A stretch of DNA of 64,000 nt, taken from assembly GCA_946555345.1 (NCBI GenBank), contig CAMNSS010000002.1, positions 62,001-126,000 on the forward strand, in the 5' to 3' direction. This DNA comes from an uncultured Eubacterium sp. (GTDB lineage Bacteria; Bacillota; Clostridia; Peptostreptococcales; Anaerovoracaceae). Below the pieces are notes generated by a model that was not told the origin of the DNA, did not search any database, and saw only the letters and a program-made list of their open reading frames with translations. The number at the start of each line of letters is the position of its first letter. Positions within the stretch are counted from its first letter, which is position 1. Of the stretch, positions 1-64,000 are shown in pieces. The translations under genes and the position numbers were made by a program.

Positions 1-357
1 TTTCCGCTTGTTTGCTTCTTCGTTATTTCGTCTATACAGGCTTTCGTGCGGCAGGCTTGCGATTTTAGGCGGTTTTTGCAGGTCCTTTGCGTTTTTTGGG
101 AACGGTTTTTGGGCGGTTTTGCAGTTTTTTTGCGATTATTTTACAGTCTTTCAGGGTTCACTTCCTGCAAAGGCCACGTTCTCGCTTTCCTGCAAAAGCT
201 GCGTTCACGCTTTTTTGCAAACGGCAGATCTGTTGTAATCTAATGTTTTCTATAGAGGCGCACCCGTGCCGATATCGCCCGCATATGGCTTCTATGATTC
301 CGCCCGTGCAAAATCGCTATACAGCGGGCAGTCGTTTCCGCCCGTGCCAAAAGGCGT
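1..357. other. Gene-free end of window with degenerate repeats
   Basis: No credible gene. The stretch consists of imperfect repeats built around GCAAA..GC and CCCGTGC words (for example CGCCCGTGC near 301 and 340), resembling the repeats inside the adjacent moeA gene. Short open frames here have no ribosome binding site and no recognisable protein features. Confidence 0.6.
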
Positions 358-1911
358 TTAAAACAGCGTCACCAAAACCTGCTGCCCTGCTGCCAGCCCT
401 TCTGCATCCATGTCGATCAATACATAGCCATCCGCCCTAGTCAGCGTGGTCATAAGGCCGGATTTGCCAAAGATCGGAACAGCCTGGTAAACACAAGGCA
501 GATCGCCTCGGGATGCTGCGCCGTTTTGCAAATCTGCCGCGCGCTGATTTGATGCATTCCGGGACGCTACGCCACAAATGCCCGTACTATCTTTGGACGG
601 CAAAGCGTTTGGAACGGCTGTATGATTATGCAACGCCACCACACCCTGAGTTTCCAAAACATTTTCAACGGCTGCACCGTGCAAAGCCCCCACTCTCTGG
701 TTTGCCGAAGCATTTTGGAAACCCGCAACGCCCTGAACCGCTGGTGTGTTTGGAACGGCTGTATGATTGCGGGCTTCCAAGGCATTGCAAACAGACGCAT
801 GATCCGCACAATCCCGCTTCCCGCACTGCTGAAGTTCAACCAAAAGACACGTTGTCTTGCCTCCGGCCGCCGCCACATTTTCCGTAATCTGCGCAGGAAC
901 TGCCATAGGCTCGCCCTGCCCCGTCAGCTTTCGGAAAAGCCAGCCAATGACCAGCTCGAAAACCAAAAGCGCCGCCGCAGGATGCCCCGGAAGCCCCGCC
1001 AGAATCGTCTCCGTTTTCTCATCATATCCCAGGATTGTCGGTTTGCCTGGCTTTAATGCGATACCGTGCGTCAAGACGCCTGGCTCTGCCAGCTTGTCCA
1101 TCACATCCGCTGTATAATCCTTTTCCCCTTGGGAACTTCCACCGGATAGCACAACTAAATCACTGTCTGCCATCGCCTCGCGGACAGCCGATTCGATCAA
1201 GGAAGCATCGTCCCGCAAAACCTTCGTGCGAATTACCGCAAACCCTTGCCGCATCGCTGCCGCAGAAAGGGCATATGTGTTGATATCCCTGACCTGCCCG
1301 CTGGCTGGAACGGTCTGTGCATCTACCAGCTCATCGCCCGTGGAAACCACCGTGACCCGCCAAGGTTTAAAAACGAGCGGCTGGTGAACGCCCGCTGACG
1401 CCAAAACGCCGATTTCCCGCGGGCTTAACTTTCGCCCTTGCGGAAGGAACACCTGCCCAGCCGTAATATCTTCTCCTGCTATAATGATATTCCGCCCGGC
1501 GGATACCGGTTCATACACAGCGATGCTGCGTTCATCGAATTTCTCGCAATACTCCACCATCACCATCGCATCAGCGCCCTCCGGGATCATCCCGCCTGTC
1601 GGCACATACACCGCTTGGCCAGGCTTTATGGATTTTTGCGGGGCTGTCCCCATCGCGACTTCTTCTACCACGTCAAGAAATACGGGGATGCTATCGGTAA
1701 CGCCCTGCGTATCGGACGCCCTGACCGCATAACCGTCTACCGTAGATTTGCAAAAGCCAGGGATGTTTTCAGTTGACTGTAAATCCTCCGCCAGCACGCA
1801 TCCCAGGCTTTGCAAAAAATCTATCCTTTCCCGTTTGGCAAAGTTCTGCGGCACTGCTGCCAGCAGCTTTTCCCTTGCTTCCCCTAACGTATCAACTTTT
1901 AGTAATTTCAT
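358..1911 (-). CDS. moeA: Molybdopterin molybdenumtransferase MoeA with a repeat insertion
   Basis: MoeA inserts molybdate or tungstate into adenylylated molybdopterin in the cytoplasm. An N-terminal MoeA domain (about residues 1-170, with STVDGYAVRASD) is followed by the MPT-binding domain (VVSTGDEL near 195, SGGSSQGEKDYT near 258, GLPGHPAAALL near 310) and a C-terminal domain ending GKSGLMTTLTRADGYVLI. That last domain is interrupted at about residues 358-465 by roughly 100 residues of degenerate repeats (NHTAVPN occurs twice, plus GVAGFQNAS-like units), so the protein is 517 aa against about 400 usual. A 21-bp exact DNA repeat occurs at 607-627 and 748-768, 141 bp (47 codons) apart, keeping frame. 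The start has an AGGCAGG-like site. It is the last gene of the ThiS-ThiF-MobB-MoeA series after aldehyde oxidoreductase. Whether the insertion disturbs activity is unknown. Confidence 0.93.
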   Translation of the reverse strand: MKLLKVDTLGEAREKLLAAVPQNFAKRERIDFLQSLGCVLAEDLQSTENIPGFCKSTVDGYAVRASDTQGVTDSIPVFLDVVEEVAMGTAPQKSIKPGQAVYVPTGGMIPEGADAMVMVEYCEKFDERSIAVYEPVSAGRNIIIAGEDITAGQVFLPQGRKLSPREIGVLASAGVHQPLVFKPWRVTVVSTGDELVDAQTVPASGQVRDINTYALSAAAMRQGFAVIRTKVLRDDASLIESAVREAMADSDLVVLSGGSSQGEKDYTADVMDKLAEPGVLTHGIALKPGKPTILGYDEKTETILAGLPGHPAAALLVFELVIGWLFRKLTGQGEPMAVPAQITENVAAAGGKTTCLLVELQQCGKRDCADHASVCNALEARNHTAVPNTPAVQGVAGFQNASANQRVGALHGAAVENVLETQGVVALHNHTAVPNALPSKDSTGICGVASRNASNQRAADLQNGAASRGDLPCVYQAVPIFGKSGLMTTLTRADGYVLIDMDAEGLAAGQQVLVTLF

Positions 1912-2184
1912 ATCCTGCCTCTCGTCCTGCCTTTCACGTTTTGCGTTTTGGCGCGGTAAAAACCGTTCGTCAAATTTGTTTTATATTTTTATTCTGCAAA
2001 AAAGGTTGGTTTTAATTTTTCCGCCTGCCCTGATGCCCGCCGAATATCCGGGAAAGCTTTAAATTTTTTTGCGCAACGCCGTTCTTTGCAGGCAAAATAT
2101 GCGCCAAAGAATCCCCAAGAAACCTTCTGTAGAATTTCCTCTTTGGCACAAAGCAATCATCCCATTTATGCAATGCCGTTGCAC

Positions 2185-3048
2185 TTATTTTACCTTGATA
2201 ACGATTTCCTTGCCCGCTTCATATCCGTCGAGCGCTTTCACTGCGCCGATGACGACGTTTTTCAAGGTTTCCCGGACAAAAGGAACCATCCAGATCTCTT
2301 CCCCGCCTATCGTGAGTTCTACATCAAAATCCTGTTTTTGCGTTTCCGTTTTTCGTTCAACCAAATCCGCCAACTCTTTCACCTCCGTAACACCGTCTAT
2401 CACCGACAGCCCCAGCAAGAAATCGCTGTGCTTCGCATTGCGGGCAGTCCGGCCGCCCGTTTCAGAAATACCTAAGATCGGATTTCCCGTTTCTTCACGC
2501 TCTGCGCCCGCATGGCAATGAGCCGCGCCATCTGCGGCCGAAAGTGCTTCGTCTTCTATGCCTGTTTCATCGCCGCTTGCGGCCAAAAAAGCTTCGTCTG
2601 CCGCGCCCGCTTCTTCACTGCCTGCATCGATACCACCTGCTCCAGCAATCCCGCCAGCGATCACGCCCGATATGGCGATCGCCTCCGGACAAATCCGTTT
2701 TTTTACATCATCCACCGTTCTTCCCGTAATAATCGCCGGGCATTTTAACCCACAGTCTCCTTCCAAAATCACGAAATCTTCTTTGTAATATTTTAAAATT
2801 TCGTGGATCGACATCTGCCTGCCGCAGATAATTGCCGTCTCCTTGCCTCCTCTGGCAGTTACCCTTCTTGCGCCCGCTTCGGCGTGTTTAAAGGTATCCG
2901 TGCCCGGCTTGTCAGCCTGGAAGCCTTCATAATGAATGTCCTTGACTGTCCCCACGCTATATCCCCTGGATTTTAATTCGCGCGCCAGTGAAGTTACGGT
3001 GGTGGTTTTTCCTGTTTTGGAAAACCCTTTTACCATAATGATTCTCAT
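2185..3048 (-). CDS. mobB: MobB-like GTP-binding cofactor protein with internal low-complexity insert
   Basis: MobB-family P-loop protein thought to assist pterin nucleotide cofactor assembly. The N-terminus carries the Walker A motif GFSKTGKTTT, then GTVKDIHYEG and PGTDTFKHAEAGA typical of the family, and FVILEGDCGLKCPAI. At about residues 133-200 there is an Ala/Gly/Glu-rich stretch (GAADEAFLAASGDETG and similar units) that the roughly 165-aa family lacks. The tail (VELTIGGEEIWMVPFVRETL onward) resembles the C-terminal extension seen in AOR-linked MobB proteins. It lies between the ThiF-like gene and moeA, all on one strand. Assignment to MobB is firm; exact cofactor (Mo or W) is inferred from context. 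Confidence 0.88.
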   Translation of the reverse strand: MRIIMVKGFSKTGKTTTVTSLARELKSRGYSVGTVKDIHYEGFQADKPGTDTFKHAEAGARRVTARGGKETAIICGRQMSIHEILKYYKEDFVILEGDCGLKCPAIITGRTVDDVKKRICPEAIAISGVIAGGIAGAGGIDAGSEEAGAADEAFLAASGDETGIEDEALSAADGAAHCHAGAEREETGNPILGISETGGRTARNAKHSDFLLGLSVIDGVTEVKELADLVERKTETQKQDFDVELTIGGEEIWMVPFVRETLKNVVIGAVKALDGYEAGKEIVIKVK

Positions 3049-3499
3049 TTTATTTTCCCATTCTTAATCATGCCAGGAACTATCGTCCCCTGCTATTTCT
3101 ATATGCTTCAAAGAAAACGCTTTGCAAAGCGTTGCCCCCCCTAAACGAACGGCATATGGACACATTGTTATGGAATTAAGCCCGATCCTTGCCGCAAAGC
3201 GCCACCCCTGAGCGGGCGCATATGTGCAAAAAATCTTTGATTCCGTCTTGCACGCTTTCTTTTAAATAAACTGCACATTTCCGAAAAGAAAATACACGTA
3301 ATGCGGGTCCATGCCGACGCCTTCCGTGCTAAATGCGCCCAGCTACATGGATTATCTGTGACGCCATGTTTGGCGTCAATAGTCTTGCGTTCAAGCCTTC
3401 CAGCAATAATTCCCTTAAATTGAACCCGATCGCCCATACTCGAAAAGCGAACAAGTAATACAAAAACTGCCTGCCATATCAAACGCTTCACGCATTCTA
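3049..3499. other. Intergenic, 450 bp, no gene
   Basis: Separates the ThiF-like gene from mobB. An open frame at 3168-3491 on the minus strand looks like nothing known and starts abruptly with no good ribosome binding site. A small perfect hairpin (GACGCC/GGCGTC, 3360-3377) is visible; no T-run follows it. No riboswitch of the type at 7.4 and 9.1 kb was found here. Confidence 0.5.
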
Positions 3500-4360
3500 T
3501 TACCCAAATTCTATCACTTCATGCTCATGGTTCAGCAGATCGATCAACAACAGCCTGTTTTCCAGCACCCCATCCCTGCCGAGAAGCAATTTCAAGGTTT
3601 CGGCAACCTGAATCCCAGAAATGACCGCAGGCGTAAACGAGGGATTACCCGTTTCCGCCTCCGCACCCTTCGCCTGGCTGCCCTGGTAAATGATATGCAG
3701 AAGCCTGTCTTTTGGCCGCACCACTGCCACCTGGCCATTCCACCCGGCGATCGCCCCATGCACCAGCGGAATCTCCTCTTTCTCGCAGGCATCTTCCAAG
3801 ATCAGCCTGGACTGAACATTGTCCAAAGCGTCTACTGCCACGTCGTGGCCTCGAATGATGTCACAACAGTTTTGCGCATCGAGCATCGTATGCAAAGGGC
3901 GGATTTCCACCGACGAATTGATTTTTTTCATCTGCCTTGCGCCCTCCGCCGCCTTTTCCCGTCCGATATTCCCTTCATGGGAAAGAACCTGCCTGTTCAG
4001 GTTGCTGGCATCGAACACATCTCCGTCAACGATCGTCAGCTTGCCAATGCCAAGCCTTGTAAGCCCTTCAATCACGCCGCCGCCAAGGCCGCCACAGCCG
4101 ACAATGCAGACGGATTTTTCCCGCAAAACTTCCTGTTCCTTCCTGCTAACCGTTCCCACATTCCGATCATATCGCATCGAATGCTGCGTCGCACAGCCTT
4201 CTTGCTGCGCTTCATAGACCGCTTGCAACACCTCATAGCTTTCTTGCTGCGCCGCACAGCCTTCCTGCAACGCCTCATAGCCTTCCAGCAGTGGTTCTGC
4301 GAAATGATCCGGGGACTTTTTTCCAGCCCGTTCTTTTCCTGTTTCCTGCTTCGCCTTCAT
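3500..4360 (-). CDS. ThiF/MoeB/HesA-family adenylyltransferase
   Basis: E1-like enzyme that adenylates the C-terminal GG of a MoaD/ThiS partner. The nucleotide-binding core shows CIVGCGGLGGGVIEGLTRLG, then TIVDGDVFDASNLNRQVL and DVAVDALDNVQSRLILEDAC. The first roughly 60 residues are a repeat-rich extension (units such as EGYEALQEGCAAQQ, YEVLQAVYEAQQEGCATQ) not expected in this family. The C-terminal zinc-site cysteines of classical MoeB are not evident, as in the shorter HesA/ThiF forms. The start codon lies 4 nt after the MoaD-like stop, with GGGAGG overlapping that gene's final codons, so the two are translationally coupled. Partner is almost surely the product of the upstream gene. Confidence 0.9.
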   Translation of the reverse strand: MKAKQETGKERAGKKSPDHFAEPLLEGYEALQEGCAAQQESYEVLQAVYEAQQEGCATQHSMRYDRNVGTVSRKEQEVLREKSVCIVGCGGLGGGVIEGLTRLGIGKLTIVDGDVFDASNLNRQVLSHEGNIGREKAAEGARQMKKINSSVEIRPLHTMLDAQNCCDIIRGHDVAVDALDNVQSRLILEDACEKEEIPLVHGAIAGWNGQVAVVRPKDRLLHIIYQGSQAKGAEAETGNPSFTPAVISGIQVAETLKLLLGRDGVLENRLLLIDLLNHEHEVIEFG

Positions 4361-4364
4361 GCGC

Positions 4365-4604
4365 TCAGCCTCCCGACACCTTGGAAAAGGCTTTTAAAAA
4401 ATCACCGTCATTGAGCCTGTCGTCAATCATCACCCTCTTATTGTTGACGGAAACAAATCCAAAATTCTTGATTTCCTTGTAATTAAGTCCAGCCGCTTGG
4501 AGCGCTTCGTCACAAGTGCAGCCATCCGGCACCTCATAAATACGCTCCTGATCTTCGCCGAAATACTTTTTTAATGTGCCTCTTAAAGCTATCGTAACCT
4601 TCAT
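4365..4604 (-). CDS. MoaD/ThiS-family sulfur carrier protein
   Basis: A 79-aa beta-grasp sulfur carrier starting MKVTIALRGTLKKYFG and ending VSGG, the diglycine tail that becomes the thiocarboxylate donating dithiolene sulfur to molybdopterin. A longer open frame exists upstream to 4679, but it runs through a repeat array, and the ATG at 4604 has a nearby GGAG-type site, so the short start is chosen. It is directly followed by its E1-like partner. In AOR operons such proteins serve tungstopterin assembly; ThiS-like use in thiamin synthesis cannot be excluded from sequence alone. Confidence 0.88.
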   Translation of the reverse strand: MKVTIALRGTLKKYFGEDQERIYEVPDGCTCDEALQAAGLNYKEIKNFGFVSVNNKRVMIDDRLNDGDFLKAFSKVSGG

Positions 4605-5130
4605 ATTTCCCTCTTTTCTCCTAAAAGCTGGTGATTTCGCCAAATGGCCGTTTCTTGCAAATGCCAGCGTTCTCGCCAACAGCCTTCATCCCGCAAATAC
4701 CAGCGTTCTCGCCAAATGGTCGTTTCCCGCAAACGCCAGCGATTCCGCAAAACGGCTATTTCTTGCAAACGCCACAAGCAGCCATCGTTTATACGGATTG
4801 CACACGACTCGCCCGCAAAAAACACACAGGGCAGATATTCCAGTATCTGCCCTGATTATACATCATTTTATCATGCTTTGTCAGCTTGTTTTCTGCTTAG
4901 TCCGTTAAATCGCTTTCCGGCGAACTGCCGCCAAGGCGTAACGTCAAGCTGCCTTGCCTTGTTTAAATCGCTTTCCGGCGGCTACTTCCGGCCGCCGGTT
5001 CTCCGCTTAAGCCGCCAGTGGCCGCAAGCCGCTTTTCGCCCGCTAGTTCTCCATTCCTGCGGTCCAGCGGTCCGCAAACAATTTAAATTTCCGTTCGCGG
5101 CCCGCAAACGGCCGCCTTTGCACAATTCTC
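4605..5130. repeat. Intergenic degenerate tandem repeats
   Basis: No gene. From about 4625 to 4790 the + strand reads as 5-6 imperfect copies of a roughly 30-bp unit containing TTCTCGCCAAATGG/CGTTTCTTGCAAACGCCAGC-like words. A second family follows at 4905-4985, where TTAAATCGCTTTCCGGCG occurs twice. A terminator lies between the two arrays. Confidence 0.7.
4817..4854 (-). terminator. Rho-independent terminator after AOR
   Basis: On the minus strand an 11-bp perfect stem (CAGGGCAGATA / TATCTGCCCTG) with a 5-nt loop is followed within a few bases by a TTTTTT run. It sits downstream of the AOR gene and before the MoaD-like gene, so the cofactor genes may depend partly on readthrough or on another promoter. 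Confidence 0.75.
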
Positions 5131-6906
5131 CTAAAGCAGTGACTGAATCAGCTCTTCCGGCATTGTGCCGTCCTTATTCCAGCCCATTACTTCATAATAC
5201 TGATCCAGCATATCCTCGAACGCCTCCGGCGGAATCGCCTGGCCTGCCGCAGGACCATTCTGCAATGCTTCCGTCACAACTCGCTTCGGAACGGTATCGT
5301 GCGTCCTGTTAAAGCCTTCCCGCTGGTTGAACGCCCTGGCGATATTGATCACGCGGCGGCCGACTGCCTGCATATCCTCCGCAGTCCAATCCTTGCCCGT
5401 AACCAAGCGCATCAGCTCTGCCATCATTTCATAATTGCCCGTCAGCGTTCCCCAGAAGTCGCAGATGCAAAGGCTGAACTTCACCGCATTGGTGAGCTGG
5501 AGGTCATAAACCAGTTGTCCTTTTCCTTCCGGCGTATATGGCGGAATGGAAGCGGCAAAGACCTCTTCATTTGGCGCATAAGCCCTCATGTGGCAAGCGC
5601 CCCTGTCGGAAATCGCATAAGATAACGCCATGCCCCAAGAGCCGCGCGGCTCATACTGCGGATATTCGAGACCCTTTACATGCATCGCAAACTCCGTGCC
5701 GCCGTACTTTTCCGATGCGATCTTCACGCCGTCAGCCAGTTCTGCGCCAACGCCAGTCCTCGTCGCCATCTCTTTCAACAGCCTGATCATCCCTTCGCCA
5801 TCGCCAAACTTAATGCCGAAATCGTGCAGACCCTTTTCCGTCATTTCCATCGCCCAGATGATCGTATCGCCAGCGCTGATGGTGTCAAGCCCCATATCAT
5901 CGGCAACCTGGTTATACTTCACGATGGAGTACGGATCGCGAATGCCCGCATTCGGTCCTGCGACGGAAATCGATTCGTATTCGGGACCTTCGCATACGGC
6001 GTCGCCAATCTTGAGGAAATTACCACAGCCGAGGCCGCAACTTCCGCAGCCCCGCTTGCCCTCTCTGTGCTGAATCAGCACATCGCCGTTGTATTCCGTC
6101 CACTGCACATCCGTCGTATCCGAGAAGTTTTTCCACGGCAAGATACCGCCGTCATTGCAAGCCTCTAAAAATGCCGTCGTTCCTGCATCATATACGAACG
6201 TATTGTCCTCCTGCAAAACATCCTCATGCAAAATCTCCAGGATTCTGTCGGTTGTTTTCTCGATATCCGGCACTTTCACGCCGCCCGTTCCCTTGATGAC
6301 GATCGCCTTCATCTTCTTTGAACCCATCACGGCACCGATGCCGCCTCTTCCTGCCTGCCTGTAATAATCCGAATTGATGCAGGCCATATTGCTCAGGTTT
6401 TCCCCGGCAGGACCAATCGACATGATGCTGTAATCCGTCCCGTATTTTTCAGCCAGGATCGCTTCGGCCTCGTGCGAACCAAGTCCCCATAGCTCTTCCG
6501 CTTCCACAAATTCGATTTTATCGTCTTCGATCAGGACATATCCCGGCTTTTCAAATACGCCTTCAAATATGATCATGTCGTATCCAGCAAATTTGATTCT
6601 GATTCCTGCGTGGCCGCCAATCGAGCAATCGTTCATCGTTCCCGTCGCTGGTGATTTTGCCGCCACCGAAAGCTTCCCGGAGCAAGGCACAGGCGTTCCC
6701 GTCATCGGACCTGTCGTCAGAAACAGCTTATTGTCCGGACCGAGCGCATCGATGCCCGGTTTCAGCTCTTCATACATATAACGGATCGCCAAACCCTTTG
6801 AACCGATGTATTTTTCCGCAAAATCCATGCGAAGCGGTTCTGTGGAGGCTTTCTTGTCAGTAAGATTGATTCTCAATACTTTGTTCTGATATCCTAACAT
6901 TGTCAT
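5131..6906 (-). CDS. aor: Tungsten-dependent aldehyde:ferredoxin oxidoreductase
   Basis: Cytoplasmic tungstopterin enzyme that oxidises aldehydes to carboxylates, or the reverse, with ferredoxin. At 591 aa it matches the AOR family length. The N-terminal domain shows LRINLTDKKAS, YIGSKGLAIRYMYEEL and TGPMTGTPVPCSGKLSV; the cluster-binding signature CGSCGLGCGNFLKIGDAVC near residue 290 supplies the [4Fe-4S] cysteines (CxxCxxxC plus a distal Cys); PNAGIRDPYSIVKYNQVADDMGLD matches the central pterin-binding region. The start at 6906 has GGGAGG about 8 nt upstream. It lies 18 nt downstream of a four-cluster ferredoxin subunit and behind a Moco/Tuco-like riboswitch. No notable truncation. Confidence 0.95.
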   Translation of the reverse strand: MTMLGYQNKVLRINLTDKKASTEPLRMDFAEKYIGSKGLAIRYMYEELKPGIDALGPDNKLFLTTGPMTGTPVPCSGKLSVAAKSPATGTMNDCSIGGHAGIRIKFAGYDMIIFEGVFEKPGYVLIEDDKIEFVEAEELWGLGSHEAEAILAEKYGTDYSIMSIGPAGENLSNMACINSDYYRQAGRGGIGAVMGSKKMKAIVIKGTGGVKVPDIEKTTDRILEILHEDVLQEDNTFVYDAGTTAFLEACNDGGILPWKNFSDTTDVQWTEYNGDVLIQHREGKRGCGSCGLGCGNFLKIGDAVCEGPEYESISVAGPNAGIRDPYSIVKYNQVADDMGLDTISAGDTIIWAMEMTEKGLHDFGIKFGDGEGMIRLLKEMATRTGVGAELADGVKIASEKYGGTEFAMHVKGLEYPQYEPRGSWGMALSYAISDRGACHMRAYAPNEEVFAASIPPYTPEGKGQLVYDLQLTNAVKFSLCICDFWGTLTGNYEMMAELMRLVTGKDWTAEDMQAVGRRVINIARAFNQREGFNRTHDTVPKRVVTEALQNGPAAGQAIPPEAFEDMLDQYYEVMGWNKDGTMPEELIQSLL

Positions 6907-6924
6907 TTTTCATACCTCCCCTGT

Positions 6925-7311
6925 TTATTCAAACGTCAACGCATTCTGCGGACACGTCTTCACGCATTTCGGATCGCCCTTGCACGTATCGCATATGTAC
7001 GCCTTGTCTTCCCTGATCCGCACGACCTTTTTCGGGCATTTTTCTTCGCAAATACCGCAGCCGATGCACTTATCCATATCAACTTCTATGTACTCGCCCA
7101 TTTTGATCGCATCCTCAGGACATGCCTTGGCGCAGATACCGCACAAAATACAATAATGATCCGCATATTTCAGCGTCCCTTTATCGTAATATGTTTCAAT
7201 CGCAATCCGCGCTTTGGAAGGAATGTATTCGCCTTCCTTGTATGCAGAACAGACCTGTGCGCACAGCTGGCAGCCTATGCAGCTTTCCTTGTTGAATTTT
7301 AGTCTTTTCAT
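6925..7311 (-). CDS. Poly-ferredoxin (4Fe-4S) subunit of the AOR operon
   Basis: A 128-aa iron-sulfur protein, probably the electron carrier or small subunit of the following AOR. Three complete CxxCxxCxxxC motifs are visible: CIGCQLCAQVC near 11, CILCGICAKAC near 54, CIGCGICEEKC near 83; a fourth, CDTCKGDPKCVKTCP, is near 107, giving up to four [4Fe-4S] clusters. The arrangement resembles HycB/CooF/AorB-type subunits. The start has AGGAAG upstream. It is the first gene of the riboswitch-controlled operon, so its expression should follow cofactor status. Confidence 0.93.
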   Translation of the reverse strand: MKRLKFNKESCIGCQLCAQVCSAYKEGEYIPSKARIAIETYYDKGTLKYADHYCILCGICAKACPEDAIKMGEYIEVDMDKCIGCGICEEKCPKKVVRIREDKAYICDTCKGDPKCVKTCPQNALTFE

Positions 7312-7383
7312 TTTGCATCTTCCTTTCTATTTTTTCTGCAAAAAAATAGCAAAGCAGAACTACCTCATCTATTTGAGGATTCG

Positions 7384-7472
7384 TTTCTCCTTTGCACAAT
7401 GGCAGGCAGCGAAATCGCTTTCGCTACCCTGACGTTTTCACCGGCATCGAGTGTCATGTGAAAATCGGAGTA
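7384..7472 (-). ncRNA. Moco/Tuco-like riboswitch upstream of ferredoxin-AOR
   Basis: Read on the minus strand, the leader contains CTCCGA, then GCCGGTG, a hairpin opened by GGGTAGC and closed by GCTGCCTGCC, and AAAGGAG, whose GGAG closes P1 with CTCC. P2 pairs TTTTCAC with GTGAAAA. The copy at 21.66 kb has the same length with P2 changed to TTCCTGC/GCAGGAA, and the P3 pair G-C changed to A-T: compensatory changes that directly support the fold. The conserved TCCGA..AAAGGA frame and the gene context (tungsten enzyme) match what I recall of the molybdenum/tungsten cofactor riboswitch class; the class name is recognition from memory, not a model hit. The output mechanism downstream is not clear. 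Confidence 0.75.
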
Positions 7473-7512
7473 TATTTAATTGTATTCTGGTTTACTACTT
7501 ACTGATACCTGG

Positions 7513-7541
7513 ATTATACATGATGTGAAAGACATTTTCAA
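7513..7541 (-). promoter_or_regulatory. Sigma-A promoter of the ferredoxin-AOR operon
   Basis: On the minus strand TTGAAA (7536-7541) and TATAAT (7513-7518) are separated by 17 bp. Transcription would begin about 35 nt before the riboswitch aptamer. Confidence 0.75.
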
Positions 7542-7657
7542 CCGTAGATTCAAGGGAATTTTACCCGTTTGCTACTCTGCGGCCTCCTTTCAGCCGTCTC
7601 TGCAGCCATCCATCTTCCCCAGGGCTTAATCCGCTTTTCCCATCGCTTCCATCCCAT

Positions 7658-7698
7658 TTTCACCGTTTTTCGTCAAAACAATATCTCAAACGGTGAAA
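7658..7698. repeat. Hairpin element A, copy 1
   Basis: Inverted repeat with arms TTTCACCGTTT (7658-7668) and AAACGGTGAAA (7688-7698), 19-nt loop. Same family at 7.9, 32.1, 32.2 and 44.2-44.4 kb. Confidence 0.85.
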
Positions 7699-7907
7699 CA
7701 AATGCACAAGCAAACACCCATGTGCCATAAAATTTCATAATCATTGCATTTATAAAGAAAGCACAAGAAGCCACACCCAGGGAAAGCCTTACAAAATGCA
7801 TCTCCCAGCGCACCAAATCATACCACAGCCTGTTATTTTGCAAAACTGTCAGGAAATGCATATAAAGGGTAAAACATTATGTAAACAATTCGTTCGTTTC
7901 CGCTTTC

Positions 7908-7948
7908 TTTCACCGTAACCGCCCCTAAAAACGGCGAAAACGGTGAAA
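7908..7948. repeat. Hairpin element A, copy 2
   Basis: Arms TTTCACCGT (7908-7916) and the fuller AAAACGGTGAAA (7937-7948); the left arm is degraded after nine bases. Confidence 0.75.
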
Positions 7949-8309
7949 TCCGCAGCCGCAGCCAGCAAACCAAGCCCTCAAACAGCTCCAGACCGGCAAC
8001 TGCAGCCAGCACCCCCCCAATCAAGAAACCAACCACCCTCAGCGCCCAGCCATACGCCCTCACTACAGCAACCCCAGCCAGCGCTTAACCGATCCCCTTT
8101 ACATAGCAAGCCTCTTTCTGCTATAATCTGGTTAGAATATTTTTTCAACTTAATGTTTGCAGCTTATTATGGTTTGCAACTTATCGCCAAACACGCATGA
8201 CTGCATTTGGATGCAAAATTTTCAATGCAATTTAACGCATTCATGCAAAAAAACGCCAAAATTTCATATACTTCGCAGGATAAACAGCATAGAAGGAGGT
8301 TGTACAGCA

Positions 8310-8897
8310 ATGAAGCGAAAAATTCTCACAAAAGCCGTGCTTGCCTTGTTGCTCCTGCTCCTGGCAGGCGCACTATCAGGCTGCACGAAAACCGCAGAAG
8401 GCGACGAGTCCGGCAAAGACGATGCCGACAATGCTTCTGCCAGCCAAACTGCATCCAGTTCCGAAAGCGAAACGGATTTTCCGGGAAGCTACACCGTGCC
8501 GGAGGGCTGGGTCAAGGCCGAAAAGTGCTACACGCCGGATAAAACCTTCTATGTAGAAGAAGGCCACGAGAATGACGAGATGCCCGATAATATCTCCATC
8601 GAAGCTGGCACAAACAAATACAGCGCGGACGAACACGAAAATTTCCGCGATGCGATCCTGCGGCAACTCACCATGCAGTTGCAGGGCGTCGATGCCACTT
8701 TGACTGGCGACGGCACTTATACGGAGCAAGGCGATGTCCTTTACATTTTTACGATCAACGAAGAAGACACAGTTACAAAGCAATATTACATTGTTGGGGA
8801 TCACCAGTATTGCCTGATCCACCTGACCAATTTCACGGGTTCTGAAAGCGCGGGCGCAGCGGCGCAGGCCATGGCGGATAGCTTCGTCTGGAATTGA
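8310..8897 (+). CDS. Predicted lipoprotein of unknown function
   Basis: A 195-aa secreted lipoprotein. The start at 8310 is chosen because AAGGAGGT lies 9 nt upstream; a longer frame from 8157 has no such site. Residues 1-25 form a type II signal peptide (MKRKILTKAV, a Leu-rich core, lipobox LSGC), followed by a Gly/Asp/Ser-rich linker (about 26-55). The mature part (VPEGWVKAEKCYTPDKTFYV, then DNISIEAGTNKYSADEHENF) resembles small extracytoplasmic proteins of the PsbP/DUF1795-like kind in outline only. It stands alone, upstream of the tup riboswitch, with no clear partner. Function not assigned. Confidence 0.85.
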   Translation: MKRKILTKAVLALLLLLLAGALSGCTKTAEGDESGKDDADNASASQTASSSESETDFPGSYTVPEGWVKAEKCYTPDKTFYVEEGHENDEMPDNISIEAGTNKYSADEHENFRDAILRQLTMQLQGVDATLTGDGTYTEQGDVLYIFTINEEDTVTKQYYIVGDHQYCLIHLTNFTGSESAGAAAQAMADSFVWN

Positions 8898-9024
8898 TTG
8901 GGATGTGCGCAAAGCTGATTGTCAGCAATTTACGCTCAGCCCGCCCGCAGTCAATTCACGGCGCTTTGCGGCGATTTAACATCCCCCCTCGTTTTCCAAT
9001 CAGCGTAAATGACGTATTTAGTCC

Positions 9025-9053
9025 TGGACAAATATTCCATGATACGTTACAAT
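9025..9053 (+). promoter_or_regulatory. Sigma-A promoter of tupABC
   Basis: TGGACA (9025-9030) and TACAAT (9048-9053) separated by 17 bp, about 20 nt before the riboswitch. Confidence 0.7.
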
Positions 9054-9075
9054 AAACCCGTAATCAAAACTGAAT

Positions 9076-9182
9076 ATATTCCGAGCATATCGTTCTAAGG
9101 CCTGTTTTGCAAAACGCTATGAGCTATATGCCGATGGGTATGAGGGGAAACCCTTCTGCCTCCCGTGTTTGGAAAGGAATGA
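9076..9182 (+). ncRNA. Moco/Tuco-like riboswitch upstream of tupABC
   Basis: Shares with the copies at 7.4 and 21.7 kb the order TCCGA, GCCGATG, GGGTA, CTGCCTCCC, AAAGGAA. P1 is ATTCC (9078-9082) with GGAAT (9176-9180), a covariant of the CTCC/GGAG pairing elsewhere. P2 is GCATAT/ATATGC around a much longer loop than in the other two copies, so it is a structural variant. The 3' strand of P1 (GGAATGA) can instead pair with TCATTCC in the loop of the terminator at 9207-9235. P1 formation when ligand is bound would therefore free the terminator, an OFF switch for tungstate uptake. Ligand identity (Mo or W cofactor) is inferred. Confidence 0.72.
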
Positions 9183-9206
9183 TGTTTTACGCTGTGGTTC
9201 AGTCAT

Positions 9207-9235
9207 AAGGTCTTTCATTCCGAAAGACCTTTTTA
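9207..9235 (+). terminator. Riboswitch-controlled terminator before tupA
   Basis: Nine-bp perfect stem AGGTCTTTC/GAAAGACCT with loop ATTCC and a five-T run. The loop plus flank is complementary to the 3' strand of riboswitch P1, giving a terminator/antiterminator choice. About 435 bp of non-coding sequence then separates it from tupA. Confidence 0.8.
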
Positions 9236-9669
9236 TTGTGCAGGATAAGCGGCTAAGCAAGCGGTATGTCCTTGCTTGGACGTTTTCGGAACGCTTCCGG
9301 CCTGCCGCAGTGGCAGGCCAGGCATTTGTGCGTTGCCACAATGCACCTGGCTGACATTTTCGGCCCGCCTCCCAGGGATTCTGTGAGGATTCGGAAGTTT
9401 TATGAGGGTTTGGAAATTTCTGCGAAGATTTGGAAAACGCAGAAAGCCCTATTGGCAAAAGCTTGGCAAACAGAACGAGCTTTCGTACCGAAATTCCGGC
9501 ATCCCTCAATCGCCTGATAGTTATTTGAGCATTTTCTCAATCACTTAACAGGTATTGGCAACCTGTTTTCCGAAGTTTTTATGGCTTAACCCGGCGGCTG
9601 ATTCGGCTTGCAGATGAAATATGCTGCTTTACATTATTACTTTCTTTTTTTATTGAATAGGAGGAACAC
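9236..9669. other. Long leader before tupA, no gene
   Basis: 434 bp without credible coding sequence between the attenuator terminator and tupA. Weak GGAAACGC/GGAAATTTC-like repeated words occur at 9290-9440. The ribosome binding site of tupA is at its end. Confidence 0.5.
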
Positions 9670-10554
9670 ATGAAAAAAAGAATTTTTGCACTGGTCATGG
9701 CATTTGTTATGACGCTGGCCATGACTGCGGTACTTTCCGGCTGCGGCGGCGGTGAAGAAGAGCAGGCAGAGGTGGAAAGCAAGGGAACGATCACGCTGGC
9801 AACCACGACGAGCACGAAGGACAGCGGCCTTCTCGATGAAATCCTGCCTGAATTTACAAAGGCTACCGGCTGGGAAGTTGACGTTGTATCCGTTGGTTCA
9901 GGCGAAGCAATGGAAATGGGCATGAACGGCGAAGCTGACGTGCTGCTGGTTCACTCCCCTGCTGCCGAAAAGGAATACGTGGAAGGCGGACACGCTGATG
10001 AAGACGGCAGAATGGACGTTATGTACAACGACTTCGTTGTAATCGGGCCTGAATCCGACCCTGCGGGAATCGGCGAGAACGCTGCTGACGACGCCATCGC
10101 AGCATTTACAGCAATCATGGACAAGCAGTCCACGTTCGTATCCAGGGCTGATGACTCCGGCACGCACAAGAAAGAGCTTTCCATCTGGGAAAAAGCTTCC
10201 CTGACGCCTTCCGGCGAATGGTATGTGGAAGCAGCCGCCGGCATGGGCGATGTTATCACCATGACTGACGAAATGACCGGCTACACGTTATCCGACAGGG
10301 CAACTTGGCTCAACGTAGGAAAGAACACTGCACTGAAGATCCTTTGCGAAAAAGATCCGAGCGGCGTTTTGAACAACCAGTACGGCGTAATCTGCGTGAA
10401 CCCTGAAAAGAACGAAAACATCAAGCACGATGGCGCGAAGGCATTCCAGGAATGGATCGTTTCTGCGGATACGCAAAAGCTCATCGGTGAATACGGCGCA
10501 GAAGAATACGGCGAGGCGCTGTTCGTTCCAAACGCAAACGCTGACGCTGAATAA
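9670..10554 (+). CDS. tupA: Tungstate ABC transporter substrate-binding lipoprotein
   Basis: Extracytoplasmic tungstate-binding lipoprotein, 294 aa. A signal peptide with lipobox LSGC (residues 1-25) is followed by ITLATTTSTKDSGLLDEILP, the TTTS oxyanion motif that marks TupA, then GSGEAMEMGMNGEADVLLVH, FVSRADDSGTHKKELSIWE and GYTLSDRATWL, all characteristic of the family. AGGAGG precedes the start. It heads tupABC behind a cofactor riboswitch. This fits supply of tungsten to the AOR encoded nearby. TupA proteins can also bind molybdate weakly. Confidence 0.94.
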   Translation: MKKRIFALVMAFVMTLAMTAVLSGCGGGEEEQAEVESKGTITLATTTSTKDSGLLDEILPEFTKATGWEVDVVSVGSGEAMEMGMNGEADVLLVHSPAAEKEYVEGGHADEDGRMDVMYNDFVVIGPESDPAGIGENAADDAIAAFTAIMDKQSTFVSRADDSGTHKKELSIWEKASLTPSGEWYVEAAAGMGDVITMTDEMTGYTLSDRATWLNVGKNTALKILCEKDPSGVLNNQYGVICVNPEKNENIKHDGAKAFQEWIVSADTQKLIGEYGAEEYGEALFVPNANADAE

Positions 10555-10574
10555 GCATAGCATACCGATACGTT

Positions 10575-11270
10575 ATGGATACGATTGGACAGGGATTCGT
10601 AGAGGCATTCCGGCTCATCGGAGCGGGAGATGCTGAAATATTCGGAATCGTCGGCCTGTCCCTGTACGTTTCATTTTCCTCAGTGGTGATATCGACGCTC
10701 ATCGGCATCCCACTGGGGATTTTATTAGGAATCCGAAAATTCAGGGGCAAAGGCGCGATTGTACGAATCATATATACATTGATGAGTTTGCCGCCGGTTA
10801 TCGCAGGCCTTGTGGTATTCCTTATTTTGATGCGCAGAGGGCCGCTGGGCAGTTTGCAACTCAATTATACCGTCCCGGCAATGATCATCGCCCAGATCAC
10901 CTTGGTAACACCGATCATCATCGGGCTTACCTACAACATCGTCAAGGAAAAAGCGCCCTTGGTGAACAGCCTGGGCATTACTTTGGGTGCGGGCAGGCTG
11001 CGCAGGATGTGGCTGCTCATCTATGAAATGCGCGTCGGCATCACGACCTCCGTCATTTCCGGCTTCGGCAGGGCGATTTCCGAGGTCGGGGCGGTCATGA
11101 TCGTCGGGGGCAACATCAAAGGCAAGACACAGGTTATGACTACTTACATCTCCCAGCTAAAGGGCATGGGCAATTACAACCGGGCGATGGCAGTCGGGAT
11201 TATTTTATTATGCATCTCCTTCCTTGTGACTGCCGCCCTCTATCATTTTCAGGAACGGGAAAGCAGGTGA
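10575..11270 (+). CDS. tupB: Tungstate ABC transporter permease
   Basis: Inner membrane permease of 231 aa with about five to six hydrophobic segments. The segment GRAISEVGAVMIVGGNIKGK is the EAA-type loop that docks on the ATPase and has the typical TupB form. The N-terminus (DTIGQGFVEAFRLI) and LSLYVSFSSVVISTLIGIPL match TupB. It begins 20 nt after tupA stops and ends 7 nt before tupC, so the three form one operon. Confidence 0.93.
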   Translation: MDTIGQGFVEAFRLIGAGDAEIFGIVGLSLYVSFSSVVISTLIGIPLGILLGIRKFRGKGAIVRIIYTLMSLPPVIAGLVVFLILMRRGPLGSLQLNYTVPAMIIAQITLVTPIIIGLTYNIVKEKAPLVNSLGITLGAGRLRRMWLLIYEMRVGITTSVISGFGRAISEVGAVMIVGGNIKGKTQVMTTYISQLKGMGNYNRAMAVGIILLCISFLVTAALYHFQERESR

Positions 11271-11277
11271 TTTCGCA

Positions 11278-12138
11278 ATGGACGTGACATTTCAAAATCT
11301 GCAAAAATCCTTTGACGGCAGGAAAGTGCTGGATATTGAACAGGGCCTGATCAAAAGCGGCAGCAGGACGGCGATCATCGGCCCGAACGGCGCGGGGAAA
11401 AGCACCCTGCTGCGGATCATCGCCGGGCTTGAACAAGCAGACAGCGGCGCTTTGTCCTATGGGGATTCTGCCACATTCCCCCGCATGGATATCACGATGG
11501 TTTTCCAAAAACCATACCTCATTTCCACCACGGTGGAAAAAAATATCGCCTATCCGATGAAGCTGCGGGGATATGACCCTGCTGTGATTGAACGGCGTAC
11601 AAATGAACTGATGGAAGAATTAAACCTGACCGGGCTTCGGAAACAAAAAGCGTGGAAGCTGTCCGGCGGAGAAACCCAGAAGGCCGCCCTGGCCAGGGCA
11701 TTGTCCTTTCAGCCGAAGCTCTTGCTTTTGGATGAGCCGACGGCCAATATCGACCCGTCCACCACGGCGGAAATCGAAAAGATGCTGCTTTCCATCGGGG
11801 CGGCAAAGGATGATACGACAACGACCCGTTCTGCAAAAGAAGGCTCGCCAAAAGCTGGCGCACCAAAGGATATGAAGGAAAGCGGCGCATCAAAAAATAA
11901 GCAAACAAGCGGACAGAAAGAAATGCCGGACGCTGGACAGAAGGGGGCGCAGGGCGCTGGACAAGGAACAACCATCGTCCTCATCACCCACAATTTGGCG
12001 CAGGCAAAGCGCGTCTGCGATGAAGTGATGATGCTCCACGAGGGAAAACTGGTCGAAGCAGGCCCGTGTGAAAAAATCTTGCTCGATCCGCAAATGCAAG
12101 AGACACGCAGGTTTGTGGAAGGCGAGCTGTTGATTTAA
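11278..12138 (+). CDS. tupC: Tungstate ABC transporter ATPase with linker insertion
   Basis: ATP-binding subunit. Walker A GPNGAGKST near 39, Q-loop at VFQKPYL, signature LSGGETQK near 129, Walker B LLLLDEPTANIDP near 150 and the H-loop THNLAQAKRVCDE near 238 are present. Between Walker B and the H-loop, residues about 175-232 are a repeat-rich insert (TRSAKEGSPKAGAPKDMKES, SGQKEMPDAGQKGAQGAG) not seen in normal 210-230-aa homologues. It is placed where a loop can tolerate it. Operon partner of TupAB. Confidence 0.92.
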   Translation: MDVTFQNLQKSFDGRKVLDIEQGLIKSGSRTAIIGPNGAGKSTLLRIIAGLEQADSGALSYGDSATFPRMDITMVFQKPYLISTTVEKNIAYPMKLRGYDPAVIERRTNELMEELNLTGLRKQKAWKLSGGETQKAALARALSFQPKLLLLDEPTANIDPSTTAEIEKMLLSIGAAKDDTTTTRSAKEGSPKAGAPKDMKESGASKNKQTSGQKEMPDAGQKGAQGAGQGTTIVLITHNLAQAKRVCDEVMMLHEGKLVEAGPCEKILLDPQMQETRRFVEGELLI

Positions 12139-12256
12139 AGGCAGGGCAACAGGAAAACGCCTGCCAAAGAGCATGGAAGTGCCAGTATCTCCAAAATATA
12201 ATTTGCAATCAGCACGTCAGAACACGTAAATAATGTGAACCAGCAAAATAAGATAT

Positions 12257-12285
12257 TTGACAAATGGCATTGTATACGATATAAT
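12257..12285 (+). promoter_or_regulatory. Perfect consensus promoter for the small antisense RNA
   Basis: TTGACA (12257-12262), 17-bp spacer, TATAAT (12280-12285): an exact consensus sigma-A promoter with no coding sequence after it, only a roughly 65-nt RNA ending at the terminator at 12357. Confidence 0.85.
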
Positions 12286-12290
12286 AGGTG

Positions 12291-12357
12291 CAGATAGTAG
12301 CAAGTATATCTATTCCACACCAAACAAAAACACCGGGAGGGTGATCCCGGTGTTTTT
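12291..12357 (+). ncRNA. Putative type I antitoxin RNA (par RNAII-like)
   Basis: Predicted RNA of about 66 nt from the consensus promoter to the shared bidirectional terminator. Its 5' part (12297-12321) is a direct repeat of 12444-12468, which covers the ribosome binding site and start codon of the convergent small hydrophobic protein gene. The RNA is therefore complementary to the toxin mRNA both at its translation start and, through the shared terminator, at its 3' end. This is the layout of the pAD1 par locus (RNAI/RNAII with repeats DRa/DRb). Confidence 0.75.
12326..12357. terminator. Bidirectional terminator shared by toxin and antitoxin RNAs
   Basis: AAAAACACCGGGA/TCCCGGTGTTTTT stem with A-run and T-run on its two sides, so it serves convergent transcripts on both strands. 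Confidence 0.88.
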
Positions 12358-12367
12358 ATGTAGGCTC

Positions 12368-12460
12368 TTAGTTGCCACTGTTTCTGTCGAGCCATTTGCA
12401 AATACAGTAAGCAACCACATTTGCTACGATAGAAACGACTAGCGTAGCAAGTATACTCAT
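12368..12460 (-). CDS. Small hydrophobic type I toxin-like peptide
   Basis: A 30-aa peptide: MSILATLVVSIVANVVAYC then ICKWLDRNSGN. One membrane helix (about 3-20) is followed by a charged tail with KWLDR. Such short peptides with a tail of the form (I/C)KWLDR occur in Firmicutes as type I toxins of the Fst/holin-like kind (family recognition from memory). A GGAAGGGGG-type ribosome binding site lies about 10 nt upstream. A TATACT -10 box is present on the minus strand at about 12507-12512. The gene is convergent with a small RNA that can mask its start site. It is too short for standard gene callers. Confidence 0.72.
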   Translation of the reverse strand: MSILATLVVSIVANVVAYCICKWLDRNSGN

Positions 12461-12540
12461 CTCCACACCCCCTTCCCGTCACCAGTGTCGGGGTGGCAAC
12501 AAAAATAGTATACCATATTTTTCCAAATAGTAAAACAGTA

Positions 12541-12880
12541 TGTTTCACGCTGCCATCGTTTTTTAGCCAAAGTTTCTGTATCAAGCAAGAGGTTTATCGA
12601 ACATCATTATATACACACTCGTTCCATGTACCAATTAAGAAAACCTTGTGTTATCCCATGTAAATTCCTATATGTACAAATATAATAAAGTTCTGCATCA
12701 GATAAAACGATAATACCGCCGCAAATAATCAGTTTATACTATTTTTTCTTCCCATATCAAATTTTCTCATTTTGAAAAATAAAAAAACGCCGGTTCTTTT
12801 CAGAAAACCTGTTATCTATGTAAATATTTGACACAATGTGTTATAATTCATTATCATATTTTTCATAAGGAGGTTATGTT
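12541..12880. other. AT-rich intergenic region before the RM system
   Basis: No gene. Just upstream of the restriction gene the minus-10 TATAAT (about 12840) overlaps the small palindrome ACACAATGTGT, a possible operator. Composition shifts to AT-rich from here to about 15.9 kb. Confidence 0.5.
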
Positions 12881-14071
12881 ATGACTTTTTCAAATGCAGA
12901 AAAAGCACAACACGGGCAAAGCGCACAAAACAGTTTAAAACAGATTCTGGAATACTGCAAAGACCAAAAGTATATTTCTAAAGTCATTTCAAACTATAGG
13001 GTTGGCAAATCCGGCTTTACCAATAAAACACAATTCTATGCATCCTTTTTAATCGAATTTCTTGATACTGCCCGATGGGCTTTATTTACCACCACATCTA
13101 TGCGGACAGACCGAATAAAAGGACAACAATGGGATGCAAAAAACCTAAAAGAAATTGATTGTAACATAACAAGGACCTACCTAATTTACCCTGACGGCTT
13201 ACCAAAAGATGAACAAGATAAATTTATTAAACAATGCAGAAAATATTTAAACCGGGAAGATTACTCCGCTATTGATGCCATTGTATCCCAGGATCAAATT
13301 GCAAACCTAATCGAAGATTACTCTCTTAAAGATAAAACTGATGGTCAAAAAAAAGATATTCAAGGCAATAATTTTGAAGAAAGAATTGCTCGAACCCTCA
13401 GCTACCCCGAAAACCTGCAAAAGTGGAGAACAGGCTCAAATATTCTGGAAGGTTTACATTATGATACCTTTCAAAAGATAATTGAATGCTTTGAGTTAAA
13501 TAAAAACACAACCGAAACAATTAATGCCACGTCCGATAAAAAAATCATTGGGAAACTCCCTTCTGGCGGAAACCCCAAGACTGATGTGTTGGTCACGGTT
13601 ACTTTTAGCGATGGTTCTAGCTCTAATTATACTATCAGTTGTAAACGCAGTAGTGATAAAAGCGTTAGCGTCCACCAATATACTGCTGAATCTTTCTCCA
13701 ACGTACTTGATCCCGAAAATGATACCCTGAAAAAATTGCTTCATGATTTTCAAGCCGTCGGGAGTATACGCGCTTTAGGGAAAGAAAAAAGCGCCATGTT
13801 GGAAAAATCTATTGCGCCTTATGTTGCTGAGTTATCAATGTGGGCATTGGGCGGACAAAATGGCGATGGAAATCCTGACACGCAGTGGGCTAATTATATC
13901 TTGACTTATGACAACAATGAAGGTGATATATCAATCCACAAAATAGCTGACTACTGCGAATTATTAGCCGCATTTGAAAAACCCATTCATTTTGGAACAC
14001 CATTTAGCTGGACATACCCATCAAAACGAAGAGGCAAGAGCATACAATTAAAGTGTAAAATATTAAAATAG
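12881..14071 (+). CDS. MspI-family type II restriction endonuclease
   Basis: Restriction enzyme predicted to cleave CCGG by similarity to MspI. The C-terminal half contains GGNPKTDVLVTVTFSDGSSS, then YTISCKRSSDKSVSVHQY and finally FSWTYPSKRRGKSIQLK. These parallel, in order and spacing, the MspI segments GGSPKTD, NIKHSSKKKVSIAEYD and LNWTYASGSKAKKMQFK. The PKTD...CKR residues give a PD-(D/E)xK-like centre. At 396 aa it is longer than MspI (262 aa); the extra N-terminal domain (about 1-170) is of unknown role. AAGGAGG precedes the start. The gene is AT-rich compared with its surroundings and convergent with a cytosine methyltransferase, pointing to horizontal acquisition. Confidence 0.85.
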   Translation: MTFSNAEKAQHGQSAQNSLKQILEYCKDQKYISKVISNYRVGKSGFTNKTQFYASFLIEFLDTARWALFTTTSMRTDRIKGQQWDAKNLKEIDCNITRTYLIYPDGLPKDEQDKFIKQCRKYLNREDYSAIDAIVSQDQIANLIEDYSLKDKTDGQKKDIQGNNFEERIARTLSYPENLQKWRTGSNILEGLHYDTFQKIIECFELNKNTTETINATSDKKIIGKLPSGGNPKTDVLVTVTFSDGSSSNYTISCKRSSDKSVSVHQYTAESFSNVLDPENDTLKKLLHDFQAVGSIRALGKEKSAMLEKSIAPYVAELSMWALGGQNGDGNPDTQWANYILTYDNNEGDISIHKIADYCELLAAFEKPIHFGTPFSWTYPSKRRGKSIQLKCKILK

Positions 14072-14097
14072 AGTTGCCATTAGGCAACTCTATTTTT
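14065..14097. terminator. Bidirectional terminator between the RM genes
   Basis: Fourteen-bp perfect stem AAAATAGAGTTGCC/GGCAACTCTATTTT with a 4-nt loop, overlapping the stop codons of both convergent genes. Confidence 0.9.
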
Positions 14098-15493
14098 CTT
14101 CTTGCTTGAGTGCCTCAACCATCTTTTTCCCCATCGCATATGCTAACAACGGTGGAATAGCGTCTCCAATTTGCTCATATTTATCTTGAATTTTACTGCC
14201 ATGAAACTGAACATAAGGACCCGCAAACTGATACCAATCTGGAAAGCTTTGAAGCCTGGCCGCCTCTCTAGGAGTTATCGACCGATCAAGGGTTTGGTGT
14301 AATATTTCATCCAAACAATGTGATGTTACCGTAAAACTCGGCTCGTCTTTTATCAACCGCCTATTTCTGCTTCCATAAATGATATTAGGAAATAAGTGCC
14401 TATATTGATCGATAGTCCCGTCCTCTGTTAATTTTGCAAAAGTCGACTTCATGCTCTCATTTTCCTTAATCAAAGAAAGCAATTCCTTTTTTCGTTTTAT
14501 ATGTCCTGGACCTTTATGGGAGCTTATGGAATTTTTACGATACAAACCTGTCTCAATTAAATGCTTCGGAACCATTGCATTGAGATTCTCATCCACATAC
14601 TCGCCTCGCATTATTTCCACAAAGTGTTTTTGATTCTCACTAATAAATGCAGATGGTTTCTCATATACGGTCGTTTCCTCGCCCGTTTGAACGATTGGCA
14701 AATCAGCAATAGCTTCTTCTGATGTCACATAAGGTTTATCTGTTCCCGGGCCATACTCCTTTTCAGGGTATTCAAATTTCACATTTTTCAGGTCATTTCT
14801 AATCCCTACGAGAAATAATCTTTCTCTAAGCTGTGGAACACCATAATCACTTGCTTTCAATAAAACTGTACCTGCATCCCTTGATGCTAAACGATATACG
14901 ACATCTGCCCCACTATCTTCAAATGAATCGCAAATGAACTGAAAAATCGCGCCTTTAACGCCATTTTTTGCTTTAGAAAACATACCTTTTACATTTTCAA
15001 ACAATATCATTTTACTTTTGACAGTTCTTGATATTCTTAAAATGTTACTAAACAGATCATCCCGCTCATCATTCGCTGTTCTCGTTCCAGCTATGCTAAA
15101 GCTTTCACATGGAGCGCCGCCTGAAACAATATCTACAGTCTCATTCACTGAATCTATCCCATATCGCGTCCACAATAAAGCTTTAATCATTTTGCTACTA
15201 ACTAAATTGATATCTCCATGAATAACCAAGCTTTGCGTACTCTCATTCATAAATGATTTCAAATATTCATCATCAACACTGCTTTCAGATGCATATTCGC
15301 TAAGCTCGAACACTTCCGCATTATGGCTCACCGAATATGTTTCTACTGTTGTATCTGTCCACTCCACCGCAATCAAAGGAAGGATTCCCGCCCACTTAAA
15401 GCCTGTACATAGCCCGCCTGGACCTGAGAATAAATCTATACTAACCAAGCTATATTTTTCCTTTTTCATTCTCTCTTTCAAACTACTGTTCAT
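14090..15493 (-). CDS. C5-cytosine DNA methyltransferase
   Basis: Protects host DNA by C5-cytosine methylation, presumably of the same CCGG site. Motif I is IDLFSGPGGLCTGFKWAG near 19, motif IV is GGAPCESFSIAGTR (catalytic Cys after Pro; the usual PPC is APC here), motif VI is FENVKGMFSK, motif VIII is YGVPQLRERLFLVG, and motifs IX-X are REAARLQSFPDWYQF and QIGDAIPPLLAYAMGK. The 467-aa length and variable target-recognition region between VIII and IX are normal. AAGGAG precedes the start at 15493. AT-rich like its partner nuclease. Confidence 0.93.
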   Translation of the reverse strand: MNSSLKERMKKEKYSLVSIDLFSGPGGLCTGFKWAGILPLIAVEWTDTTVETYSVSHNAEVFELSEYASESSVDDEYLKSFMNESTQSLVIHGDINLVSSKMIKALLWTRYGIDSVNETVDIVSGGAPCESFSIAGTRTANDERDDLFSNILRISRTVKSKMILFENVKGMFSKAKNGVKGAIFQFICDSFEDSGADVVYRLASRDAGTVLLKASDYGVPQLRERLFLVGIRNDLKNVKFEYPEKEYGPGTDKPYVTSEEAIADLPIVQTGEETTVYEKPSAFISENQKHFVEIMRGEYVDENLNAMVPKHLIETGLYRKNSISSHKGPGHIKRKKELLSLIKENESMKSTFAKLTEDGTIDQYRHLFPNIIYGSRNRRLIKDEPSFTVTSHCLDEILHQTLDRSITPREAARLQSFPDWYQFAGPYVQFHGSKIQDKYEQIGDAIPPLLAYAMGKKMVEALKQEEK

Positions 15494-15996
15494 CGATCAT
15501 CTCCTTGCCATTTTCGTGAACCATTTCGACAATTTTCCCTATTCCGTAATCAAGTCTAGCACAAATTTTTTCTAATATTTCGGTATCCACATTCTAGTTT
15601 CACCCTAGATTTGAAACAGAAGCTATGCTTATTCCTGCCAATCCACGCAAATCTTGCTTCTTTATATCTTTGTCAATTTAGTAACGTAAACAGTTCTTAT
15701 ATGAAAGAGGCACACGATTGCCTCCTGTTCGAACACTTGTTTACATTCTACATCACATATCGTGTTTTTGCAATATTTTTAATTTGTTTACTTTGTTTTT
15801 CTCTTGAAAATCCAAAAATAATCACATCATATCTAACACAACAATTCTTAAAACGTGAACGCCTTTCAAAACCTACATATGCATTGAAAACACAGCATGG
15901 ATTTCACCCCGCCACGCCCCCTTTCCCTATAGCCATCCTTCCCAAAATGTGATACTCTATCCTTGAACGGGCATCGATTGGAAGGAGGCAGGACCT
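15494..15996. other. AT-rich intergenic region
   Basis: About 500 bp with no supported gene. A + strand frame at 15611-15952 has no ribosome binding site and no family resemblance. A LexA-like half-conserved site (CGAACACTTGTTTA, 15730-15743) is noted but unconvincing. Confidence 0.5.
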
Positions 15997-16749
15997 ATGA
16001 AAAAAATTTTGCTAGTTGAAGACGACGAAGCGTTAAACACTGCGCTTTCCTACGACCTGGAACTGGAAAACTACCAGGTTTATTCCGCATTTACGATCTG
16101 GGAAGGAATGACGCTTTTGAAAAGAAATAAAGTGGATCTGGCTCTCCTGGACGGAAACCTTCCTGACGGCGACGGATTCGCATTTTGCAAGACCATAAAA
16201 TCAAAATGGGATATCCCTGTTATTTTATTGACAGCGCGGGATATGGAGCAGGATGAGCTGCTAGGCTTTGACTGCGGCGCAGATGATTACATTACCAAGC
16301 CATTTCACGTCCCCATCCTTCACCGGAGGATTCAAGCAGCGCTTCGAAAAACAGGAACAGGCAAAACAGCGATGAGCGGCCCGGGGACAGCCGAAACAGA
16401 AACGATTGGGGCAAGAACAGGCGCAGCAGAAGCGATCGGCAAACGAAATTTATATGACGACGGATATTTAAAAATCAATTTTGATGCCCTGACCGCCGCA
16501 CGCGGGAATGAAACCTTGTCCATGACGCCCACGGAATACAAAATCCTCCGCCTTTTGACCGCCAATGCAAACCAAGTAATGACGAAACGCCTTTTGTTGG
16601 AAAAAATATGGGACAGCAAAGGGAATTTCGTGGATGAACACACCGTCGCCGTCAACATCAACCGCCTGCGAAAGAAGATCGAAGCGGACGGGCATACTTA
16701 TATCAAGACGTTATATGGCATGGGATATCAGTGGAAAGGCAGGTCATGA
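15997..16749 (+). CDS. OmpR-family response regulator with linker insert
   Basis: DNA-binding response regulator, 250 aa. Receiver domain 1-115 with EDDEALN acidic pocket, phospho-acceptor Asp in LALLDGNLPDG, and the KPFH lysine. Winged-helix C-terminal domain from about 160 (LSMTPTEYKILRLLTANANQ, then DEHTVAVNINRLRKKIE). Between them, residues about 118-148 are a repeat-like Gly/Ala/Thr segment (GTGKTAMSGPGTAETE, IGARTGAAEAIGKR), longer than usual. AAGGAGG at the start. It is followed 1 nt later by its kinase and then by an ABC exporter, the usual VncRS/BceRS-type arrangement for peptide or antibiotic sensing. Confidence 0.93.
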   Translation: MKKILLVEDDEALNTALSYDLELENYQVYSAFTIWEGMTLLKRNKVDLALLDGNLPDGDGFAFCKTIKSKWDIPVILLTARDMEQDELLGFDCGADDYITKPFHVPILHRRIQAALRKTGTGKTAMSGPGTAETETIGARTGAAEAIGKRNLYDDGYLKINFDALTAARGNETLSMTPTEYKILRLLTANANQVMTKRLLLEKIWDSKGNFVDEHTVAVNINRLRKKIEADGHTYIKTLYGMGYQWKGRS

Positions 16750-16750
16750 A

Positions 16751-17860
16751 ATGGAATGGATACTGCTTACGCTTTCCCTCCTGCTTTTTCTTGGCAGCGC
16801 CGGCATTGCATTTTACACGAGAAACCGGCTGGTGCGTTTCACCGGAAGCCTTACGGATTGCCTGGATGCGATCTTGGCGGGTGAAAAAGAAATTGATTTT
16901 CAGGAGGATGCGGAAACGCTAATGGGAAAGGTGCAAGTAAAAATACGCCAGCTCTATGAAGTCATGGAAATGAAATCAGAAGAAAACTTCCGGCAGCGCC
17001 AACGGCTGGAATCCATGATTTCCGACATCTCCCACCAGGTGAAAACACCGCTTTCCAGCATCCGTATGTACAACAATCTTTTGAAAAGAAAAGAGGCAGG
17101 CGAAGATAAACGGGAAGAATTTTTATCCACCATGGAACGTCAGGTGGATAAGCTGGATTTTTTTATGCAAAGCATGATTCGGATGTCCCGCTTGGAAGCG
17201 GGCATCATCAAGGTGACGCCAAGGGAAAATTCAGTTCACGCCTTGATTGCCCAAGCGGTCTGCGATATTGCGCTGAAAGCGGAAGAAAAAAACATGGCTA
17301 TTGAAGTGGACTGCGATGAATCACTATCTGCGTACTTCGACAGCAAATGGACAGCGGAAGCGATCGTCAATATTTTGGATAATAGCGTAAAATATACAAA
17401 ACCTGGCGGAATGCTCACGATTTCTGCCGAAAAGCAGGATGATGAAAAGCGCACGGCATCCGCAAAAGAACAGGCGGGCGGAAATCCTGCGGTCTTCGCT
17501 GAAAAACAGGCTGGCGGCGAACTTACAGTTGCCGCCGAAAAGCAGGATGATAAAAAGCCCTCCATTTCCGATTCCTCCAAAAAACAGCCTGGCGGAAAGC
17601 TCACAGTCTCGGCGCAAAAAACGGATTTTTTCGTGCGCATCAAAATTGCGGACAATGGCCGGGGAATCGCACAGTCAAGGCTTCCCGATATCTTTAAACG
17701 CTTTTACCGGGAACCGGAATCCAAGGACGTAGAAGGAGTCGGCATCGGATTATACCTCGCGCGGGAAATCATCATGCAACAGCGGGGATTCATCGAAGTG
17801 CGTTCACAAAAAGGCATCGGGACACAAGTTTATGTAAATCTGCCCGTGGCAGCCGGATGA
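16751..17860 (+). CDS. Sensor histidine kinase with repeat insertion in the ATPase domain
   Basis: Membrane histidine kinase, 369 aa, starting at the ATG one base after the regulator stop. One clear N-terminal membrane segment (WILLTLSLLLFLGSAGIAF) with no large extracellular domain, so sensing may rely on the ABC transporter. H-box DISHQVKTPLSSIRMY near 95, N-box IVNILDNSVKYTKPGG near 207, G1 IADNGRGIAQSRL near 300, G2 GVGIGLYLAREI near 330. Between N-box and G1, residues about 230-290 are three to four degenerate repeats (SAEKQDDEKRTASAKEQAGG and similar), placed in the ATP-lid side of the domain where homologues are short. Confidence 0.9.
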   Translation: MEWILLTLSLLLFLGSAGIAFYTRNRLVRFTGSLTDCLDAILAGEKEIDFQEDAETLMGKVQVKIRQLYEVMEMKSEENFRQRQRLESMISDISHQVKTPLSSIRMYNNLLKRKEAGEDKREEFLSTMERQVDKLDFFMQSMIRMSRLEAGIIKVTPRENSVHALIAQAVCDIALKAEEKNMAIEVDCDESLSAYFDSKWTAEAIVNILDNSVKYTKPGGMLTISAEKQDDEKRTASAKEQAGGNPAVFAEKQAGGELTVAAEKQDDKKPSISDSSKKQPGGKLTVSAQKTDFFVRIKIADNGRGIAQSRLPDIFKRFYREPESKDVEGVGIGLYLAREIIMQQRGFIEVRSQKGIGTQVYVNLPVAAG

Positions 17861-18149
17861 TTGAGCCGTCGCCTGCTGCCCAGGCAGTGAAAGCTTCTAA
17901 AACAGATTATCTCAAAACTGTTACTTTTTCGAGAACATTTTGAGATAATCTTTTTATATGCTGATACCAACAAAGGGAACGAGGTGTGTAGCATCCCGAA
18001 AACAAGTGAAGTGAACGGCTCCAAGGGAAGCCGGGCGGCGCATCGCCCCAACACAGCCCAGCGGGCAGGCGCAGCCCAAAAGAAAAGCGGCAGTCTGGCG
18101 GCGGACGCCCCCGGCCCAACATCAAACCAAATGAAAGGCAGGAAACAAA
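17861..18149. other. Intergenic with terminator; no gene
   Basis: Holds the terminator listed next, then about 190 bp of GC-rich sequence before the ABC ATPase ribosome binding site. No convincing promoter for the transporter genes was identified. Confidence 0.4.
17904..17956 (+). terminator. Terminator after the two-component system
   Basis: Fourteen-bp perfect stem AGATTATCTCAAAA/TTTTGAGATAATCT followed by a T-run. Confidence 0.85.
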
Positions 18150-18821
18150 ATGAATTTCATCTTAGAAGCAACAGATTTAAAAAAATATTACGGGCGCAAG
18201 CCAAATATCACCAAGGCCTTGGACGGCATAAGCATAGCCGTAAGGCAAGGCGAATTTGTCTCCATCATCGGCACGAGCGGCAGCGGCAAATCAACCCTGC
18301 TCAATATGCTCGGCGGCCTCGACGTGCCAGATTCCGGAAGCGTCAAAATCCGCAATAAAGAAATCGCAGAAATGAACGATGAACAGCTCACGGTATTCCG
18401 CCGCAGGAACATCGGTTTCGTGTTCCAGAATTATAACCTCGTGCCGATCCTGAACGTGTACCAAAACATTGTCCTGCCGATCGAGCTGGACGGCAACAAA
18501 ATAGACAAGCCCTATGTAGACAAAATCATCAATCTCCTCCACCTGGAAGAAAAGCTCGATAACCTCCCGTCGAGCCTGTCAGGCGGACAGCAGCAAAGGG
18601 CAGCGATCGCAAGGGCGCTGGCAAGCAGGCCTGCGATCCTCCTAGCAGACGAACCGACGGGAAACTTGGATTCCAAGACTTCCCTTGAAGTCATGCAGCT
18701 CCTCAAAATGACCAGCACGCAGTTTGGACAGACGCTGGTCATGATCACGCACAACCCGGAACTGGCACAGATTGCAGACCGGATGATCCGTATCGAAGAC
18801 GGAAAAGTCGCAGAAGCATAA
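18150..18821 (+). CDS. ABC exporter ATPase (MacB/BceA-like)
   Basis: ATP-binding protein of 223 aa. Walker A GTSGSGKST near 41, Q-loop FVFQNYNLVPILNVYQN, signature LSGGQQQRAAIARAL near 139, Walker B AILLADEPTGNLDSKT, H-loop MITHNPELA. The VPxLNVYQN and DEPTGNLD wording is typical of the LolD/MacB/BceA class that works with FtsX-type permeases. Pairs with the downstream permease; the upstream two-component system probably controls both. Confidence 0.94.
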   Translation: MNFILEATDLKKYYGRKPNITKALDGISIAVRQGEFVSIIGTSGSGKSTLLNMLGGLDVPDSGSVKIRNKEIAEMNDEQLTVFRRRNIGFVFQNYNLVPILNVYQNIVLPIELDGNKIDKPYVDKIINLLHLEEKLDNLPSSLSGGQQQRAAIARALASRPAILLADEPTGNLDSKTSLEVMQLLKMTSTQFGQTLVMITHNPELAQIADRMIRIEDGKVAEA

Positions 18822-18878
18822 TCGCAGAAGCATAAAAAAACTCTAACATAAAAGACCGGAAAGGAGAGCAAAAGCGCT

Positions 18879-21449
18879 ATGAAAATGTTAGAAAACAATA
18901 ACCGGAAATTTATCAAAACCCTGTCCACAAACTGCTTAAAAGCCAACAAAAGCAGAAACAAAATCGCCATCCTCGCCATTATCCTGACGACGGTGCTGTT
19001 CATGGCGCTCGCCACCGTGTATGAGGGAATGCAGGTTTCCTTAAAAGAACAATCGCTGCGGCAGGCAGGAACGAAATTCATGTTTTCCATCAAAAACCTG
19101 ACAAAAGAGGAAGCGGAACGCCTGGTTTCAGACAAATCACTTACCGAAGCAGGCATCGAGCGGTATGTTGCGAACGCCATCAACCCGGAATTAAACAATA
19201 TGAACGCCATCGCCGGATGGGTCAGCCAAACGAATGCCGAAAACAGCTTCATGGAGCTGGAAAAAGGACGCTATCCGCAAAAGAAAAACGAGCTTGCCTG
19301 CGATTCCGAGGTACTCAGGCTTCTGGGGCTGCCTTACAAGACGGGAAGCACGTTTACCCTGCAATATGCGGCAGGCGAAAAGACGATGGAAAAACAGATG
19401 ACCGTCTGCGGCATCTGGAAAGGCAAAAAATATGAGCAGAACGCATCCATCCTCGTATCCGAAGCATTCGTCGAAGAAGCATTGCAAAACTACGACGGCG
19501 AGTATGCCGCCTTCAAAGAAACCAGTTACGATGTCAGGGGCAGCTTTGCAGATGAAAAGCATATTGGACAAAAGCTCGACAAGCTGGTAGAAAAGCTGGG
19601 TTACGACCCGAAGGCCAAACGAGGCGAAGAAGGCTTTCTCATTCACCACATCAATCCGGCATACGAAGCGGCAGGAGCAAAAAACCCCGCAGAATCAGCA
19701 TTGATCGGCGGAATCGCCATACTGCTGATCCTTGCCGCTGGCTACCTCATTATTTTCAACATCTTTAAAATATCCGTTGAAAAGGACATCCGCCTCTACG
19801 GGCAGCTCAAAACGATCGGCACATCCCCGAAGCAAATCCGCTCCCTGGTCATCAGGCAGGGAATGCGCCTTGCGATAACAGGAATCCCCGCCGGGCTCAT
19901 CCTCGGATGCCTCCTGGGAAACGCATTCCTGCCGTTCGTCATGTCGAACACATGGGCGGATGAAACGGCATTCATCATACCATCCGTCTGGGTATGGCTG
20001 CTATCCGCCCTTTTCACACTGCTTACCGTGAGAATCAGCTGCGGCAAGCCGAGCAGGACCGCAGGGAAAATTTCCCCGATCGAAGCATTGAAATACCATG
20101 GGGCGAAGCAAATCCTGAAAACAAAGAAAAAAGGCAGGCAGTCCGCCCACCGGCTGCTTTCCATGGCATACGGAAACCTGGCGAGAAACAAGGGAAAAAC
20201 CATACTGGTCGTGCTTTCCATCTCCATGAGCGCAGTGCTTCTAAACAGCATCCTAAACTACACGGGCAGCATGGACAAGGAAACATACATCCGCCGGGAA
20301 GCCGTTACAGACTTTAATGTAAGCAATGCCGAGCTGTTAAAACCGATGTCCAAGGATTACCAGAAGATCGTGCAAAGCGGCACGGCGCAGGAGCTTAGCG
20401 GGCTTGCAAATGTCACGGATTTCGGCAAGATTTACTGTTATATGCTGCCGGAGGAACAAAACCCGGATCACTTTGCGGACACGGCGAAAATCACCCGCAT
20501 CAACCAGCAGGATATGCCCGAAAGCATCGAAGCATTCGACCCGGATGAAACGCCCGGACGCATCGAAGCATTTGACCCAAACAGGATGCTGTACGGCTTT
20601 GATGAAAACGCCCTGGCGCAGACAAAGCTGATTGAAGGCGGCATTGATTATGAAAAGCTCTGCACCGGAGATTACATCATCATGCAAGGCTTCCTCAGCG
20701 ATACGGGAGAATATGATTACAACAGCCAGGAATTTCACGCGGGCGATACCATCGAAGCTGTGATAAACGGAAATGTGCGGGAGTATACGGTCATGGCAGT
20801 CGTGGGTGCGGCAAGCTCGCTGAACATGAGCTACAGCAAGGGCGGCTATGAATCGATGGTATTCGCAGAGCCAGTGTTCCTCGGCCTGTTCCCCGCTATG
20901 CAAAATCCCATTCACTGTATTTTTAATGCAAAGCCCGGCAAATTTGAGGAGCTGAACGAAGAAATCGGCGGCTTCGCCGAAGGGCATGGCTTATCGGTCA
21001 TCACCAAACTGACAGCAGAGGAAGACTTTAAGGAAATGCAGAATACTTACAACATGGCCGGCGTCATTGCCGCCGCAATACTGGGCATGATCGGCATCCT
21101 GAACCTGATCAACGTCATCATGACGGGGGCAATCGCAAGACAGCAGGAGTTCGCTTCCATGCGAAGCATCGGCATGAGCCGCAGGCAGCTTCGGCGGATG
21201 ATGATCTATGAAGGCATTCTCTATGCGGCGCTTTCCGCCCTGGCAGGGCTTGCATTAAGCGGATTGCTCTCGGTAACGCTGGTCAGGAATTTAACCAGCG
21301 GGCTGTGGTTCATGGCATATCATTTCACGCTGTTTCCTGCGATAGCCGCCTCTATGCTTTGCCTTATGCTGGCGGCGGGAATCTCTGCGGCAACGGATAA
21401 AATATGGAACAAGGGGAGCATCGTCGAGCTGTTGCGGAAGTATGAATAG
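18879..21449 (+). CDS. FtsX-type ABC exporter permease
   Basis: Large permease, 856 aa, with two MacB/FtsX repeats. First half: membrane segment IAILAIILTTVLFMALATVY (about 29-48), roughly 220-residue extracellular domain, then three membrane segments ending near 400. Second half: NLARNKGKTILVVLSISMSA (about 431), another extracellular domain, and a C-terminal FtsX block (IAAAILGMIGILNLINVIMT, RQQEFASMRSIGMSRRQL). Start has AAGGAGAG upstream. The partner ATPase is 57 bp before it. Substrate unknown; such systems export or detoxify peptides, lipids or antibiotics. Confidence 0.92.
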   Translation: MKMLENNNRKFIKTLSTNCLKANKSRNKIAILAIILTTVLFMALATVYEGMQVSLKEQSLRQAGTKFMFSIKNLTKEEAERLVSDKSLTEAGIERYVANAINPELNNMNAIAGWVSQTNAENSFMELEKGRYPQKKNELACDSEVLRLLGLPYKTGSTFTLQYAAGEKTMEKQMTVCGIWKGKKYEQNASILVSEAFVEEALQNYDGEYAAFKETSYDVRGSFADEKHIGQKLDKLVEKLGYDPKAKRGEEGFLIHHINPAYEAAGAKNPAESALIGGIAILLILAAGYLIIFNIFKISVEKDIRLYGQLKTIGTSPKQIRSLVIRQGMRLAITGIPAGLILGCLLGNAFLPFVMSNTWADETAFIIPSVWVWLLSALFTLLTVRISCGKPSRTAGKISPIEALKYHGAKQILKTKKKGRQSAHRLLSMAYGNLARNKGKTILVVLSISMSAVLLNSILNYTGSMDKETYIRREAVTDFNVSNAELLKPMSKDYQKIVQSGTAQELSGLANVTDFGKIYCYMLPEEQNPDHFADTAKITRINQQDMPESIEAFDPDETPGRIEAFDPNRMLYGFDENALAQTKLIEGGIDYEKLCTGDYIIMQGFLSDTGEYDYNSQEFHAGDTIEAVINGNVREYTVMAVVGAASSLNMSYSKGGYESMVFAEPVFLGLFPAMQNPIHCIFNAKPGKFEELNEEIGGFAEGHGLSVITKLTAEEDFKEMQNTYNMAGVIAAAILGMIGILNLINVIMTGAIARQQEFASMRSIGMSRRQLRRMMIYEGILYAALSALAGLALSGLLSVTLVRNLTSGLWFMAYHFTLFPAIAASMLCLMLAAGISAATDKIWNKGSIVELLRKYE

Positions 21450-21521
21450 AAAAAACAGCGATTAAGCTTTCTGAAAAAGCCATCCATATGTTTTCCATCT
21501 GGAAATTTTTCAGAATGGGAG

Positions 21522-21551
21522 TTGACAACACCCATGGTTTCAAAGTACAAT
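21522..21551 (+). promoter_or_regulatory. Strong promoter of a gene-less RNA
   Basis: TTGACA (21522-21527), 18-bp spacer, TACAAT (21546-21551). The transcript would run through the riboswitch at 21.66 kb to the terminator at 21.79 kb. Confidence 0.8.
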
Positions 21552-21557
21552 AAAGTG

Positions 21558-21791
21558 CAGAGGGCGGGGATTCATTGCTCATATATCTGACGCATATGCG
21601 TTCGCTCTGAATACATCAACTAAAAATATATGTTGCTGCGTCTGAGATTCAGCGATAAATTTCTCCGATTCCTGCACGACACCCGTTGCCGGCAGGAACG
21701 TTAGGGTAGCAGAAGCGATTTTGCTGCCTGCCATTGTGCGAAGGAGACTTGATTGTCCAATTATAAATCAAGCCTGACTGCGCACTTTTTT
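21558..21791 (+). ncRNA. Stand-alone transcript containing a Moco/Tuco-like riboswitch
   Basis: Predicted 234-nt RNA. A structured 5' part (for example CTGAAT/ATTCAG around 21607-21651) is followed by the aptamer at 21659-21750. That aptamer has TCTCCGA, P2 TTCCTGC/GCAGGAA, GCCGG, P3 GGTAGCA/TGCTGCC, CTGCCTGCC and AAGGAGA, with the same length and about 80% identity to the AOR-operon copy. The transcript ends in a terminator. No gene follows on this strand for more than 3 kb; the next gene is convergent. So this is either an orphan regulatory RNA or the leader of a lost gene. Confidence 0.75.
21736..21791 (+). terminator. Terminator of the stand-alone riboswitch RNA
   Basis: GTGCG...CTTGATT pairs with AATCAAG...CGCAC and is followed by six T. 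The GGAGA strand of aptamer P1 lies in the internal loop, so aptamer and terminator can influence each other. Confidence 0.78.
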
Positions 21792-21886
21792 ATTGTAATA
21801 AAAACGCAAAATTTTTACTCTGTTTGAGTTCACTTGTTTTGCGCTTTACTTGCTGATTGTTACATAGAAAAGTGCGCAGTCAGGCT
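21771..21886. repeat. 19-bp perfect inverted repeat flanking 78 bp
   Basis: AGCCTGACTGCGCACTTTT (21771-21789) recurs in reverse complement at 21868-21886, followed by further T. The left arm is the 3' half of the riboswitch terminator. The 78 bp between are AT-rich and non-coding. Confidence 0.85.
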
Positions 21887-22196
21887 TTTTCCTGCCTTGC
21901 CGCAAGCTCCAGCCGAAGCGGGCAGGGCGCTGGTTCATATCCGGCCATTTAAGTTCGTTTAGAAACGCTGCTCTTTATAAATTTTATCAAAGGCAATGGC
22001 TGAGATAGCGGCCAGAGCAAAATCCCGCATCCGCGCCTTGCCCTAAAGATGCCCGGAGCGGGCAATATCAACCAGGATAACCAGGCGGGAAAACGGTTCG
22101 GGTTACCAGATTCTTTTCCCTGCCCGCTTTCCAAAGGTTTCATTGCCGCCGGTTACATTTTTGCTATCCCCCTTTTTCCCCCCGCAAAGCCAATCA
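21887..22196. other. Intergenic, no gene seen
   Basis: About 310 bp of moderately GC-rich sequence (words such as GCGGGCA repeated) between the inverted repeat and the end of the dhaK-like gene. Nothing supportable. Confidence 0.4.
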
Positions 22197-23183
22197 CTAT
22201 GCGATGCTGAATACCATTTCCCCTTTTCGGGAAAGCAGTTCTTTCAGCTCATCATCCAGGCGGCAGATGCTGACCGATGCGCCGATCATCTCCATGGAGG
22301 TCGCAAATTCACCCAAAATCGCTTTCTGGATTTTCATTCCTTCCGCTTCCATGCACGCTTTCACATCTTTGTAGAGGATTGCCAGCTCTTCCCTGGACGT
22401 TCCGCCCAGCCCGTTAACCAGCACAGCGATTTCATCGAAATCATCCCGCTCCTTTACAAACTGCGCCACGATATCTTTGGCAATTTCTGCCGAAGTCTTT
22501 ACCGCAGAGCGGAATACGCCAGGCTCGCCATGGATGCCCATGCCCATTTCCATTTCCTCATCACCGATCTCAAAGATAGGTTTTGCCTGTCCCGGAAGCT
22601 GGCACGGTGAAAATGCAAAACCGACAGTATACGTCGCATCCACAGCCTTTTCGGCGATACGCTTTACTTCATCCAGGCTTGCGCCCTCTTCCGCCTTCGC
22701 ACCCGCCATTTTGTATGGAAAATAAATTCCTGCAATTCCCCTTCTGGCGTCCTTGTTTTCAGGCGGGGCGGAAAGGATATCGTCCGCCGCTTTTACAATT
22801 TCTGCACGGATATCATCCATTTCCAGCATATCCCTAGCCATTTCAAAGTTCATCGTATCGCCGAAATAATTGCCAAACAGAAACAGGCAGCCTTTTCCCG
22901 CATCCATTTCCTTTGCCGTTTCATAAATCGCCTCGCTCGATGGGGACGTAAACACATTGCCGACAGCGCAGCCATCCAGGAATCCTTCTCCCACGAATCC
23001 CGTAAAGGTCGGAAGATGCCCATAGCCGCCGCCCGAAATCACGGCGACCTTTTCCTTCTTCTGCACCCGCACGATCCCGCGCTCGCTTTCTGCGCAGAAT
23101 TTGATCTTATCTGCATGCGCCGCTACCAGCCCCTGCAAGCTATCATCTACAAACGTATCTGCGCTGTTCATTATTTTTTTCAT
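22197..23183 (-). CDS. DhaK-like dihydroxyacetone kinase substrate-binding subunit
   Basis: DhaK-family protein (about 328 aa from the ATG with GGGAG 10 nt upstream). The substrate-linking histidine is conserved in GMGIHGEPGVF, the His of the loop SGGGYGHLP and the Asp in NYFGDTMNFEMA are present, and FTSPSSEAI matches. Classic members read GGGSGHEP and NYSGD; the S/E to Y/L and S to F changes suggest a different ketose or sugar substrate. It follows a MerR-methyltransferase gene by 19 nt on the same strand; its DhaL counterpart is divergent about 2 kb away and no DhaM (EIIA-like) gene is in the window. Phosphoryl donor therefore unclear. Confidence 0.85.
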   Translation of the reverse strand: MKKIMNSADTFVDDSLQGLVAAHADKIKFCAESERGIVRVQKKEKVAVISGGGYGHLPTFTGFVGEGFLDGCAVGNVFTSPSSEAIYETAKEMDAGKGCLFLFGNYFGDTMNFEMARDMLEMDDIRAEIVKAADDILSAPPENKDARRGIAGIYFPYKMAGAKAEEGASLDEVKRIAEKAVDATYTVGFAFSPCQLPGQAKPIFEIGDEEMEMGMGIHGEPGVFRSAVKTSAEIAKDIVAQFVKERDDFDEIAVLVNGLGGTSREELAILYKDVKACMEAEGMKIQKAILGEFATSMEMIGASVSICRLDDELKELLSRKGEMVFSIA

Positions 23184-23202
23184 TCCGTTCATTCTCCCTT
23201 CA

Positions 23203-24231
23203 TTATTTTGCAATTTTATAAATAACCATATTCCGATCCGTAAATTCGGCGTCTACCTGCACCCTCCCCCGCAGCTTCAGATAGCCTTCTACCTCATCGG
23301 CATAGATGAAATATTCGGACTCCAGCAATTGCAGCCCTTCCGTATCGTTCTCCTGCTGCAAACGCTTTTTTACCGCTTCCTTTTCCGCTGCATTTTGGTA
23401 GCACCTGTCCGCAATCAGCACGCAGCCGCCCTCTTTGCAAAGCTTCATCATGTTGTCGATCGCTTTATATTGATCGGCCGGCGCGATATGATGGAGCGTG
23501 AAGGTGGATACCACCACGTCATACTGATCGGTCTCTTCCGGGGCTAAATCGAGAATGTCTCCCAGCCGCAGCTTTGCCCACGGAAGCTTTTTGCGGCTTT
23601 CCAGCAGCATCGGCAGGCTCATGTCAAGACCGGTCAGTTTCGTGCCAGCGTCGCTTTCCTGCCATAAATTGCACGTGCCGCACCCCACGTCAATAAAGCT
23701 CTTTCCCTTCATTTCGCCCAAGATTTCCTGCACTCTCCTGATCGTTTTCCGGTAAGGGACATCTTCTTTCAAATACCGGTTGATAAAATCCGAAGCGATG
23801 GCATCAAAATCCCATTCTTGCGCCAGATCGTCATAATTGATTTTCGTGTACCGCTTCTCCCGGTCAGTGAGGACGATCTGCGAAAACGACTCCCGATCGC
23901 CGCTTCCCAAAAATTTATTGATCGTCCCCCGCAGTTCGGTCTTTGTTCGCTGTAGCTGCCTGATCTGCGCATCCACAGCCTTGTACTGCAAGTAGAACAT
24001 ATCGAGCTGGTCATTCTTTGTCTTGTCAAACTCCAGGATGTCCTTGATTTCCATAATGGAAAACCCCAAGTGGCGCAAAATCGCAATGGTTTCGATTTCC
24101 ACGAGGTTTTCCGCTGTATATTCCCTATAATTGTTTTCCTTCCGCTTCGGCGCAATCAAGCCCTGTTCCTCATAAATGCGGAGCATTTTGGGCGTGACGG
24201 ACAGCTTTTGGCAAACCATTTTCGTGTTCAT
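23203..24231 (-). CDS. MerR-type regulator fused to a SAM methyltransferase
   Basis: Unusual two-domain protein, 342 aa. Residues 1-70 are a MerR winged helix (VCQKLSVTPKMLRIYEEQGL, then YREYTAENLVEIETIAILRH and FSIMEIKDILEFD), followed by the dimer coiled coil (about 75-120). From about 165 a class I methyltransferase begins: motif I FIDVGCGTCNLWQ, acidic loop LTGLDMS, VVVSTFTLHHI and GGCVLIADRCY. The effector sensed may thus be a methyl acceptor or SAM-related ligand bound by the enzyme-like domain. It lies in front of dhaK; MerR-type promoters with 19-bp spacers occur at 25.0, 38.8 and 58.3 kb and are candidate targets. Confidence 0.9.
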   Translation of the reverse strand: MNTKMVCQKLSVTPKMLRIYEEQGLIAPKRKENNYREYTAENLVEIETIAILRHLGFSIMEIKDILEFDKTKNDQLDMFYLQYKAVDAQIRQLQRTKTELRGTINKFLGSGDRESFSQIVLTDREKRYTKINYDDLAQEWDFDAIASDFINRYLKEDVPYRKTIRRVQEILGEMKGKSFIDVGCGTCNLWQESDAGTKLTGLDMSLPMLLESRKKLPWAKLRLGDILDLAPEETDQYDVVVSTFTLHHIAPADQYKAIDNMMKLCKEGGCVLIADRCYQNAAEKEAVKKRLQQENDTEGLQLLESEYFIYADEVEGYLKLRGRVQVDAEFTDRNMVIYKIAK

Positions 24232-25012
24232 AGATTTTCTCCAATCATCAATTTTTTATCATGTAAAATATCGCTGTAAGCGATATGGCAGCCCGCCCGG
24301 GATATTCATGGGATATTCGCGATCTGTCCTGGAAATCCAGCGGGCATTCGAGACTCATTATGAATATCCAGCGGGAATTTCAAAGGCGGCATAACAGCCC
24401 GCCCTCAGATTCAGAAACGCAACAAAGCTTGCCGATAAAAAGAATCGGGAAACCCGTCTTTATTCTGCGCTTCCCATTTACAGGCAAATGCAGATTCCGG
24501 CCATGCCTGCCAAAGTTATTTTACCACATTTTCACCAAAGCTTGCAGGGTCAGATTACACTTTGTCCTTAGGGCGAAGTCAACGCCCCAAATCAATGCGC
24601 CAATTATAGGCGATGTGGATGAGCTGGGACCAAAAAAATGAAAAAATCCAAAGAACCAGCCAATCCCCCACAACCAGTAAAAGAGACTCCATCAGCCGGC
24701 AGCCATAAAACGAACCAGCCAACAAAGCCTCCAGACGACAGCCGCCAACCAAAAAAAACTGGTTAACCGAAAAATCCGTCAGCTCAAGCTTGAACAGCCT
24801 GAACGCACGCCAGCCACAACAGCCAAACACCCAGATTGCAACAGACATTATCTTGCGAACAGCCTGAACGCACGCCAGCCAATGCCGAAAATCCCAGAAA
24901 GCACGCCAATCCAAGACTGAAATCACAGCAAAGCGACCAGCGAAACCAAAAAGACTGCCATCCCAATACCAAAACACCGAAAAAGCCGGCAACCGCTACA
25001 GGAAATCCCAGA
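24232..25012. other. Intergenic, repeats, no gene
   Basis: Divergent region between the MerR fusion and dhaL. Contains a shared palindrome (24268-24286, listed) and, from 24700 to 24920, degenerate repeats with GAACGCACGCCAGCC exact twice (about 24800 and 24868). Open frames here are repeat artefacts. Confidence 0.55.
24268..24286. repeat. Palindromic element C, copy 1
   Basis: ATATCGCTGTAAGCGATAT. On the minus strand it is embedded in GCCATATCGCTTACAGCGAT and followed by TACATGATAAAAA. The copy at 62458-62476 has the same core with TACAAGATAAAAA, so a longer unit is shared. Confidence 0.8.
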
Positions 25013-25043
25013 TTGACACTGCCGTTAGGGCTGGGACTATGAT
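25013..25043 (+). promoter_or_regulatory. 19-bp-spacer (MerR-type) promoter of dhaL
   Basis: TTGACA (25013-25018) and TATGAT (25038-25043) are 19 bp apart, the overlong spacing corrected by MerR-family activators. The sequence after the -35 (CTGCC...GGG) resembles the promoters at 58.27 and 38.79 kb. Confidence 0.65.
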
Positions 25044-25153
25044 ATCATATAAGCACTGGCTACCTTGCAGACAAGAATTAACTTACCAGGTAATGATTGC
25101 TCTAAAATAATTCTTCAAATAATTTTTACGCTTTATTGCAAAGGAGGAACTTC

Positions 25154-25765
25154 ATGTATACAACGCTGGAAATTAAAAAGACGCTCGAAAAAATAGCACA
25201 ACAGATAAAGATGCAGGAAACACTTCTAGCAGAGCTTGATGGGCTGTCCGGCGACGGCGACCTGGGAATTACTGCAGTGAAACTATCAGAGGCGCTCGAA
25301 AAAATGGCGCAAAGCGATATCACTGACCTTGGAATGCTTTTCATGAAAACAGGGATGGAAATGAATAAGCAAGCGCCTTCTACCATGGGGACACTGCTGG
25401 CGGCAGGCGTAATGTCGCTCGGCAAGCAATTCAAGGGACAAACTGACCTGGCAGATGAAGATCTTGCGGCGATTCCCCAGCTTCTCGCAGAGGAAATCAA
25501 AAAACGCGGAAAAGCCAGCCTCGGGGACAAGACCATTCTCGATGCGCTTATCCCGATGGCAGATGCGGTGCGTGAAACCTTTGCCGAAACAGGCGATATC
25601 AAAGAAGCCTACCGCAAAGGTGCAAATGCCGCAGAAACCGGGGCAGGGCAGACGCGCGGCATGATCGCCAAGACAGGCCGGGCAAGCTGGATTGCGGACA
25701 GGACAAAAGACAATCTGGACGGCGGAGCAGTCCTGTGCGCCAAAATCGCAGAGCTTTGCAAATAA
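25154..25765 (+). CDS. DhaL-like nucleotide-binding kinase subunit
   Basis: DhaL-family all-helical domain, 203 aa from the ATG 6 nt after AAGGAGG. The Mg/ADP-binding loop reads SGDGDLGIT where the usual form is GDGDHGIN, so the aspartates persist but His is Leu. The second loop is APSTMGTLLAAG instead of GGASG(P/A)LYG. LGDKTILDALIPMADAV and GAGQTRGMIAKTGRASWIAD match the family well. With the divergent dhaK-like gene it could form a two-part kinase of atypical substrate. Downstream EamA transporter is separated by a terminator. Confidence 0.87.
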   Translation: MYTTLEIKKTLEKIAQQIKMQETLLAELDGLSGDGDLGITAVKLSEALEKMAQSDITDLGMLFMKTGMEMNKQAPSTMGTLLAAGVMSLGKQFKGQTDLADEDLAAIPQLLAEEIKKRGKASLGDKTILDALIPMADAVRETFAETGDIKEAYRKGANAAETGAGQTRGMIAKTGRASWIADRTKDNLDGGAVLCAKIAELCK

Positions 25766-25800
25766 CGGAAATAGCCGGCATTTAGCGGGAATGGCCAACG

Positions 25801-25825
25801 CTCCGCTCGGCGAGCGGAGGTTTTA
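25801..25825 (+). terminator. Terminator after dhaL
   Basis: CTCCGCTC GGC GAGCGGAG stem followed by GTTTTAT. Confidence 0.75.
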
Positions 25826-25894
25826 TCTTTCAGCCAGCGGCAGGCCTGCGCTTTGCATAACAATATTTCACGACAACTACAGCAGGTATATCAA

Positions 25895-26848
25895 ATGACT
25901 ACATTAAATGCAAAAGACCCGATACTAAACCCGAAAGCCATTGTCTTCGTCAATGTGCTTTTCACTTCATGCAATTCCATATTTTTTAAGCTGTCCACCG
26001 TCCCGGCGATGGTATTCGTCAGCTACCGCTTTTTCCTGTGTGCGCTGGTATTCTTTGGCGTTCTCTCCATCAGGGCGGTTTCTGCAAAGCGCAAACTCCT
26101 GGAAATCGAACCAAAGCGGTTTGCCGCGCTCTTTGTCATCGGCTTTATCTTTTCCTTTGGCGCTTACGTCTACTTTATCGCACTCAAAAAGACAGCGCTT
26201 TCCAGCGTGCTGATTTTAACCAGCAGTATGTCCATATTTGTAGTGCTGTTCTCGTTCCTGTTCTTAAAAGAAAAAATTGCGCCGCGAAGCTTTTTTGCGA
26301 TACTTCTGGCCTTTATCGGCTGCATTATCGTCGTCATGACAAAAACCAACGGCCTCGCAAACTCCATGACAGGCAATATCTGCGCTTTGCTGTGCGCCAT
26401 TTGCTCGGCCATCTACATGGTTTCCATGAAAAAGTTTTCCGATGTGCCTGTGCCGGCTAAGCTTTTTGCCGTATATATTGGAAGTTTTGTATTCGCATTT
26501 ATCGTCGCCATGATCCAAGGCCACTCCTTTTTCGCATTTGAAGACGGGGCGTTTTTCCCGCCAAGGGAATATCTGTGGGTATTCTGCTCGGCAGTCCTGT
26601 CGGTATGCATCCCGCAAGGGATCATCAACTGGGCGTTAAAATGGGTCAAGGCAACCTTCGTGGGGAGCATTTCGCTTCTAGAGCCGATTATCGGGACTTT
26701 TTATGGTTTTCTGATCTGGTCGGAAAGCGTCAGCATCAATCAGGTGATTGGCGGCGTCTGCGTCATTGGCGGGCTTTATTTGTACAACTTGAGCGAGCTG
26801 AAAGCCAAAGAGCGGGAAAGGGAAAAGCCATGCGAAATGAAACAGTAA
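25895..26848 (+). CDS. EamA/DMT-family transporter
   Basis: Inner-membrane drug/metabolite transporter of about 317 aa with ten predicted membrane helices in two EamA repeats (for example LFVIGFIFSFGAYVYFIALK and VFCSAVLSVCIPQGIINWAL; the end of repeat one reads LKEKIAPRSFFAILLAFIGC). The start at 25895 (MTTLNAKDP) is preferred over an upstream ATG because a weak CAGGT site precedes it. Substrate unknown. The tail is Lys/Glu-rich. It stands alone between a terminator and a repeat-rich gap. Confidence 0.85.
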   Translation: MTTLNAKDPILNPKAIVFVNVLFTSCNSIFFKLSTVPAMVFVSYRFFLCALVFFGVLSIRAVSAKRKLLEIEPKRFAALFVIGFIFSFGAYVYFIALKKTALSSVLILTSSMSIFVVLFSFLFLKEKIAPRSFFAILLAFIGCIIVVMTKTNGLANSMTGNICALLCAICSAIYMVSMKKFSDVPVPAKLFAVYIGSFVFAFIVAMIQGHSFFAFEDGAFFPPREYLWVFCSAVLSVCIPQGIINWALKWVKATFVGSISLLEPIIGTFYGFLIWSESVSINQVIGGVCVIGGLYLYNLSELKAKEREREKPCEMKQ

Positions 26849-27694
26849 ATGGAGAAACGAATCAGCGGAATCGAGCCGGCGATAACGAAACGCACAGGAA
26901 GCATTCAAACAGGACAAGCAAAAAGAAGGCCGCAAACAGGGAATCAGTAAAGCCGCACAGCACGAGCTAAAATCGGGGAATCAATGAAACTGCACAGTAT
27001 GCGCTGAAACTAAAAAATTGATGAACCCACACGGCTCAAATCGAAAATCGGAGAATCAATGAAGCCGCGCAGTATGCGCTGAAACTGAAAAATTGATGAA
27101 CCCACATGGCTCAAATCGAAAATGGAGAATCAATGAACCCCCACAGTATGTGCAGAAATCGTAGCATCGAGGGAACTGTGCGATATCCCCAGAATTAAAC
27201 ACGGCTTGAAAAACAGCATTGCATACTCAATAAAAACGATAACCGCACTGGTAATTTTAAACTTTTTATTATATAGTAAATAATAAAGATATGATCCGCA
27301 AACAAGCACAATGCGACGGAAGCCCATTGATGAAAAGCTCTAATGCGCAGAGAGCCAGGCAGCAAGCCACTGGCAAAAGCCAGCCAGAAAAAACCAGCCA
27401 GAAAGCCATTGGCGAAACCGGCTGCAACGAGCCAACGGCCGCAAACGAAGCGCCAGCAAGACTTGCCGCAAAGAACCAGCGCATAAATCCATTGGCGAAA
27501 AAACCGAATGCATAAATCCAGCGACAGCAAAAACGGTGGCAAAACCTGCCACAGCGAGTTAGCGGCAAACGGGAACATTTGCATGGAAGCATTCGCGCGC
27601 TTTGCGGAATTTGAGGCTAGCCCTCAAAAAATCCTATCAAACGGTTAATAAAAGCCAGCTTTATTATGATTAAAAAAGAAAAGAGGTGCTTATT
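26849..27694. other. Intergenic repeat region, no gene
   Basis: About 850 bp without a gene. It holds a 75-bp tandem repeat (listed), then Ala/Gln/Asn-codon-like repeats at 27300-27550 (AGCCAGCCAGAAAA, GCCATTGGCGAAA words). An inverted repeat TTTGAGG/CCTCAAA (about 27610-27628) lies shortly before the amidohydrolase gene and may be regulatory. Confidence 0.55.
26941..27165 (+). repeat. Tandem repeat, about 75-bp period
   Basis: Units beginning GAATCAATGAA start at 26978, 27053 and 27127 (periods 75 and 74); a half-unit begins at 26941, 37 bp earlier. Each contains GCGCTGAAACT and AAATTGATGAACCCACA. Confidence 0.85.
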
Positions 27695-29320
27695 ATGAAC
27701 GCAGAAAAGGTATTTACAAACGGTAAAATTTACACGGTCAACGAGAACAGGGACTGGGCAGAGGCCGTGGCCATCGATAGCGGAAAGATCGTATTCGTGG
27801 GGAGCAATGCGGACGCCAAGGATTATATCGGCGAATCGACTGAGGTTGTCGATCTGCAAGGCAAGATGATGCTCCCCGGATTCATGGACGGGCATTGCCA
27901 TCCTGTCCTTGCCGCCTATTACACGTCCGGCATTTATCTTGAAATCGACTACGACCTGGAAACCTGCCTGGCGGAAATCCGCAAATACGTAAGCGAGCAT
28001 CCTGAGAAAGAAACGTATTTCGGGCTGGGTTATGCGGAGTGGCTCTTCGATGAAAAAGGCCCGAAAAAGGAAATGCTGGATGAAATCTGCGCCGATAAAC
28101 CGATGCTGATGGTCGGAAGCGGCGGCCACGAGGGCTGGGCGAACACCAAGGCGCTGGAAATGGCTGGCATCACGAAGGATACTGCTGATCCAATCCCTGG
28201 ATTCCAATACTATGGACGCGATGCGCAAGGAAACCCTTCCGGCCATCTGATGGAAACGATTCCGCTGCTGTCCGTCATGGGCGAGCTGCCGTTCTTCGAT
28301 GATAGCGTAATCAAAGGACTGCTTGCGGAAATCTCCGCAGGGTATGCGGCGATGGGCGTTACTGCCGTTGCCGACATGGGAATTTTCCGCTCTATGGCAG
28401 ATAAGAGCATCACCATGATGAAAGATGCCATCGACAGCGGAGCATTCGCCCAGCGGTTCACAGGATGCGGCGGCATTATAGAATCCGACGACGCCATTGA
28501 AGAACATCTCGACCATTTGGTCTCTTTGCATGAAAAATACGATGATGACAGATTCCGCATCAGCTTCGTAAAAATCATCAACGACGGCACGCTCGAAAGC
28601 AGATCTGCCGCTCTCACGACACCATACTGCGAAGACGGTTCTGTAGTAGAAACGATGATTAGCGGCGACAGGCTGGCAGAAATCGGCCTTATGTCCGCGA
28701 AAAGAGGCCTTGATATGCATATCCATGCGCTGGGCGACGCTTCCGCCAGGGAATCGCTCAAGATGATGAAGGCGATCAGGGAAGCTGGATACAGTGATAT
28801 GCGTGTCACCAACGCCCATACACAAATGGTTTTGCCAGAAGACAGGCCGCTCTTTGGCAAATATGACCTGATTGCCAACACCACCAACGTATGGCATTAC
28901 GGCAACCCGGACATGATTCCTGTCATTGGCGAACGGGCAGACGATACGTTCACATTAAAATCGATCATCGACGGCGGCGCAAAACTCTCCCTTGGAAGTG
29001 ATTTCCCGGTTGACGAGTACGGCAGGGAGCCGCTCAAAGGCATCGAAATGGGCGTTACCAGACAGCTCTACGACAAGCCGGATTCGCCTGTGTTAAAACC
29101 GGAATCGGAAAAACTTTCCGTAGATGACTGCATCGCAGGCTATACCATCAATATCGCTTACCAGCTCCATGTGGAAGACAGGCTAGGCTCTATCGAAAAA
29201 GGCAAATATGCGGATCTCGTTATCCTGGAAAAAAATCTTTTCGATATCCCGGCTGCGGAAATCCACAAGGTCAAGGTATGTGAAACCATCGTCGAAGGAA
29301 AGACGATATACCAGGCTTAA
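27695..29320 (+). CDS. YtcJ-like metal-dependent amidohydrolase 1
   Basis: Amidohydrolase_3 family enzyme, 541 aa, start after AAGAGGTG. The beta-sandwich N-terminus reads KVFTNGKIYTVNENRDWAEA; metal ligands are DGHCHP (about 63), KIINDGTLESRSA (Lys site), HIHALGDAS, THAQ-type NAHTQM, and GSDFPVDEYG. The tail SIEKGKYADLVILEKNLFDI is typical. Such enzymes hydrolyse amide or related bonds of mostly unknown substrates. Paralogous to the genes at 36.8-38.5 and 58.8-60.4 kb. The last codons and stop lie in a 30-bp sequence repeated downstream at 29440. Confidence 0.9.
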   Translation: MNAEKVFTNGKIYTVNENRDWAEAVAIDSGKIVFVGSNADAKDYIGESTEVVDLQGKMMLPGFMDGHCHPVLAAYYTSGIYLEIDYDLETCLAEIRKYVSEHPEKETYFGLGYAEWLFDEKGPKKEMLDEICADKPMLMVGSGGHEGWANTKALEMAGITKDTADPIPGFQYYGRDAQGNPSGHLMETIPLLSVMGELPFFDDSVIKGLLAEISAGYAAMGVTAVADMGIFRSMADKSITMMKDAIDSGAFAQRFTGCGGIIESDDAIEEHLDHLVSLHEKYDDDRFRISFVKIINDGTLESRSAALTTPYCEDGSVVETMISGDRLAEIGLMSAKRGLDMHIHALGDASARESLKMMKAIREAGYSDMRVTNAHTQMVLPEDRPLFGKYDLIANTTNVWHYGNPDMIPVIGERADDTFTLKSIIDGGAKLSLGSDFPVDEYGREPLKGIEMGVTRQLYDKPDSPVLKPESEKLSVDDCIAGYTINIAYQLHVEDRLGSIEKGKYADLVILEKNLFDIPAAEIHKVKVCETIVEGKTIYQA

Positions 29321-29469
29321 CAAATGTTTGGCTTGCCAGCATCAGGTGTAACTTGCTGATTCCAGTTGCAGCTTGCGGATAGGCCTCGGCTGCGGCTTTC
29401 TGTGCCGTCCTTTTGTCCGCATCAAAAGAAAGACCGTAGCCAGGCTTAACAAATGTTTGGCTTGCCAGC
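29311..29469 (+). repeat. 30-bp direct repeat copying the end of the amidohydrolase gene
   Basis: The 30 bp at 29311-29340, which span the final codons and stop of amidohydrolase 1, recur exactly at 29440-29469; the preceding AAAGAC is also shared. Intervening sequence has further GCTTGC(C/G)-type repeats. Confidence 0.88.
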
Positions 29470-29715
29470 GCTAGTTGCGGCTTGCCACGGTTCGACGATA
29501 CCATAAGCACGCAAGCTCTGTATAATTTACTATTTTCACTGCAAAATGCAGAGTTTATGGAAACCGGCGACTGCTGCGTAGTTGATTGGCAAAAAGGTTT
29601 TTATCTATTTGCTCATTATTAAGATTTATTTCATGCTCATTTGCTGATTCGCAAGAGAATCCATCAAAGAATAATCGATTTCTTGCCTGTTTAATCAAGA
29701 CGAGTGAAGAATAAC

Positions 29716-29764
29716 AAAAAACTCTGCATAAATGCGGTAAAAATCTTTATTTATGCAGAGTTTT
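29716..29764. terminator. Perfect 17-bp terminator-like hairpin
   Basis: AAAAACTCTGCATAAAT (29716-29732) pairs fully with 29748-29764 and is followed by T; A/T runs on both sides make it usable in both directions. Confidence 0.75.
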
Positions 29765-29912
29765 TGATATTTTTTCAGATAGCTGCACATATGTTATGTC
29801 TCATGCCATCACCTTTCTCTTGTGCGCCGTCCATATAGCGAGTGGTTTCTTTATTTGTTATGTCGTGCGTTCACATTCTCAACCATTCTCAACCGGCTTG
29901 ACGCCGCACAGC

Positions 29913-29958
29913 AAAAGCGCCCTTAGCCATGGAACCTTATCCACAACCAAGGGCGCTT
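29913..29958 (-). terminator. Terminator after the APC permease
   Basis: On the minus strand AAGCGCCCTT pairs with AAGGGCGCTT and is followed by TTTGC; it lies about 120 bp beyond the permease stop. Confidence 0.6.
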
Positions 29959-30076
29959 CCAATTAATTCATCCAGAATCAATCCATCGAGAATCAATCTG
30001 CCAAAAAGCAACCTCCCGGAAATCGATTCATCCGGACAAAACACATACCGCAGACCTTTGCATAAAGCGCAGAGGC

Positions 30077-31723
30077 CTATTCCTTTTCGATCGGATCAAC
30101 CTTCTTGCCAACCAGCCAAAGGATAACCCCGGCAACCATCATCACAACGCCGGCCCAGCGAGCAATGTTAATCATTGCCCAGAAGTTGCTCATGATGCCG
30201 GAGCCATACGTTTCCAGATAGTATTCAGGTCCCCATGAGCCTTCGTACCATACCAGGAAGAACGAACCGAGGAATGCGATCACGCCAAATAAAACCAAGA
30301 AGTTTCCAAACCTGCAAATATCGCCCACAGCCAGCTTTGTCTTCGGGTTGATCGGATACTGTTCGGGATCGCGCTTGTAAAAGCCGCCGTAAACCAGTTT
30401 GAAGATAATATAGAATATGATCGTCGTTACGATGGCGATGAAGCCAAGCAGGAAGTATTCCGTTCCGTTTACCAAAAATCCGATAATGCCCAGAAGCAAC
30501 GGACCGCCACAGATGTAAATCTCTGCCCATTTGCCGCCCTTTACATAATAGAGATCTCCTCTCAATTCCACCGGATACATTCTCCTGAGCTTTACAAATG
30601 CGAAAGCCAGGCCTACATACAGCACGAAAAGCAACGGCGAAAGAATCGTAACCAGTATTTCAAAGTTCATGTTTACCAGAACCAGGTTCAACGCTGCCAG
30701 GATCAAAATCGGCCAAACCGGCACTTTGCTCTTTTTCGTCAGCTTGGACAGGAACTTCGGACACAGATGGTCGTCAGCCAGCACCATAAAGGATCTGGAC
30801 GCCGAGGTGATTGCCGCATTGAAAATCGCACACTGCCCGATTACCGCTACCACCATAAACGCCATGCCTGCCGCCGCCCCAACGTGTTCCGTCAGCACAG
30901 TTGAATAGTCGATGGAAGTTCCCCATTCATACCATGGTCCTGTCGATACGATGCCTCCCAGCGTAGGGATTATGTAGCTGAGCGCAATGATCAGGATTCC
31001 CAGCTTCATGCCCTTCGGCAGGATTTCAGGATTTTCCAGCTCTCCTCCCAGGAAAGATATCGCAATATAGCCACAGTACATCCAAATGCCGACCGCAATG
31101 CCAACGCCCCAGCTGGATAATGCATCCGAACCCTCTGGAATGAACGGGTCAAACGGGCTGTACTGCCAGTTAGCAAAACCGACAAACGCCACTGCCGCAA
31201 ATGCAATCAAGATGATAATGCTGAAGATGGTGCTCGCTATGCTTACCTCCTCCAGCCCCATTAGGTTGATGATCGTAAAGATAATGATGATTGCCGCTTT
31301 TAGCGCAAAGGCCAAGGCAGGCGTCATCGGGAAAAACATTCCCAGGTAATCCACCGCTAGCACAACATATGCTGCGCCTGTCAGGTAATTTGCCAGGATA
31401 ATCCACCATCCCATAGAGAAGCCCCAAAACTCGCCGAATGCCATCTTCGTCCAGACATACGGACCGGATTCTACCGGAGCCAAGTTTGACAGTTCCGAGG
31501 AATAAAGGCCGATTGGCAGCCCCCACAGGATCGGAATCAGAACCAGAAGCACCAATGTAAGCCCCGGACCGGATGATGAAATCATCGATTCGATTCCGAA
31601 TGCACCTCCAGCACACGCACAATAGATAAAGAAGGTCATCGTCAACAGCGAGAAACGCTTCTTTTTCAGACCGGGGATATGGTCCGTCAGGACCTGCCCG
31701 CCGGTATACTTAGGTTGAGCCAT
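30077..31723 (-). CDS. APC-superfamily amino acid permease
   Basis: Membrane transporter of 548 aa with about 12-14 helices. N-terminal GGAFGIESMISSSGPGLTLV is the conserved first helix of APC proteins, and GPYVWTKMAFGEFWGFSMGWW matches helix 3 of that family. The start at MAQPKYTGG is chosen because AAGGAG lies 7 nt upstream. It sits between amidohydrolase 1 and a cysteine-desulfidase-type gene, so it may import the amide or amino acid degraded nearby. A terminator follows. Confidence 0.9.
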   Translation of the reverse strand: MAQPKYTGGQVLTDHIPGLKKKRFSLLTMTFFIYCACAGGAFGIESMISSSGPGLTLVLLVLIPILWGLPIGLYSSELSNLAPVESGPYVWTKMAFGEFWGFSMGWWIILANYLTGAAYVVLAVDYLGMFFPMTPALAFALKAAIIIIFTIINLMGLEEVSIASTIFSIIILIAFAAVAFVGFANWQYSPFDPFIPEGSDALSSWGVGIAVGIWMYCGYIAISFLGGELENPEILPKGMKLGILIIALSYIIPTLGGIVSTGPWYEWGTSIDYSTVLTEHVGAAAGMAFMVVAVIGQCAIFNAAITSASRSFMVLADDHLCPKFLSKLTKKSKVPVWPILILAALNLVLVNMNFEILVTILSPLLFVLYVGLAFAFVKLRRMYPVELRGDLYYVKGGKWAEIYICGGPLLLGIIGFLVNGTEYFLLGFIAIVTTIIFYIIFKLVYGGFYKRDPEQYPINPKTKLAVGDICRFGNFLVLFGVIAFLGSFFLVWYEGSWGPEYYLETYGSGIMSNFWAMINIARWAGVVMMVAGVILWLVGKKVDPIEKE

Positions 31724-33577
31724 TTTTACTCTCCTTTCTCTCAAGATAGCCTTGCCGTTCTTGGCAGGCTAAAACAATAAGTAACAATAACGGTATAAAA
31801 TAACATATTAATTATAGTCTTTTCAGCCAAAAACGCAACCATTTATTTACGACAAACGAATTTTTTCATCTTGACAATGGCAAAAAATGATTTATTTAGA
31901 ACATCGGCCTTTTCCAGCGGGACTGGCGGAGGTTAACCGAAAGGCAATGCAAATAGGGCAGAGTGCAAGCAAAAGCAAAATCGGCACAAGGCCTGTAAGC
32001 AAAAACAGCACAAAGTTTGCGCAAGGTGGTACAAATAGGACGGACCGCAAAATTTGAAGATGCAGTTCCTTCAAGCAAAAATCACATCTCATTAATATTT
32101 CACCGTTTAAGCAAGCATCGGGTGGCGAAACGGTGAAGCACAGCTCATGGAAAGAACAGGGATAACGGCAGGCAGGCACAAAACGCACCGACAACGCAAA
32201 AGTTTCACCGTTTTATGGGATAAAATCAAGCAAAACGGTGAAACACACATTACGGAAAGAATAAATTTAACGCCGGGCAAACACTGCTCATATCAAGTTT
32301 CACTGTTTGGCCGCCCAAAACAGCCAAATATCCTATACTTCCAACTCCAATTAAAAACATAGCAGATTGAACTCATGCCACCTATTAACAACCATTCACC
32401 ATTTTTGCACAGCCAGGGCAAAATAGCGCAGGCTTCTAAATGTTCACCGTTTTCAGCAATCCTCTTTTTCCGCACTTCTATTAAAAAAGAGTGACAAGCG
32501 GTCTTTTCAATGCAATTACTACTCTCTTTTCAAGGATTCTAACCGCTGAGCCTTTACCTTATAGAAAAAATAGCTTTCATGACGGCACACAGACAGCCAC
32601 AATCCTTGAAAACAAAGCAGCAGTTACCCGAAATACTGCATTTGCTGCTCAAAAATCATATCTTACAACTCATGCAAAAGTTTCGTTCTCCTTTCCAAGA
32701 ACACTTGCTAATCGCTTCCCTGATTACCAAAAGCCAACAATTCCATCTCATTGGCCAGCGAACGCAACCGTACCATCAGCCATTGCTTCGCTCAATTAAC
32801 AAACGAGACTTTTCCAGGCCACACTTTATTCGACCAACGAACACAACCGCTTCTAAACCATCACTTCATTCAGCCAGCAAACACAACAATCTCGAAAGCT
32901 TCCACGCCAGCTAATACGATGCCTGAATTTGATGCCGCTTTAGAAAATGCCCTAAGAAAAGCTTACCCCCTCATCCCTCCCGAAATTCATTATAATCGAA
33001 ATATTGCCGCAAGAACAGTACGGCAACAATTCCGCCATAAAACTGGTGCGAGCCTGGGCAAAAGCCATGCCACAGGCACACACCCACACCATGCACCCCC
33101 CCAATAAAAACATCCCTTGCAAGCCCCACAGCCATATGTGTATTCTCTCATATTTTCTAAAAATTTCATTTCCAGAGAAAACACACAAACCCCATGCATT
33201 AGCCGGGCATTTCCACGATTACCAAGAGCAAATTCTCTGGAAAATTTTTTAAAAACGCAGTTAAGAGAGAACCACCATCCCCCACCAAAAATTCTCTGAA
33301 ATGAAAAACTTTCAATCCAAATAAGAGAAAACGGGCAGCCTTTGCACGAAAAAGCCTAAAAAGCAGCCCGAAATTCCCTCAAAACCCTTTCCTATTGGCA
33401 AAACCGGAAAATCAATAACCGCCAATCAGACAAACACCATCACAACCCGCCTCAGCCCTTCCATTGCCAGCCATATGCGGCCCGTCCCAGCTCTTCTGCC
33501 GCAGCTCTCCCCGCGCGCCATTTCACTTCTACCGTTCTTCCGCATCGTGCGTCGCACTTAATATCATCCGCCCAACC
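31724..33577. other. Gene-free 1.85 kb with hairpin elements
   Basis: No supported gene. Upstream end carries the permease promoter region. 32098-32243 holds two element A hairpins (listed), with a single arm near 32443. From 32490 to 33460 the sequence is A/C-rich with recurring CCAGAGAA/AATTCTCTGG words (33174, 33230, 33290); open frames are C- and A-rich artefacts. Confidence 0.55.
32098..32243. repeat. Hairpin element A, copies 3 and 4
   Basis: Copy 3: TTTCACCGTTT (32098-32108) with AAACGGTGAA (32128-32137). Copy 4: TTTCACCGTTTT (32203-32214) with AAAACGGTGAAA (32232-32243), a perfect 12-bp inverted repeat. A lone TTCACCGTTTT lies at 32443. Confidence 0.85.
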
Positions 33578-34846
33578 TCATTTATTCAGCAAAATATCAA
33601 TGATTACCCCATCCATGCTCGCAAGCCCTTCTTTGGAAGTCCTGACGAAATAATCAATCGTATCGTCCTCCCCTTTGCCAACGATGCCGTTGGTGCTTTC
33701 AAGGCCAAACCCATCCAGCGCCAGATCAGCGGACATACACGCCGCATTGATGCAAGTAGCGGTTTTCAGCGCACAGCTAGCCTTTGCACCATCGCAGACC
33801 ATGCCCGCCAAATTGCCAAACATATTCTTTACCGCATTAAGCATCTCTGCCTTCCGCCCGCCTTGCAGGTATACAATGCCGCAAGAAGAACCTGTCCCAG
33901 CTACCACACAGCCGCACACCGTGGAAAGCGCACCGATCTTGTGTTTAATGTAAATGCTTACAAGACAGCTCAACGCTGTGGCGCGCACCGTTTCTTCCCA
34001 AGGAGAACCCAGCGCTTTCGCTGCGCCATATACAGGCATCGTGCACACGATCCCTTGGTTGCCGCTTCCCGTATTGCTCATCGCAGGCAGCTCACATCCA
34101 GACATTCTGGCGTCCACGCCAGCGGCGGACCACATCATTGCGCTGTAAGAAAGGTTGTCCGTGCAGTTGTGCGCCATGCGGTCACGGATTCGCTGTCCTG
34201 CGTTCGCACCGAAATCCCGCGAAAGGCCAGCCTCAGCAAGCGCCTCATTCATTTTCAGTCCATCCTGGATAATCTTCATATTGTCCAGCGGTGCATTTTC
34301 CGCAAAATCAATAATATGATCCAGCTTCAAGAGGTCATACCGATACCCCTCATCGCCTGCATCGCCATCCGCTGACAGAATCACCTCACCGTTTACAACG
34401 ATTTTCACGATGTTGGTATATCCATCCTGCAAAACCACCGTCACTTCATCCTGATCCGTCGCCAAACGGATCTCCATGTAAAGGGCAATGCCATTATCTG
34501 CAATCGATACATGGAGCTTGCCCGATTTTTCCAACTGAATCGCCTTCTGCACCTGTGCCTCGGTAATCCCCTGCAAAACCTCGAGCTTTTTATCGGCGTC
34601 GCCACAGGTAACGCCGAGAGCCGTCGCAATGGAAACGCCGCACAAGCCGCCGCTTCCAGGGATCACGACCGCAATCGCATTCTTAACCAGCTTGCCGGAA
34701 AAGATCGCCTCAATTTGTTGAATTTCTCCTCGCGCATACTTTCTAGCTGTTGCAGCACAGTACGCAATCCCGATCGGATCGGTACAGCCCAGCGCTGGCA
34801 TCATTTCATGATTTAATATTTTGTCAAATTCTCTGTACATCATCAT
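33578..34846 (-). CDS. L-cysteine desulfidase/CyuA-type (UPF0597) protein
   Basis: About 420-aa iron-sulfur protein of the CyuA/UPF0597 family, related to serine dehydratase alpha subunits; characterised members break down L-cysteine to pyruvate, ammonia and sulfide. Family marks: PALGCTDPIGIAYCAATAR at the N-terminus, IPGSGGLCGVSIATALG, GANAGQRIRDRMAHNCTDN, MSNTGSGNQGIVCTMPV, and cluster-type cysteines in TVCGCVVAGTGSSCG and GMVCDGAKASC. Three adjacent ATG codons (34840-34846) make the exact start uncertain. It ends a run of minus-strand genes with an ATC-hydrolase-family protein and an M20 amidohydrolase, suggesting the cysteine they would release is its substrate. Confidence 0.88.
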   Translation of the reverse strand: MMMYREFDKILNHEMMPALGCTDPIGIAYCAATARKYARGEIQQIEAIFSGKLVKNAIAVVIPGSGGLCGVSIATALGVTCGDADKKLEVLQGITEAQVQKAIQLEKSGKLHVSIADNGIALYMEIRLATDQDEVTVVLQDGYTNIVKIVVNGEVILSADGDAGDEGYRYDLLKLDHIIDFAENAPLDNMKIIQDGLKMNEALAEAGLSRDFGANAGQRIRDRMAHNCTDNLSYSAMMWSAAGVDARMSGCELPAMSNTGSGNQGIVCTMPVYGAAKALGSPWEETVRATALSCLVSIYIKHKIGALSTVCGCVVAGTGSSCGIVYLQGGRKAEMLNAVKNMFGNLAGMVCDGAKASCALKTATCINAACMSADLALDGFGLESTNGIVGKGEDDTIDYFVRTSKEGLASMDGVIIDILLNK

Positions 34847-35029
34847 CTAACCCTTCTTTTTATGTCAAATTTTCATCCAAGGACAAAAGTATATGGCGAA
34901 ACCGAAAATTTCTATGCACATATGCCGCTCATGAATGAGCGCCGCTCCGCAAACGCCGCCCGGTTTCCGCCAGCGGCTTTGCCCCGTCCGCCGTCCAGTT
35001 CCTGCAAATATCTCCGCCTTAACAAACGC

Positions 35030-35539
35030 TTATTTTTTCTTGGAAAACCTGATGCGGCAAACATCGTCACCTTCTGCAATCTTCTTGTCGATTACGAAAT
35101 CAAAACCGATTTTTTCGGCGATTCCCCTATCTCCATCCATTGCGATATCGCAGAGATGCTCGATATCCTCCGTCGAAGCGCCCAGCTTCTGCCATGCCGT
35201 AATCAGCGGGCAATAGTGGAAATCAAGCGTCAAATTATCCGGCGTCTTTTCAACCTGTTCAACCTCCAGAACCTTTTCCGTCTGCGATCCGATGAACGCA
35301 TCATAGAACTTCGTCATATCCTGGTATTCTGGGCATGGCTCCATAATCTTCTTTTCCCCGTGGAAAAGCCCGCAGCACTTGATCGCTTCCCTAGCGAAAT
35401 CATCCCACTCAAGCCCTCTCTTGCGAGCCTCGTCCAAAAGCAAATAAAACCAGCTTGCCCTATGCTCGATTCCTGCCCGCAGCGAAGTTGTCGTCACATC
35501 GTCCAAATACTTTGTCGCTTCATTTTTAATGTCTGCCAT
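35030..35539 (-). CDS. L-2-amino-thiazoline-4-carboxylate hydrolase-family protein
   Basis: A 169-aa protein resembling the ATC hydrolase family (AtcB of Pseudomonas opens the thiazoline ring of ATC to N-carbamoyl-L-cysteine). Recognisable are the helical N-terminus (RAGIEHRASWFYLLLDEARK), IKCCGLFHGEK, and the C-terminal half LDFHYCPLITAWQKLGAS, EHLCDIAMDGDRGIAEKIG. The start at 35539 has AGGAGG 7 nt upstream. Neighbours are an M20 amidohydrolase (as AtcC is) and a cysteine desulfidase. Many family members in gut anaerobes are uncharacterised, so the substrate could differ. Confidence 0.78.
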   Translation of the reverse strand: MADIKNEATKYLDDVTTTSLRAGIEHRASWFYLLLDEARKRGLEWDDFAREAIKCCGLFHGEKKIMEPCPEYQDMTKFYDAFIGSQTEKVLEVEQVEKTPDNLTLDFHYCPLITAWQKLGASTEDIEHLCDIAMDGDRGIAEKIGFDFVIDKKIAEGDDVCRIRFSKKK

Positions 35540-35716
35540 GTCAATTCCTCCTGATTCATTTTTCCAATCGTAATAAAACACTTTATTTTGTGATTTGATT
35601 CTATACCCTGCCCTAAAGTTTGGGTCAATAGGGAAGATTTTAAAACATTTCGCCGCAACGGCATATGCAAAACGCTCGTCTCGTCTGCCTAGTGCGCCAT
35701 GAGCCAGCAAAACGCC

Positions 35717-36838
35717 TCAAAAATTCTCAATAATAGAAATATACGCCTCCAGCCCTTTCACAAGGATGTCTTCATTAAAATCAAACCGTTCAGAATGCAA
35801 CGCAATATCGTTTCCCGTCCCCAGCATAAACATAACGCAGGGAACACGAAGCCCGTAAAATGCGAAGTCCTCTGAAATCAGAAGCGGCTCGGCAAGCTCC
35901 GTAAGCGATAGGAAATCCAGCGACTTGTAAAGCGCAGGATCGTTGCACAAAATCGGATACCCTTCCGTATATTCGATGGAAAATTTTGCTCCGAGCCGTG
36001 CCTCGGCTTCCTCTGCCGCCTCCTGCACAAGCGCCTGAACCTTTTCAAATCGTTCATCCTCAAACGCACGGATCGTCCCGTCAATGCGGGCGGCGTCCGG
36101 GATGATATTGAACGCCGCCCCGCTGTTTAAAACGCCTGCGCAAAAAATCGTCTTTTCTTCCGCCGCCTTCACCGTCTCTATCAGCGCATCGTGCTTTGCA
36201 TACGCCCTGTCCACGAACCTGCAAGCGGCATGAAGTGCGTTGATTCCCTTTTCAGGCGCAGTCGCATGAGCCGATTTTCCCTTAACCTGCACCAGCATTT
36301 TCGTAAAGCGGGACATGAGGACGCCAGGCCTTGACCCGATTTCACCTGCAGAAAGGAATGGCCAGAGGTGAATGCCAAAAACCGCCTTCGTATTATGCCG
36401 CTCCAAAATGCCGCTTTCGCACAGTTCTTTTCCGCCTCTTGCGCCGCCCGACTCCTCTGCGGGCTGGAACATGAGCAGGATATTATAATGCAAATCATGG
36501 TCGTTCACGTATTTGGCAAGCCCCAGCAGCATCGCCATATGCCCATCGTGGCCACAGGCGTGCATTTTTCCCTCATGCTGCGATTTGTACGGCACCTCAT
36601 TGCACTCTGTAATCGGCAGCGCATCCATATCGGTACGAAACGCCAGCGTGCTGTCCGCGCCCTTATCGAAAAATGCACAGAGACCCGTTTCACAATGCTC
36701 TGTAATCTCACAGCCATACCCGCCGATCGCCTGCATGATATAATCCTTCGTCTTGTAAAGCGCCCGGTCCAGCTCAGGGATTTGATGCAAAGCCCTGCGG
36801 TGCGCACGGAGCGTTTCGGTATATCCAGCTATGCCCAT
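35717..36838 (-). CDS. M20-family amidohydrolase (N-acyl/N-carbamoyl amino acid)
   Basis: Metal-dependent M20D aminoacylase, 373 aa from the ATG with AAAGGAAG 7 nt upstream, 4 nt after amidohydrolase 2. Metal ligands lie in MHACGHDGHMAMLLGLA (about 94) and MFQPAEESGGARGG (Glu pair near 130), with the dimerisation domain (KGKSAHATAPEKGINALHAA) and LLISEDFAFYG at the end. Hippurate hydrolase, N-acetyl-amino-acid deacetylase or N-carbamoyl-cysteine amidohydrolase are all possible; the next gene favours the last. Confidence 0.88.
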   Translation of the reverse strand: MGIAGYTETLRAHRRALHQIPELDRALYKTKDYIMQAIGGYGCEITEHCETGLCAFFDKGADSTLAFRTDMDALPITECNEVPYKSQHEGKMHACGHDGHMAMLLGLAKYVNDHDLHYNILLMFQPAEESGGARGGKELCESGILERHNTKAVFGIHLWPFLSAGEIGSRPGVLMSRFTKMLVQVKGKSAHATAPEKGINALHAACRFVDRAYAKHDALIETVKAAEEKTIFCAGVLNSGAAFNIIPDAARIDGTIRAFEDERFEKVQALVQEAAEEAEARLGAKFSIEYTEGYPILCNDPALYKSLDFLSLTELAEPLLISEDFAFYGLRVPCVMFMLGTGNDIALHSERFDFNEDILVKGLEAYISIIENF

Positions 36839-36842
36839 AGCA

Positions 36843-38465
36843 TTACTTCCTTTCATATGTCATCTTGCCATTCATGAATGTCATGCAGACTGGAATCGCA
36901 TGGATCTGATACTTGTCTACATCAAACAGGTTTTCTTCTAAAACGACAAAATCCGCACACTTGCCAACCTCGATTGAACCCGTGATGTTTTCCAGCCTGT
37001 GCGTGTAAAGCGCGCCGTATGTATAACCGTCCAGCGTTTCATCGATGGAAAGGCTCTCGTCCATGCTCGTAAGGAATGGTGCGTCAGGCTGGCCGTATAC
37101 CCTTCTTGTCAAGCCCATTTCAATGCCTTTCAGCGGCTCGATGCCATAGTAATCCGCCGGGTAATCGCTTCCCAGGTTCAGGATAACGCCCATATCGACC
37201 ATTTCCCTGAAATTGAACTGGTGCGGCTGTAATTTTTCCGGCAGGAAGCTCATATCGCCGCCGAAGAACCATACTGTGGTCGTGTTGGCGATCACATCGT
37301 AATCCTTGAACAGATGCCTGTCTTCAGGAAGCACCATCTGCGTGTGGGCGTTGGTGATGCGCATTTCCTTGTATCCCGCTTCACGCACGGCTTTTGCCAT
37401 ATCCAGCGTATCCAGGATTGCTTTGTCCCCGATGGCGTGGACGTGGATGTCAAATCCAGCCTTCGCTGTCTCGATTCCGATGTTGGCGAACTTTTCCCCT
37501 TCAAATACGGTTGGGATCAATTCATCATCCCCTGGGAACGGTTCGGTCAAAGCCGCCGTATGCGCTTCCGGCGTACCATCGTTTAAAATCTTTAACGTAT
37601 GGATGGAAAACAGATCGCTATGGTATTTTTCGTGCAAATCCTTTAAGTGCGCAATCGCATCTTCAAAAGGAACTTCCGCTAGGCAGAATGTCGAACCGCT
37701 GATGTGTTGTTTGAGTTCTCCCGCATCTTCCATCTTCTTAACGATGTCGAAAATCGTATCTTCCATATAATCAAAGCAAGCCGCATCGCCAAGGCTCGTA
37801 ACGCCTGCCGCTGCATAGCGGTCGAAGATCGCCTTTAAGGAATCCTTCAATAGTTTCGGGTCAAATGGTTTAATCGCTCGGATGATCATGTTTTCGGCTG
37901 CCGTCTCCTTCACCCAGCCAGTCGGATTGCCGTCCGCATCACGCTGAAAATACTGAAAGCCTGGAACTGGGTCAGGCGTGTTCTTGTCAATCCCCGCCAC
38001 CTCCAAGGCCTTGGTGTTGCACCAGCCCTCATGGCCGCCGCCAGAAAGGAGAATGACTGGCTTGTCAGGGCATACAGCGTCCAGCATTTCCTTTGTCGGC
38101 TCTTCATCATGCCACAGCCATTCGGAATAGCCCATGCCGAAATACGCATTCCGTTCTGGGTGCGCGTCGATGAACTTCTTTAGCTCCGATTTTACCGTTT
38201 CCGCATCCCATTCAAAATCGATCACAAGGCCGAGGGCATAATAAGCGCCGAGGAATGGGTGGCAATGGCCGTCGGTGAAGCCCGGCAACAGCATCTTGCC
38301 CGCAAGGTCAAACACCTCCGTCTCATCACCGATATACGCCTTCACTTCATCATTTGCGCCGACGCATACGATTTTATCCCCTGAAACGGCAACGGCTTCC
38401 GCCCAGTCCCTGTTTTTGTTCAGTGTGTAGATTTTACCATTCAGAAATACCTTTGTTGCTTTCAT
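36843..38465 (-). CDS. YtcJ-like metal-dependent amidohydrolase 2
   Basis: Amidohydrolase_3 enzyme, 540 aa, start ATG 6 nt after GAGGTG. KVFLNGKIYTLNKNRDWAEA is nearly the same as in amidohydrolase 1; DGHCHP, KILNDGTPEAHTAAL, HVHAIGDKA, NAHTQMVLPEDRHLF and GSDYPADYYG give the metal centre. First gene of an apparent operon amidohydrolase-M20-ATC hydrolase-desulfidase; divergent from a GPH symporter with TTCAT..ATGAA palindromes in between. Substrate unknown. Confidence 0.9.
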   Translation of the reverse strand: MKATKVFLNGKIYTLNKNRDWAEAVAVSGDKIVCVGANDEVKAYIGDETEVFDLAGKMLLPGFTDGHCHPFLGAYYALGLVIDFEWDAETVKSELKKFIDAHPERNAYFGMGYSEWLWHDEEPTKEMLDAVCPDKPVILLSGGGHEGWCNTKALEVAGIDKNTPDPVPGFQYFQRDADGNPTGWVKETAAENMIIRAIKPFDPKLLKDSLKAIFDRYAAAGVTSLGDAACFDYMEDTIFDIVKKMEDAGELKQHISGSTFCLAEVPFEDAIAHLKDLHEKYHSDLFSIHTLKILNDGTPEAHTAALTEPFPGDDELIPTVFEGEKFANIGIETAKAGFDIHVHAIGDKAILDTLDMAKAVREAGYKEMRITNAHTQMVLPEDRHLFKDYDVIANTTTVWFFGGDMSFLPEKLQPHQFNFREMVDMGVILNLGSDYPADYYGIEPLKGIEMGLTRRVYGQPDAPFLTSMDESLSIDETLDGYTYGALYTHRLENITGSIEVGKCADFVVLEENLFDVDKYQIHAIPVCMTFMNGKMTYERK

Positions 38466-38878
38466 GACAAACACCTCATTTCAAAATAAATTCATTTATC
38501 ATTTTAACGGCTCAATATATTATATCATGAATACCCTTTCACCGGCATTCATGATTCGATGAACGCTTCCTTGCGCTGGCGCCGTTAGAATGCCCCGCGT
38601 TCATTATGCCATGAATTTTTCTGCCTTTTCACCAGCGTTCATGGCTCAATGAACGCCCCTGCGGCAATGCCGTATCAACAAATACGTTCATCATGCCATG
38701 AAGATATCGTATGTCCTTGGGGCTGGGTCAAGATACCGGTGTCAAAATCAAAAGAAAAATAATAAAATTCAGAAAATGCTCTTGCTTTCTATTGACTTTG
38801 CCCATGGGGCATAGTGTAGAGTGACACCGTGCAATAAATCAATTACTCATCATGAATTACAAAGCAAAGGAGGTTATT
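38466..38878. promoter_or_regulatory. Divergent control region with four TTCAT-N6-ATGAA palindromes
   Basis: Between amidohydrolase 2 and the symporter. TTCATNNNNNNATGAA occurs at 38548-38563, 38600-38615, 38638-38653 and 38687-38702. On the minus strand TATAAT (about 38520) lies before the amidohydrolase. The symporter promoter is listed separately. The four copies may be operators or another degenerate repeat family. Confidence 0.6.
38792..38822 (+). promoter_or_regulatory. 19-bp-spacer promoter of the GPH symporter
   Basis: TTGACT (38792-38797) and TAGAGT (38817-38822) separated by 19 bp with the dyad TGCCC ATG GGGCA in the spacer, as in MerR-family operators. Similar to the promoters at 25.01 and 58.27 kb. 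Confidence 0.6.
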
Positions 38879-40357
38879 ATGGAAAATCAAACTAATGCTA
38901 AACAAGATCTAATGATCAAAATTCCATTTTGGAAAAAAATCGGCTACAGCGTAGGCGGCGCGACCGATACGCTGGCATACGACTTTGTCGCACTGTTTTT
39001 GATGTTCTTCATGACCGATATGGCAGGCGTTTCGCCAGCAGTAGCAGGCACGATCGTATCGCTGGGCGTCATCTGGGACGTAATCACCGACCCGATCGTC
39101 GGCGCCCTCGCTGACAGGACGAAAACCAGGTTCGGCAAGAAAAGGACATGGCTGATCGTAGCCGTCCCTGTACTGCTGGTATCCTATTTGTTGCTGTTCA
39201 CTGACCTCGGCAATATGTCGGCAGGCGCAAAGAATGCATACTTTATCGTATTGTCCATGTGCTTCTGGACAGGATACACATTCTTCAGCGTACCTTACTA
39301 TTCGATGGGCGCATCGATGACGATGGACAACAACGAACGCTCCAAGATCAGGATGCTGGGCATGATCATCCAGTATGTAGGCATCTTTTTCTCCAACGTA
39401 GCGCCTACCATGATGGTTACGCTGCTTCTGAGCAGGGGCTTCTCCGACTATAACGCATGGCATTATACGGCATGGATGGCCGCAATCCTCTGTGTGATCA
39501 CATTGATCGTGGTCGTTATCTCGACCAAAAATATCGAGCTGGATATCGAAACAGAAGAATCCAGAAAGGCCAAGGAAGAAGCAAGGGCAGAAAAGAAGGA
39601 AAACTTCTTCAAGGAAGCTGTTGAAGCATTGAAAATTAAACCTTACCTGATGCTCGTTGTGATGAACCTGGCTTACAGGATCGCTTACTGCCTCATCATC
39701 ACTTGCATGGCTTACTTCCTGCTCTACTCCTGCGGGCTTTCCACGATGGAAATGAGCGCTTGCAACATGGTTATCTCCTTCGGCGGAGTCGTCGTTGTCG
39801 CTATCCTGATGAAGGTCGTTGATAAGGTTGACAAGGTAAAAGTATTCTGGATACTGAACATCTTTATCGGCGTTGTGATGATCATCGCAAATTTCATCCA
39901 CTTTACTAGCATGTGGGCAGTAATGATCCTGTTCATCTTCTATCTCTTCGGAAGCTGCGCATACTGGTCGCTCAATATGCCAATGATGTATGATACGGTG
40001 GAAGTAGATGAATTCCAGTCCGGAAGAAGACGAGAAGGAACGATGTTCTCCATCTACCTGTGCATCCAAAAAGTCGGATACGCTGTTGCAGCTTCCGTAG
40101 TCGGCCAAGTACTGGCTGCTACAGGCTATGACGATACCCTCGGCGCAGACAATCCGCAGAACGTACTGGATGCAATCCAGGGAATGTTCTGTCTGGGTTC
40201 CGGCATATTCTTCATCATCGCTGCGATCATCATGATCGCATATCCACTCAAGGGCGACGTTTACAAGAAGCTCTACGCACAGCTGGAAAAGAAGCGAGCT
40301 GGGGAAGAATACAACACCGAAGGCTTTGCACATGTGCTGAACAAGAAATACAGATAA
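38879..40357 (+). CDS. GPH-family (MFS_2) cation symporter
   Basis: Membrane symporter of 492 aa with twelve helices. The family signature is clear: IGYSVGGATDTLAYDFVALF, VSLGVIWDVITDPIVGALAD, RTKTRFGKKRTWLI. Members import glycosides, pentosides or hexuronides with Na+ or H+; some take other solutes. AAAGGAGG precedes the ATG at 38879. The cytosolic loop at about 220-245 is highly charged (ESRKAKEEARAEKKENFFKE). Divergent from amidohydrolase 2, hence perhaps uptake of its substrate. A terminator follows. Confidence 0.92.
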   Translation: MENQTNAKQDLMIKIPFWKKIGYSVGGATDTLAYDFVALFLMFFMTDMAGVSPAVAGTIVSLGVIWDVITDPIVGALADRTKTRFGKKRTWLIVAVPVLLVSYLLLFTDLGNMSAGAKNAYFIVLSMCFWTGYTFFSVPYYSMGASMTMDNNERSKIRMLGMIIQYVGIFFSNVAPTMMVTLLLSRGFSDYNAWHYTAWMAAILCVITLIVVVISTKNIELDIETEESRKAKEEARAEKKENFFKEAVEALKIKPYLMLVVMNLAYRIAYCLIITCMAYFLLYSCGLSTMEMSACNMVISFGGVVVVAILMKVVDKVDKVKVFWILNIFIGVVMIIANFIHFTSMWAVMILFIFYLFGSCAYWSLNMPMMYDTVEVDEFQSGRRREGTMFSIYLCIQKVGYAVAASVVGQVLAATGYDDTLGADNPQNVLDAIQGMFCLGSGIFFIIAAIIMIAYPLKGDVYKKLYAQLEKKRAGEEYNTEGFAHVLNKKYR

Positions 40358-40599
40358 GCATACGCCTTACATAGCCTAATATCATCGTATGGAAACATGA
40401 CGATGAATGACTTGAAAAGGACATCTCGAAAATGAACGGCTCGAGCGGATGACTTGAAATGAATGGCTTGGGGCGAGCAACTCGAAAGAAACTGATCGAG
40501 ATGAATGATTCGAGGCGAGCGGACCGAGGCGAATGACCGAAAATGAACGACTGAAAATGATTATCTAAAAATTGCGTAATTCATTGAAATTGCATACGG

Positions 40600-40643
40600 A
40601 CAAAGCTGGCTTCTCCGGTTCTCTGTCAGAGGCAGGCTTTGTT
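40600..40643. repeat. Hairpin element B, copy 1
   Basis: ACAAAGCTGGCTTCTCC ... GAGGCAGGCTTTGTT. Related copies at 48410-48445, 48467-48507 and 62374-62416. Confidence 0.75.
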
Positions 40644-40681
40644 GAGGGGAAGCGGCTCATCACCGCTTCCCCGTACCGCCG

Positions 40682-40716
40682 AAAACCCGGAAGGGCGATT
40701 GCCCATCCGGGTTTTT
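40682..40716 (+). terminator. Terminator after the GPH symporter
   Basis: AAAACCCGG...CCGGGTTTTT with inner GGGC/GCCC pairing and T-run. Confidence 0.8.
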
Positions 40717-40838
40717 ACTTTTAATCACAACGCCAAAAACCTGCAACGGCCATCCCGAAACGGAATTATGCGTTCCGTAATCAGAAATCCACTATTCCTA
40801 TGGACACTTCCATAGAAAAACCTTCTCCTAATCCTGCC

Positions 40839-43620
40839 TCACGCCTGCGTTAATTCCTGGTACATCCGCATCAGCTCCGCCACACAATCAGCCTCCGACA
40901 TTTCTTTGATATTAAATCCGTAGCCTTGCATGACAGCCCTGTCATTTGCCTGGTGTGCTTTCAATAGTTCTGGGTAAAGATACATTTCTTCACCGTATAA
41001 ATCTGCCGGGGTACTATTTGGATATAATGCACGTGCCATTAGAATTGCTTGTGCCGTATCCTCTATTTTTGATTTCTGTAATTCAGTTATCTGTGGCCAT
41101 GGAAAATTATTATAGACAACATCTTTAGAATAGCTGTAATCACTTTTTAACCGCATACAAACTACGCGTGTCCATGCCATATGTACATTGGATATGATTA
41201 TTCCAAAATCATATAATGACGCATCAGGTATAATTTGAACTCTGTCCGTAACAATCGTTCCCGCTTTTATAAACCCCATTGGAATATACCTTCTTGCCTG
41301 CGAAGATACTCGAGGAACAATAATAAAATCCTTTCTGACAGGCTGTGTCCGCTGTGCAAATAAAGTTGGCGTTTCCGCAAATTTCCTGATCACCGCAGCA
41401 ATACTGTTTTCTCTTGCAGCCTTACATTTCCTCACACGGTCTAACACCAACGGACATTTTTTTATTTCTTCCGGGGAAACCCCTTCTAACCAAAGGCACC
41501 ATCATCTTTGCCCTTTAATATATTCAGATGCGCCCAATAATGGATAAATAAACTTTTTGCTATATGGATCTTTTTTTATAAATTCTTCATAATCTGCATC
41601 CTCTATAATCAAATTGCCACCATCTGCAGGCTTATTGCCATATATCATTTTGGGTACATTGCAAATCGGCTTATTTCTGCTTCTAACCAAAATATTTTCA
41701 CCATCAAAAAGGTAATAATTTATATTTCGGGCTAATTTTCTTTCGCCATCATCAAACAAATACTTTGAAGACCTGTGAAATTTCGCAAATCCAATAATAA
41801 CACAGTGAACATGAGCTTTTATAGTTGCTTCACTATCCCACACAAAAGTTTTATATGCGAAGTTCAACACATCCCCTTCCATGAAGTCCCAAAAGCGAGA
41901 TACAGTTTCCCCCTGGACAATAGAATTTGTCGCAACAAACGCAACCTCTATTTTCGTACTGACAATAAAATCTGATGCTATCTTGAACCATGCACATACG
42001 AAATCCAGATTTTTTACTCCCGGAAACAATGCCTGCATATCTAATTTTTGTTCAGGCGTCATAAAAGTGAATCCATGAAACGGCGGATTCCCCATGATAT
42101 AATCCAGCTCATCTTTTGCGACAACGTCATTCCAGTCCATGCGCAGGGCGTTCCCTTCCACGATGTTCACATAGGATTTCAGCGGCAGGAAATCAAGGTT
42201 CAAGTGGATGATGTCTTCCGTCGCCTTCATCATCTGTGATTCAGCGATCCAGAGCGCAGTCCTGGCAACGGTAACGGCAAAATCATTGATTTCAATGCCG
42301 TAAAACTGCCCGATAGAAACTTTGATGGGGCTTTCCGTGCTACCGATGCCGCCCAGCATGATCTGCCCCGCGACCTGCCCTTTCTCTGCTTCCATCGTCA
42401 TCTTCAATATTTCATTCTCTATTTTTCTCAATGAAATATAGCTCTCCGTCAGGAAGTTCCCCGAGCCGCAGGCAGGGTCTAAAAAGCTTAGCCCTGCAAG
42501 CTTCTTCTGGAACTCTTCCAGTCTTGATTTCTTTGTTTTAGCAACAGCTATTGCCTTTATTTCTTCCAGTTCTTCCGTCAGCCCGTCAAGGAACAGCGGG
42601 TCGATGGCCTTGTGTATGTTCTCTATGGATGTGTAATGCATCCCGCCCGCGCGCCTTGTTTCCGGGTTCAGCGTGCTTTCAAACACTGCGCCGAAAATCG
42701 TCGGGCTGATCTCGCTCCAGTCAAAGTCCTCGCTGGCTTTCTTCAGGATAATCTCCCTGATTTTTTCCGTCATCTGCGGGATTTCTATATTCATATCAGA
42801 AAATAACCCGCCGTTTACGTACGGGAAGGCTGCCAGTTCTTCATCCATGTACGGGTCCCTGTCCTCGGGCCTGGCGTCCAGGGCTTGGAACAGTTCAATC
42901 AGCGCTTTCCGCAGGTCCCTGGTTTCAAAACGCATTAAATAATCATGGAACATGTTGCGCCTGCCGAAAATCCCTGCATCTTCCGCATACAGGCAGAACA
43001 CCAGCCGCACGCACAGCGCATTGAGGCTTTTCAGGCTTTCTTCATCCGTCGGGTCTTTGTACTGCTCCAGCAGTGCGTCATATAAACCGCCGACTAAATC
43101 CCCTGCCTGTATGGAGACTTCCATCTCCTTGCTGGTGCTTTCGATTTTTTCATTTAACAGGAACCCGAAACGGTAAAGCTCTGCCTGCAAATTCTCCAGC
43201 AGTACGATTTCCGGTTCTGTCCCTGGCTTGTTCATGTCATAAATATGGAATGTTTCAAAATTGCAGGCAACGATCCAGCGGGGGACCTCGTCGACGGGCA
43301 GATTATTGGCATAGTTCTTTGCCTGTTCATACGGGGTCAGCCGCCTGCCGCCTGACTGCGGGATCGCCTTGTCCAGGTCTTTGCCAAGGCTCTTCTGCTC
43401 GATGAGGACTTTCGTCCCCGCTATGTACCCGTCGATGAACTTTGTCTGCCCGCCTATCACGACTTCCTTTTCAAATTCTATCTTGTCCGCTGCATGGCCC
43501 ATGCCCAGGACGTCGGAAAGGAGCGACATCCAGAAACGCTGCGTGTCGCCTTTCATAGCCCTTGCCTTTCCATGTATTGATAAACCTGCGCGCCGCTTCC
43601 CTCTGTTCCGCATTCGTCAT
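40839..43620 (-). pseudogene. Broken MmeI-like type IIG restriction-methyltransferase
   Basis: A single-chain restriction/adenine methyltransferase of about 925 codons with two lesions. The true start is probably 43620 (GGAGGAAGCC then ATG; MTNAEQREAARRFINTWKGK). About 22 codons on, GGCTATGAAAGGC lacks two A needed to continue into KGDTQRFWMSLLSDVLG, a frameshift in an A-run. Later an in-frame TGA (41502-41504) falls between R and WCLWLEGVSPEEIKKC, in AAAGATGATGG, which looks like a 3-nt GAT duplication. Otherwise the domains are intact: nuclease-like IEQKSLGKDLDKAIPQSGG, motif I LDPACGSGNFL, motif IV MGNPPF, target recognition region, and the C-terminal LYPNSTPADLYG.....KAHQANDRAV helix. Confidence 0.85.
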
Positions 43621-44842
43621 GGCTTCCTCCGGTTGATTCCTTGATAAAGGTTTCACCCTTATCAAAAAATAGTTTCTTAATTTCATAATTGGCGTATTTG
43701 ATGGAAGGCTATTCCTTGCTTACGCCGCATTCATTTTAACATTTTTCTTCAATCCGGGCTATAGAGATTTCTGTAATGGCTCAAGTAAGCTCAAATCAAT
43801 GAAAAATACGATGCGTGGCTACACTGATTCTGTTTCAGCGGCAGGCTTTTTTGATATGTCCCAGATGTCCAGTGGACATCCGGGGCGGACTGGAAAATAC
43901 CGAAAAAAATATTTTCGATATAATAAAAAAATGCGGCACGCAGTTGCGCCGCATACGTACAGATTTGATGTTTTGCCGAGACCTGCATTTTTTGTAAAGA
44001 GGATTCCTTTTTTGCGAAAGATATAGAAGCATCCCTGCCCAATGTAAGCGAAATCACAAATGTTCACTAACGTTTCGTGACAGAAGATTCGGCTCTGCAA
44101 GGTTTTCTTGTATCAAGCTGATTACAGCCAGGTAAACGGATATCATTTGTGCCGACAACATGAAGCTTCACCGTTTTACAGTCTGAACAAACCAAAACGG
44201 TGAAACAATCGGAAATAAAGGGAAATTTACTAAACCAGTTATCCTGCCATGCTCTCCCGTATGGATTATTTCACCGTTTTCATAGAAATTCAGGGACAAA
44301 ACGGTGAAACAATCGGAAATAAAGGGAAATTTACTAAACCAGTTACCCTGCCATGTTCTCCCGTATGAATTATTTCACCGTTTCCATAAAAATTCAGGGA
44401 CAAAACGGTGAAGCAATCAAAGAAGTATCTGCACCGCTTCCTAACGACGCTTCTCAAAACGCTGTCTTGAAAGTGCAGGAAATATCAAAATGATATTTCC
44501 TGCACAGTGAAAAAAACAGTTTCCATCCCGCTATCAACTAATGCATACGGCTGGATTTACGTCCCGCCAGCCCGCTAGCAGCCAGCATATGCTATAGGCT
44601 TACGCTCCGCCATCATCCACCCTGGCTCGCAAACAGCAGGCAAATGGGGCGGAGCTTGCAGCCCACCAGCAAATTCCCCGCTAAGCAAAGAGATAAGCGG
44701 AATGAACCACAGTGAGGCTATTCGAGCCGCCGCAACTCGCCGCCAGCTAACAAAATGTGGCACGGCTTGCGAGCCGCTATCGGATTCCGCCGTCAACCAA
44801 GCAATCCCCACAAATTTCGCCCGCCGCGCACAAATGTCCCGC
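43621..44842. other. Gene-free 1.2 kb with tandem hairpin repeats
   Basis: No supported gene. Contains a degraded element B-like segment (about 43812-43850), the three tandem element A units (listed), and a perfect 15-bp hairpin (44473-44487 with 44491-44505, loop AAA, no T-run on its 3' side). Open frames on both strands around 43.8-44.1 kb overlap one another and lack ribosome binding sites. Confidence 0.6.
44166..44413. repeat. Three tandem 104-bp units, each with a hairpin element A
   Basis: Element A inverted repeats at 44167-44205, 44269-44309 and 44373-44413 are spaced 102-104 bp. The sequence between copies 1-2 and 2-3 is nearly identical (about 70 bp, CAATCGGAAATAAAGGGAAA onward, with three or four differences). 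The spacers are therefore repeats too, unlike a CRISPR array. Confidence 0.9.
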
Positions 44843-45862
44843 CTACGCCTTCCCAAACCCGCACACTGGATACGTACACGTTTCGCAATTCAAGCAAAGC
44901 CCGCCAACCGCAAGCTGGTTGATCTCCGCCTTGCTCACCCGTTCCCCCGCTAAAAGCCGGGGGACGATCAAATCAAAAATGCTGGTGCGGCTGTACATCA
45001 CGCACCCAGGAAGGCCGATCACGGGAACATCCCCGATATAAGAAAGCATGAACATCGCACCCGGAAGCACCGGCGCACCATAGCTCACCACGTCTCCCCC
45101 CGCCAGACGAATGCCGGACGGTGTCTTATCATCAGGGTCGACCGACATCCCTCCCGTGATGCCGATGATATCCATGCCCTCATCGACGAGCTGCTTGATG
45201 CAATCCGCAATCATTTCCTCCTCATCATCTGAAAAAAGCTGCTTTTTTACCTCGCTTCCCAGCGCACGGAACTTCTTCACCAAAACAGGCCCGAAAGCAT
45301 CCTTGATCAGCCCCGAATAAACCTCGCTCCCAGTCGTCACGATGCCGACCTTCATCTTCTTTAGCGGCACGATTTCAAAAATCGGTCCAGCGGCCAGCAT
45401 GGACTCTGCCTTTTGCATGACGGCCTCCGCCACAAAGAGCGGGATGATCCTCGTCCCTGCCAGCTTTTCCCCTTTGCGCACCACAATGTTATCGTGAATG
45501 GAAGCCAGCATGATCTCATCCTGCGCCACGAGCTGATAAAGCCTTTCCCGATCGATCTTAAAAAGCCCCTCCGCATCTGCGATCAGCTCGATTTTTCCCT
45601 CCGAAGGCTGCGTAAGCCTGATGCTTTTCCCGGCCGCCTTGGACGCAATCCGCTGCGCCGCGTCGTTTTCATGGACGTCCGCATCGTCCTTTTCCAAAAC
45701 GAAAAGATGCCTCTTTCCCATCGAAAGAAGCAAAGGAATGTCCTCCTCCGTTATGATATGGCCTTTTTTGAACTTCGGGCCTTTGTACTGCCCCGGAACA
45801 ATCTGCGTTAAATCATGCGCTAATACAGTCCCTACTGCCTGCTTTACAGCAACCTCTTTCAT
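44843..45862 (-). CDS. Molybdopterin-binding (MoeA/MPT domain) protein with C-terminal Cys cluster
   Basis: A 339-aa protein with an N-terminal SAF/MoeA-like part (VLAHDLTQIVPGQYKGPKFK) and an MPT-binding domain (VGIVTTGSEVYSGLIKD, GITGGMSVDPDDKTPSG, IGLPGCVMYSRTSIFDLI). It ends CLNCETCTYPVCGFG, a C-x2-C-x2-C-x4-C metal-type motif not found in MoeA proper. Likely handles or senses the molybdenum cofactor for the MOP enzyme encoded upstream. Its ribosome binding site and ATG are the last unit of a tandem array that fills the gap to modC. Confidence 0.82.
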   Translation of the reverse strand: MKEVAVKQAVGTVLAHDLTQIVPGQYKGPKFKKGHIITEEDIPLLLSMGKRHLFVLEKDDADVHENDAAQRIASKAAGKSIRLTQPSEGKIELIADAEGLFKIDRERLYQLVAQDEIMLASIHDNIVVRKGEKLAGTRIIPLFVAEAVMQKAESMLAAGPIFEIVPLKKMKVGIVTTGSEVYSGLIKDAFGPVLVKKFRALGSEVKKQLFSDDEEEMIADCIKQLVDEGMDIIGITGGMSVDPDDKTPSGIRLAGGDVVSYGAPVLPGAMFMLSYIGDVPVIGLPGCVMYSRTSIFDLIVPRLLAGERVSKAEINQLAVGGLCLNCETCTYPVCGFGKA

Positions 45863-46100
45863 GCTACAATCCTGCCTTCCTTTTTCACGTTACAATTTTT
45901 CCTTCTTATCCACATTATAATCTTGCTTTCTTTTTCGCACTATAATCTCGTTTCACATTATAATCTTGCCGTCTGTTTATGTTATAATCCTGCCGTCTTG
46001 TTTCATGCTATAGCCCTGCCGTACGCTTCATACGATAATCCCAACCGTCTTTTTCACGTTATAATCTTGCTATTTTTCATGCTTCAATCCTGCCGTCTTT
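45858..46100 (-). repeat. Tandem array of duplicated translation-start sequences
   Basis: On the minus strand about nine imperfect copies (25-29 bp) of a unit like GGCAGGATTATAACATGAAA fill the modC-MPT gene gap. Each carries a Shine-Dalgarno-like GGCAGG and an ATG/GTG/ATA-like codon. The first overlaps the modC stop (GACGGCAGGATTGAAGCATG) and the last is the genuine ribosome binding site and start of the next gene. Confidence 0.85.
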
Positions 46101-46739
46101 TAACCTGATATAATGATCTGCGAATAATTCCGTCTCCCTGTGGTTGTGCGTGATGAGGATTGCCGGAATGCGCAGCGTTTTCCGAAATTGCAAAAATTCC
46201 TCGTAAATGCCTTCACGGGTTGCCTCATCCAACGCCGAAAAAGGCTCGTCCAGCAAGAGCAAAGCAGGCCTTGTCACCATCGCACGTGCCAAAGCGACCC
46301 TCTGCTTTTCCCCGCCGGAAATCGCTGCGGCACTTTTATCCGCCAAATGGGAAATCCCCAGCACATCCATCGTCTGCGCCGCATCCTCCAAAAGCTCCTG
46401 CCGCATTTGCCAATTCTTGTATTCCCGTTTGTTTTTCAGCCCGTAAAGGACATTATTTTTTACCGTCATGTGCGGAAACAGGGCATAATTCTGGAACAGA
46501 TACCCGATATTTCGTTTTTCCGCCGGGACATTAATCCCTTCCGCATGATGGAAAAGCCGCCTCCCGCCAAGGGTAATTTCCCCCTCATCAGGCGTTACGA
46601 TACCCGCCAGGCAGTTGAGGATCGTCGTCTTTCCCGCACCCGATGCGCCCTCAATGACCAGAAATTCATCCGCCATCGAGCATTTTACATCGAGCGCAAA
46701 GTAATTCAACTGCTTTTGTACCTGAAAAGAAAGCCTCAT
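46077..46739 (-). CDS. modC: Molybdate ABC transporter ATPase
   Basis: ATP-binding subunit, 220 aa, starting at the ATG that overlaps the modB stop (ATGA). Walker A EGASGAGKTTILN, Q-loop YLFQNYALFPHMTV, signature ISGGEKQRVALARAM, Walker B LLLLDEPFSALDE, H-loop LITHNHRE. The C-terminal TOBE/Mop domain of classical ModC is missing, as in many Firmicutes. Powers molybdate import with ModAB. Confidence 0.92.
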   Translation of the reverse strand: MRLSFQVQKQLNYFALDVKCSMADEFLVIEGASGAGKTTILNCLAGIVTPDEGEITLGGRRLFHHAEGINVPAEKRNIGYLFQNYALFPHMTVKNNVLYGLKNKREYKNWQMRQELLEDAAQTMDVLGISHLADKSAAAISGGEKQRVALARAMVTRPALLLLDEPFSALDEATREGIYEEFLQFRKTLRIPAILITHNHRETELFADHYIRLKDGRIEA

Positions 46740-47407
46740 ACCGCAAGCCCCCGATCGTTTTTTTTCTTGAGCCAAGCATTCAGCCCGAAAACCAAGGCAA
46801 AGCTAAAAATCACCATCACAAGCACCAGCGTATTCGCCTGCTCGTCCTTTCCCGTCACCACAGCGTAATAAATGGAGGTCGGAATCGTCTGCGTCTTCCC
46901 GGGGATATTGCCGGCCAGCATGAGCGTTGCGCCAAACTCCCCCATGGCTCGTGCAAAGGTCAGGATAATGCCGCTGATCACGCCGGGCCACGACAGGGGA
47001 AACGTAACCGTCAAAAAAACCTTAAACGGGCTGCTTCCCAGTGTTTTCGCCGCCAGCTCATAAGTGCGGTCAACGCTCTGGAAAGCGCCCTTAGCATTTT
47101 GGTACATAAGCGGAAGCGCCACCACCGTCGCCGCAATCACGCAGGCAATCCACGTAAAAACCACCTGTACGCCAAAAGTATCCAGCAGGAAAGCCCCGAC
47201 CAGACCTCTTCTGCCAAATACCTTGAGCAGCAGGTAGCCGACGATTGACGGCGGTAAAATGAGCGGGAGGATCAAAACCGTCTCCCAAATGCTCTTCCCA
47301 GGGATGTTCTTCTTCGTCAGCAAGTATGCAAAGAATGTCCCGAGAAAAAAGGCAATTATGGTTGCCAGCGAGGCAACTTTTAAAGATAAAATGACTGGTG
47401 CAAACAT
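46736..47407 (-). CDS. modB: Molybdate ABC transporter permease
   Basis: Permease of 223 aa with five to six helices. ATIIAFFLGTFFAYLLTKKN, then LPLILPPSIVGYLLLKVFG and the EAA loop ARAMGEFGATLMLAGNIPGK, identify ModB. It overlaps modC by 4 nt and follows modA after 171 bp. Confidence 0.94.
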   Translation of the reverse strand: MFAPVILSLKVASLATIIAFFLGTFFAYLLTKKNIPGKSIWETVLILPLILPPSIVGYLLLKVFGRRGLVGAFLLDTFGVQVVFTWIACVIAATVVALPLMYQNAKGAFQSVDRTYELAAKTLGSSPFKVFLTVTFPLSWPGVISGIILTFARAMGEFGATLMLAGNIPGKTQTIPTSIYYAVVTGKDEQANTLVLVMVIFSFALVFGLNAWLKKKNDRGLAV

Positions 47408-47578
47408 ATATTGATCCCTGTGGCTTCGATTACTTATGATCTGCTTAATACCTATTTGTTTTATACTTCCCTTCGAGCGAAGGGCGGGTCATGCAAAGAG
47501 GCAGGTTGTGCAAACGGCCGCTTTTACAATGAAAAGCGCTACGGCCTCCAATACCTTTCCCTCTTTTCTTGCTACCGT

Positions 47579-48385
47579 TTACTCGGTCGCCCCAGCTACC
47601 GTAAAGCCGTACTTTTCAAACGTCTCTTTTGCAAAATCGCTCTTCATAAATTCAAAGAACTCAGCTGCGTGTTCCCCGACAGGCGCTTCTTTCATGATAG
47701 CCGCAGGATATACGATCGCATCGTGCAAGGATGCATCCACATCGCCGATGATCGCGCCTTTTTCTGTATCCATCAAAAGCGCATCGGTCCTGTAAACAAA
47801 ACCACAGTCGGCATCGCCGCTCTCCACATAGTTCAGCACTGCACGGACGTCTTTTGCATAGACGATTTTACCCGAAATCTGGTCTGCGATATTCATATTG
47901 TCAAACACCTGCGAAGCGTATTTGCCCGCTGGGACGGTTTCCGGCTCGCCCACGGCGATCGTGCCGGCATCAGACGAGGTCAATGAATCCATGGTTACAG
48001 CGTCTTTCTTTTCTATCGTGGAAATCAGTGTGAGGGTATTTTCGAGCAGGTCGGATCTTGTGTCCGCATCGATATATGCGCCTTCTTCTAACTGATCCAT
48101 ATTGCCCTTAGAGGCGGAAATGAAGATGTCACAAGGCGCTCCGCCTTCGATTTGCTGCACGAGATCGCCTGACCCTGCGTAGCTCGGCGTAATCTTGCAG
48201 TCGGAATCCTTTTCAAACTCGGCGATAATCTCATCCAGCGCATCGGTGAGGCTGGCGGCCGCCAAAACGGTAACTTCCGTTTTTTCTTCTGCTTTGTCAG
48301 CATCCCCGTTGCCGCCACAGCTCGTCATCAACAGCATGGATATGGCAAGGATAAGGGCAACGATGATTGATGTAATTCGTTTCAT
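47579..48385 (-). CDS. modA: Molybdate-binding lipoprotein
   Basis: Extracytoplasmic molybdate-binding lipoprotein, 268 aa. Lipobox MTSC near 20, then VTVLAAASLTDALDEIIAEF (oxyanion-binding AAASL), YAGSGDLVQQIEGGAPCDIF, FISASKGNMDQL and a late Asp/Tyr region (CGFVYRTDALL). AAGGAG-type site precedes the start. First gene of modABC; a long leader with two element B hairpins and a palindrome lies upstream. Confidence 0.94.
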   Translation of the reverse strand: MKRITSIIVALILAISMLLMTSCGGNGDADKAEEKTEVTVLAAASLTDALDEIIAEFEKDSDCKITPSYAGSGDLVQQIEGGAPCDIFISASKGNMDQLEEGAYIDADTRSDLLENTLTLISTIEKKDAVTMDSLTSSDAGTIAVGEPETVPAGKYASQVFDNMNIADQISGKIVYAKDVRAVLNYVESGDADCGFVYRTDALLMDTEKGAIIGDVDASLHDAIVYPAAIMKEAPVGEHAAEFFEFMKSDFAKETFEKYGFTVAGATE

Positions 48386-48409
48386 TTGTTACATTCTCCT
48401 TTTTTGAAT

Positions 48410-48507
48410 AAAGTCCGCTTCGCCGATTCTTTATCGGTAAGCTTTACTGATATTCTCTTTGCTAGGACAAAGCCAGCTTCGCCGATTTTTTCAGCGGCAA
48501 ACTCTGT
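48410..48507. repeat. Hairpin element B, copies 2 and 3
   Basis: Copy 3 (48467-48507): ACAAAGCCAGCTTCGCCG ... CAGCGGCAAACTCTGT. Copy 2 (48410-48445): AAAGTCCGCTTCGCCGAT ... ATCGGTAAGCTTT. Both fold into stems and share GCTTCGCCGATT. Confidence 0.7.
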
Positions 48508-48682
48508 CATTTGGTAAAAATTCTAGCGGGGCGGAAAACCCCATGCGGAGAAAATCTTGGCAGCGGCAGATGATGTTTCCAGCTTGGCGATAGGCCTCTG
48601 CTCATGATTTTTCACTCCGCTGGCGGCCAGCCAAAATTTCCGTCACGGAACGTATTTTTATCGTATCATAAAAAGCTGGAAC

Positions 48683-48706
48683 AAAATGTTGTTAAAACAA
48701 CATTTT
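48683..48706. promoter_or_regulatory. Perfect 11-bp palindrome upstream of modA
   Basis: AAAATGTTGTT AA AACAACATTTT. On the minus strand it overlaps a possible -35 (TTAACA) upstream of TATGAT at 19 bp. Candidate operator, perhaps for the neighbouring Crp/Fnr-type regulator; that link is inference. Confidence 0.5.
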
Positions 48707-49071
48707 TCGGAAATAATTATTTGGTTTGCTTCCTATTTCCTGCGGGCTTCCCCAAACGGCCGCCTGCCTCAGATTTCAAAAAGATTTACCCGTTATTTTG
48801 CCTGCGGGCTTTCCCAAAAGAACCATCTGCGCGGATTTTCCATGTCCGAAATCGCAGAAAGCAGAACGCCTGCATTTACCGCCCAAATCAAAGATTCCTT
48901 TGCACATATACCGCCTGCGGCAAGACAACGCTCCAAAAAAATAGCATAGCCACGAAAACTATGCCATAATTTTATATACAAATGTTCCTTTGCCCCAGCT
49001 TTTCACGCAAAGATGCAGGCCAGCCGATTCTTATGGGAAAGGTACGATCCGGTTGCTGTTCTTTCTGCCCT

Positions 49072-49803
49072 CTATAATTTCCACCCAAACACTGCGCCGC
49101 CTCCATCTTCTATGTCCGCACCGCCTCTGCCCCCGATACCCGTGCGCTCCAGCAACGTCACCCGCCGCTTTTCCAATGCAATAATTCCTTCCCGCTTCAT
49201 CTGGTTCAACTCATGGGAAAGCGCGCTTCTATTGACACACAAATACTGCGCCAATTGTTTCTGCGACATATTCAGCGCAAAACTGCGCCCATCGGTTTTC
49301 GAAGCCATCACGTAAAAGTGCGCCATGATGCGTTCCCGTATCCCTTTCTTTGAAAGGATCTCGATGCGGTACAGCTTTTTAATATCGTCGTTTGCTAAAA
49401 GTTCCATCAACCCTTTCAGCAAAAATCTTTCAAACGTGCTGTTAAATACATTCTGCACGTCAAAGAAAATCACGCACGCATCATCATCAGCAGTAATTTG
49501 CAACGGCGAGGTCTTTTTGCCCGAAAGCGCGCCTTCAAAGGCGAACACCTCGCCCCTTCCATAGTAATATGCCAGATTGGAAGCGCCTTCCGCATGAAGG
49601 TGTTCCCCTTTCACAAGGCCGCTGTGAACAATGCCAGGGCGAAAAACAGGCTCATCCTGTCCATAAATAACCTGCTGGCTATCATAGCGGCGCGGCATCA
49701 TGTTCAGTTCATCCCAAGCCTTTCGGCAGGCTGTCTCATCCAAGTACTTAAAAAGCCCTGACATGGCGACGCTTTTCAAGTAGCCATTATTCATGCGATT
49801 CAT
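49072..49803 (-). CDS. Crp/Fnr-family transcriptional regulator
   Basis: A 243-aa regulator: N-terminal cyclic-nucleotide-binding-like beta roll (about 15-120, with IVHSGLVKGEHLHAEG and YYYGRGEVFAFEGAL), dimer helix, and a Crp-type helix-turn-helix (MSQKQLAQYLCVNRSALSHE, near 178). No FNR-type cysteine cluster is obvious. The start at 49803 has GGAG 10 nt upstream and overlaps the preceding gene by 17 nt. By position it probably controls the Hdr-like/MOP genes upstream or modABC downstream. Confidence 0.87.
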   Translation of the reverse strand: MNRMNNGYLKSVAMSGLFKYLDETACRKAWDELNMMPRRYDSQQVIYGQDEPVFRPGIVHSGLVKGEHLHAEGASNLAYYYGRGEVFAFEGALSGKKTSPLQITADDDACVIFFDVQNVFNSTFERFLLKGLMELLANDDIKKLYRIEILSKKGIRERIMAHFYVMASKTDGRSFALNMSQKQLAQYLCVNRSALSHELNQMKREGIIALEKRRVTLLERTGIGGRGGADIEDGGGAVFGWKL

Positions 49804-51346
49804 TCCAGAAAAACTCCAACAAGGTTTGTTTCAACTCCAGCCGGTTCTGCCATCTCTCCGCAGTCGAAGGAAGCAGGGCGGATGCTGTTTCCGGCTTTAA
49901 GCAAGGCGCATCTATCAAAGCAGGAGCAACGCCGCTTTTCGGGACGGGTGCATCCGCTGGCTTTGATGCGGTTTTGGAAGCGGTTGCCGGGACACTTCCA
50001 TTCCCTGGCTCTATTTTCAAAGCGGAACGTTCTTCCTTCCCTGGCTGCAGCTCCTGCTCCATCTCATCCGTCTGTATCGCCTGCAAATCCTCACTCTCAT
50101 TCCCGTCCGCAGATTCACATATATGCCCGCATACATTCCCGCTAGCATGGTCATCGCCGTGACCGTGCGAGTGTTCATGTTCCAGGTGTAGGTTTGATTC
50201 TCCCATGCCAAAAATCAACTCCAAAATATGAACCGCTTCTTTTCCTTCCCGCTTCAGTTGATCGCGCTGGTTAATTGAGCAAACGATATATGGATATTTC
50301 GCCGCTTTACCTTCTTCGGTGAAGTGCAGCTTCGCTCCCATATCCTCCGCCAATGCCCGCACCGCTTCCACGATGGGATTGGAATCATTGCCCGGATGCA
50401 GTTTCGCTTCGGCATTTGGTGCGCCCACACCGCCTTCCGCATCTGCGCCCATCCGTAAAAAAATAAAATCCTCCGAATGGCAGCCGCCGCTTACGCCCAT
50501 ATCCTGCAATATCTTATAAAGTGATATCACGGGAACATCCGGCAAATGCGTTTGAAAAATCCCCTGGCAAGCAGGACACGCCATGATCATCGTCGGTTTT
50601 CCCAGCGACGCCCACTTTTCTTTGATTCCATCCAGCACGGTTTCAAAACTACTGTGATTGCCAGCCATATCGGCCGCAAAACCGCAGCATTGCAAAAACA
50701 TCGCTGTATCAGGATGCTGGAAGCGAATGGAATCATACGCCTTTATCACGATTTCGGGTTCTGCGGCGCCAAGCTGGCAGCCTGGAAAAAAGGCATAGGA
50801 ACACGTTTCATACTCTTTTTGGCCTGCTTCATCATATGCCTTGCGCACCAAAGCGGCCTCCCCGTTTGCCTGCCGCATATCCGCAAGCAAAAATTGGTAA
50901 TCTGGGGACGAGCCTTTTGGGGACAGTTGCGCCCCGCTGGAAGCCTCATTTTGTCGGAGCGGTTGCAGTCCGCTAGCAATCCCATCTTGCTCATCAGGGC
51001 AGCAAAGTGTGTTGGCATGCGCCCCGCTGGAAATTCCATCTTGCCGAAACGGTTGCGCCTCGCCAGAACCTTCCGCCTCCCTGAACGGCTTTTTCGCATG
51101 ATTTTCCCCGCCCCATGGAAACTTGCTTCCGCACTTGCCGCATAAAGCGGGAAGCTCGTATGCATCCTTTCCCGGTAAAATCGGCGTCGCCCCATACAGC
51201 GTCCATTTCTTAACATATTCCCCGCATTCCGGGCATTTATCCATCAACGGAAGCCCACAGGCTTCACACACAGCGCCTGACTGCAGCTTCTTATTGGTAA
51301 TCCGAAAATGCCCGTTTGGGCAAACTTGCACATAAAAATAACTCAT
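49787..51346 (-). CDS. HdrB-like CCG-domain protein with zinc-ribbon N-terminus
   Basis: A 519-aa redox protein. Residues 1-80 form zinc ribbons (CPNGHF, CEACGLPLMDKCPECGEY, CGKCGSKFPW). Residues about 85-145 are a repeat insert (FRQDGISSGAHANT, DEQDGIASGLQPLRQNEASS). Two heterodisulfide-reductase CCG domains follow: FFPGCQLGAAEPEIV with LQCCGFAADMAGN and ACPACQGIFQ. A His/Asp-rich linker (HLEHEHSHGHGDDHASG, about 405) and a second Ala/Pro/Lys-rich segment follow. It resembles the second half of the large dicluster protein upstream, so the two likely arose by duplication and may act together in electron transfer from the MOP enzyme. Confidence 0.82.
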   Translation of the reverse strand: MSYFYVQVCPNGHFRITNKKLQSGAVCEACGLPLMDKCPECGEYVKKWTLYGATPILPGKDAYELPALCGKCGSKFPWGGENHAKKPFREAEGSGEAQPFRQDGISSGAHANTLCCPDEQDGIASGLQPLRQNEASSGAQLSPKGSSPDYQFLLADMRQANGEAALVRKAYDEAGQKEYETCSYAFFPGCQLGAAEPEIVIKAYDSIRFQHPDTAMFLQCCGFAADMAGNHSSFETVLDGIKEKWASLGKPTMIMACPACQGIFQTHLPDVPVISLYKILQDMGVSGGCHSEDFIFLRMGADAEGGVGAPNAEAKLHPGNDSNPIVEAVRALAEDMGAKLHFTEEGKAAKYPYIVCSINQRDQLKREGKEAVHILELIFGMGESNLHLEHEHSHGHGDDHASGNVCGHICESADGNESEDLQAIQTDEMEQELQPGKEERSALKIEPGNGSVPATASKTASKPADAPVPKSGVAPALIDAPCLKPETASALLPSTAERWQNRLELKQTLLEFFWNESHE

Positions 51347-51680
51347 CTATTTCCCTCATGTTGCGGCAAAGCCAAAAGCAAGGCTCGCAGTTCTTTCCAT
51401 TGGTTGCATATTTCGTATCTGCCACAAACCTTTCCCACTGCATATTTCGCATTCACCGCATTTGCTTCTTTTACTATAGTTTCATATTGGCCGCATTTTT
51501 TCTTTCGTCTGCCTCACGGCTTCCCCGCTTACGCACTCTTCTTTCATTGCCAGCGGCGAGCAGGGGCAAAATCGGCGGGCTGATCCTCCTGCTTCCCCGC
51601 ATACGGCAGGTTTCCCGCCGCATATTTTTCCATCCGCCGCATCCCTTTGCTTTTCTTGCGCCCATTGATGGCGAGCGTGT
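51347..51680. other. Intergenic degenerate repeats
   Basis: 334 bp with no gene, made of imperfect units built on AAATATGCGGC/ATGCGGTGAATGC (minus strand). Typical of the repeat-filled gaps of this genome. Confidence 0.55.
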
Positions 51681-51875
51681 TTATTTTTCCTCTATCAATG
51701 CTTCCACTTCGCTCATGCGCCCGGTGACGATATCCTCCGAAAGGCACACTTGACCGCACTGCGGACACCTGGAAACCTTATGGCGGAAGGTCCTGTCAAG
51801 GTACGAAAAATTAGCCTCGATTTCCTCCATCTCCACCTTACACTTATCGCAGATCAAGATCTGTTTTTCGGCCAT
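51681..51875 (-). CDS. DVU_1557-like small redox protein
   Basis: A 64-aa zinc-ribbon-like protein with two CxxC knuckles (LICDKCKVEMEE and SRCPQCGQVCLSED). The sequence resembles the DVU_1557 redox family found next to MOP-type aldehyde oxidoreductase in Desulfovibrio (family recalled from memory). Its start overlaps the end of the large dicluster gene by 32 nt, with GGAGG upstream, so it is translationally coupled. Confidence 0.83.
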   Translation of the reverse strand: MAEKQILICDKCKVEMEEIEANFSYLDRTFRHKVSRCPQCGQVCLSEDIVTGRMSEVEALIEEK

Positions 51876-54684
51876 TGAAAACCACCTCCAGTTCGATTTT
51901 CATCCTGTGCGTATACACGTTGCATATCTCATACTTGCCATCCTGCGGCTTATATTCCACCCAGCAGGTAATGCGGCCGATTTCCCGGTAACATTTATAG
52001 GAATCCGTTTGCGGGAAGAACGTTCTTCTGCCATAAAGCTCGCCCATTTCCAAGACATAACAGACATCTTCCTCCAAAATCCGCAGCGCGTTCATCTTCG
52101 CTTTCACGTCAGGATTTATAATCAGCTCGTACTTCATTTCAGGTTTTTCATTCATCGGTTCATCCCATATTTCCTCTAACAATTCTTCCTTTAACGCGAC
52201 CCTGTTGCACCTGCGTTCCGTCACGGTAGGAAGCGCTCCTTGCGGCGGCTGGATATCCAGCAAAATATCCAAGATGTGCCTGACAGGCTTGCCATCGTCG
52301 TGGAAAACGTCACGGCAGTTGATGCAATAGGTAATATATGGATTTTCATGGAGCTTGCTTCTTTCATCCGCTATTTTTGCCGCCAGCTTAGGGCTTGCCA
52401 CCTCAATATTGCCGCCAAAACCACAGCAGCCGTGTTTGTCCCCGGAAGGCAGTTCTTCGTAAGCCGTTCCCGATGCCGATAACAGATGCCGCACCGCCTC
52501 CTGCATTTCGTCGCAGTTCCTGGCGGCACAAGGGTCGAAAACCGAATAAACCGTTGCGTCCTTTTGGCAATCGCCTGACACTGATTCACTTGATATCGAT
52601 TTACCTTCCTTGCAGTCTGCTGTTTCGCCGAGTTTGCTGGTTAGTGGCAAAGCTTCACCAATACGGTTTGCACAGGAGCAATCGCCGCTACGAGACCCGT
52701 CGTCTTCATGCCGCCGGACGCTTTCACACAAGCAATCAGACAATGCCGCACGAAAATTGCCATTTGCACGAAAGCTATTGTTATTGTTTTCGCAAGCTCC
52801 GGCCGCATAAGCCTCATCCGAAATAGGCACAAAACCCCTTCCGTCTCCACCAATCCTGCCGCCTTCACCAGCCTCGCAAATCCCCTGCTCATCCATCACC
52901 TCATAAAGCGAAACCAGCGGAATCTCTGGCAAATACTCGCGGAAATGCCGCATACAGGAAGGACAAGCCATGACCATCACCGGCTTTCCCAGATCCTCCC
53001 AATCAGAACGCAGGGAAGCGATCGCCTGCTCGTGTATCTCCTCATTTCCCGCCCAATCTGCAGGAACGCCGCAGCACCTGAGCAGAAGCCCCGTATCACC
53101 ATTCGCCGCCAGCAGAGCCGCATACGCCTTTTTCACATAGAACGGGTTCGCCGCCCCCAAATGACAGCCCGGAAAGAACGCATAACTGCATGAACTTTTT
53201 CCAGGCGGGCATTTGGCTAAAGCCGCATATTTTCCATTGGCAAATTCCATGTCCCTCACCCAGAACTGGTGATATGCGCCGGGCATCCTGTCGATTTTAT
53301 GCATCATGCGCCGCGCTTCTTTGATCATGCCGCCCAGGTCGATCTGCCCTGGACACGTTTCCCCGCACAGACCGCACTGCGTACACATATTGATCAGCCT
53401 GATGGCGGGCGCTTTCCTGATCATCGAATTGGCAGGCATAGTAGTCGTCATGATTTCATCGCGCATCTGCAACGGCCACTTATTGAAATAGGCGGTCAGG
53501 TCACAGACTGTCATGCAGGAATTGCATTGACAGCGGATGCATCGGGCGGCTTCCTCCGCTGCCTCATCCGGCGTAAAGAACTTATCCCGCTCCGCAAATG
53601 TGAAATGTTCGCCCTCGGCATCAAGCGGCGCAGCGTGTTCGCCTGCCGCATCCCCGCCACAAGCGCTTTCCGAAACATTTTCCTCTACGGCTTTTTTGCC
53701 TGTGGCGCCTTCTAATACAGTACTCCCCGCTACAGCAATTTTATCAATACCGCTTCCCTCACCGCCAAGCATTCTCCCACTCAAAAACCCGCTCTCCGTC
53801 GGCGTTACGGGCAGACAGTCCGCCATGCGTTTTACATCCGCCTCCGATACCGTAACCTGCGTCTTTGCAGGCGCATCAGGATAGCGGATAATGCCCGTTT
53901 TCAGAAATCCCTCTATCTCACGCGCCATATGAACCCCATCGGCGGCCGCAGGCATAAGCTCCTTGCCTAGAAGGCTTCCGCCCGCAAAAACAGCCGTAGT
54001 CCCGTGACAGCCCGCCGCAGTACCCGCCAATAAAAAACAATACTTGCCGTCAGCGGCAGACGGACAGGAAAGCGCGCCAAAATCATCGCCGCCTTTGCCT
54101 GTCGCAATATAAACCGCATCAAACCCTTGAGCCGCCAGTTCATCAAGCGCAGCAACCTCCATATCCGTACGAAGCGTATAATCCTCATATTTAAACTGCC
54201 GCTCAATATCTTCCATAAACATTTCACGGGGAAGCGCCTTGTTTAGCTGCCCGCCGAGGACGGAATCCTTTTCATATACAGTCACATCATATTTTTTAGA
54301 CGCTAAACGAAGCGCACAGGAAAGCCCCGAAAGTCCTGCGCCGATAATCGCGATTCTGCCTTTTCTCGGCGGCAGGTTATATTCATTGGGATCTTTACGC
54401 TTCGCCTGCACAAGGCACGTCCGCTCCATCGCATTAACCTGGATCGCGCCGCCCGCTTCCTTTCCCGGACAGCGTCTTGCGCAATACTGTGGACACAAGC
54501 TGGCGACGATATCGGGAAACACGACAGCATTGCGAAACACTTTATATGCCGCGCCATATCGTTTGCTAGCAATTTTATCTTCAAAATCCAGCACATCCAT
54601 ATGAAAAGGGCAGTCGTCCGCACAGAAAGCTTTTTCCTCCTGCATACAGTTTTCAAATTGATCATAATATGTTTGCATATCCAT
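51844..54684 (-). CDS. Flavin/4Fe-4S dicluster oxidoreductase with Hdr-type CCG domains
   Basis: A 946-aa multidomain electron-transfer protein; start chosen at MDMQTYYDQFENC with AGGAGG upstream. N-terminal dicluster domain (FCADDCPFHMDV, SLCPQYCARRCPG), FAD/NAD(P)-binding fold (RIAIIGAGLSGLSCALRLAS, YEKDSVLGGQLNKALP), ferredoxin sites (CIRCQCNSCMTVC and CTQCGLCGETCPG near 430-460), then CCG domains (FFPGCHLGAANP, RCCGVPADWAG, CPSCMRHF; and HGCCGFGGN with YCINCRDVF). Two low-complexity inserts (about 330-370 and 650-730) break it. A C-terminal roughly 70-aa domain follows. Likely passes electrons between the adjacent MOP aldehyde oxidoreductase and NAD(P)H or ferredoxin, as in DVU_1551-type clusters. 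Confidence 0.85.
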   Translation of the reverse strand: MDMQTYYDQFENCMQEEKAFCADDCPFHMDVLDFEDKIASKRYGAAYKVFRNAVVFPDIVASLCPQYCARRCPGKEAGGAIQVNAMERTCLVQAKRKDPNEYNLPPRKGRIAIIGAGLSGLSCALRLASKKYDVTVYEKDSVLGGQLNKALPREMFMEDIERQFKYEDYTLRTDMEVAALDELAAQGFDAVYIATGKGGDDFGALSCPSAADGKYCFLLAGTAAGCHGTTAVFAGGSLLGKELMPAAADGVHMAREIEGFLKTGIIRYPDAPAKTQVTVSEADVKRMADCLPVTPTESGFLSGRMLGGEGSGIDKIAVAGSTVLEGATGKKAVEENVSESACGGDAAGEHAAPLDAEGEHFTFAERDKFFTPDEAAEEAARCIRCQCNSCMTVCDLTAYFNKWPLQMRDEIMTTTMPANSMIRKAPAIRLINMCTQCGLCGETCPGQIDLGGMIKEARRMMHKIDRMPGAYHQFWVRDMEFANGKYAALAKCPPGKSSCSYAFFPGCHLGAANPFYVKKAYAALLAANGDTGLLLRCCGVPADWAGNEEIHEQAIASLRSDWEDLGKPVMVMACPSCMRHFREYLPEIPLVSLYEVMDEQGICEAGEGGRIGGDGRGFVPISDEAYAAGACENNNNSFRANGNFRAALSDCLCESVRRHEDDGSRSGDCSCANRIGEALPLTSKLGETADCKEGKSISSESVSGDCQKDATVYSVFDPCAARNCDEMQEAVRHLLSASGTAYEELPSGDKHGCCGFGGNIEVASPKLAAKIADERSKLHENPYITYCINCRDVFHDDGKPVRHILDILLDIQPPQGALPTVTERRCNRVALKEELLEEIWDEPMNEKPEMKYELIINPDVKAKMNALRILEEDVCYVLEMGELYGRRTFFPQTDSYKCYREIGRITCWVEYKPQDGKYEICNVYTHRMKIELEVVFNGRKTDLDLR

Positions 54685-54865
54685 GCTTTGCACCCCTCCT
54701 AATTTTCTGAAAGGAACTTGCGCATGAAAAGAATTAATCACGGCTATGGGAATCAAGAGCCATGATGCAACGGACGTTTCCCTGCGGCAACGCCGTTTTC
54801 ATTTACCGCATTCATTTGCCATGCTTCCTGCATTCATCCTCAATGCGCCAGTTCCGCTGATAAAG

Positions 54866-54897
54866 GATAGACCACTGCGAAAAAGCAGCGGTCTATC
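54866..54897 (-). terminator. Hairpin after the MOP gene
   Basis: GATAGACC(A/G)CTGC pairs with GCAG(C/T)GGTCTATC around a short A/T loop; T-run weak, so terminator status is moderate. Confidence 0.55.
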
Positions 54898-54933
54898 TTC
54901 AAATTATCATATTCACTTCAAGGAATCAACTGT

Positions 54934-57804
54934 CTATTCTTCCCAGCTCAATGGATTTGCCTTGATGTTTTCCAGCTCTTCATACATATCCGAGCCAAGG
55001 AAGTACTTCTTCGGTACGTTCGGGTTCGGCTCGCCCTTGGCCAGTGCGTCGATTCCTGCCTTTACCTTGTCAGGCGAAGCAGGCAGCTCGTAAATCCTCA
55101 CGCCGCAGGCATTGTTGATCGCATTGATTACCGCCATATGATCGGAGGACTGGAATGCTTCGGATGCGCCAGAAGAACCGAAAGGTCCTCTTTCGTCGAA
55201 TCCGTCCAAATGGATTGCCGTCATGTCGTCCGGAATGTCCTTGATGTAAGGAACGCCAGCCGTGAACATATTCGTATGCTTCTTCACGTCTTCGTAGTTT
55301 TCGGAAAGCGCAAATCCGATCGCATGGGACATACCGCCGTAAGCCTGACCGTTTACAGACTGGATATTACCGACCTTGCCGACCCAGTCAATGCAGGTCA
55401 TCTTGTCAACCGTGGTCTTTCCAGTAGCGGTTTCCACGGAAACTTCAGCCATGAACAGTGCGTAAGTGTAAGCGTAAGTCGGTTCGCCCTGCCCGTCGTT
55501 CGGATCGAGGAAGTCGAAGTAATCCCATTCATCAGCAGCAGCCCAGTTTCCTTCATATCTCGTCGGAATGCCTTCTGCTACCATTTCGTCATAGGTCCTG
55601 TACGTTCCGTCTTCCTTCCTCATGGCTTCCGCGATGTTCTTTGCCGCTAAGATAGAGGCTTTTCCATTTGCAAAGTGGGATCTTGAGCCTGCGGATTCCC
55701 CCGTGTTCGGGCAGTATTTGCTGTCCGTCTGAACCAGCTTCACATCGTTTGGCGTGATTTCAGGGAAGTAAGGGCGCAATGCTTCCAGCGTGCAGACGAG
55801 CGAGCCTGCGTCTCCGCCCTGTCCTTGGTCCTGCCATGTATCGTATTTTCGGAACGTGCCGTCCGGCATCAGCTCGATGGCTACGTTTGCTTCGTCAACA
55901 CCGCCAAGGCCTACGTTATATCCGCCCCATGCAAGACCGACGCCTTTCCTGATTTCAGGCGTGTCCTCTGCTTTCGCTTTTGCCACCGCTTCATCATAGA
56001 GCGGCTTTAATTTATCCATCATTTCCTTCATCGGGTACTGGAGGAATTTTCTCTGGTTCAGGTTCGTATCGCCCGGCTGTGCGATATTCTTATACCGAAA
56101 TTCAAATGGATCCATGCCCATCTTTTCTGCCAGCATATCGACCAGCGCTTCCGATGCGGTATATGCCTGCGGCGCTCCATATCCTCTGTAAGGCACGCCG
56201 AAGTTATGGTTCGTCACGGCGGATCTTGCCAGACCGGCTACGTTTGGCATATTGTAAGGGAAGAACATGAACCGCAGGATCTTCGTCAGTTTGTCGTCGC
56301 CCATTTCCGGATATGCGCCGTTGTCAAGCCCTGCATCAAATTCCCCAGCGATGAATTTGCCGTTTTCGTCACAAGCAAGCCTGCCGTTTATGTAGGACGG
56401 GGAACGCTTTCCAGATAATGCCATGAACTCCGCATAAGTCATGCTGAGCGCAACAGGCATTCCCGTAACCTTCGTTGCCACGCCGCACAATGCATAAGAT
56501 GCCGCGCACATTGCCCAGCCGAATGAACCGCCGGTCGGGTTTTCGATCACGCGCAGGTCTTCCACAGGAATCCCGATCGCTTCTGCCATATCGTCACGGT
56601 CAAAGTACAACGTCATCGTCTTGCAATGCACGCAGAGCTTGCCGTCTTCATCATAGTAAGCCTGAACCGTATCGCCTTCGATGGAAAGATGCGGTTCCCT
56701 GGATGAATAGAATGAACCCTCTACAGAGTAAGGCGCATCTTCGATCAGTTCAGGAATATGTTCATAGTCGCCTTTTAAGACAGGCTGCTGGCTGTAGATA
56801 TTATCCATGGAAGGATGCACCCTGTCAGCGTCAGGCAGTACAGCTTCCAGATAGCTCATCATTTCAGGCAGTTGTTCCAGTTCAACCTTAACCTTTCCTA
56901 CTGCCGCCCTTGCGTGTTCCTTGGTATCGGCCACAACCATCGCAACCGGGTCTCCCCATCTTACGATTTTTTCATCCTGCATCAGCTTATGCGTCTGTTC
57001 AAACACAACGGTTCTCGGTGAGAACTGGTAAGCCATCAACCTGTTTGCACCAGGGATGTCCTTCGCCGTGATCACCTTGACAACGCCCGGCATCTTCTCC
57101 GCTTCGCTGATATCGATATTGAGGATCTTCGCATGGTTCGCCTTCATCGGCATAACGAGGACAGCGTGCAGCGTGTTCTCCGGCATCTTCAATTCAATGT
57201 CGTCGCCGTAGTCGCATACGCCGCAGGCCTTCGCCATCGCATTCGGACGAACGAGCGGCTTGCCATAATAGCCATCCTTAACATCCTTGCTCCAGTCATA
57301 AGTGATGTCGTCAAAAGTCTTCTCGCCGCGCATGATTGCAGCAGCCGCCATTACGGCATCAACGATCTGCTTGTATCCTGTGCATCTGCAAACGTTCCTG
57401 TGCTTCTGGAACCAGTCGCGCACCTCTTCCCTCGTTGGGTCCGGATTTTCCTGTAAAAGCTGGTAAGCCGATACGATAAATCCAGGCACGCAGAACCCGC
57501 ACTGTACGGCGCCCAGGTTCACCCATGCATACTGCAATGGATGCGGGTGCATTGCTGTCCCGATTCCTTCGATGGTAATTACGGAACTATATTCCTTTAC
57601 CGTCTTGATCTTCTTCGTGCAGGAACGGATCACCTTTCCATCCAGAATAACCGAACATGCCCCGCATACGCCTGTGCCACAGCCTACCTTCGTGCCGGTA
57701 AGGCCCAGACGGCGTAATACGGAAGCCAGCGTGTCCTTCGCAGGATCACAGATGAACGTACGGTCTGCGCCGTTGATGTTCAACGTCATTTTCATCAAAT
57801 TCAT
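54934..57804 (-). CDS. mop: MOP-type molybdenum aldehyde oxidoreductase
   Basis: Single-chain molybdenum hydroxylase, 956 aa, closely following Desulfovibrio gigas MOP from end to end. Two [2Fe-2S] domains: CGTGVCGACSVILDGKVIRSC (about 41) and CGFC...CRCTG (about 104-143; RDWFQKHRNVCRCTGYKQIV). Molybdopterin parts include NPTGGSFGWAMCAASYALCG, VPYRGYGAPQAY and DQGQGGDAGSL. The final region GPFGSSGASEAFQSS keeps the catalytic Glu (GVGE in D. gigas reads GASE here). It oxidises aldehydes, or possibly another hydroxylatable substrate, at a Mo-pterin site. Start has GGAGG 6 nt upstream. The following genes encode its likely electron acceptors. Confidence 0.92.
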   Translation of the reverse strand: MNLMKMTLNINGADRTFICDPAKDTLASVLRRLGLTGTKVGCGTGVCGACSVILDGKVIRSCTKKIKTVKEYSSVITIEGIGTAMHPHPLQYAWVNLGAVQCGFCVPGFIVSAYQLLQENPDPTREEVRDWFQKHRNVCRCTGYKQIVDAVMAAAAIMRGEKTFDDITYDWSKDVKDGYYGKPLVRPNAMAKACGVCDYGDDIELKMPENTLHAVLVMPMKANHAKILNIDISEAEKMPGVVKVITAKDIPGANRLMAYQFSPRTVVFEQTHKLMQDEKIVRWGDPVAMVVADTKEHARAAVGKVKVELEQLPEMMSYLEAVLPDADRVHPSMDNIYSQQPVLKGDYEHIPELIEDAPYSVEGSFYSSREPHLSIEGDTVQAYYDEDGKLCVHCKTMTLYFDRDDMAEAIGIPVEDLRVIENPTGGSFGWAMCAASYALCGVATKVTGMPVALSMTYAEFMALSGKRSPSYINGRLACDENGKFIAGEFDAGLDNGAYPEMGDDKLTKILRFMFFPYNMPNVAGLARSAVTNHNFGVPYRGYGAPQAYTASEALVDMLAEKMGMDPFEFRYKNIAQPGDTNLNQRKFLQYPMKEMMDKLKPLYDEAVAKAKAEDTPEIRKGVGLAWGGYNVGLGGVDEANVAIELMPDGTFRKYDTWQDQGQGGDAGSLVCTLEALRPYFPEITPNDVKLVQTDSKYCPNTGESAGSRSHFANGKASILAAKNIAEAMRKEDGTYRTYDEMVAEGIPTRYEGNWAAADEWDYFDFLDPNDGQGEPTYAYTYALFMAEVSVETATGKTTVDKMTCIDWVGKVGNIQSVNGQAYGGMSHAIGFALSENYEDVKKHTNMFTAGVPYIKDIPDDMTAIHLDGFDERGPFGSSGASEAFQSSDHMAVINAINNACGVRIYELPASPDKVKAGIDALAKGEPNPNVPKKYFLGSDMYEELENIKANPLSWEE

Positions 57805-57883
57805 AATTGCCTCCGTTTAATTTCACTTGATAAATAACTTACTTTACTTGCTGATTGTTTTGTCCGATGGACATTGTAATAAT

Positions 57884-57913
57884 ATTTTAACAATTTTACC
57901 GTATGAGTGTCAA
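57884..57913 (-). promoter_or_regulatory. Promoter of the MOP operon
   Basis: Minus strand TTGACA (57908-57913), 18-bp spacer, TAAAAT (57884-57889). The imperfect palindrome ATTGT-N12-ACAAT overlaps the -10 and may be an operator. Confidence 0.7.
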
Positions 57914-58267
57914 TAAACGGGGAAAAGATTTCCCGATTAAATTGCTGAAAGTGCTAAATTATCCTGTTATCATGCAAAGCCTGCCCGTTTCGTCCGCAAA
58001 TGCGAAGCAAATCGCCGCGGCAAAGGGCGGCACGGTGAAGCGGAAAGAGGCGGCCTGGCGGGCGGGTGCGAGCCCGTGGGGCATATTCTATGTTTTTCAG
58101 GCGGCGGGCGGTGGCGAGGCGGCCTGGCAGGCGGGCGCGGACCCGTGGGGCATATTCTATGTTTGTCAGGCGGCGGGCGGTGGCGAAGCGGCCTGGCAGG
58201 CGGGCGCGAGCCTGCAAACCGAAAAGCAGCCCGGCAAAGTGAAAACGGCCTGCCTGCGAGCCATACA
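57914..58267. repeat. Intergenic GC-rich tandem repeat, 69-bp period
   Basis: From about 58030 to 58215 there are two full and one partial copies of a 69-bp unit; GTGGGGCATATTCTATGTTT begins at 58076 and GTGGGGCATATTCTATGTTT-like at 58145. The period is a multiple of three, so both strands stay open, but there is no ribosome binding site or conserved protein, and it is not called as a gene. Confidence 0.8.
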
Positions 58268-58298
58268 TTGACACTGCCCCAGGGTATGGGTATATGAT
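58268..58298 (+). promoter_or_regulatory. 19-bp-spacer (MerR-type) promoter of ridA-amidohydrolase 3
   Basis: TTGACA (58268-58273) and TATGAT (58293-58298) 19 bp apart, spacer starting CTGCCCCAGGG and containing TGCCC...GGGTA. Both hexamers and the CTGCC are identical to the dhaL promoter. Confidence 0.7.
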
Positions 58299-58364
58299 AA
58301 ACAAAGAGAAAGCGGGCTTTTGCCATTGGAACAAAAGCGTTTTAAATGCAGAAAGGATGTTATA

Positions 58365-58712
58365 ATGGAAGTGAAACACTATATGACAAACGATGACGCT
58401 GTATATGCAGAAGCAGTGGTAACCGGCGATACGATTTACCTGTCCGGGCTAGTTTCGGACAAAGAGGACATCGTGCTGGAAACGAGGGATATTCTGGAGC
58501 AGATGGCTTCCATCCTTGAAAAGTACGGTTCCGGCATGGATAAGGTCGTGCGCGTCGATGTGCTGCTGACGGATTTTTCAAAGCGGGATGAAATGAACGA
58601 AGAATATAAAAAACACTGGAAACCAGGCGGAAGGCCCGCCAGGGTTTGCTATGGAACATCGGCTCTTGCCGGCAAGTGCAGCGTAGAAATGATTGCAATC
58701 GCAATGAAATAA
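58365..58712 (+). CDS. RidA-family protein
   Basis: A 115-aa RidA/YjgF protein, usually a deaminase of reactive enamine/imine intermediates or a related amidohydrolase helper. VTGDTIYLSGLVSDKED, QMASILEKYGSGMDKVVRVD, LLTDFSKRDEMNEEY and the final GRPARVCYGTSALAGKCSVEM fit the family; the key Arg is in GRPARVC (usually RPAR(S/T)). AAAGGA precedes the ATG at 58365. It precedes amidohydrolase 3 by 41 bp and shares its promoter, suggesting an imine- or amine-forming step in that pathway. Confidence 0.9.
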   Translation: MEVKHYMTNDDAVYAEAVVTGDTIYLSGLVSDKEDIVLETRDILEQMASILEKYGSGMDKVVRVDVLLTDFSKRDEMNEEYKKHWKPGGRPARVCYGTSALAGKCSVEMIAIAMK

Positions 58713-58753
58713 AATAACGCTATTTTCTAGAGAATCAGAAAGGAGGCACGTAT

Positions 58754-60424
58754 ATGGGATGTTGTTGTAACGGAAGCTGTGGCAGCAAGTACGACAAACT
58801 GTTTGTAAACGGCAAAATTTATACGGTGGATCAAAACAGAAGCTGGGCGCAGGCGATCGCCATTTCCGGAAATGAGATCGCATTTGTCGGAAACGATGAA
58901 GAGGCAGAGGCGCTCAAATGCGATGCGGCGGAGGTCATCGATTTAAAAGGCAAAATGGTACTTCCGGGATTTGTGGAAGCACATGCCCATGTGACGATGG
59001 CCGCAACCGACAGCGTATTCAAGGTACAGCTCTTTGACGTAGCGACTGAACCGGAATACTTGGAAATCATCAAAAAATTTGTAGAGGATCATCCTGACTT
59101 GCCTGTCTATGAAGGCGTTGGCTGGATCAACCCCGCTTTCGGGGAAAAAGGACCTTCTCGAAAGGCGCTGGATGCGATCTGTGCAGATAAACCGATGGTT
59201 ATGGAATCAGGAGACCACCATTCCATCTGGGCAAATACCAAAGCCATTGAAATCTGCGGCATTACAAAGGACACGGAAGTTCCCGACGGCAATGTAATCG
59301 AAAAAGAAGAAGACGGGACGCCTTCCGGCTGCTTCCGGGAATTGCAAGCGATGTACCTGATCAACCCTGCCAGGATCGTATTCAGCAAGGACAACTATAA
59401 AGAAGCGCTGGCCTGGGTGCAGAAACACCTGGCGCAGTATGGAATCACCACGATGCTCGACCCGTTGCTCAATCCGGACGGGGAGGCAGTGCCTGCATTG
59501 ATCGAAATGCAAAACGACGGAGAACTGATCTGCAAGATCAGGGCTGCGTTCCAAGGCTTTGAAGACGAGCCGCTGAAGCACCTGGATAAATACGATGCGC
59601 TCCGAAAACAGGCAGATGGCAACATGGTCCGCTTTGACCAACTCAAAATCATGGTGGACGGCGTTGTAGAAGGCCGGACCGCATATTTGAAACAGCCTTA
59701 CAGCGACGACAGTTCTAATTACTGCGGCGATCCAATCTGGGATTACGACGACCTGGTTGACCTGTGCAAAAAAGTCGATCAAAAAGGCATGGATGTCCAT
59801 TACCATATCATCGGTGATGCGGCGGCAGCCATGATGCTGGATTGTCTCGAGGATATGGCGGCTGCAAATCCTGGCCGCAAGGACAGGCGCCCGGTATGCA
59901 CGCATCTGCAAGTCGTCGATTCTGCTGACATCCCACGGATTGCAGCAAACAATGTCGTTGCTGTCACCAATCCATACTGGCATTTTAAAGCGCCTGGATA
60001 CTTCACCGACATCGAGGTACCTTACCTGGGAGAGCGGGCATACCACGAATATCCGATGAAATCCCTGTTTGATGCGGGAATTGTAGTGGGCGCAGCCAGC
60101 GACTTCAACGTAACGCCTGTTCCTGCCCCGCTGAGGGGAATCCAGCTCGGCGTAACGAGAACAGAAGAGGGACAGGATTCTTCCATCCCTGAAAACGTGC
60201 TGTGGGGAGAAGAAGCGGCAACGGTGGCACAGATGATCGAAGCTTTTACCATCAACAATGCCATGGCGTGCAGGGACGAAGCCATCAGCGGAAGCCTTGA
60301 GGTTGGAAAGCGCGCCGACATGGTAATTATCGAAAAGAATATCTTCGATATTCCTGTAGATGAAATTGGAACGGTCAAAGTAATCCAAACCATCTCGGAA
60401 GGAAAAGTCATCTACGAAGGATAA
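58754..60424 (+). CDS. YtcJ-like metal-dependent amidohydrolase 3 with Cys-rich N-terminus
   Basis: Amidohydrolase_3 enzyme, 556 aa, AGGAGG before the start. The N-terminus MGCCCNGSCGSKYDKLF is Cys-rich and absent from the two paralogues. The metal motif is EAHAH (instead of DGHCH), with LKIMVDGVVEGRTAYL, HYHIIGDAAAA, CTHLQVVDS and ASDFNVTPVP (Asp kept, surroundings changed). It is thus the most divergent of the three and probably has another substrate. Operon with RidA. Confidence 0.9.
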   Translation: MGCCCNGSCGSKYDKLFVNGKIYTVDQNRSWAQAIAISGNEIAFVGNDEEAEALKCDAAEVIDLKGKMVLPGFVEAHAHVTMAATDSVFKVQLFDVATEPEYLEIIKKFVEDHPDLPVYEGVGWINPAFGEKGPSRKALDAICADKPMVMESGDHHSIWANTKAIEICGITKDTEVPDGNVIEKEEDGTPSGCFRELQAMYLINPARIVFSKDNYKEALAWVQKHLAQYGITTMLDPLLNPDGEAVPALIEMQNDGELICKIRAAFQGFEDEPLKHLDKYDALRKQADGNMVRFDQLKIMVDGVVEGRTAYLKQPYSDDSSNYCGDPIWDYDDLVDLCKKVDQKGMDVHYHIIGDAAAAMMLDCLEDMAAANPGRKDRRPVCTHLQVVDSADIPRIAANNVVAVTNPYWHFKAPGYFTDIEVPYLGERAYHEYPMKSLFDAGIVVGAASDFNVTPVPAPLRGIQLGVTRTEEGQDSSIPENVLWGEEAATVAQMIEAFTINNAMACRDEAISGSLEVGKRADMVIIEKNIFDIPVDEIGTVKVIQTISEGKVIYEG

Positions 60425-60764
60425 CGGCAGAATTTAATGTGAAGCGAACCGCCAGTTTTCCATGAATCAATGAATCAATCCGCCAGTTTTCCTGGCACAG
60501 AAAAATCCCGGCCGCCATCAGGCGCCGGGATTTTTCATCGGCCTAATGTGCTTGCCCGTTCCCACAGGCAAGCACATTCTTTTATCAAAATGTAATATTC
60601 ATGCCACATTCCCTATATGGGACGCACGATAGCATCACCTATCTGCCATCCTTGCGGACCGTGCGATTATGGGACGCATGACCATAGCGGCTGCCTTTCC
60701 AAACAACTCGGCAACATTGCCCGATATGTCGAACCGCACGATAAACCGTTATGATGAACTTCTG
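60425..60764. other. Intergenic between convergent genes
   Basis: 340 bp holding the shared terminator and a repeated ATGGGACGCA word (60617 and 60669). No gene. Confidence 0.5.
60501..60535. terminator. Bidirectional terminator
   Basis: AAAAATCCCGG...CCGGGATTTTT with inner CGCC/GGCG, between convergent amidohydrolase 3 and the NhaC-type antiporter. Confidence 0.9.
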
Positions 60765-62264
60765 CTATACCATTACAAATCCACAGATCAGATAACCGAC
60801 AGCAGCCACTACGCCAGCCAGAAGACCGAATGGCATCTGAGTCCATGCGTGTGCGAAGTTATCGCATCCTGTAGCGGAAGAAGTAATTACGGTACAGTCA
60901 GAATAGAAGCAGCAGTGGCTTCCCAGTACGCCGGCTGAAATTACAGCGCCGCATCCGAGCGCAACAGGGATACCCGTACCCATGCAAATTGGAATTACGA
61001 TCGGCAGCGCAATTATGTACATTCCCCAGTTCGTTCCTGTAATAAACTCTGTTACTGCAAGAAGCAGGAAAATCAAAACAGGCAGTAATTGCGGCGACGC
61101 ATGTTCAACAGCGATATCAATGATAAATCGGGTAAAGCCGATCTGATCGTTTACTGCTGCGAAAATATACGCCAAAACCATGAGCATGAGCGGAAGAATC
61201 ATGTTCTTAATCCCCTCAACGCTGTAATCCCAGAATTCTTCGGCGCTCACCAGCTTCTGACCTACGAAGAGAACGAAGCAAAGCGCCATTGTAGCAATTA
61301 CGCCGTACTGCATATCAAGGTCAAATATAATCGTAAAGAATATCATGCCTATAATAGGGATAAGCAGATTATACAATCTAGGCTCCGCTTTCAGTTCAAC
61401 GTCACCGGCATTCAGATCGATTTTTTCCGATCCCGGAGGCGCTAGAGGACCGCCTGACATAGCTCTTTCTTCAGCCTTCTTCATCGGTCCGAAGATAGGA
61501 ACCACGTGCCATATTACCAGCGGAACGAGTATTGCAGCAGCCCATGCGTAGAAGCTGAACGGAATTGTATGAACGAATGACTGGATTTCCTTTCCATCAA
61601 CGCCATAGCCGTTAGCCACCATGATACGTCCTGCGAAAATAGCCCATGTTGAAATCGGGATCAGGGCGCAGAGCGGGGCTGCTGTAGAAGATGTAACGTA
61701 ACTGAGTAATTCACGCGATACCTTGTGTTTGTCAGTCAGCTTCTTCATACAAGAACCAATCGTCATGGAGTTGAGATAATCATCGATGAAGATAACACAG
61801 CCGAGAATATAAGTCCACATTAATGTCGCTTCCCTCGATTTTGCTTTCTTTGACGCCCAATCGCCAAAAGCCTGCGCTCCACCTGTTACCTCGATGAGCT
61901 TGATGATGGAACCCATAAGTCCGCAGACAAGTATCAGCCATCCGGTATCTTCATCCATCATGACTTCCGTTGCAGTGGTACTGAACGATCCGATTACGTT
62001 GGTACCCGGCATTGCAAATATCAGGCCGACAACAGAACCCAGGATCAAGCCTTCCAGCACGCGCTTCGTTGCAAAAATGTACACGACCAAGAATACGGCA
62101 GGTACACACGCCCAGATTCCCAGATTCCCGTCTTCTGCTTCCAGGTTCTCCGCCGGCACTAACGTGTAGGCCAGAACATAAGCAACTGCAATCGATACAA
62201 CTATCATGATCAATGTGCGAAGCGGGTTGAAGTTTTTCACTTCGTTTTGCAGTTTTTCTGTCAT
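60765..62264 (-). CDS. NhaC-family Na+/H+ antiporter-type transporter
   Basis: Membrane protein of 499 aa with about 11-12 helices, Na_H_antiporter (NhaC) family. Typical stretches: FIDDYLNSMTIGSCMKKLTD, SRELLSYVTSSTAAPLCALI, GTNWGMYIIALPIVIPICMG and SDCTVITSSATGCDNFAHAW. Members exchange Na+/H+ or organic substrates such as malate/lactate or amino acids; the neighbouring amidohydrolase suggests substrate import is possible. AAAGGAGAAGAA precedes the start. Confidence 0.9.
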   Translation of the reverse strand: MTEKLQNEVKNFNPLRTLIMIVVSIAVAYVLAYTLVPAENLEAEDGNLGIWACVPAVFLVVYIFATKRVLEGLILGSVVGLIFAMPGTNVIGSFSTTATEVMMDEDTGWLILVCGLMGSIIKLIEVTGGAQAFGDWASKKAKSREATLMWTYILGCVIFIDDYLNSMTIGSCMKKLTDKHKVSRELLSYVTSSTAAPLCALIPISTWAIFAGRIMVANGYGVDGKEIQSFVHTIPFSFYAWAAAILVPLVIWHVVPIFGPMKKAEERAMSGGPLAPPGSEKIDLNAGDVELKAEPRLYNLLIPIIGMIFFTIIFDLDMQYGVIATMALCFVLFVGQKLVSAEEFWDYSVEGIKNMILPLMLMVLAYIFAAVNDQIGFTRFIIDIAVEHASPQLLPVLIFLLLAVTEFITGTNWGMYIIALPIVIPICMGTGIPVALGCGAVISAGVLGSHCCFYSDCTVITSSATGCDNFAHAWTQMPFGLLAGVVAAVGYLICGFVMV

Positions 62265-62373
62265 TTCTTCTCCTTTCTTAAATAAAACAGTTAATGATGT
62301 GAATATTGCGATGTCCTCGCCGCAGCGCCTGTAAATGCGGCCGGAACATATAGCCTGAACCAGAAACGAATGA

Positions 62374-62416
62374 ACAAAGCCAGCTTCTCCGCTCCTTTTT
62401 CAGTGGCGGGCTTTGT
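62374..62416. repeat. Hairpin element B, copy 4
   Basis: ACAAAGCCAGCTTCTCCGC ... CAGTGGCGGGCTTTGT; outer arms ACAAAGCC/GGCTTTGT pair perfectly. Confidence 0.8.
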
Positions 62417-62457
62417 TACATTCCCTGAACTCCACTGGATATTCAGGACAAGCCGCC

Positions 62458-62476
62458 ATATCGCTTACAGCGATAT
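62458..62476. repeat. Palindromic element C, copy 2
   Basis: ATATCGCTTACAGCGATAT preceded by GCC and followed by TTTCCTACAAGATAAAAA; the same core and downstream words occur on the minus strand at 24268-24286. Confidence 0.8.
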
Positions 62477-62486
62477 TTCCTACAAG

Positions 62487-62520
62487 ATAAAAAGACCATG
62501 CAAATACCTGTTGCATGGTC
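62487..62520 (-). terminator. Terminator of the kinase/receiver-MpsC operon
   Basis: Minus strand GACCATGCAA/TTGCATGGTC, 10-bp perfect stem with 7-nt loop, followed by TTTTTATC. Confidence 0.87.
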
Positions 62521-62626
62521 GGAAAAAGCTAACTTCGTGTTTTCTCTTTCGGCATCCAAAAAACCAAAACCACTAAATCGTGACGATTCCCTCCGCCTGC
62601 CGTTGATTAAGGCCTTGCATCGGGCT

Positions 62627-63400
62627 TCATACCTCGCGTTCAATGGAGAATATCAACTTGTTTTTGTCCTTTTCCACGTTAATCAGGACTTCCTTCAGCG
62701 ATACTTCCCGGCCGGATACCCGAGAGAGCATCCGACAAATTTCGTCAGCTTTCACGGAAAAGAACAGCTTTCTAACATATTTGATTATAGCAATATTTTG
62801 ATAATTGTCAAGGAGATTTTTCTCCAGCACGGTAAGAACTTCCGTCGCGACGATTTCAATCCGCTCATCGTTCATAAATACATGTACATCCCGCGGGCCT
62901 TTCCCCGTTATGGTTTTCAGCAGGGAGGCGAACTCTCTTTTCATCTCATCCTCTATCTTTTTCCTGTTCTCGGGCAGCACAGCAATTTTTTTCCGCCGCC
63001 GCCCATAAATGGCGGCTGCCTGCTCCGACAACACTGCAAGCAGTTCCTGCAAATTAACCGGTTTTAAAATGTATTTGACGATGCCTTCATCGATCGCATG
63101 CAATATCGTGTCCACGTCCTCCACCGCCGACGTGACGATGACCGCCGGGGCGTAGCCCTGCACCCTGATCCTATGTATCATTTCAAGCCCGTCCATTTCG
63201 GGCATATAAAGATCCGCAATGACAATATCCGGCTCAAAATCAGCGAAAAGCTCCACCCCCTGCCTGCCGTTCTCCGCAGAGATTACCCTTCCTGCACGCC
63301 TGCGCAGCACATCCACAAGCTCCACCCGCGCCTGCGCATCATCCTCGACATACAGGATCTTCATGGTCTTCAAAATTTCATCGTTTGCCTTGTTCATCAT
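62627..63400 (-). CDS. Response-regulator receiver fused to an MpsC/DUF2294 domain
   Basis: A 257-aa protein. Start placed at the first ATG of MMNKANDEI, which has CAGGAG upstream; an earlier GTG overlapping the kinase stop is possible. Residues about 10-130 are a receiver (YVEDDAQ acidic pair, Asp in VIADLYMPEMDG, VTSAVED, YILKPVN). Residues about 155-257 (KREFASLLKTITGKGPRDVH, then VLTVLEKNLLDNYQN and KADEICRMLSRVSGREV) match the DUF2294/MpsC family, which is otherwise a stand-alone protein linked to membrane potential or bicarbonate systems in Firmicutes. The output of this regulator is thus not DNA binding. Confidence 0.82.
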   Translation of the reverse strand: MMNKANDEILKTMKILYVEDDAQARVELVDVLRRRAGRVISAENGRQGVELFADFEPDIVIADLYMPEMDGLEMIHRIRVQGYAPAVIVTSAVEDVDTILHAIDEGIVKYILKPVNLQELLAVLSEQAAAIYGRRRKKIAVLPENRKKIEDEMKREFASLLKTITGKGPRDVHVFMNDERIEIVATEVLTVLEKNLLDNYQNIAIIKYVRKLFFSVKADEICRMLSRVSGREVSLKEVLINVEKDKNKLIFSIEREV

Positions 63401-63447
63401 CCTGTTCTCCTGTGTCATTTGCTTGCCCGCCTGTTGTCCTGCGCTTT

Positions 63448-64000
63448 TCACTCGCCTTTCATCGGGATCAGCACGCTACAGCGCACGCCCCCGGGAATAT
63501 TTTCGATAAAGATCTTGCCCTTCATCCGCTCTTCTACGATTTGCCTCGATATGTAAAGCCCCAGCCCAGTGCCTCCCGATTCCTCCTTCGTCGTAAAATA
63601 CGGCTCAAAAAGAAGCGGCATGATCTCCGCAGGAATCGGATCGCCAGGGTTTTCAATGGCAATTTTTATCATATCGCCTGCCCGCACAACGGAAATATCT
63701 ATTTTCCTGCCTAAAGGTCCCACGGGCATGGATTCGCCACTGGAACGCCCTGCGTTCCTGCTAGTGATGCCTGTAGGTGCAGATGCGCCTTTTGCACTAT
63801 CCGCCATCCTGCCGCAAGCCCTGGAGGATACGATCGCATCCCGGGCATTATTGAGGATATTGAATATGACATGTACCGTTTCGTTGTAATAGCCAAATGC
63901 CTCTTCATCGGTTTCGCATGAAATAGCCACCTCGATCTTATGAAACGTAATGCTTTCTTCCATCAGGGAAAGGGCGGATTTAATGCACTGCTTCACAGGA
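63448..64000 (-). CDS. Histidine kinase, C-terminal part (runs off window)
   Basis: Partial gene; at least 182 residues to the stop at 63448. The N-box VIFNILNNARDAIVSS, G1-like IAIENPGDPIPAEIM and F/G2 FEPYFTTKEESGGTGLGLYI belong to a NtrB/KinA-type HATPase. Between N-box and G1 lies an insert of about 35 residues (GRMADSAKGASAPTGITSRN, AGRSSGESMPVG) similar in character to those in the other kinase of this window. The receiver-MpsC gene follows closely. The sensor region lies beyond the window edge. Confidence 0.88.
   Translation of the reverse strand, partial: PVKQCIKSALSLMEESITFHKIEVAISCETDEEAFGYYNETVHVIFNILNNARDAIVSSRACGRMADSAKGASAPTGITSRNAGRSSGESMPVGPLGRKIDISVVRAGDMIKIAIENPGDPIPAEIMPLLFEPYFTTKEESGGTGLGLYISRQIVEERMKGKIFIENIPGGVRCSVLIPMKGE

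Follow-up and report, generated by a model that had tools for sequence, protein, structure and literature searches.

The question raised by this locus is why a riboswitch leader equipped with promoter, aptamer and terminator should have no gene behind it. The leader lies in a window, that is, the whole stretch of 64,000 nucleotides analyzed here, from an uncultured Eubacterium sp., and its promoter, 5' segment, aptamer, terminator T1 and hairpin T2 together span positions 21522-21890 (Table 1). The next genes 3' of it, a Dak1-domain gene (22197-23213) and a MerR/methyltransferase gene (23203-24231), are encoded on the minus strand; no same-strand gene is evident behind the leader for 3.2 kb, and the next plausible plus-strand gene is found near 25.15 kb. 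An earlier note on this DNA had described a TTGACA-18-TACAAT promoter, a terminator ending the RNA, and the absence of a same-strand gene for more than 3 kb with a convergent gene next, and these descriptions hold. Promoter sites of the TTGACA/-10 type are not uncommon by chance (mean of 1.3 in shuffled sequences). The extra structured domain of about 100 nt that the note had placed ahead of the aptamer finds no support, since the 5' segment folds no better than shuffled sequences (z -0.69); in addition, an Rfam search of this segment at E<=5 revealed no second known aptamer.

Table 1. Positions of the leader elements, of the proposed target and of compared features in the window. G numbers here and in the text denote related genomes.
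Feature	Position	Strand	Basis or remark
Leader promoter TTGACA-18-TACAAT	21522..21551	+	11/12 matches; TTGACA/-10 pair at the same site in relatives
5' segment ahead of the aptamer	21552..21661	+	110 nt; 35 nt in G127
Compact Moco/Tuco-type aptamer	21662..21748	+	Model R1, 104.2 bits; three helices covary
Terminator T1 and U-run	21736..21791	+	5' arm is the aptamer 3' strand (GGAG side of P1); read from sequence and fold
Hairpin T2 and U5	21770..21890	+	Arms 21770-21793 and 21864-21887; z -9.8
Antisense block 1, T2 loop	21818..21836	+	Complementary to XDH UTR into the Shine-Dalgarno
Antisense block 2, T2 loop	21844..21861	+	18 nt, perfect complement of XDH 5' UTR
Stretch separating the halves of the ancestral leader-XDH junction	21891..57960		Alignment to G127
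XDH-type molybdenum hydroxylase, 956 aa, proposed target	54934..57804	-	Pfam MoCoBD_1, MoCoBD_2, Fer2, Fer2_2, Ald_Xan_dh_C
Target of antisense block 1, XDH mRNA leader	57811..57829	-	Duplex prediction
Target of antisense block 2, XDH mRNA leader	57842..57859	-	Sequence match and duplex prediction
XDH's own promoter TTGACA-18-TAAAAT	57884..57913	-	Read from sequence; similar in G127, G221
Ferredoxin-AOR leader aptamer, for comparison	7385..7471	-	87 nt; Rfam RF01055, 39.5 bits

Of the 197 family genomes searched at the DNA level, 15 contained matches to the leader, as did 20 of the 49 genus genomes (this genome in both counts). Besides the orphan, 37 leaders were collected, including the window's own AOR leader and with two tandem pairs counted twice. 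An AOR-type gene, or ferredoxin and AOR, follows 28 of them and an XDH-type gene six, and the remaining three precede a secreted-looking protein, an uncharacterized ORF and, at the cut-off used, no ORF until the contig end, respectively; downstream genes in relatives were named by their first residues, Pfam having been run on window proteins only. A third leader of this kind in the window (9067-9195, plus strand) bears a strong Moco/Tuco aptamer (75.8 bits) ahead of a tungstate-type transporter operon, which we take to be tup.

The orphan aptamer closely resembles that of the AOR leader, as the earlier note had proposed: both are 87 nt long, and the compensatory P2 change from TTTTCAC/GTGAAAA (AOR) to TTCCTGC/GCAGGAA (orphan) is seen in the sequence. 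Two-sided changes among 16 leaders keep P1, P2 and a long third stem paired, the third helix of this covariation alignment being the long last stem and not the P3 discussed by Regulski et al. (2008). Aptamer model R1, built from 36 related aptamers including the orphan (36 of 37 were used, with L015 left out), gave 43 matches in 22 of the 49 genus genomes. The orphan ranked first among them (104.2 bits), a score that tells only that its aptamer has not decayed, since it belongs to the training set. In contrast to the AOR and tup leaders (39.5 and 75.8 bits), the orphan was not matched by the Rfam model RF01055 at E<=5 and thus does not reach the gathering cut-off. At E<=1, this model matched 10 of the 20 loci given, with scores of 32.3-41.8 (tup aside) against a cut-off of 36, and L001, L007, L008 and L009 gave no match. 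The orphan can be aligned in core and helices with Rfam-positive leaders, for example L002, L013, L016 and L023, which argues for membership in the class, and 34 of the 37 related leaders precede AOR- or XDH-type genes, the usual Mo/W setting that the orphan lacks in its own genome.

As to the subtype, the short Rfam stem is deleted in all three alignments shown (the orphan is not among these), and only five unpaired columns separate helices 2 and 3 in alignment A2. The P3 stem of Regulski et al. thus appears to be absent, as in the Tuco subtype, if the deleted Rfam stem is equated with that P3, which is our own reading. The portion of Regulski et al. (2008; PMC2408646) drawn on here links the tungsten cofactor to the compact aptamer variant without the extra stem, and because the orphan aptamer is of the compact type, its ligand is presumably the tungsten cofactor. 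Compact aptamers also occur in tandem upstream of AOR2, with a T1-like terminator after each, in L027 (G212) and L029 (G214).

What became of the gene is answered by comparison with relatives. G127 has the gene order AOR, tupABC, leader, XDH, oxidoreductase, modABC and moeA, with the leader directly before XDH; the tup, mod, moe and oxidoreductase names are our assumption, made by reading. The two XDH proteins are 95% identical across 443 aa. In the present genome, the XDH-to-moeA block lies at about 44.8-57.96 kb, inverted relative to G127. Leader homology to the G127 locus ends at base 1742, and homology of the XDH upstream region (57701-57960) begins at base 1759; therefore, the leader and the XDH promoter region were once neighbors and have been split by a rearrangement. 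Both breakpoints fall within one contig of the assembly, and the event, which separates the leader from XDH by 36 kb, would most simply be an inversion. Loss of the gene was rejected, as the XDH ortholog sits in the same window (54934-57804). The earlier note had considered a leader whose gene was recently lost and had suggested comparing the locus in relatives, where a Mo/W gene directly downstream, deleted here, would have told against an orphan RNA. Such a gene does directly follow in relatives, for example XDH in G127, but here it has been relocated by 36 kb and not deleted.

The surroundings of the breakpoints show further peculiarities. The interval between tupC and the leader, about 80 bp in G127, holds in this genome an MspI-type restriction gene, a methyltransferase-like gene and a two-component/ABC module; the restriction endonuclease (assigned by Pfam) and the convergent cytosine-methyltransferase-like gene (assigned by reading) occupy 12881-15493. 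Near the XDH-side breakpoint, a tandem repeat with a 69-nt shift and 93.5% identity is located at 58047-58212. An invertible promoter between repeats is disfavored, because G190 retains the 18-bp match described below over a distance of about 2.6 kb and because neither breakpoint here falls within the repeats.

Two structures follow the aptamer. T1 was absent from the output of a simple terminator scan and was found by reading and folding; its fold is present in all 16 T2-type leaders, and in all 16, P1 and T1 have one strand in common. Because T1 takes the strand that closes P1, ligand binding should block termination. T2 folds far beyond shuffled sequences (z -9.8 for 21770-21895), with an outer stem of 18 pairs in which 94.8% of alignment cells are paired. 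It is kept in 16 genus genomes, as found with one pattern across 196 loci (16 distinct), a search in which 13 of the 43 aptamer-model matches had no locus of their own and were covered only where reached via other loci. The T2 core is predicted to be unpaired (0.68-0.94, compared with a whole-T2 mean of 0.22-0.33) in 16 of 16, and five U directly behind T2 are found in this genome only (one of 16). A mobile element, suggested by the 24-nt inverted repeat 21770-21793/21864-21887, was rejected, since a search at E<=0.001 gave no further copy, and relatives share the left arm, which forms the 3' strand of T1. T2 leaders also occur upstream of genes for secreted-looking proteins, not AOR or XDH, in L028 (G218) and L087 (G211).

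The T2 loop contains two blocks complementary to the 5' UTR of XDH. Block 2 pairs at 18 of 18 positions, and block 1, with a 19-nt duplex that includes two G-U pairs and a single mismatch, covers the Shine-Dalgarno GGAG. Exact copies of a 16-mer from block 2 are limited to two places in the 2.85-Mb assembly, T2 and the XDH UTR. The duplex between the T2 inner region and its own XDH UTR is predicted at -50.6 kcal/mol (z -7.9), with none of 300 shuffles as good, so that complementarity here exceeds chance. Among 12,784 overlapping stretches on both strands of the 64-kb window, to which this comparison is limited, no target besides T2 itself scores better than the XDH UTR (-52.4, next -44.4). A widespread operator was rejected as the source of the motif: besides the two exact copies, three more sites with two mismatches were found, compared with two for the reversed control.

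Among the 16 genomes, at most five of 300 shuffles were as good as the real loop in eight, and pairing was near chance in the other eight (10 to 150 of 300). The z values of the own T2/UTR pairings were -11.2 in G127, -9.0 in G221, -4.1 in G238, -3.6 in G210, -3.5 in G190, -3.4 in G209 and -2.4 in G207. Own pairs averaged -30.9 kcal/mol and permuted pairs -23.4 kcal/mol across the 16 genomes, a difference matched in none of 20,000 permutations. Own pairs also beat permuted ones within the five closest genomes (p 0.008, the lowest value attainable with only 120 assignments), and in two other genome groups they were no better than cross pairs (p 0.84 and 0.24). Paired changes were identified at two neighboring block 2 positions in G127 (within the five closest genomes), at the final block 2 position when this genome is compared with G190/G210, and, as read from the duplexes, at two block 1 positions between this genome and G127/G221; pair-breaking changes also occur in G127 and G221.

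Of the genomes with T2, 15 of 16 carry the UTR motif, compared with 5 of 17 that lack T2 (Fisher p 2.3e-4, indicative only, since the motif was picked after the sequences had been seen and the genomes are related). This count covers 33 of the 42 genomes in which XDH was matched; G204 was dropped because of too short an upstream sequence, and XDH is on the contig in part, with its first 19, 25 and 59 residues, in G202, G214 and G238, respectively. The exception with T2 but without the motif is G214, and the five with the motif in which no T2 leader was found are G220, G197, G222, G223 and G232, some of whose assemblies are incomplete. XDH upstream regions without the motif bear a terminator-like stem and U-run in L045 (G240) and L046 (G239), and the aptamer model also matches ahead of XDH in G239 (44.4 bits). 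A second, paralogous XDH in L096 (G190) and L094 (G210) also has CAGCAAGTAA in its 5' UTR, so that a single T2 RNA might act on both XDH genes.

The aptamer, T1, T2, the complementarity and the rearrangement are read directly from the sequence. The explanation that we consider most likely, with confidence somewhat above even, is a (tungsten-)cofactor-gated antisense RNA that lowers XDH, here in trans. Without ligand, the polymerase would halt at T1 and yield an RNA of only about 235 nt. With the cofactor bound, P1 would hold the strand required by T1, and read-through would produce an RNA of about 335 nt ending at T2 with its five U. The unpaired T2 core would then pair with the XDH 5' UTR over 18 bp and extend toward the Shine-Dalgarno (19 nt), pairing that should reduce XDH translation and result in less XDH synthesis. 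Such lowering would fit the suggestion, found in the portion of Regulski et al. (PMC2408646) drawn on here, that two RNAs preceding Moco enzymes of S. wolfei repress upon a rise in tungsten cofactor. The leader would ancestrally have stood in front of XDH until a rearrangement parted the two, and because an antisense RNA is able to work in trans, the orphan's function may have outlasted the split. Genomes that have only block 2, far upstream of the start codon, would require a different route, for example RNA cleavage, and in G190 and G210 transcription past T2 would continue into AOR2. The ligand, the read-through, duplex formation in the cell and the repression are what we infer, and the cofactor-gated antisense mechanism is plausible but unproven. 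Of the possibilities listed in the earlier note, a cofactor-sensing small RNA is thus the one favored, its transcription being presumed from the sequence; the reason for favoring it, the T2 loop antisense to the XDH 5' UTR, is not one that the note had given. No sign of the sponge that the note had also listed came up in these comparisons.

Whether the RNA acts in cis or in trans can be approached through gene order. Leader and XDH directly adjoin on one strand in 7 of the 16 T2-type genomes (G127, G221, G206, G209, G207, G201 and G202), including the two with the strongest pairings, G127 and G221; they share a strand with a gene between them in two (G190 and G238), lie on opposite strands in six (G218, G212, G217, G211, G214 and this genome) and are on different contigs in one (G210). 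Where they lie on opposite strands, a cis-only mechanism is excluded. However, strong pairing among these six is seen in this genome only; in the other five, 11 to 150 of 300 shuffles were as good, four having a short shared core and G214 no UTR motif. Because these five all pair weakly, strong pairing where only trans action is available is limited to this genome, which weakens the trans reading and raises the alternative of a cis element turned relic. On that account, the complementarity served within a read-through leader-XDH transcript, and the leader is now stranded and functionless. It is also favored by the promoter that XDH retains here and by the 36-kb split, which is found in one genome only, so that upkeep after the split stays presumptive. 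On the other hand, promoter, aptamer, T1, T2 and the perfect 18-bp block are all intact here, opposite-strand genomes still keep T2, and in G190, where AOR2 and not XDH follows the leader, all 18 positions of block 2 remain paired at about 2.6 kb. We therefore regard a relic as rather unlikely, yet as an alternative to be taken seriously.

A pair of DNA operators, in which a single DNA-binding protein recognizes one non-palindromic site present both within T2 and behind the XDH promoter, would account for the motif in both places and for the five genomes with a UTR motif in which no T2 leader was found; it is improbable given the mere two exact 16-mer copies in the assembly, the arrangement of the complementarity in two blocks with G-U pairs (this genome, G127 and G221), and paired changes that differ between genomes with 95% identical XDH. 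A neutral inverted duplication, in which template switching between neighboring repeats keeps the copies alike and RNA pairing is not selected, suits the G127 arms, only 151 and 202 bp apart, but is likewise improbable, as 18 of 18 positions pair despite distances of about 2.6 kb (G190) and 36 kb (here) and the T2 core is predicted to be unpaired in 16 of 16.

Compared with the Moco RNA motif/Tuco class (RF01055; PMC2408646, as far as the portion drawn on here extends), the cofactor-gated antisense RNA proposed here shares a core alignable with Rfam-accepted leaders, a terminator platform and, in relatives, a position before AOR/XDH genes, and it has no room for the extra stem missing from the tungsten-linked variant, the Rfam helix assignment being our own reading. 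It differs in being unscored by Rfam, in the antisense hairpin behind the terminator and in having no gene following it here. Riboswitch RNAs with effects past their own downstream gene are exemplified in Listeria by AspocR, SreA and Rli55 (PMC8079631), and those trans-acting examples that the part of this review drawn on here covers respond to SAM or B12. AspocR is a B12 riboswitch-controlled antisense RNA for which the review reports trans action; as proposed for the orphan, aptamer and terminator determine whether the antisense RNA is made. However, read-through of AspocR takes place in the absence of ligand, and its transcription runs antisense to the target gene, whereas the orphan should read through with ligand and its antisense part is a loop with an 18 + 19 nt match to a distant gene. 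SreA and SreB, SAM riboswitches, act on prfA in trans, SreA as a terminated short RNA, whereas the orphan would act as the read-through product. Rli55, under a B12 riboswitch, is likewise a noncoding RNA of two lengths, but sequesters the protein EutV, whereas the orphan's target would be an mRNA. Antisense-acting riboswitches, with MOCO riboswitches among the candidates, have been proposed (Serrano-Gutierrez and Merino, 2023; PMC9943018); in the portion of that work drawn on here, they lie at the target gene 3' end and run antisense to it, in contrast to the orphan RNA, which does not overlap its target. In the literature searched (titles and abstract openings, mostly outside subscription journals), no trans-acting Moco/Tuco RNA was described.

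We advance the fuller proposal tentatively, as somewhat short of an even chance: that a tungsten-cofactor riboswitch makes, only with ligand, an antisense RNA silencing the molybdenum enzyme XDH in trans, a switch trading molybdenum for tungsten enzymes that would still work after the rearrangement. If true, the Moco/Tuco class would join the trans-acting riboswitch RNAs, with the regulatory role falling to the read-through and not to the terminated product, and the cell's choice between tungsten and molybdenum enzymes would have a direct mechanism. A natural rearrangement has already separated the RNA from its target, which makes this model testable.
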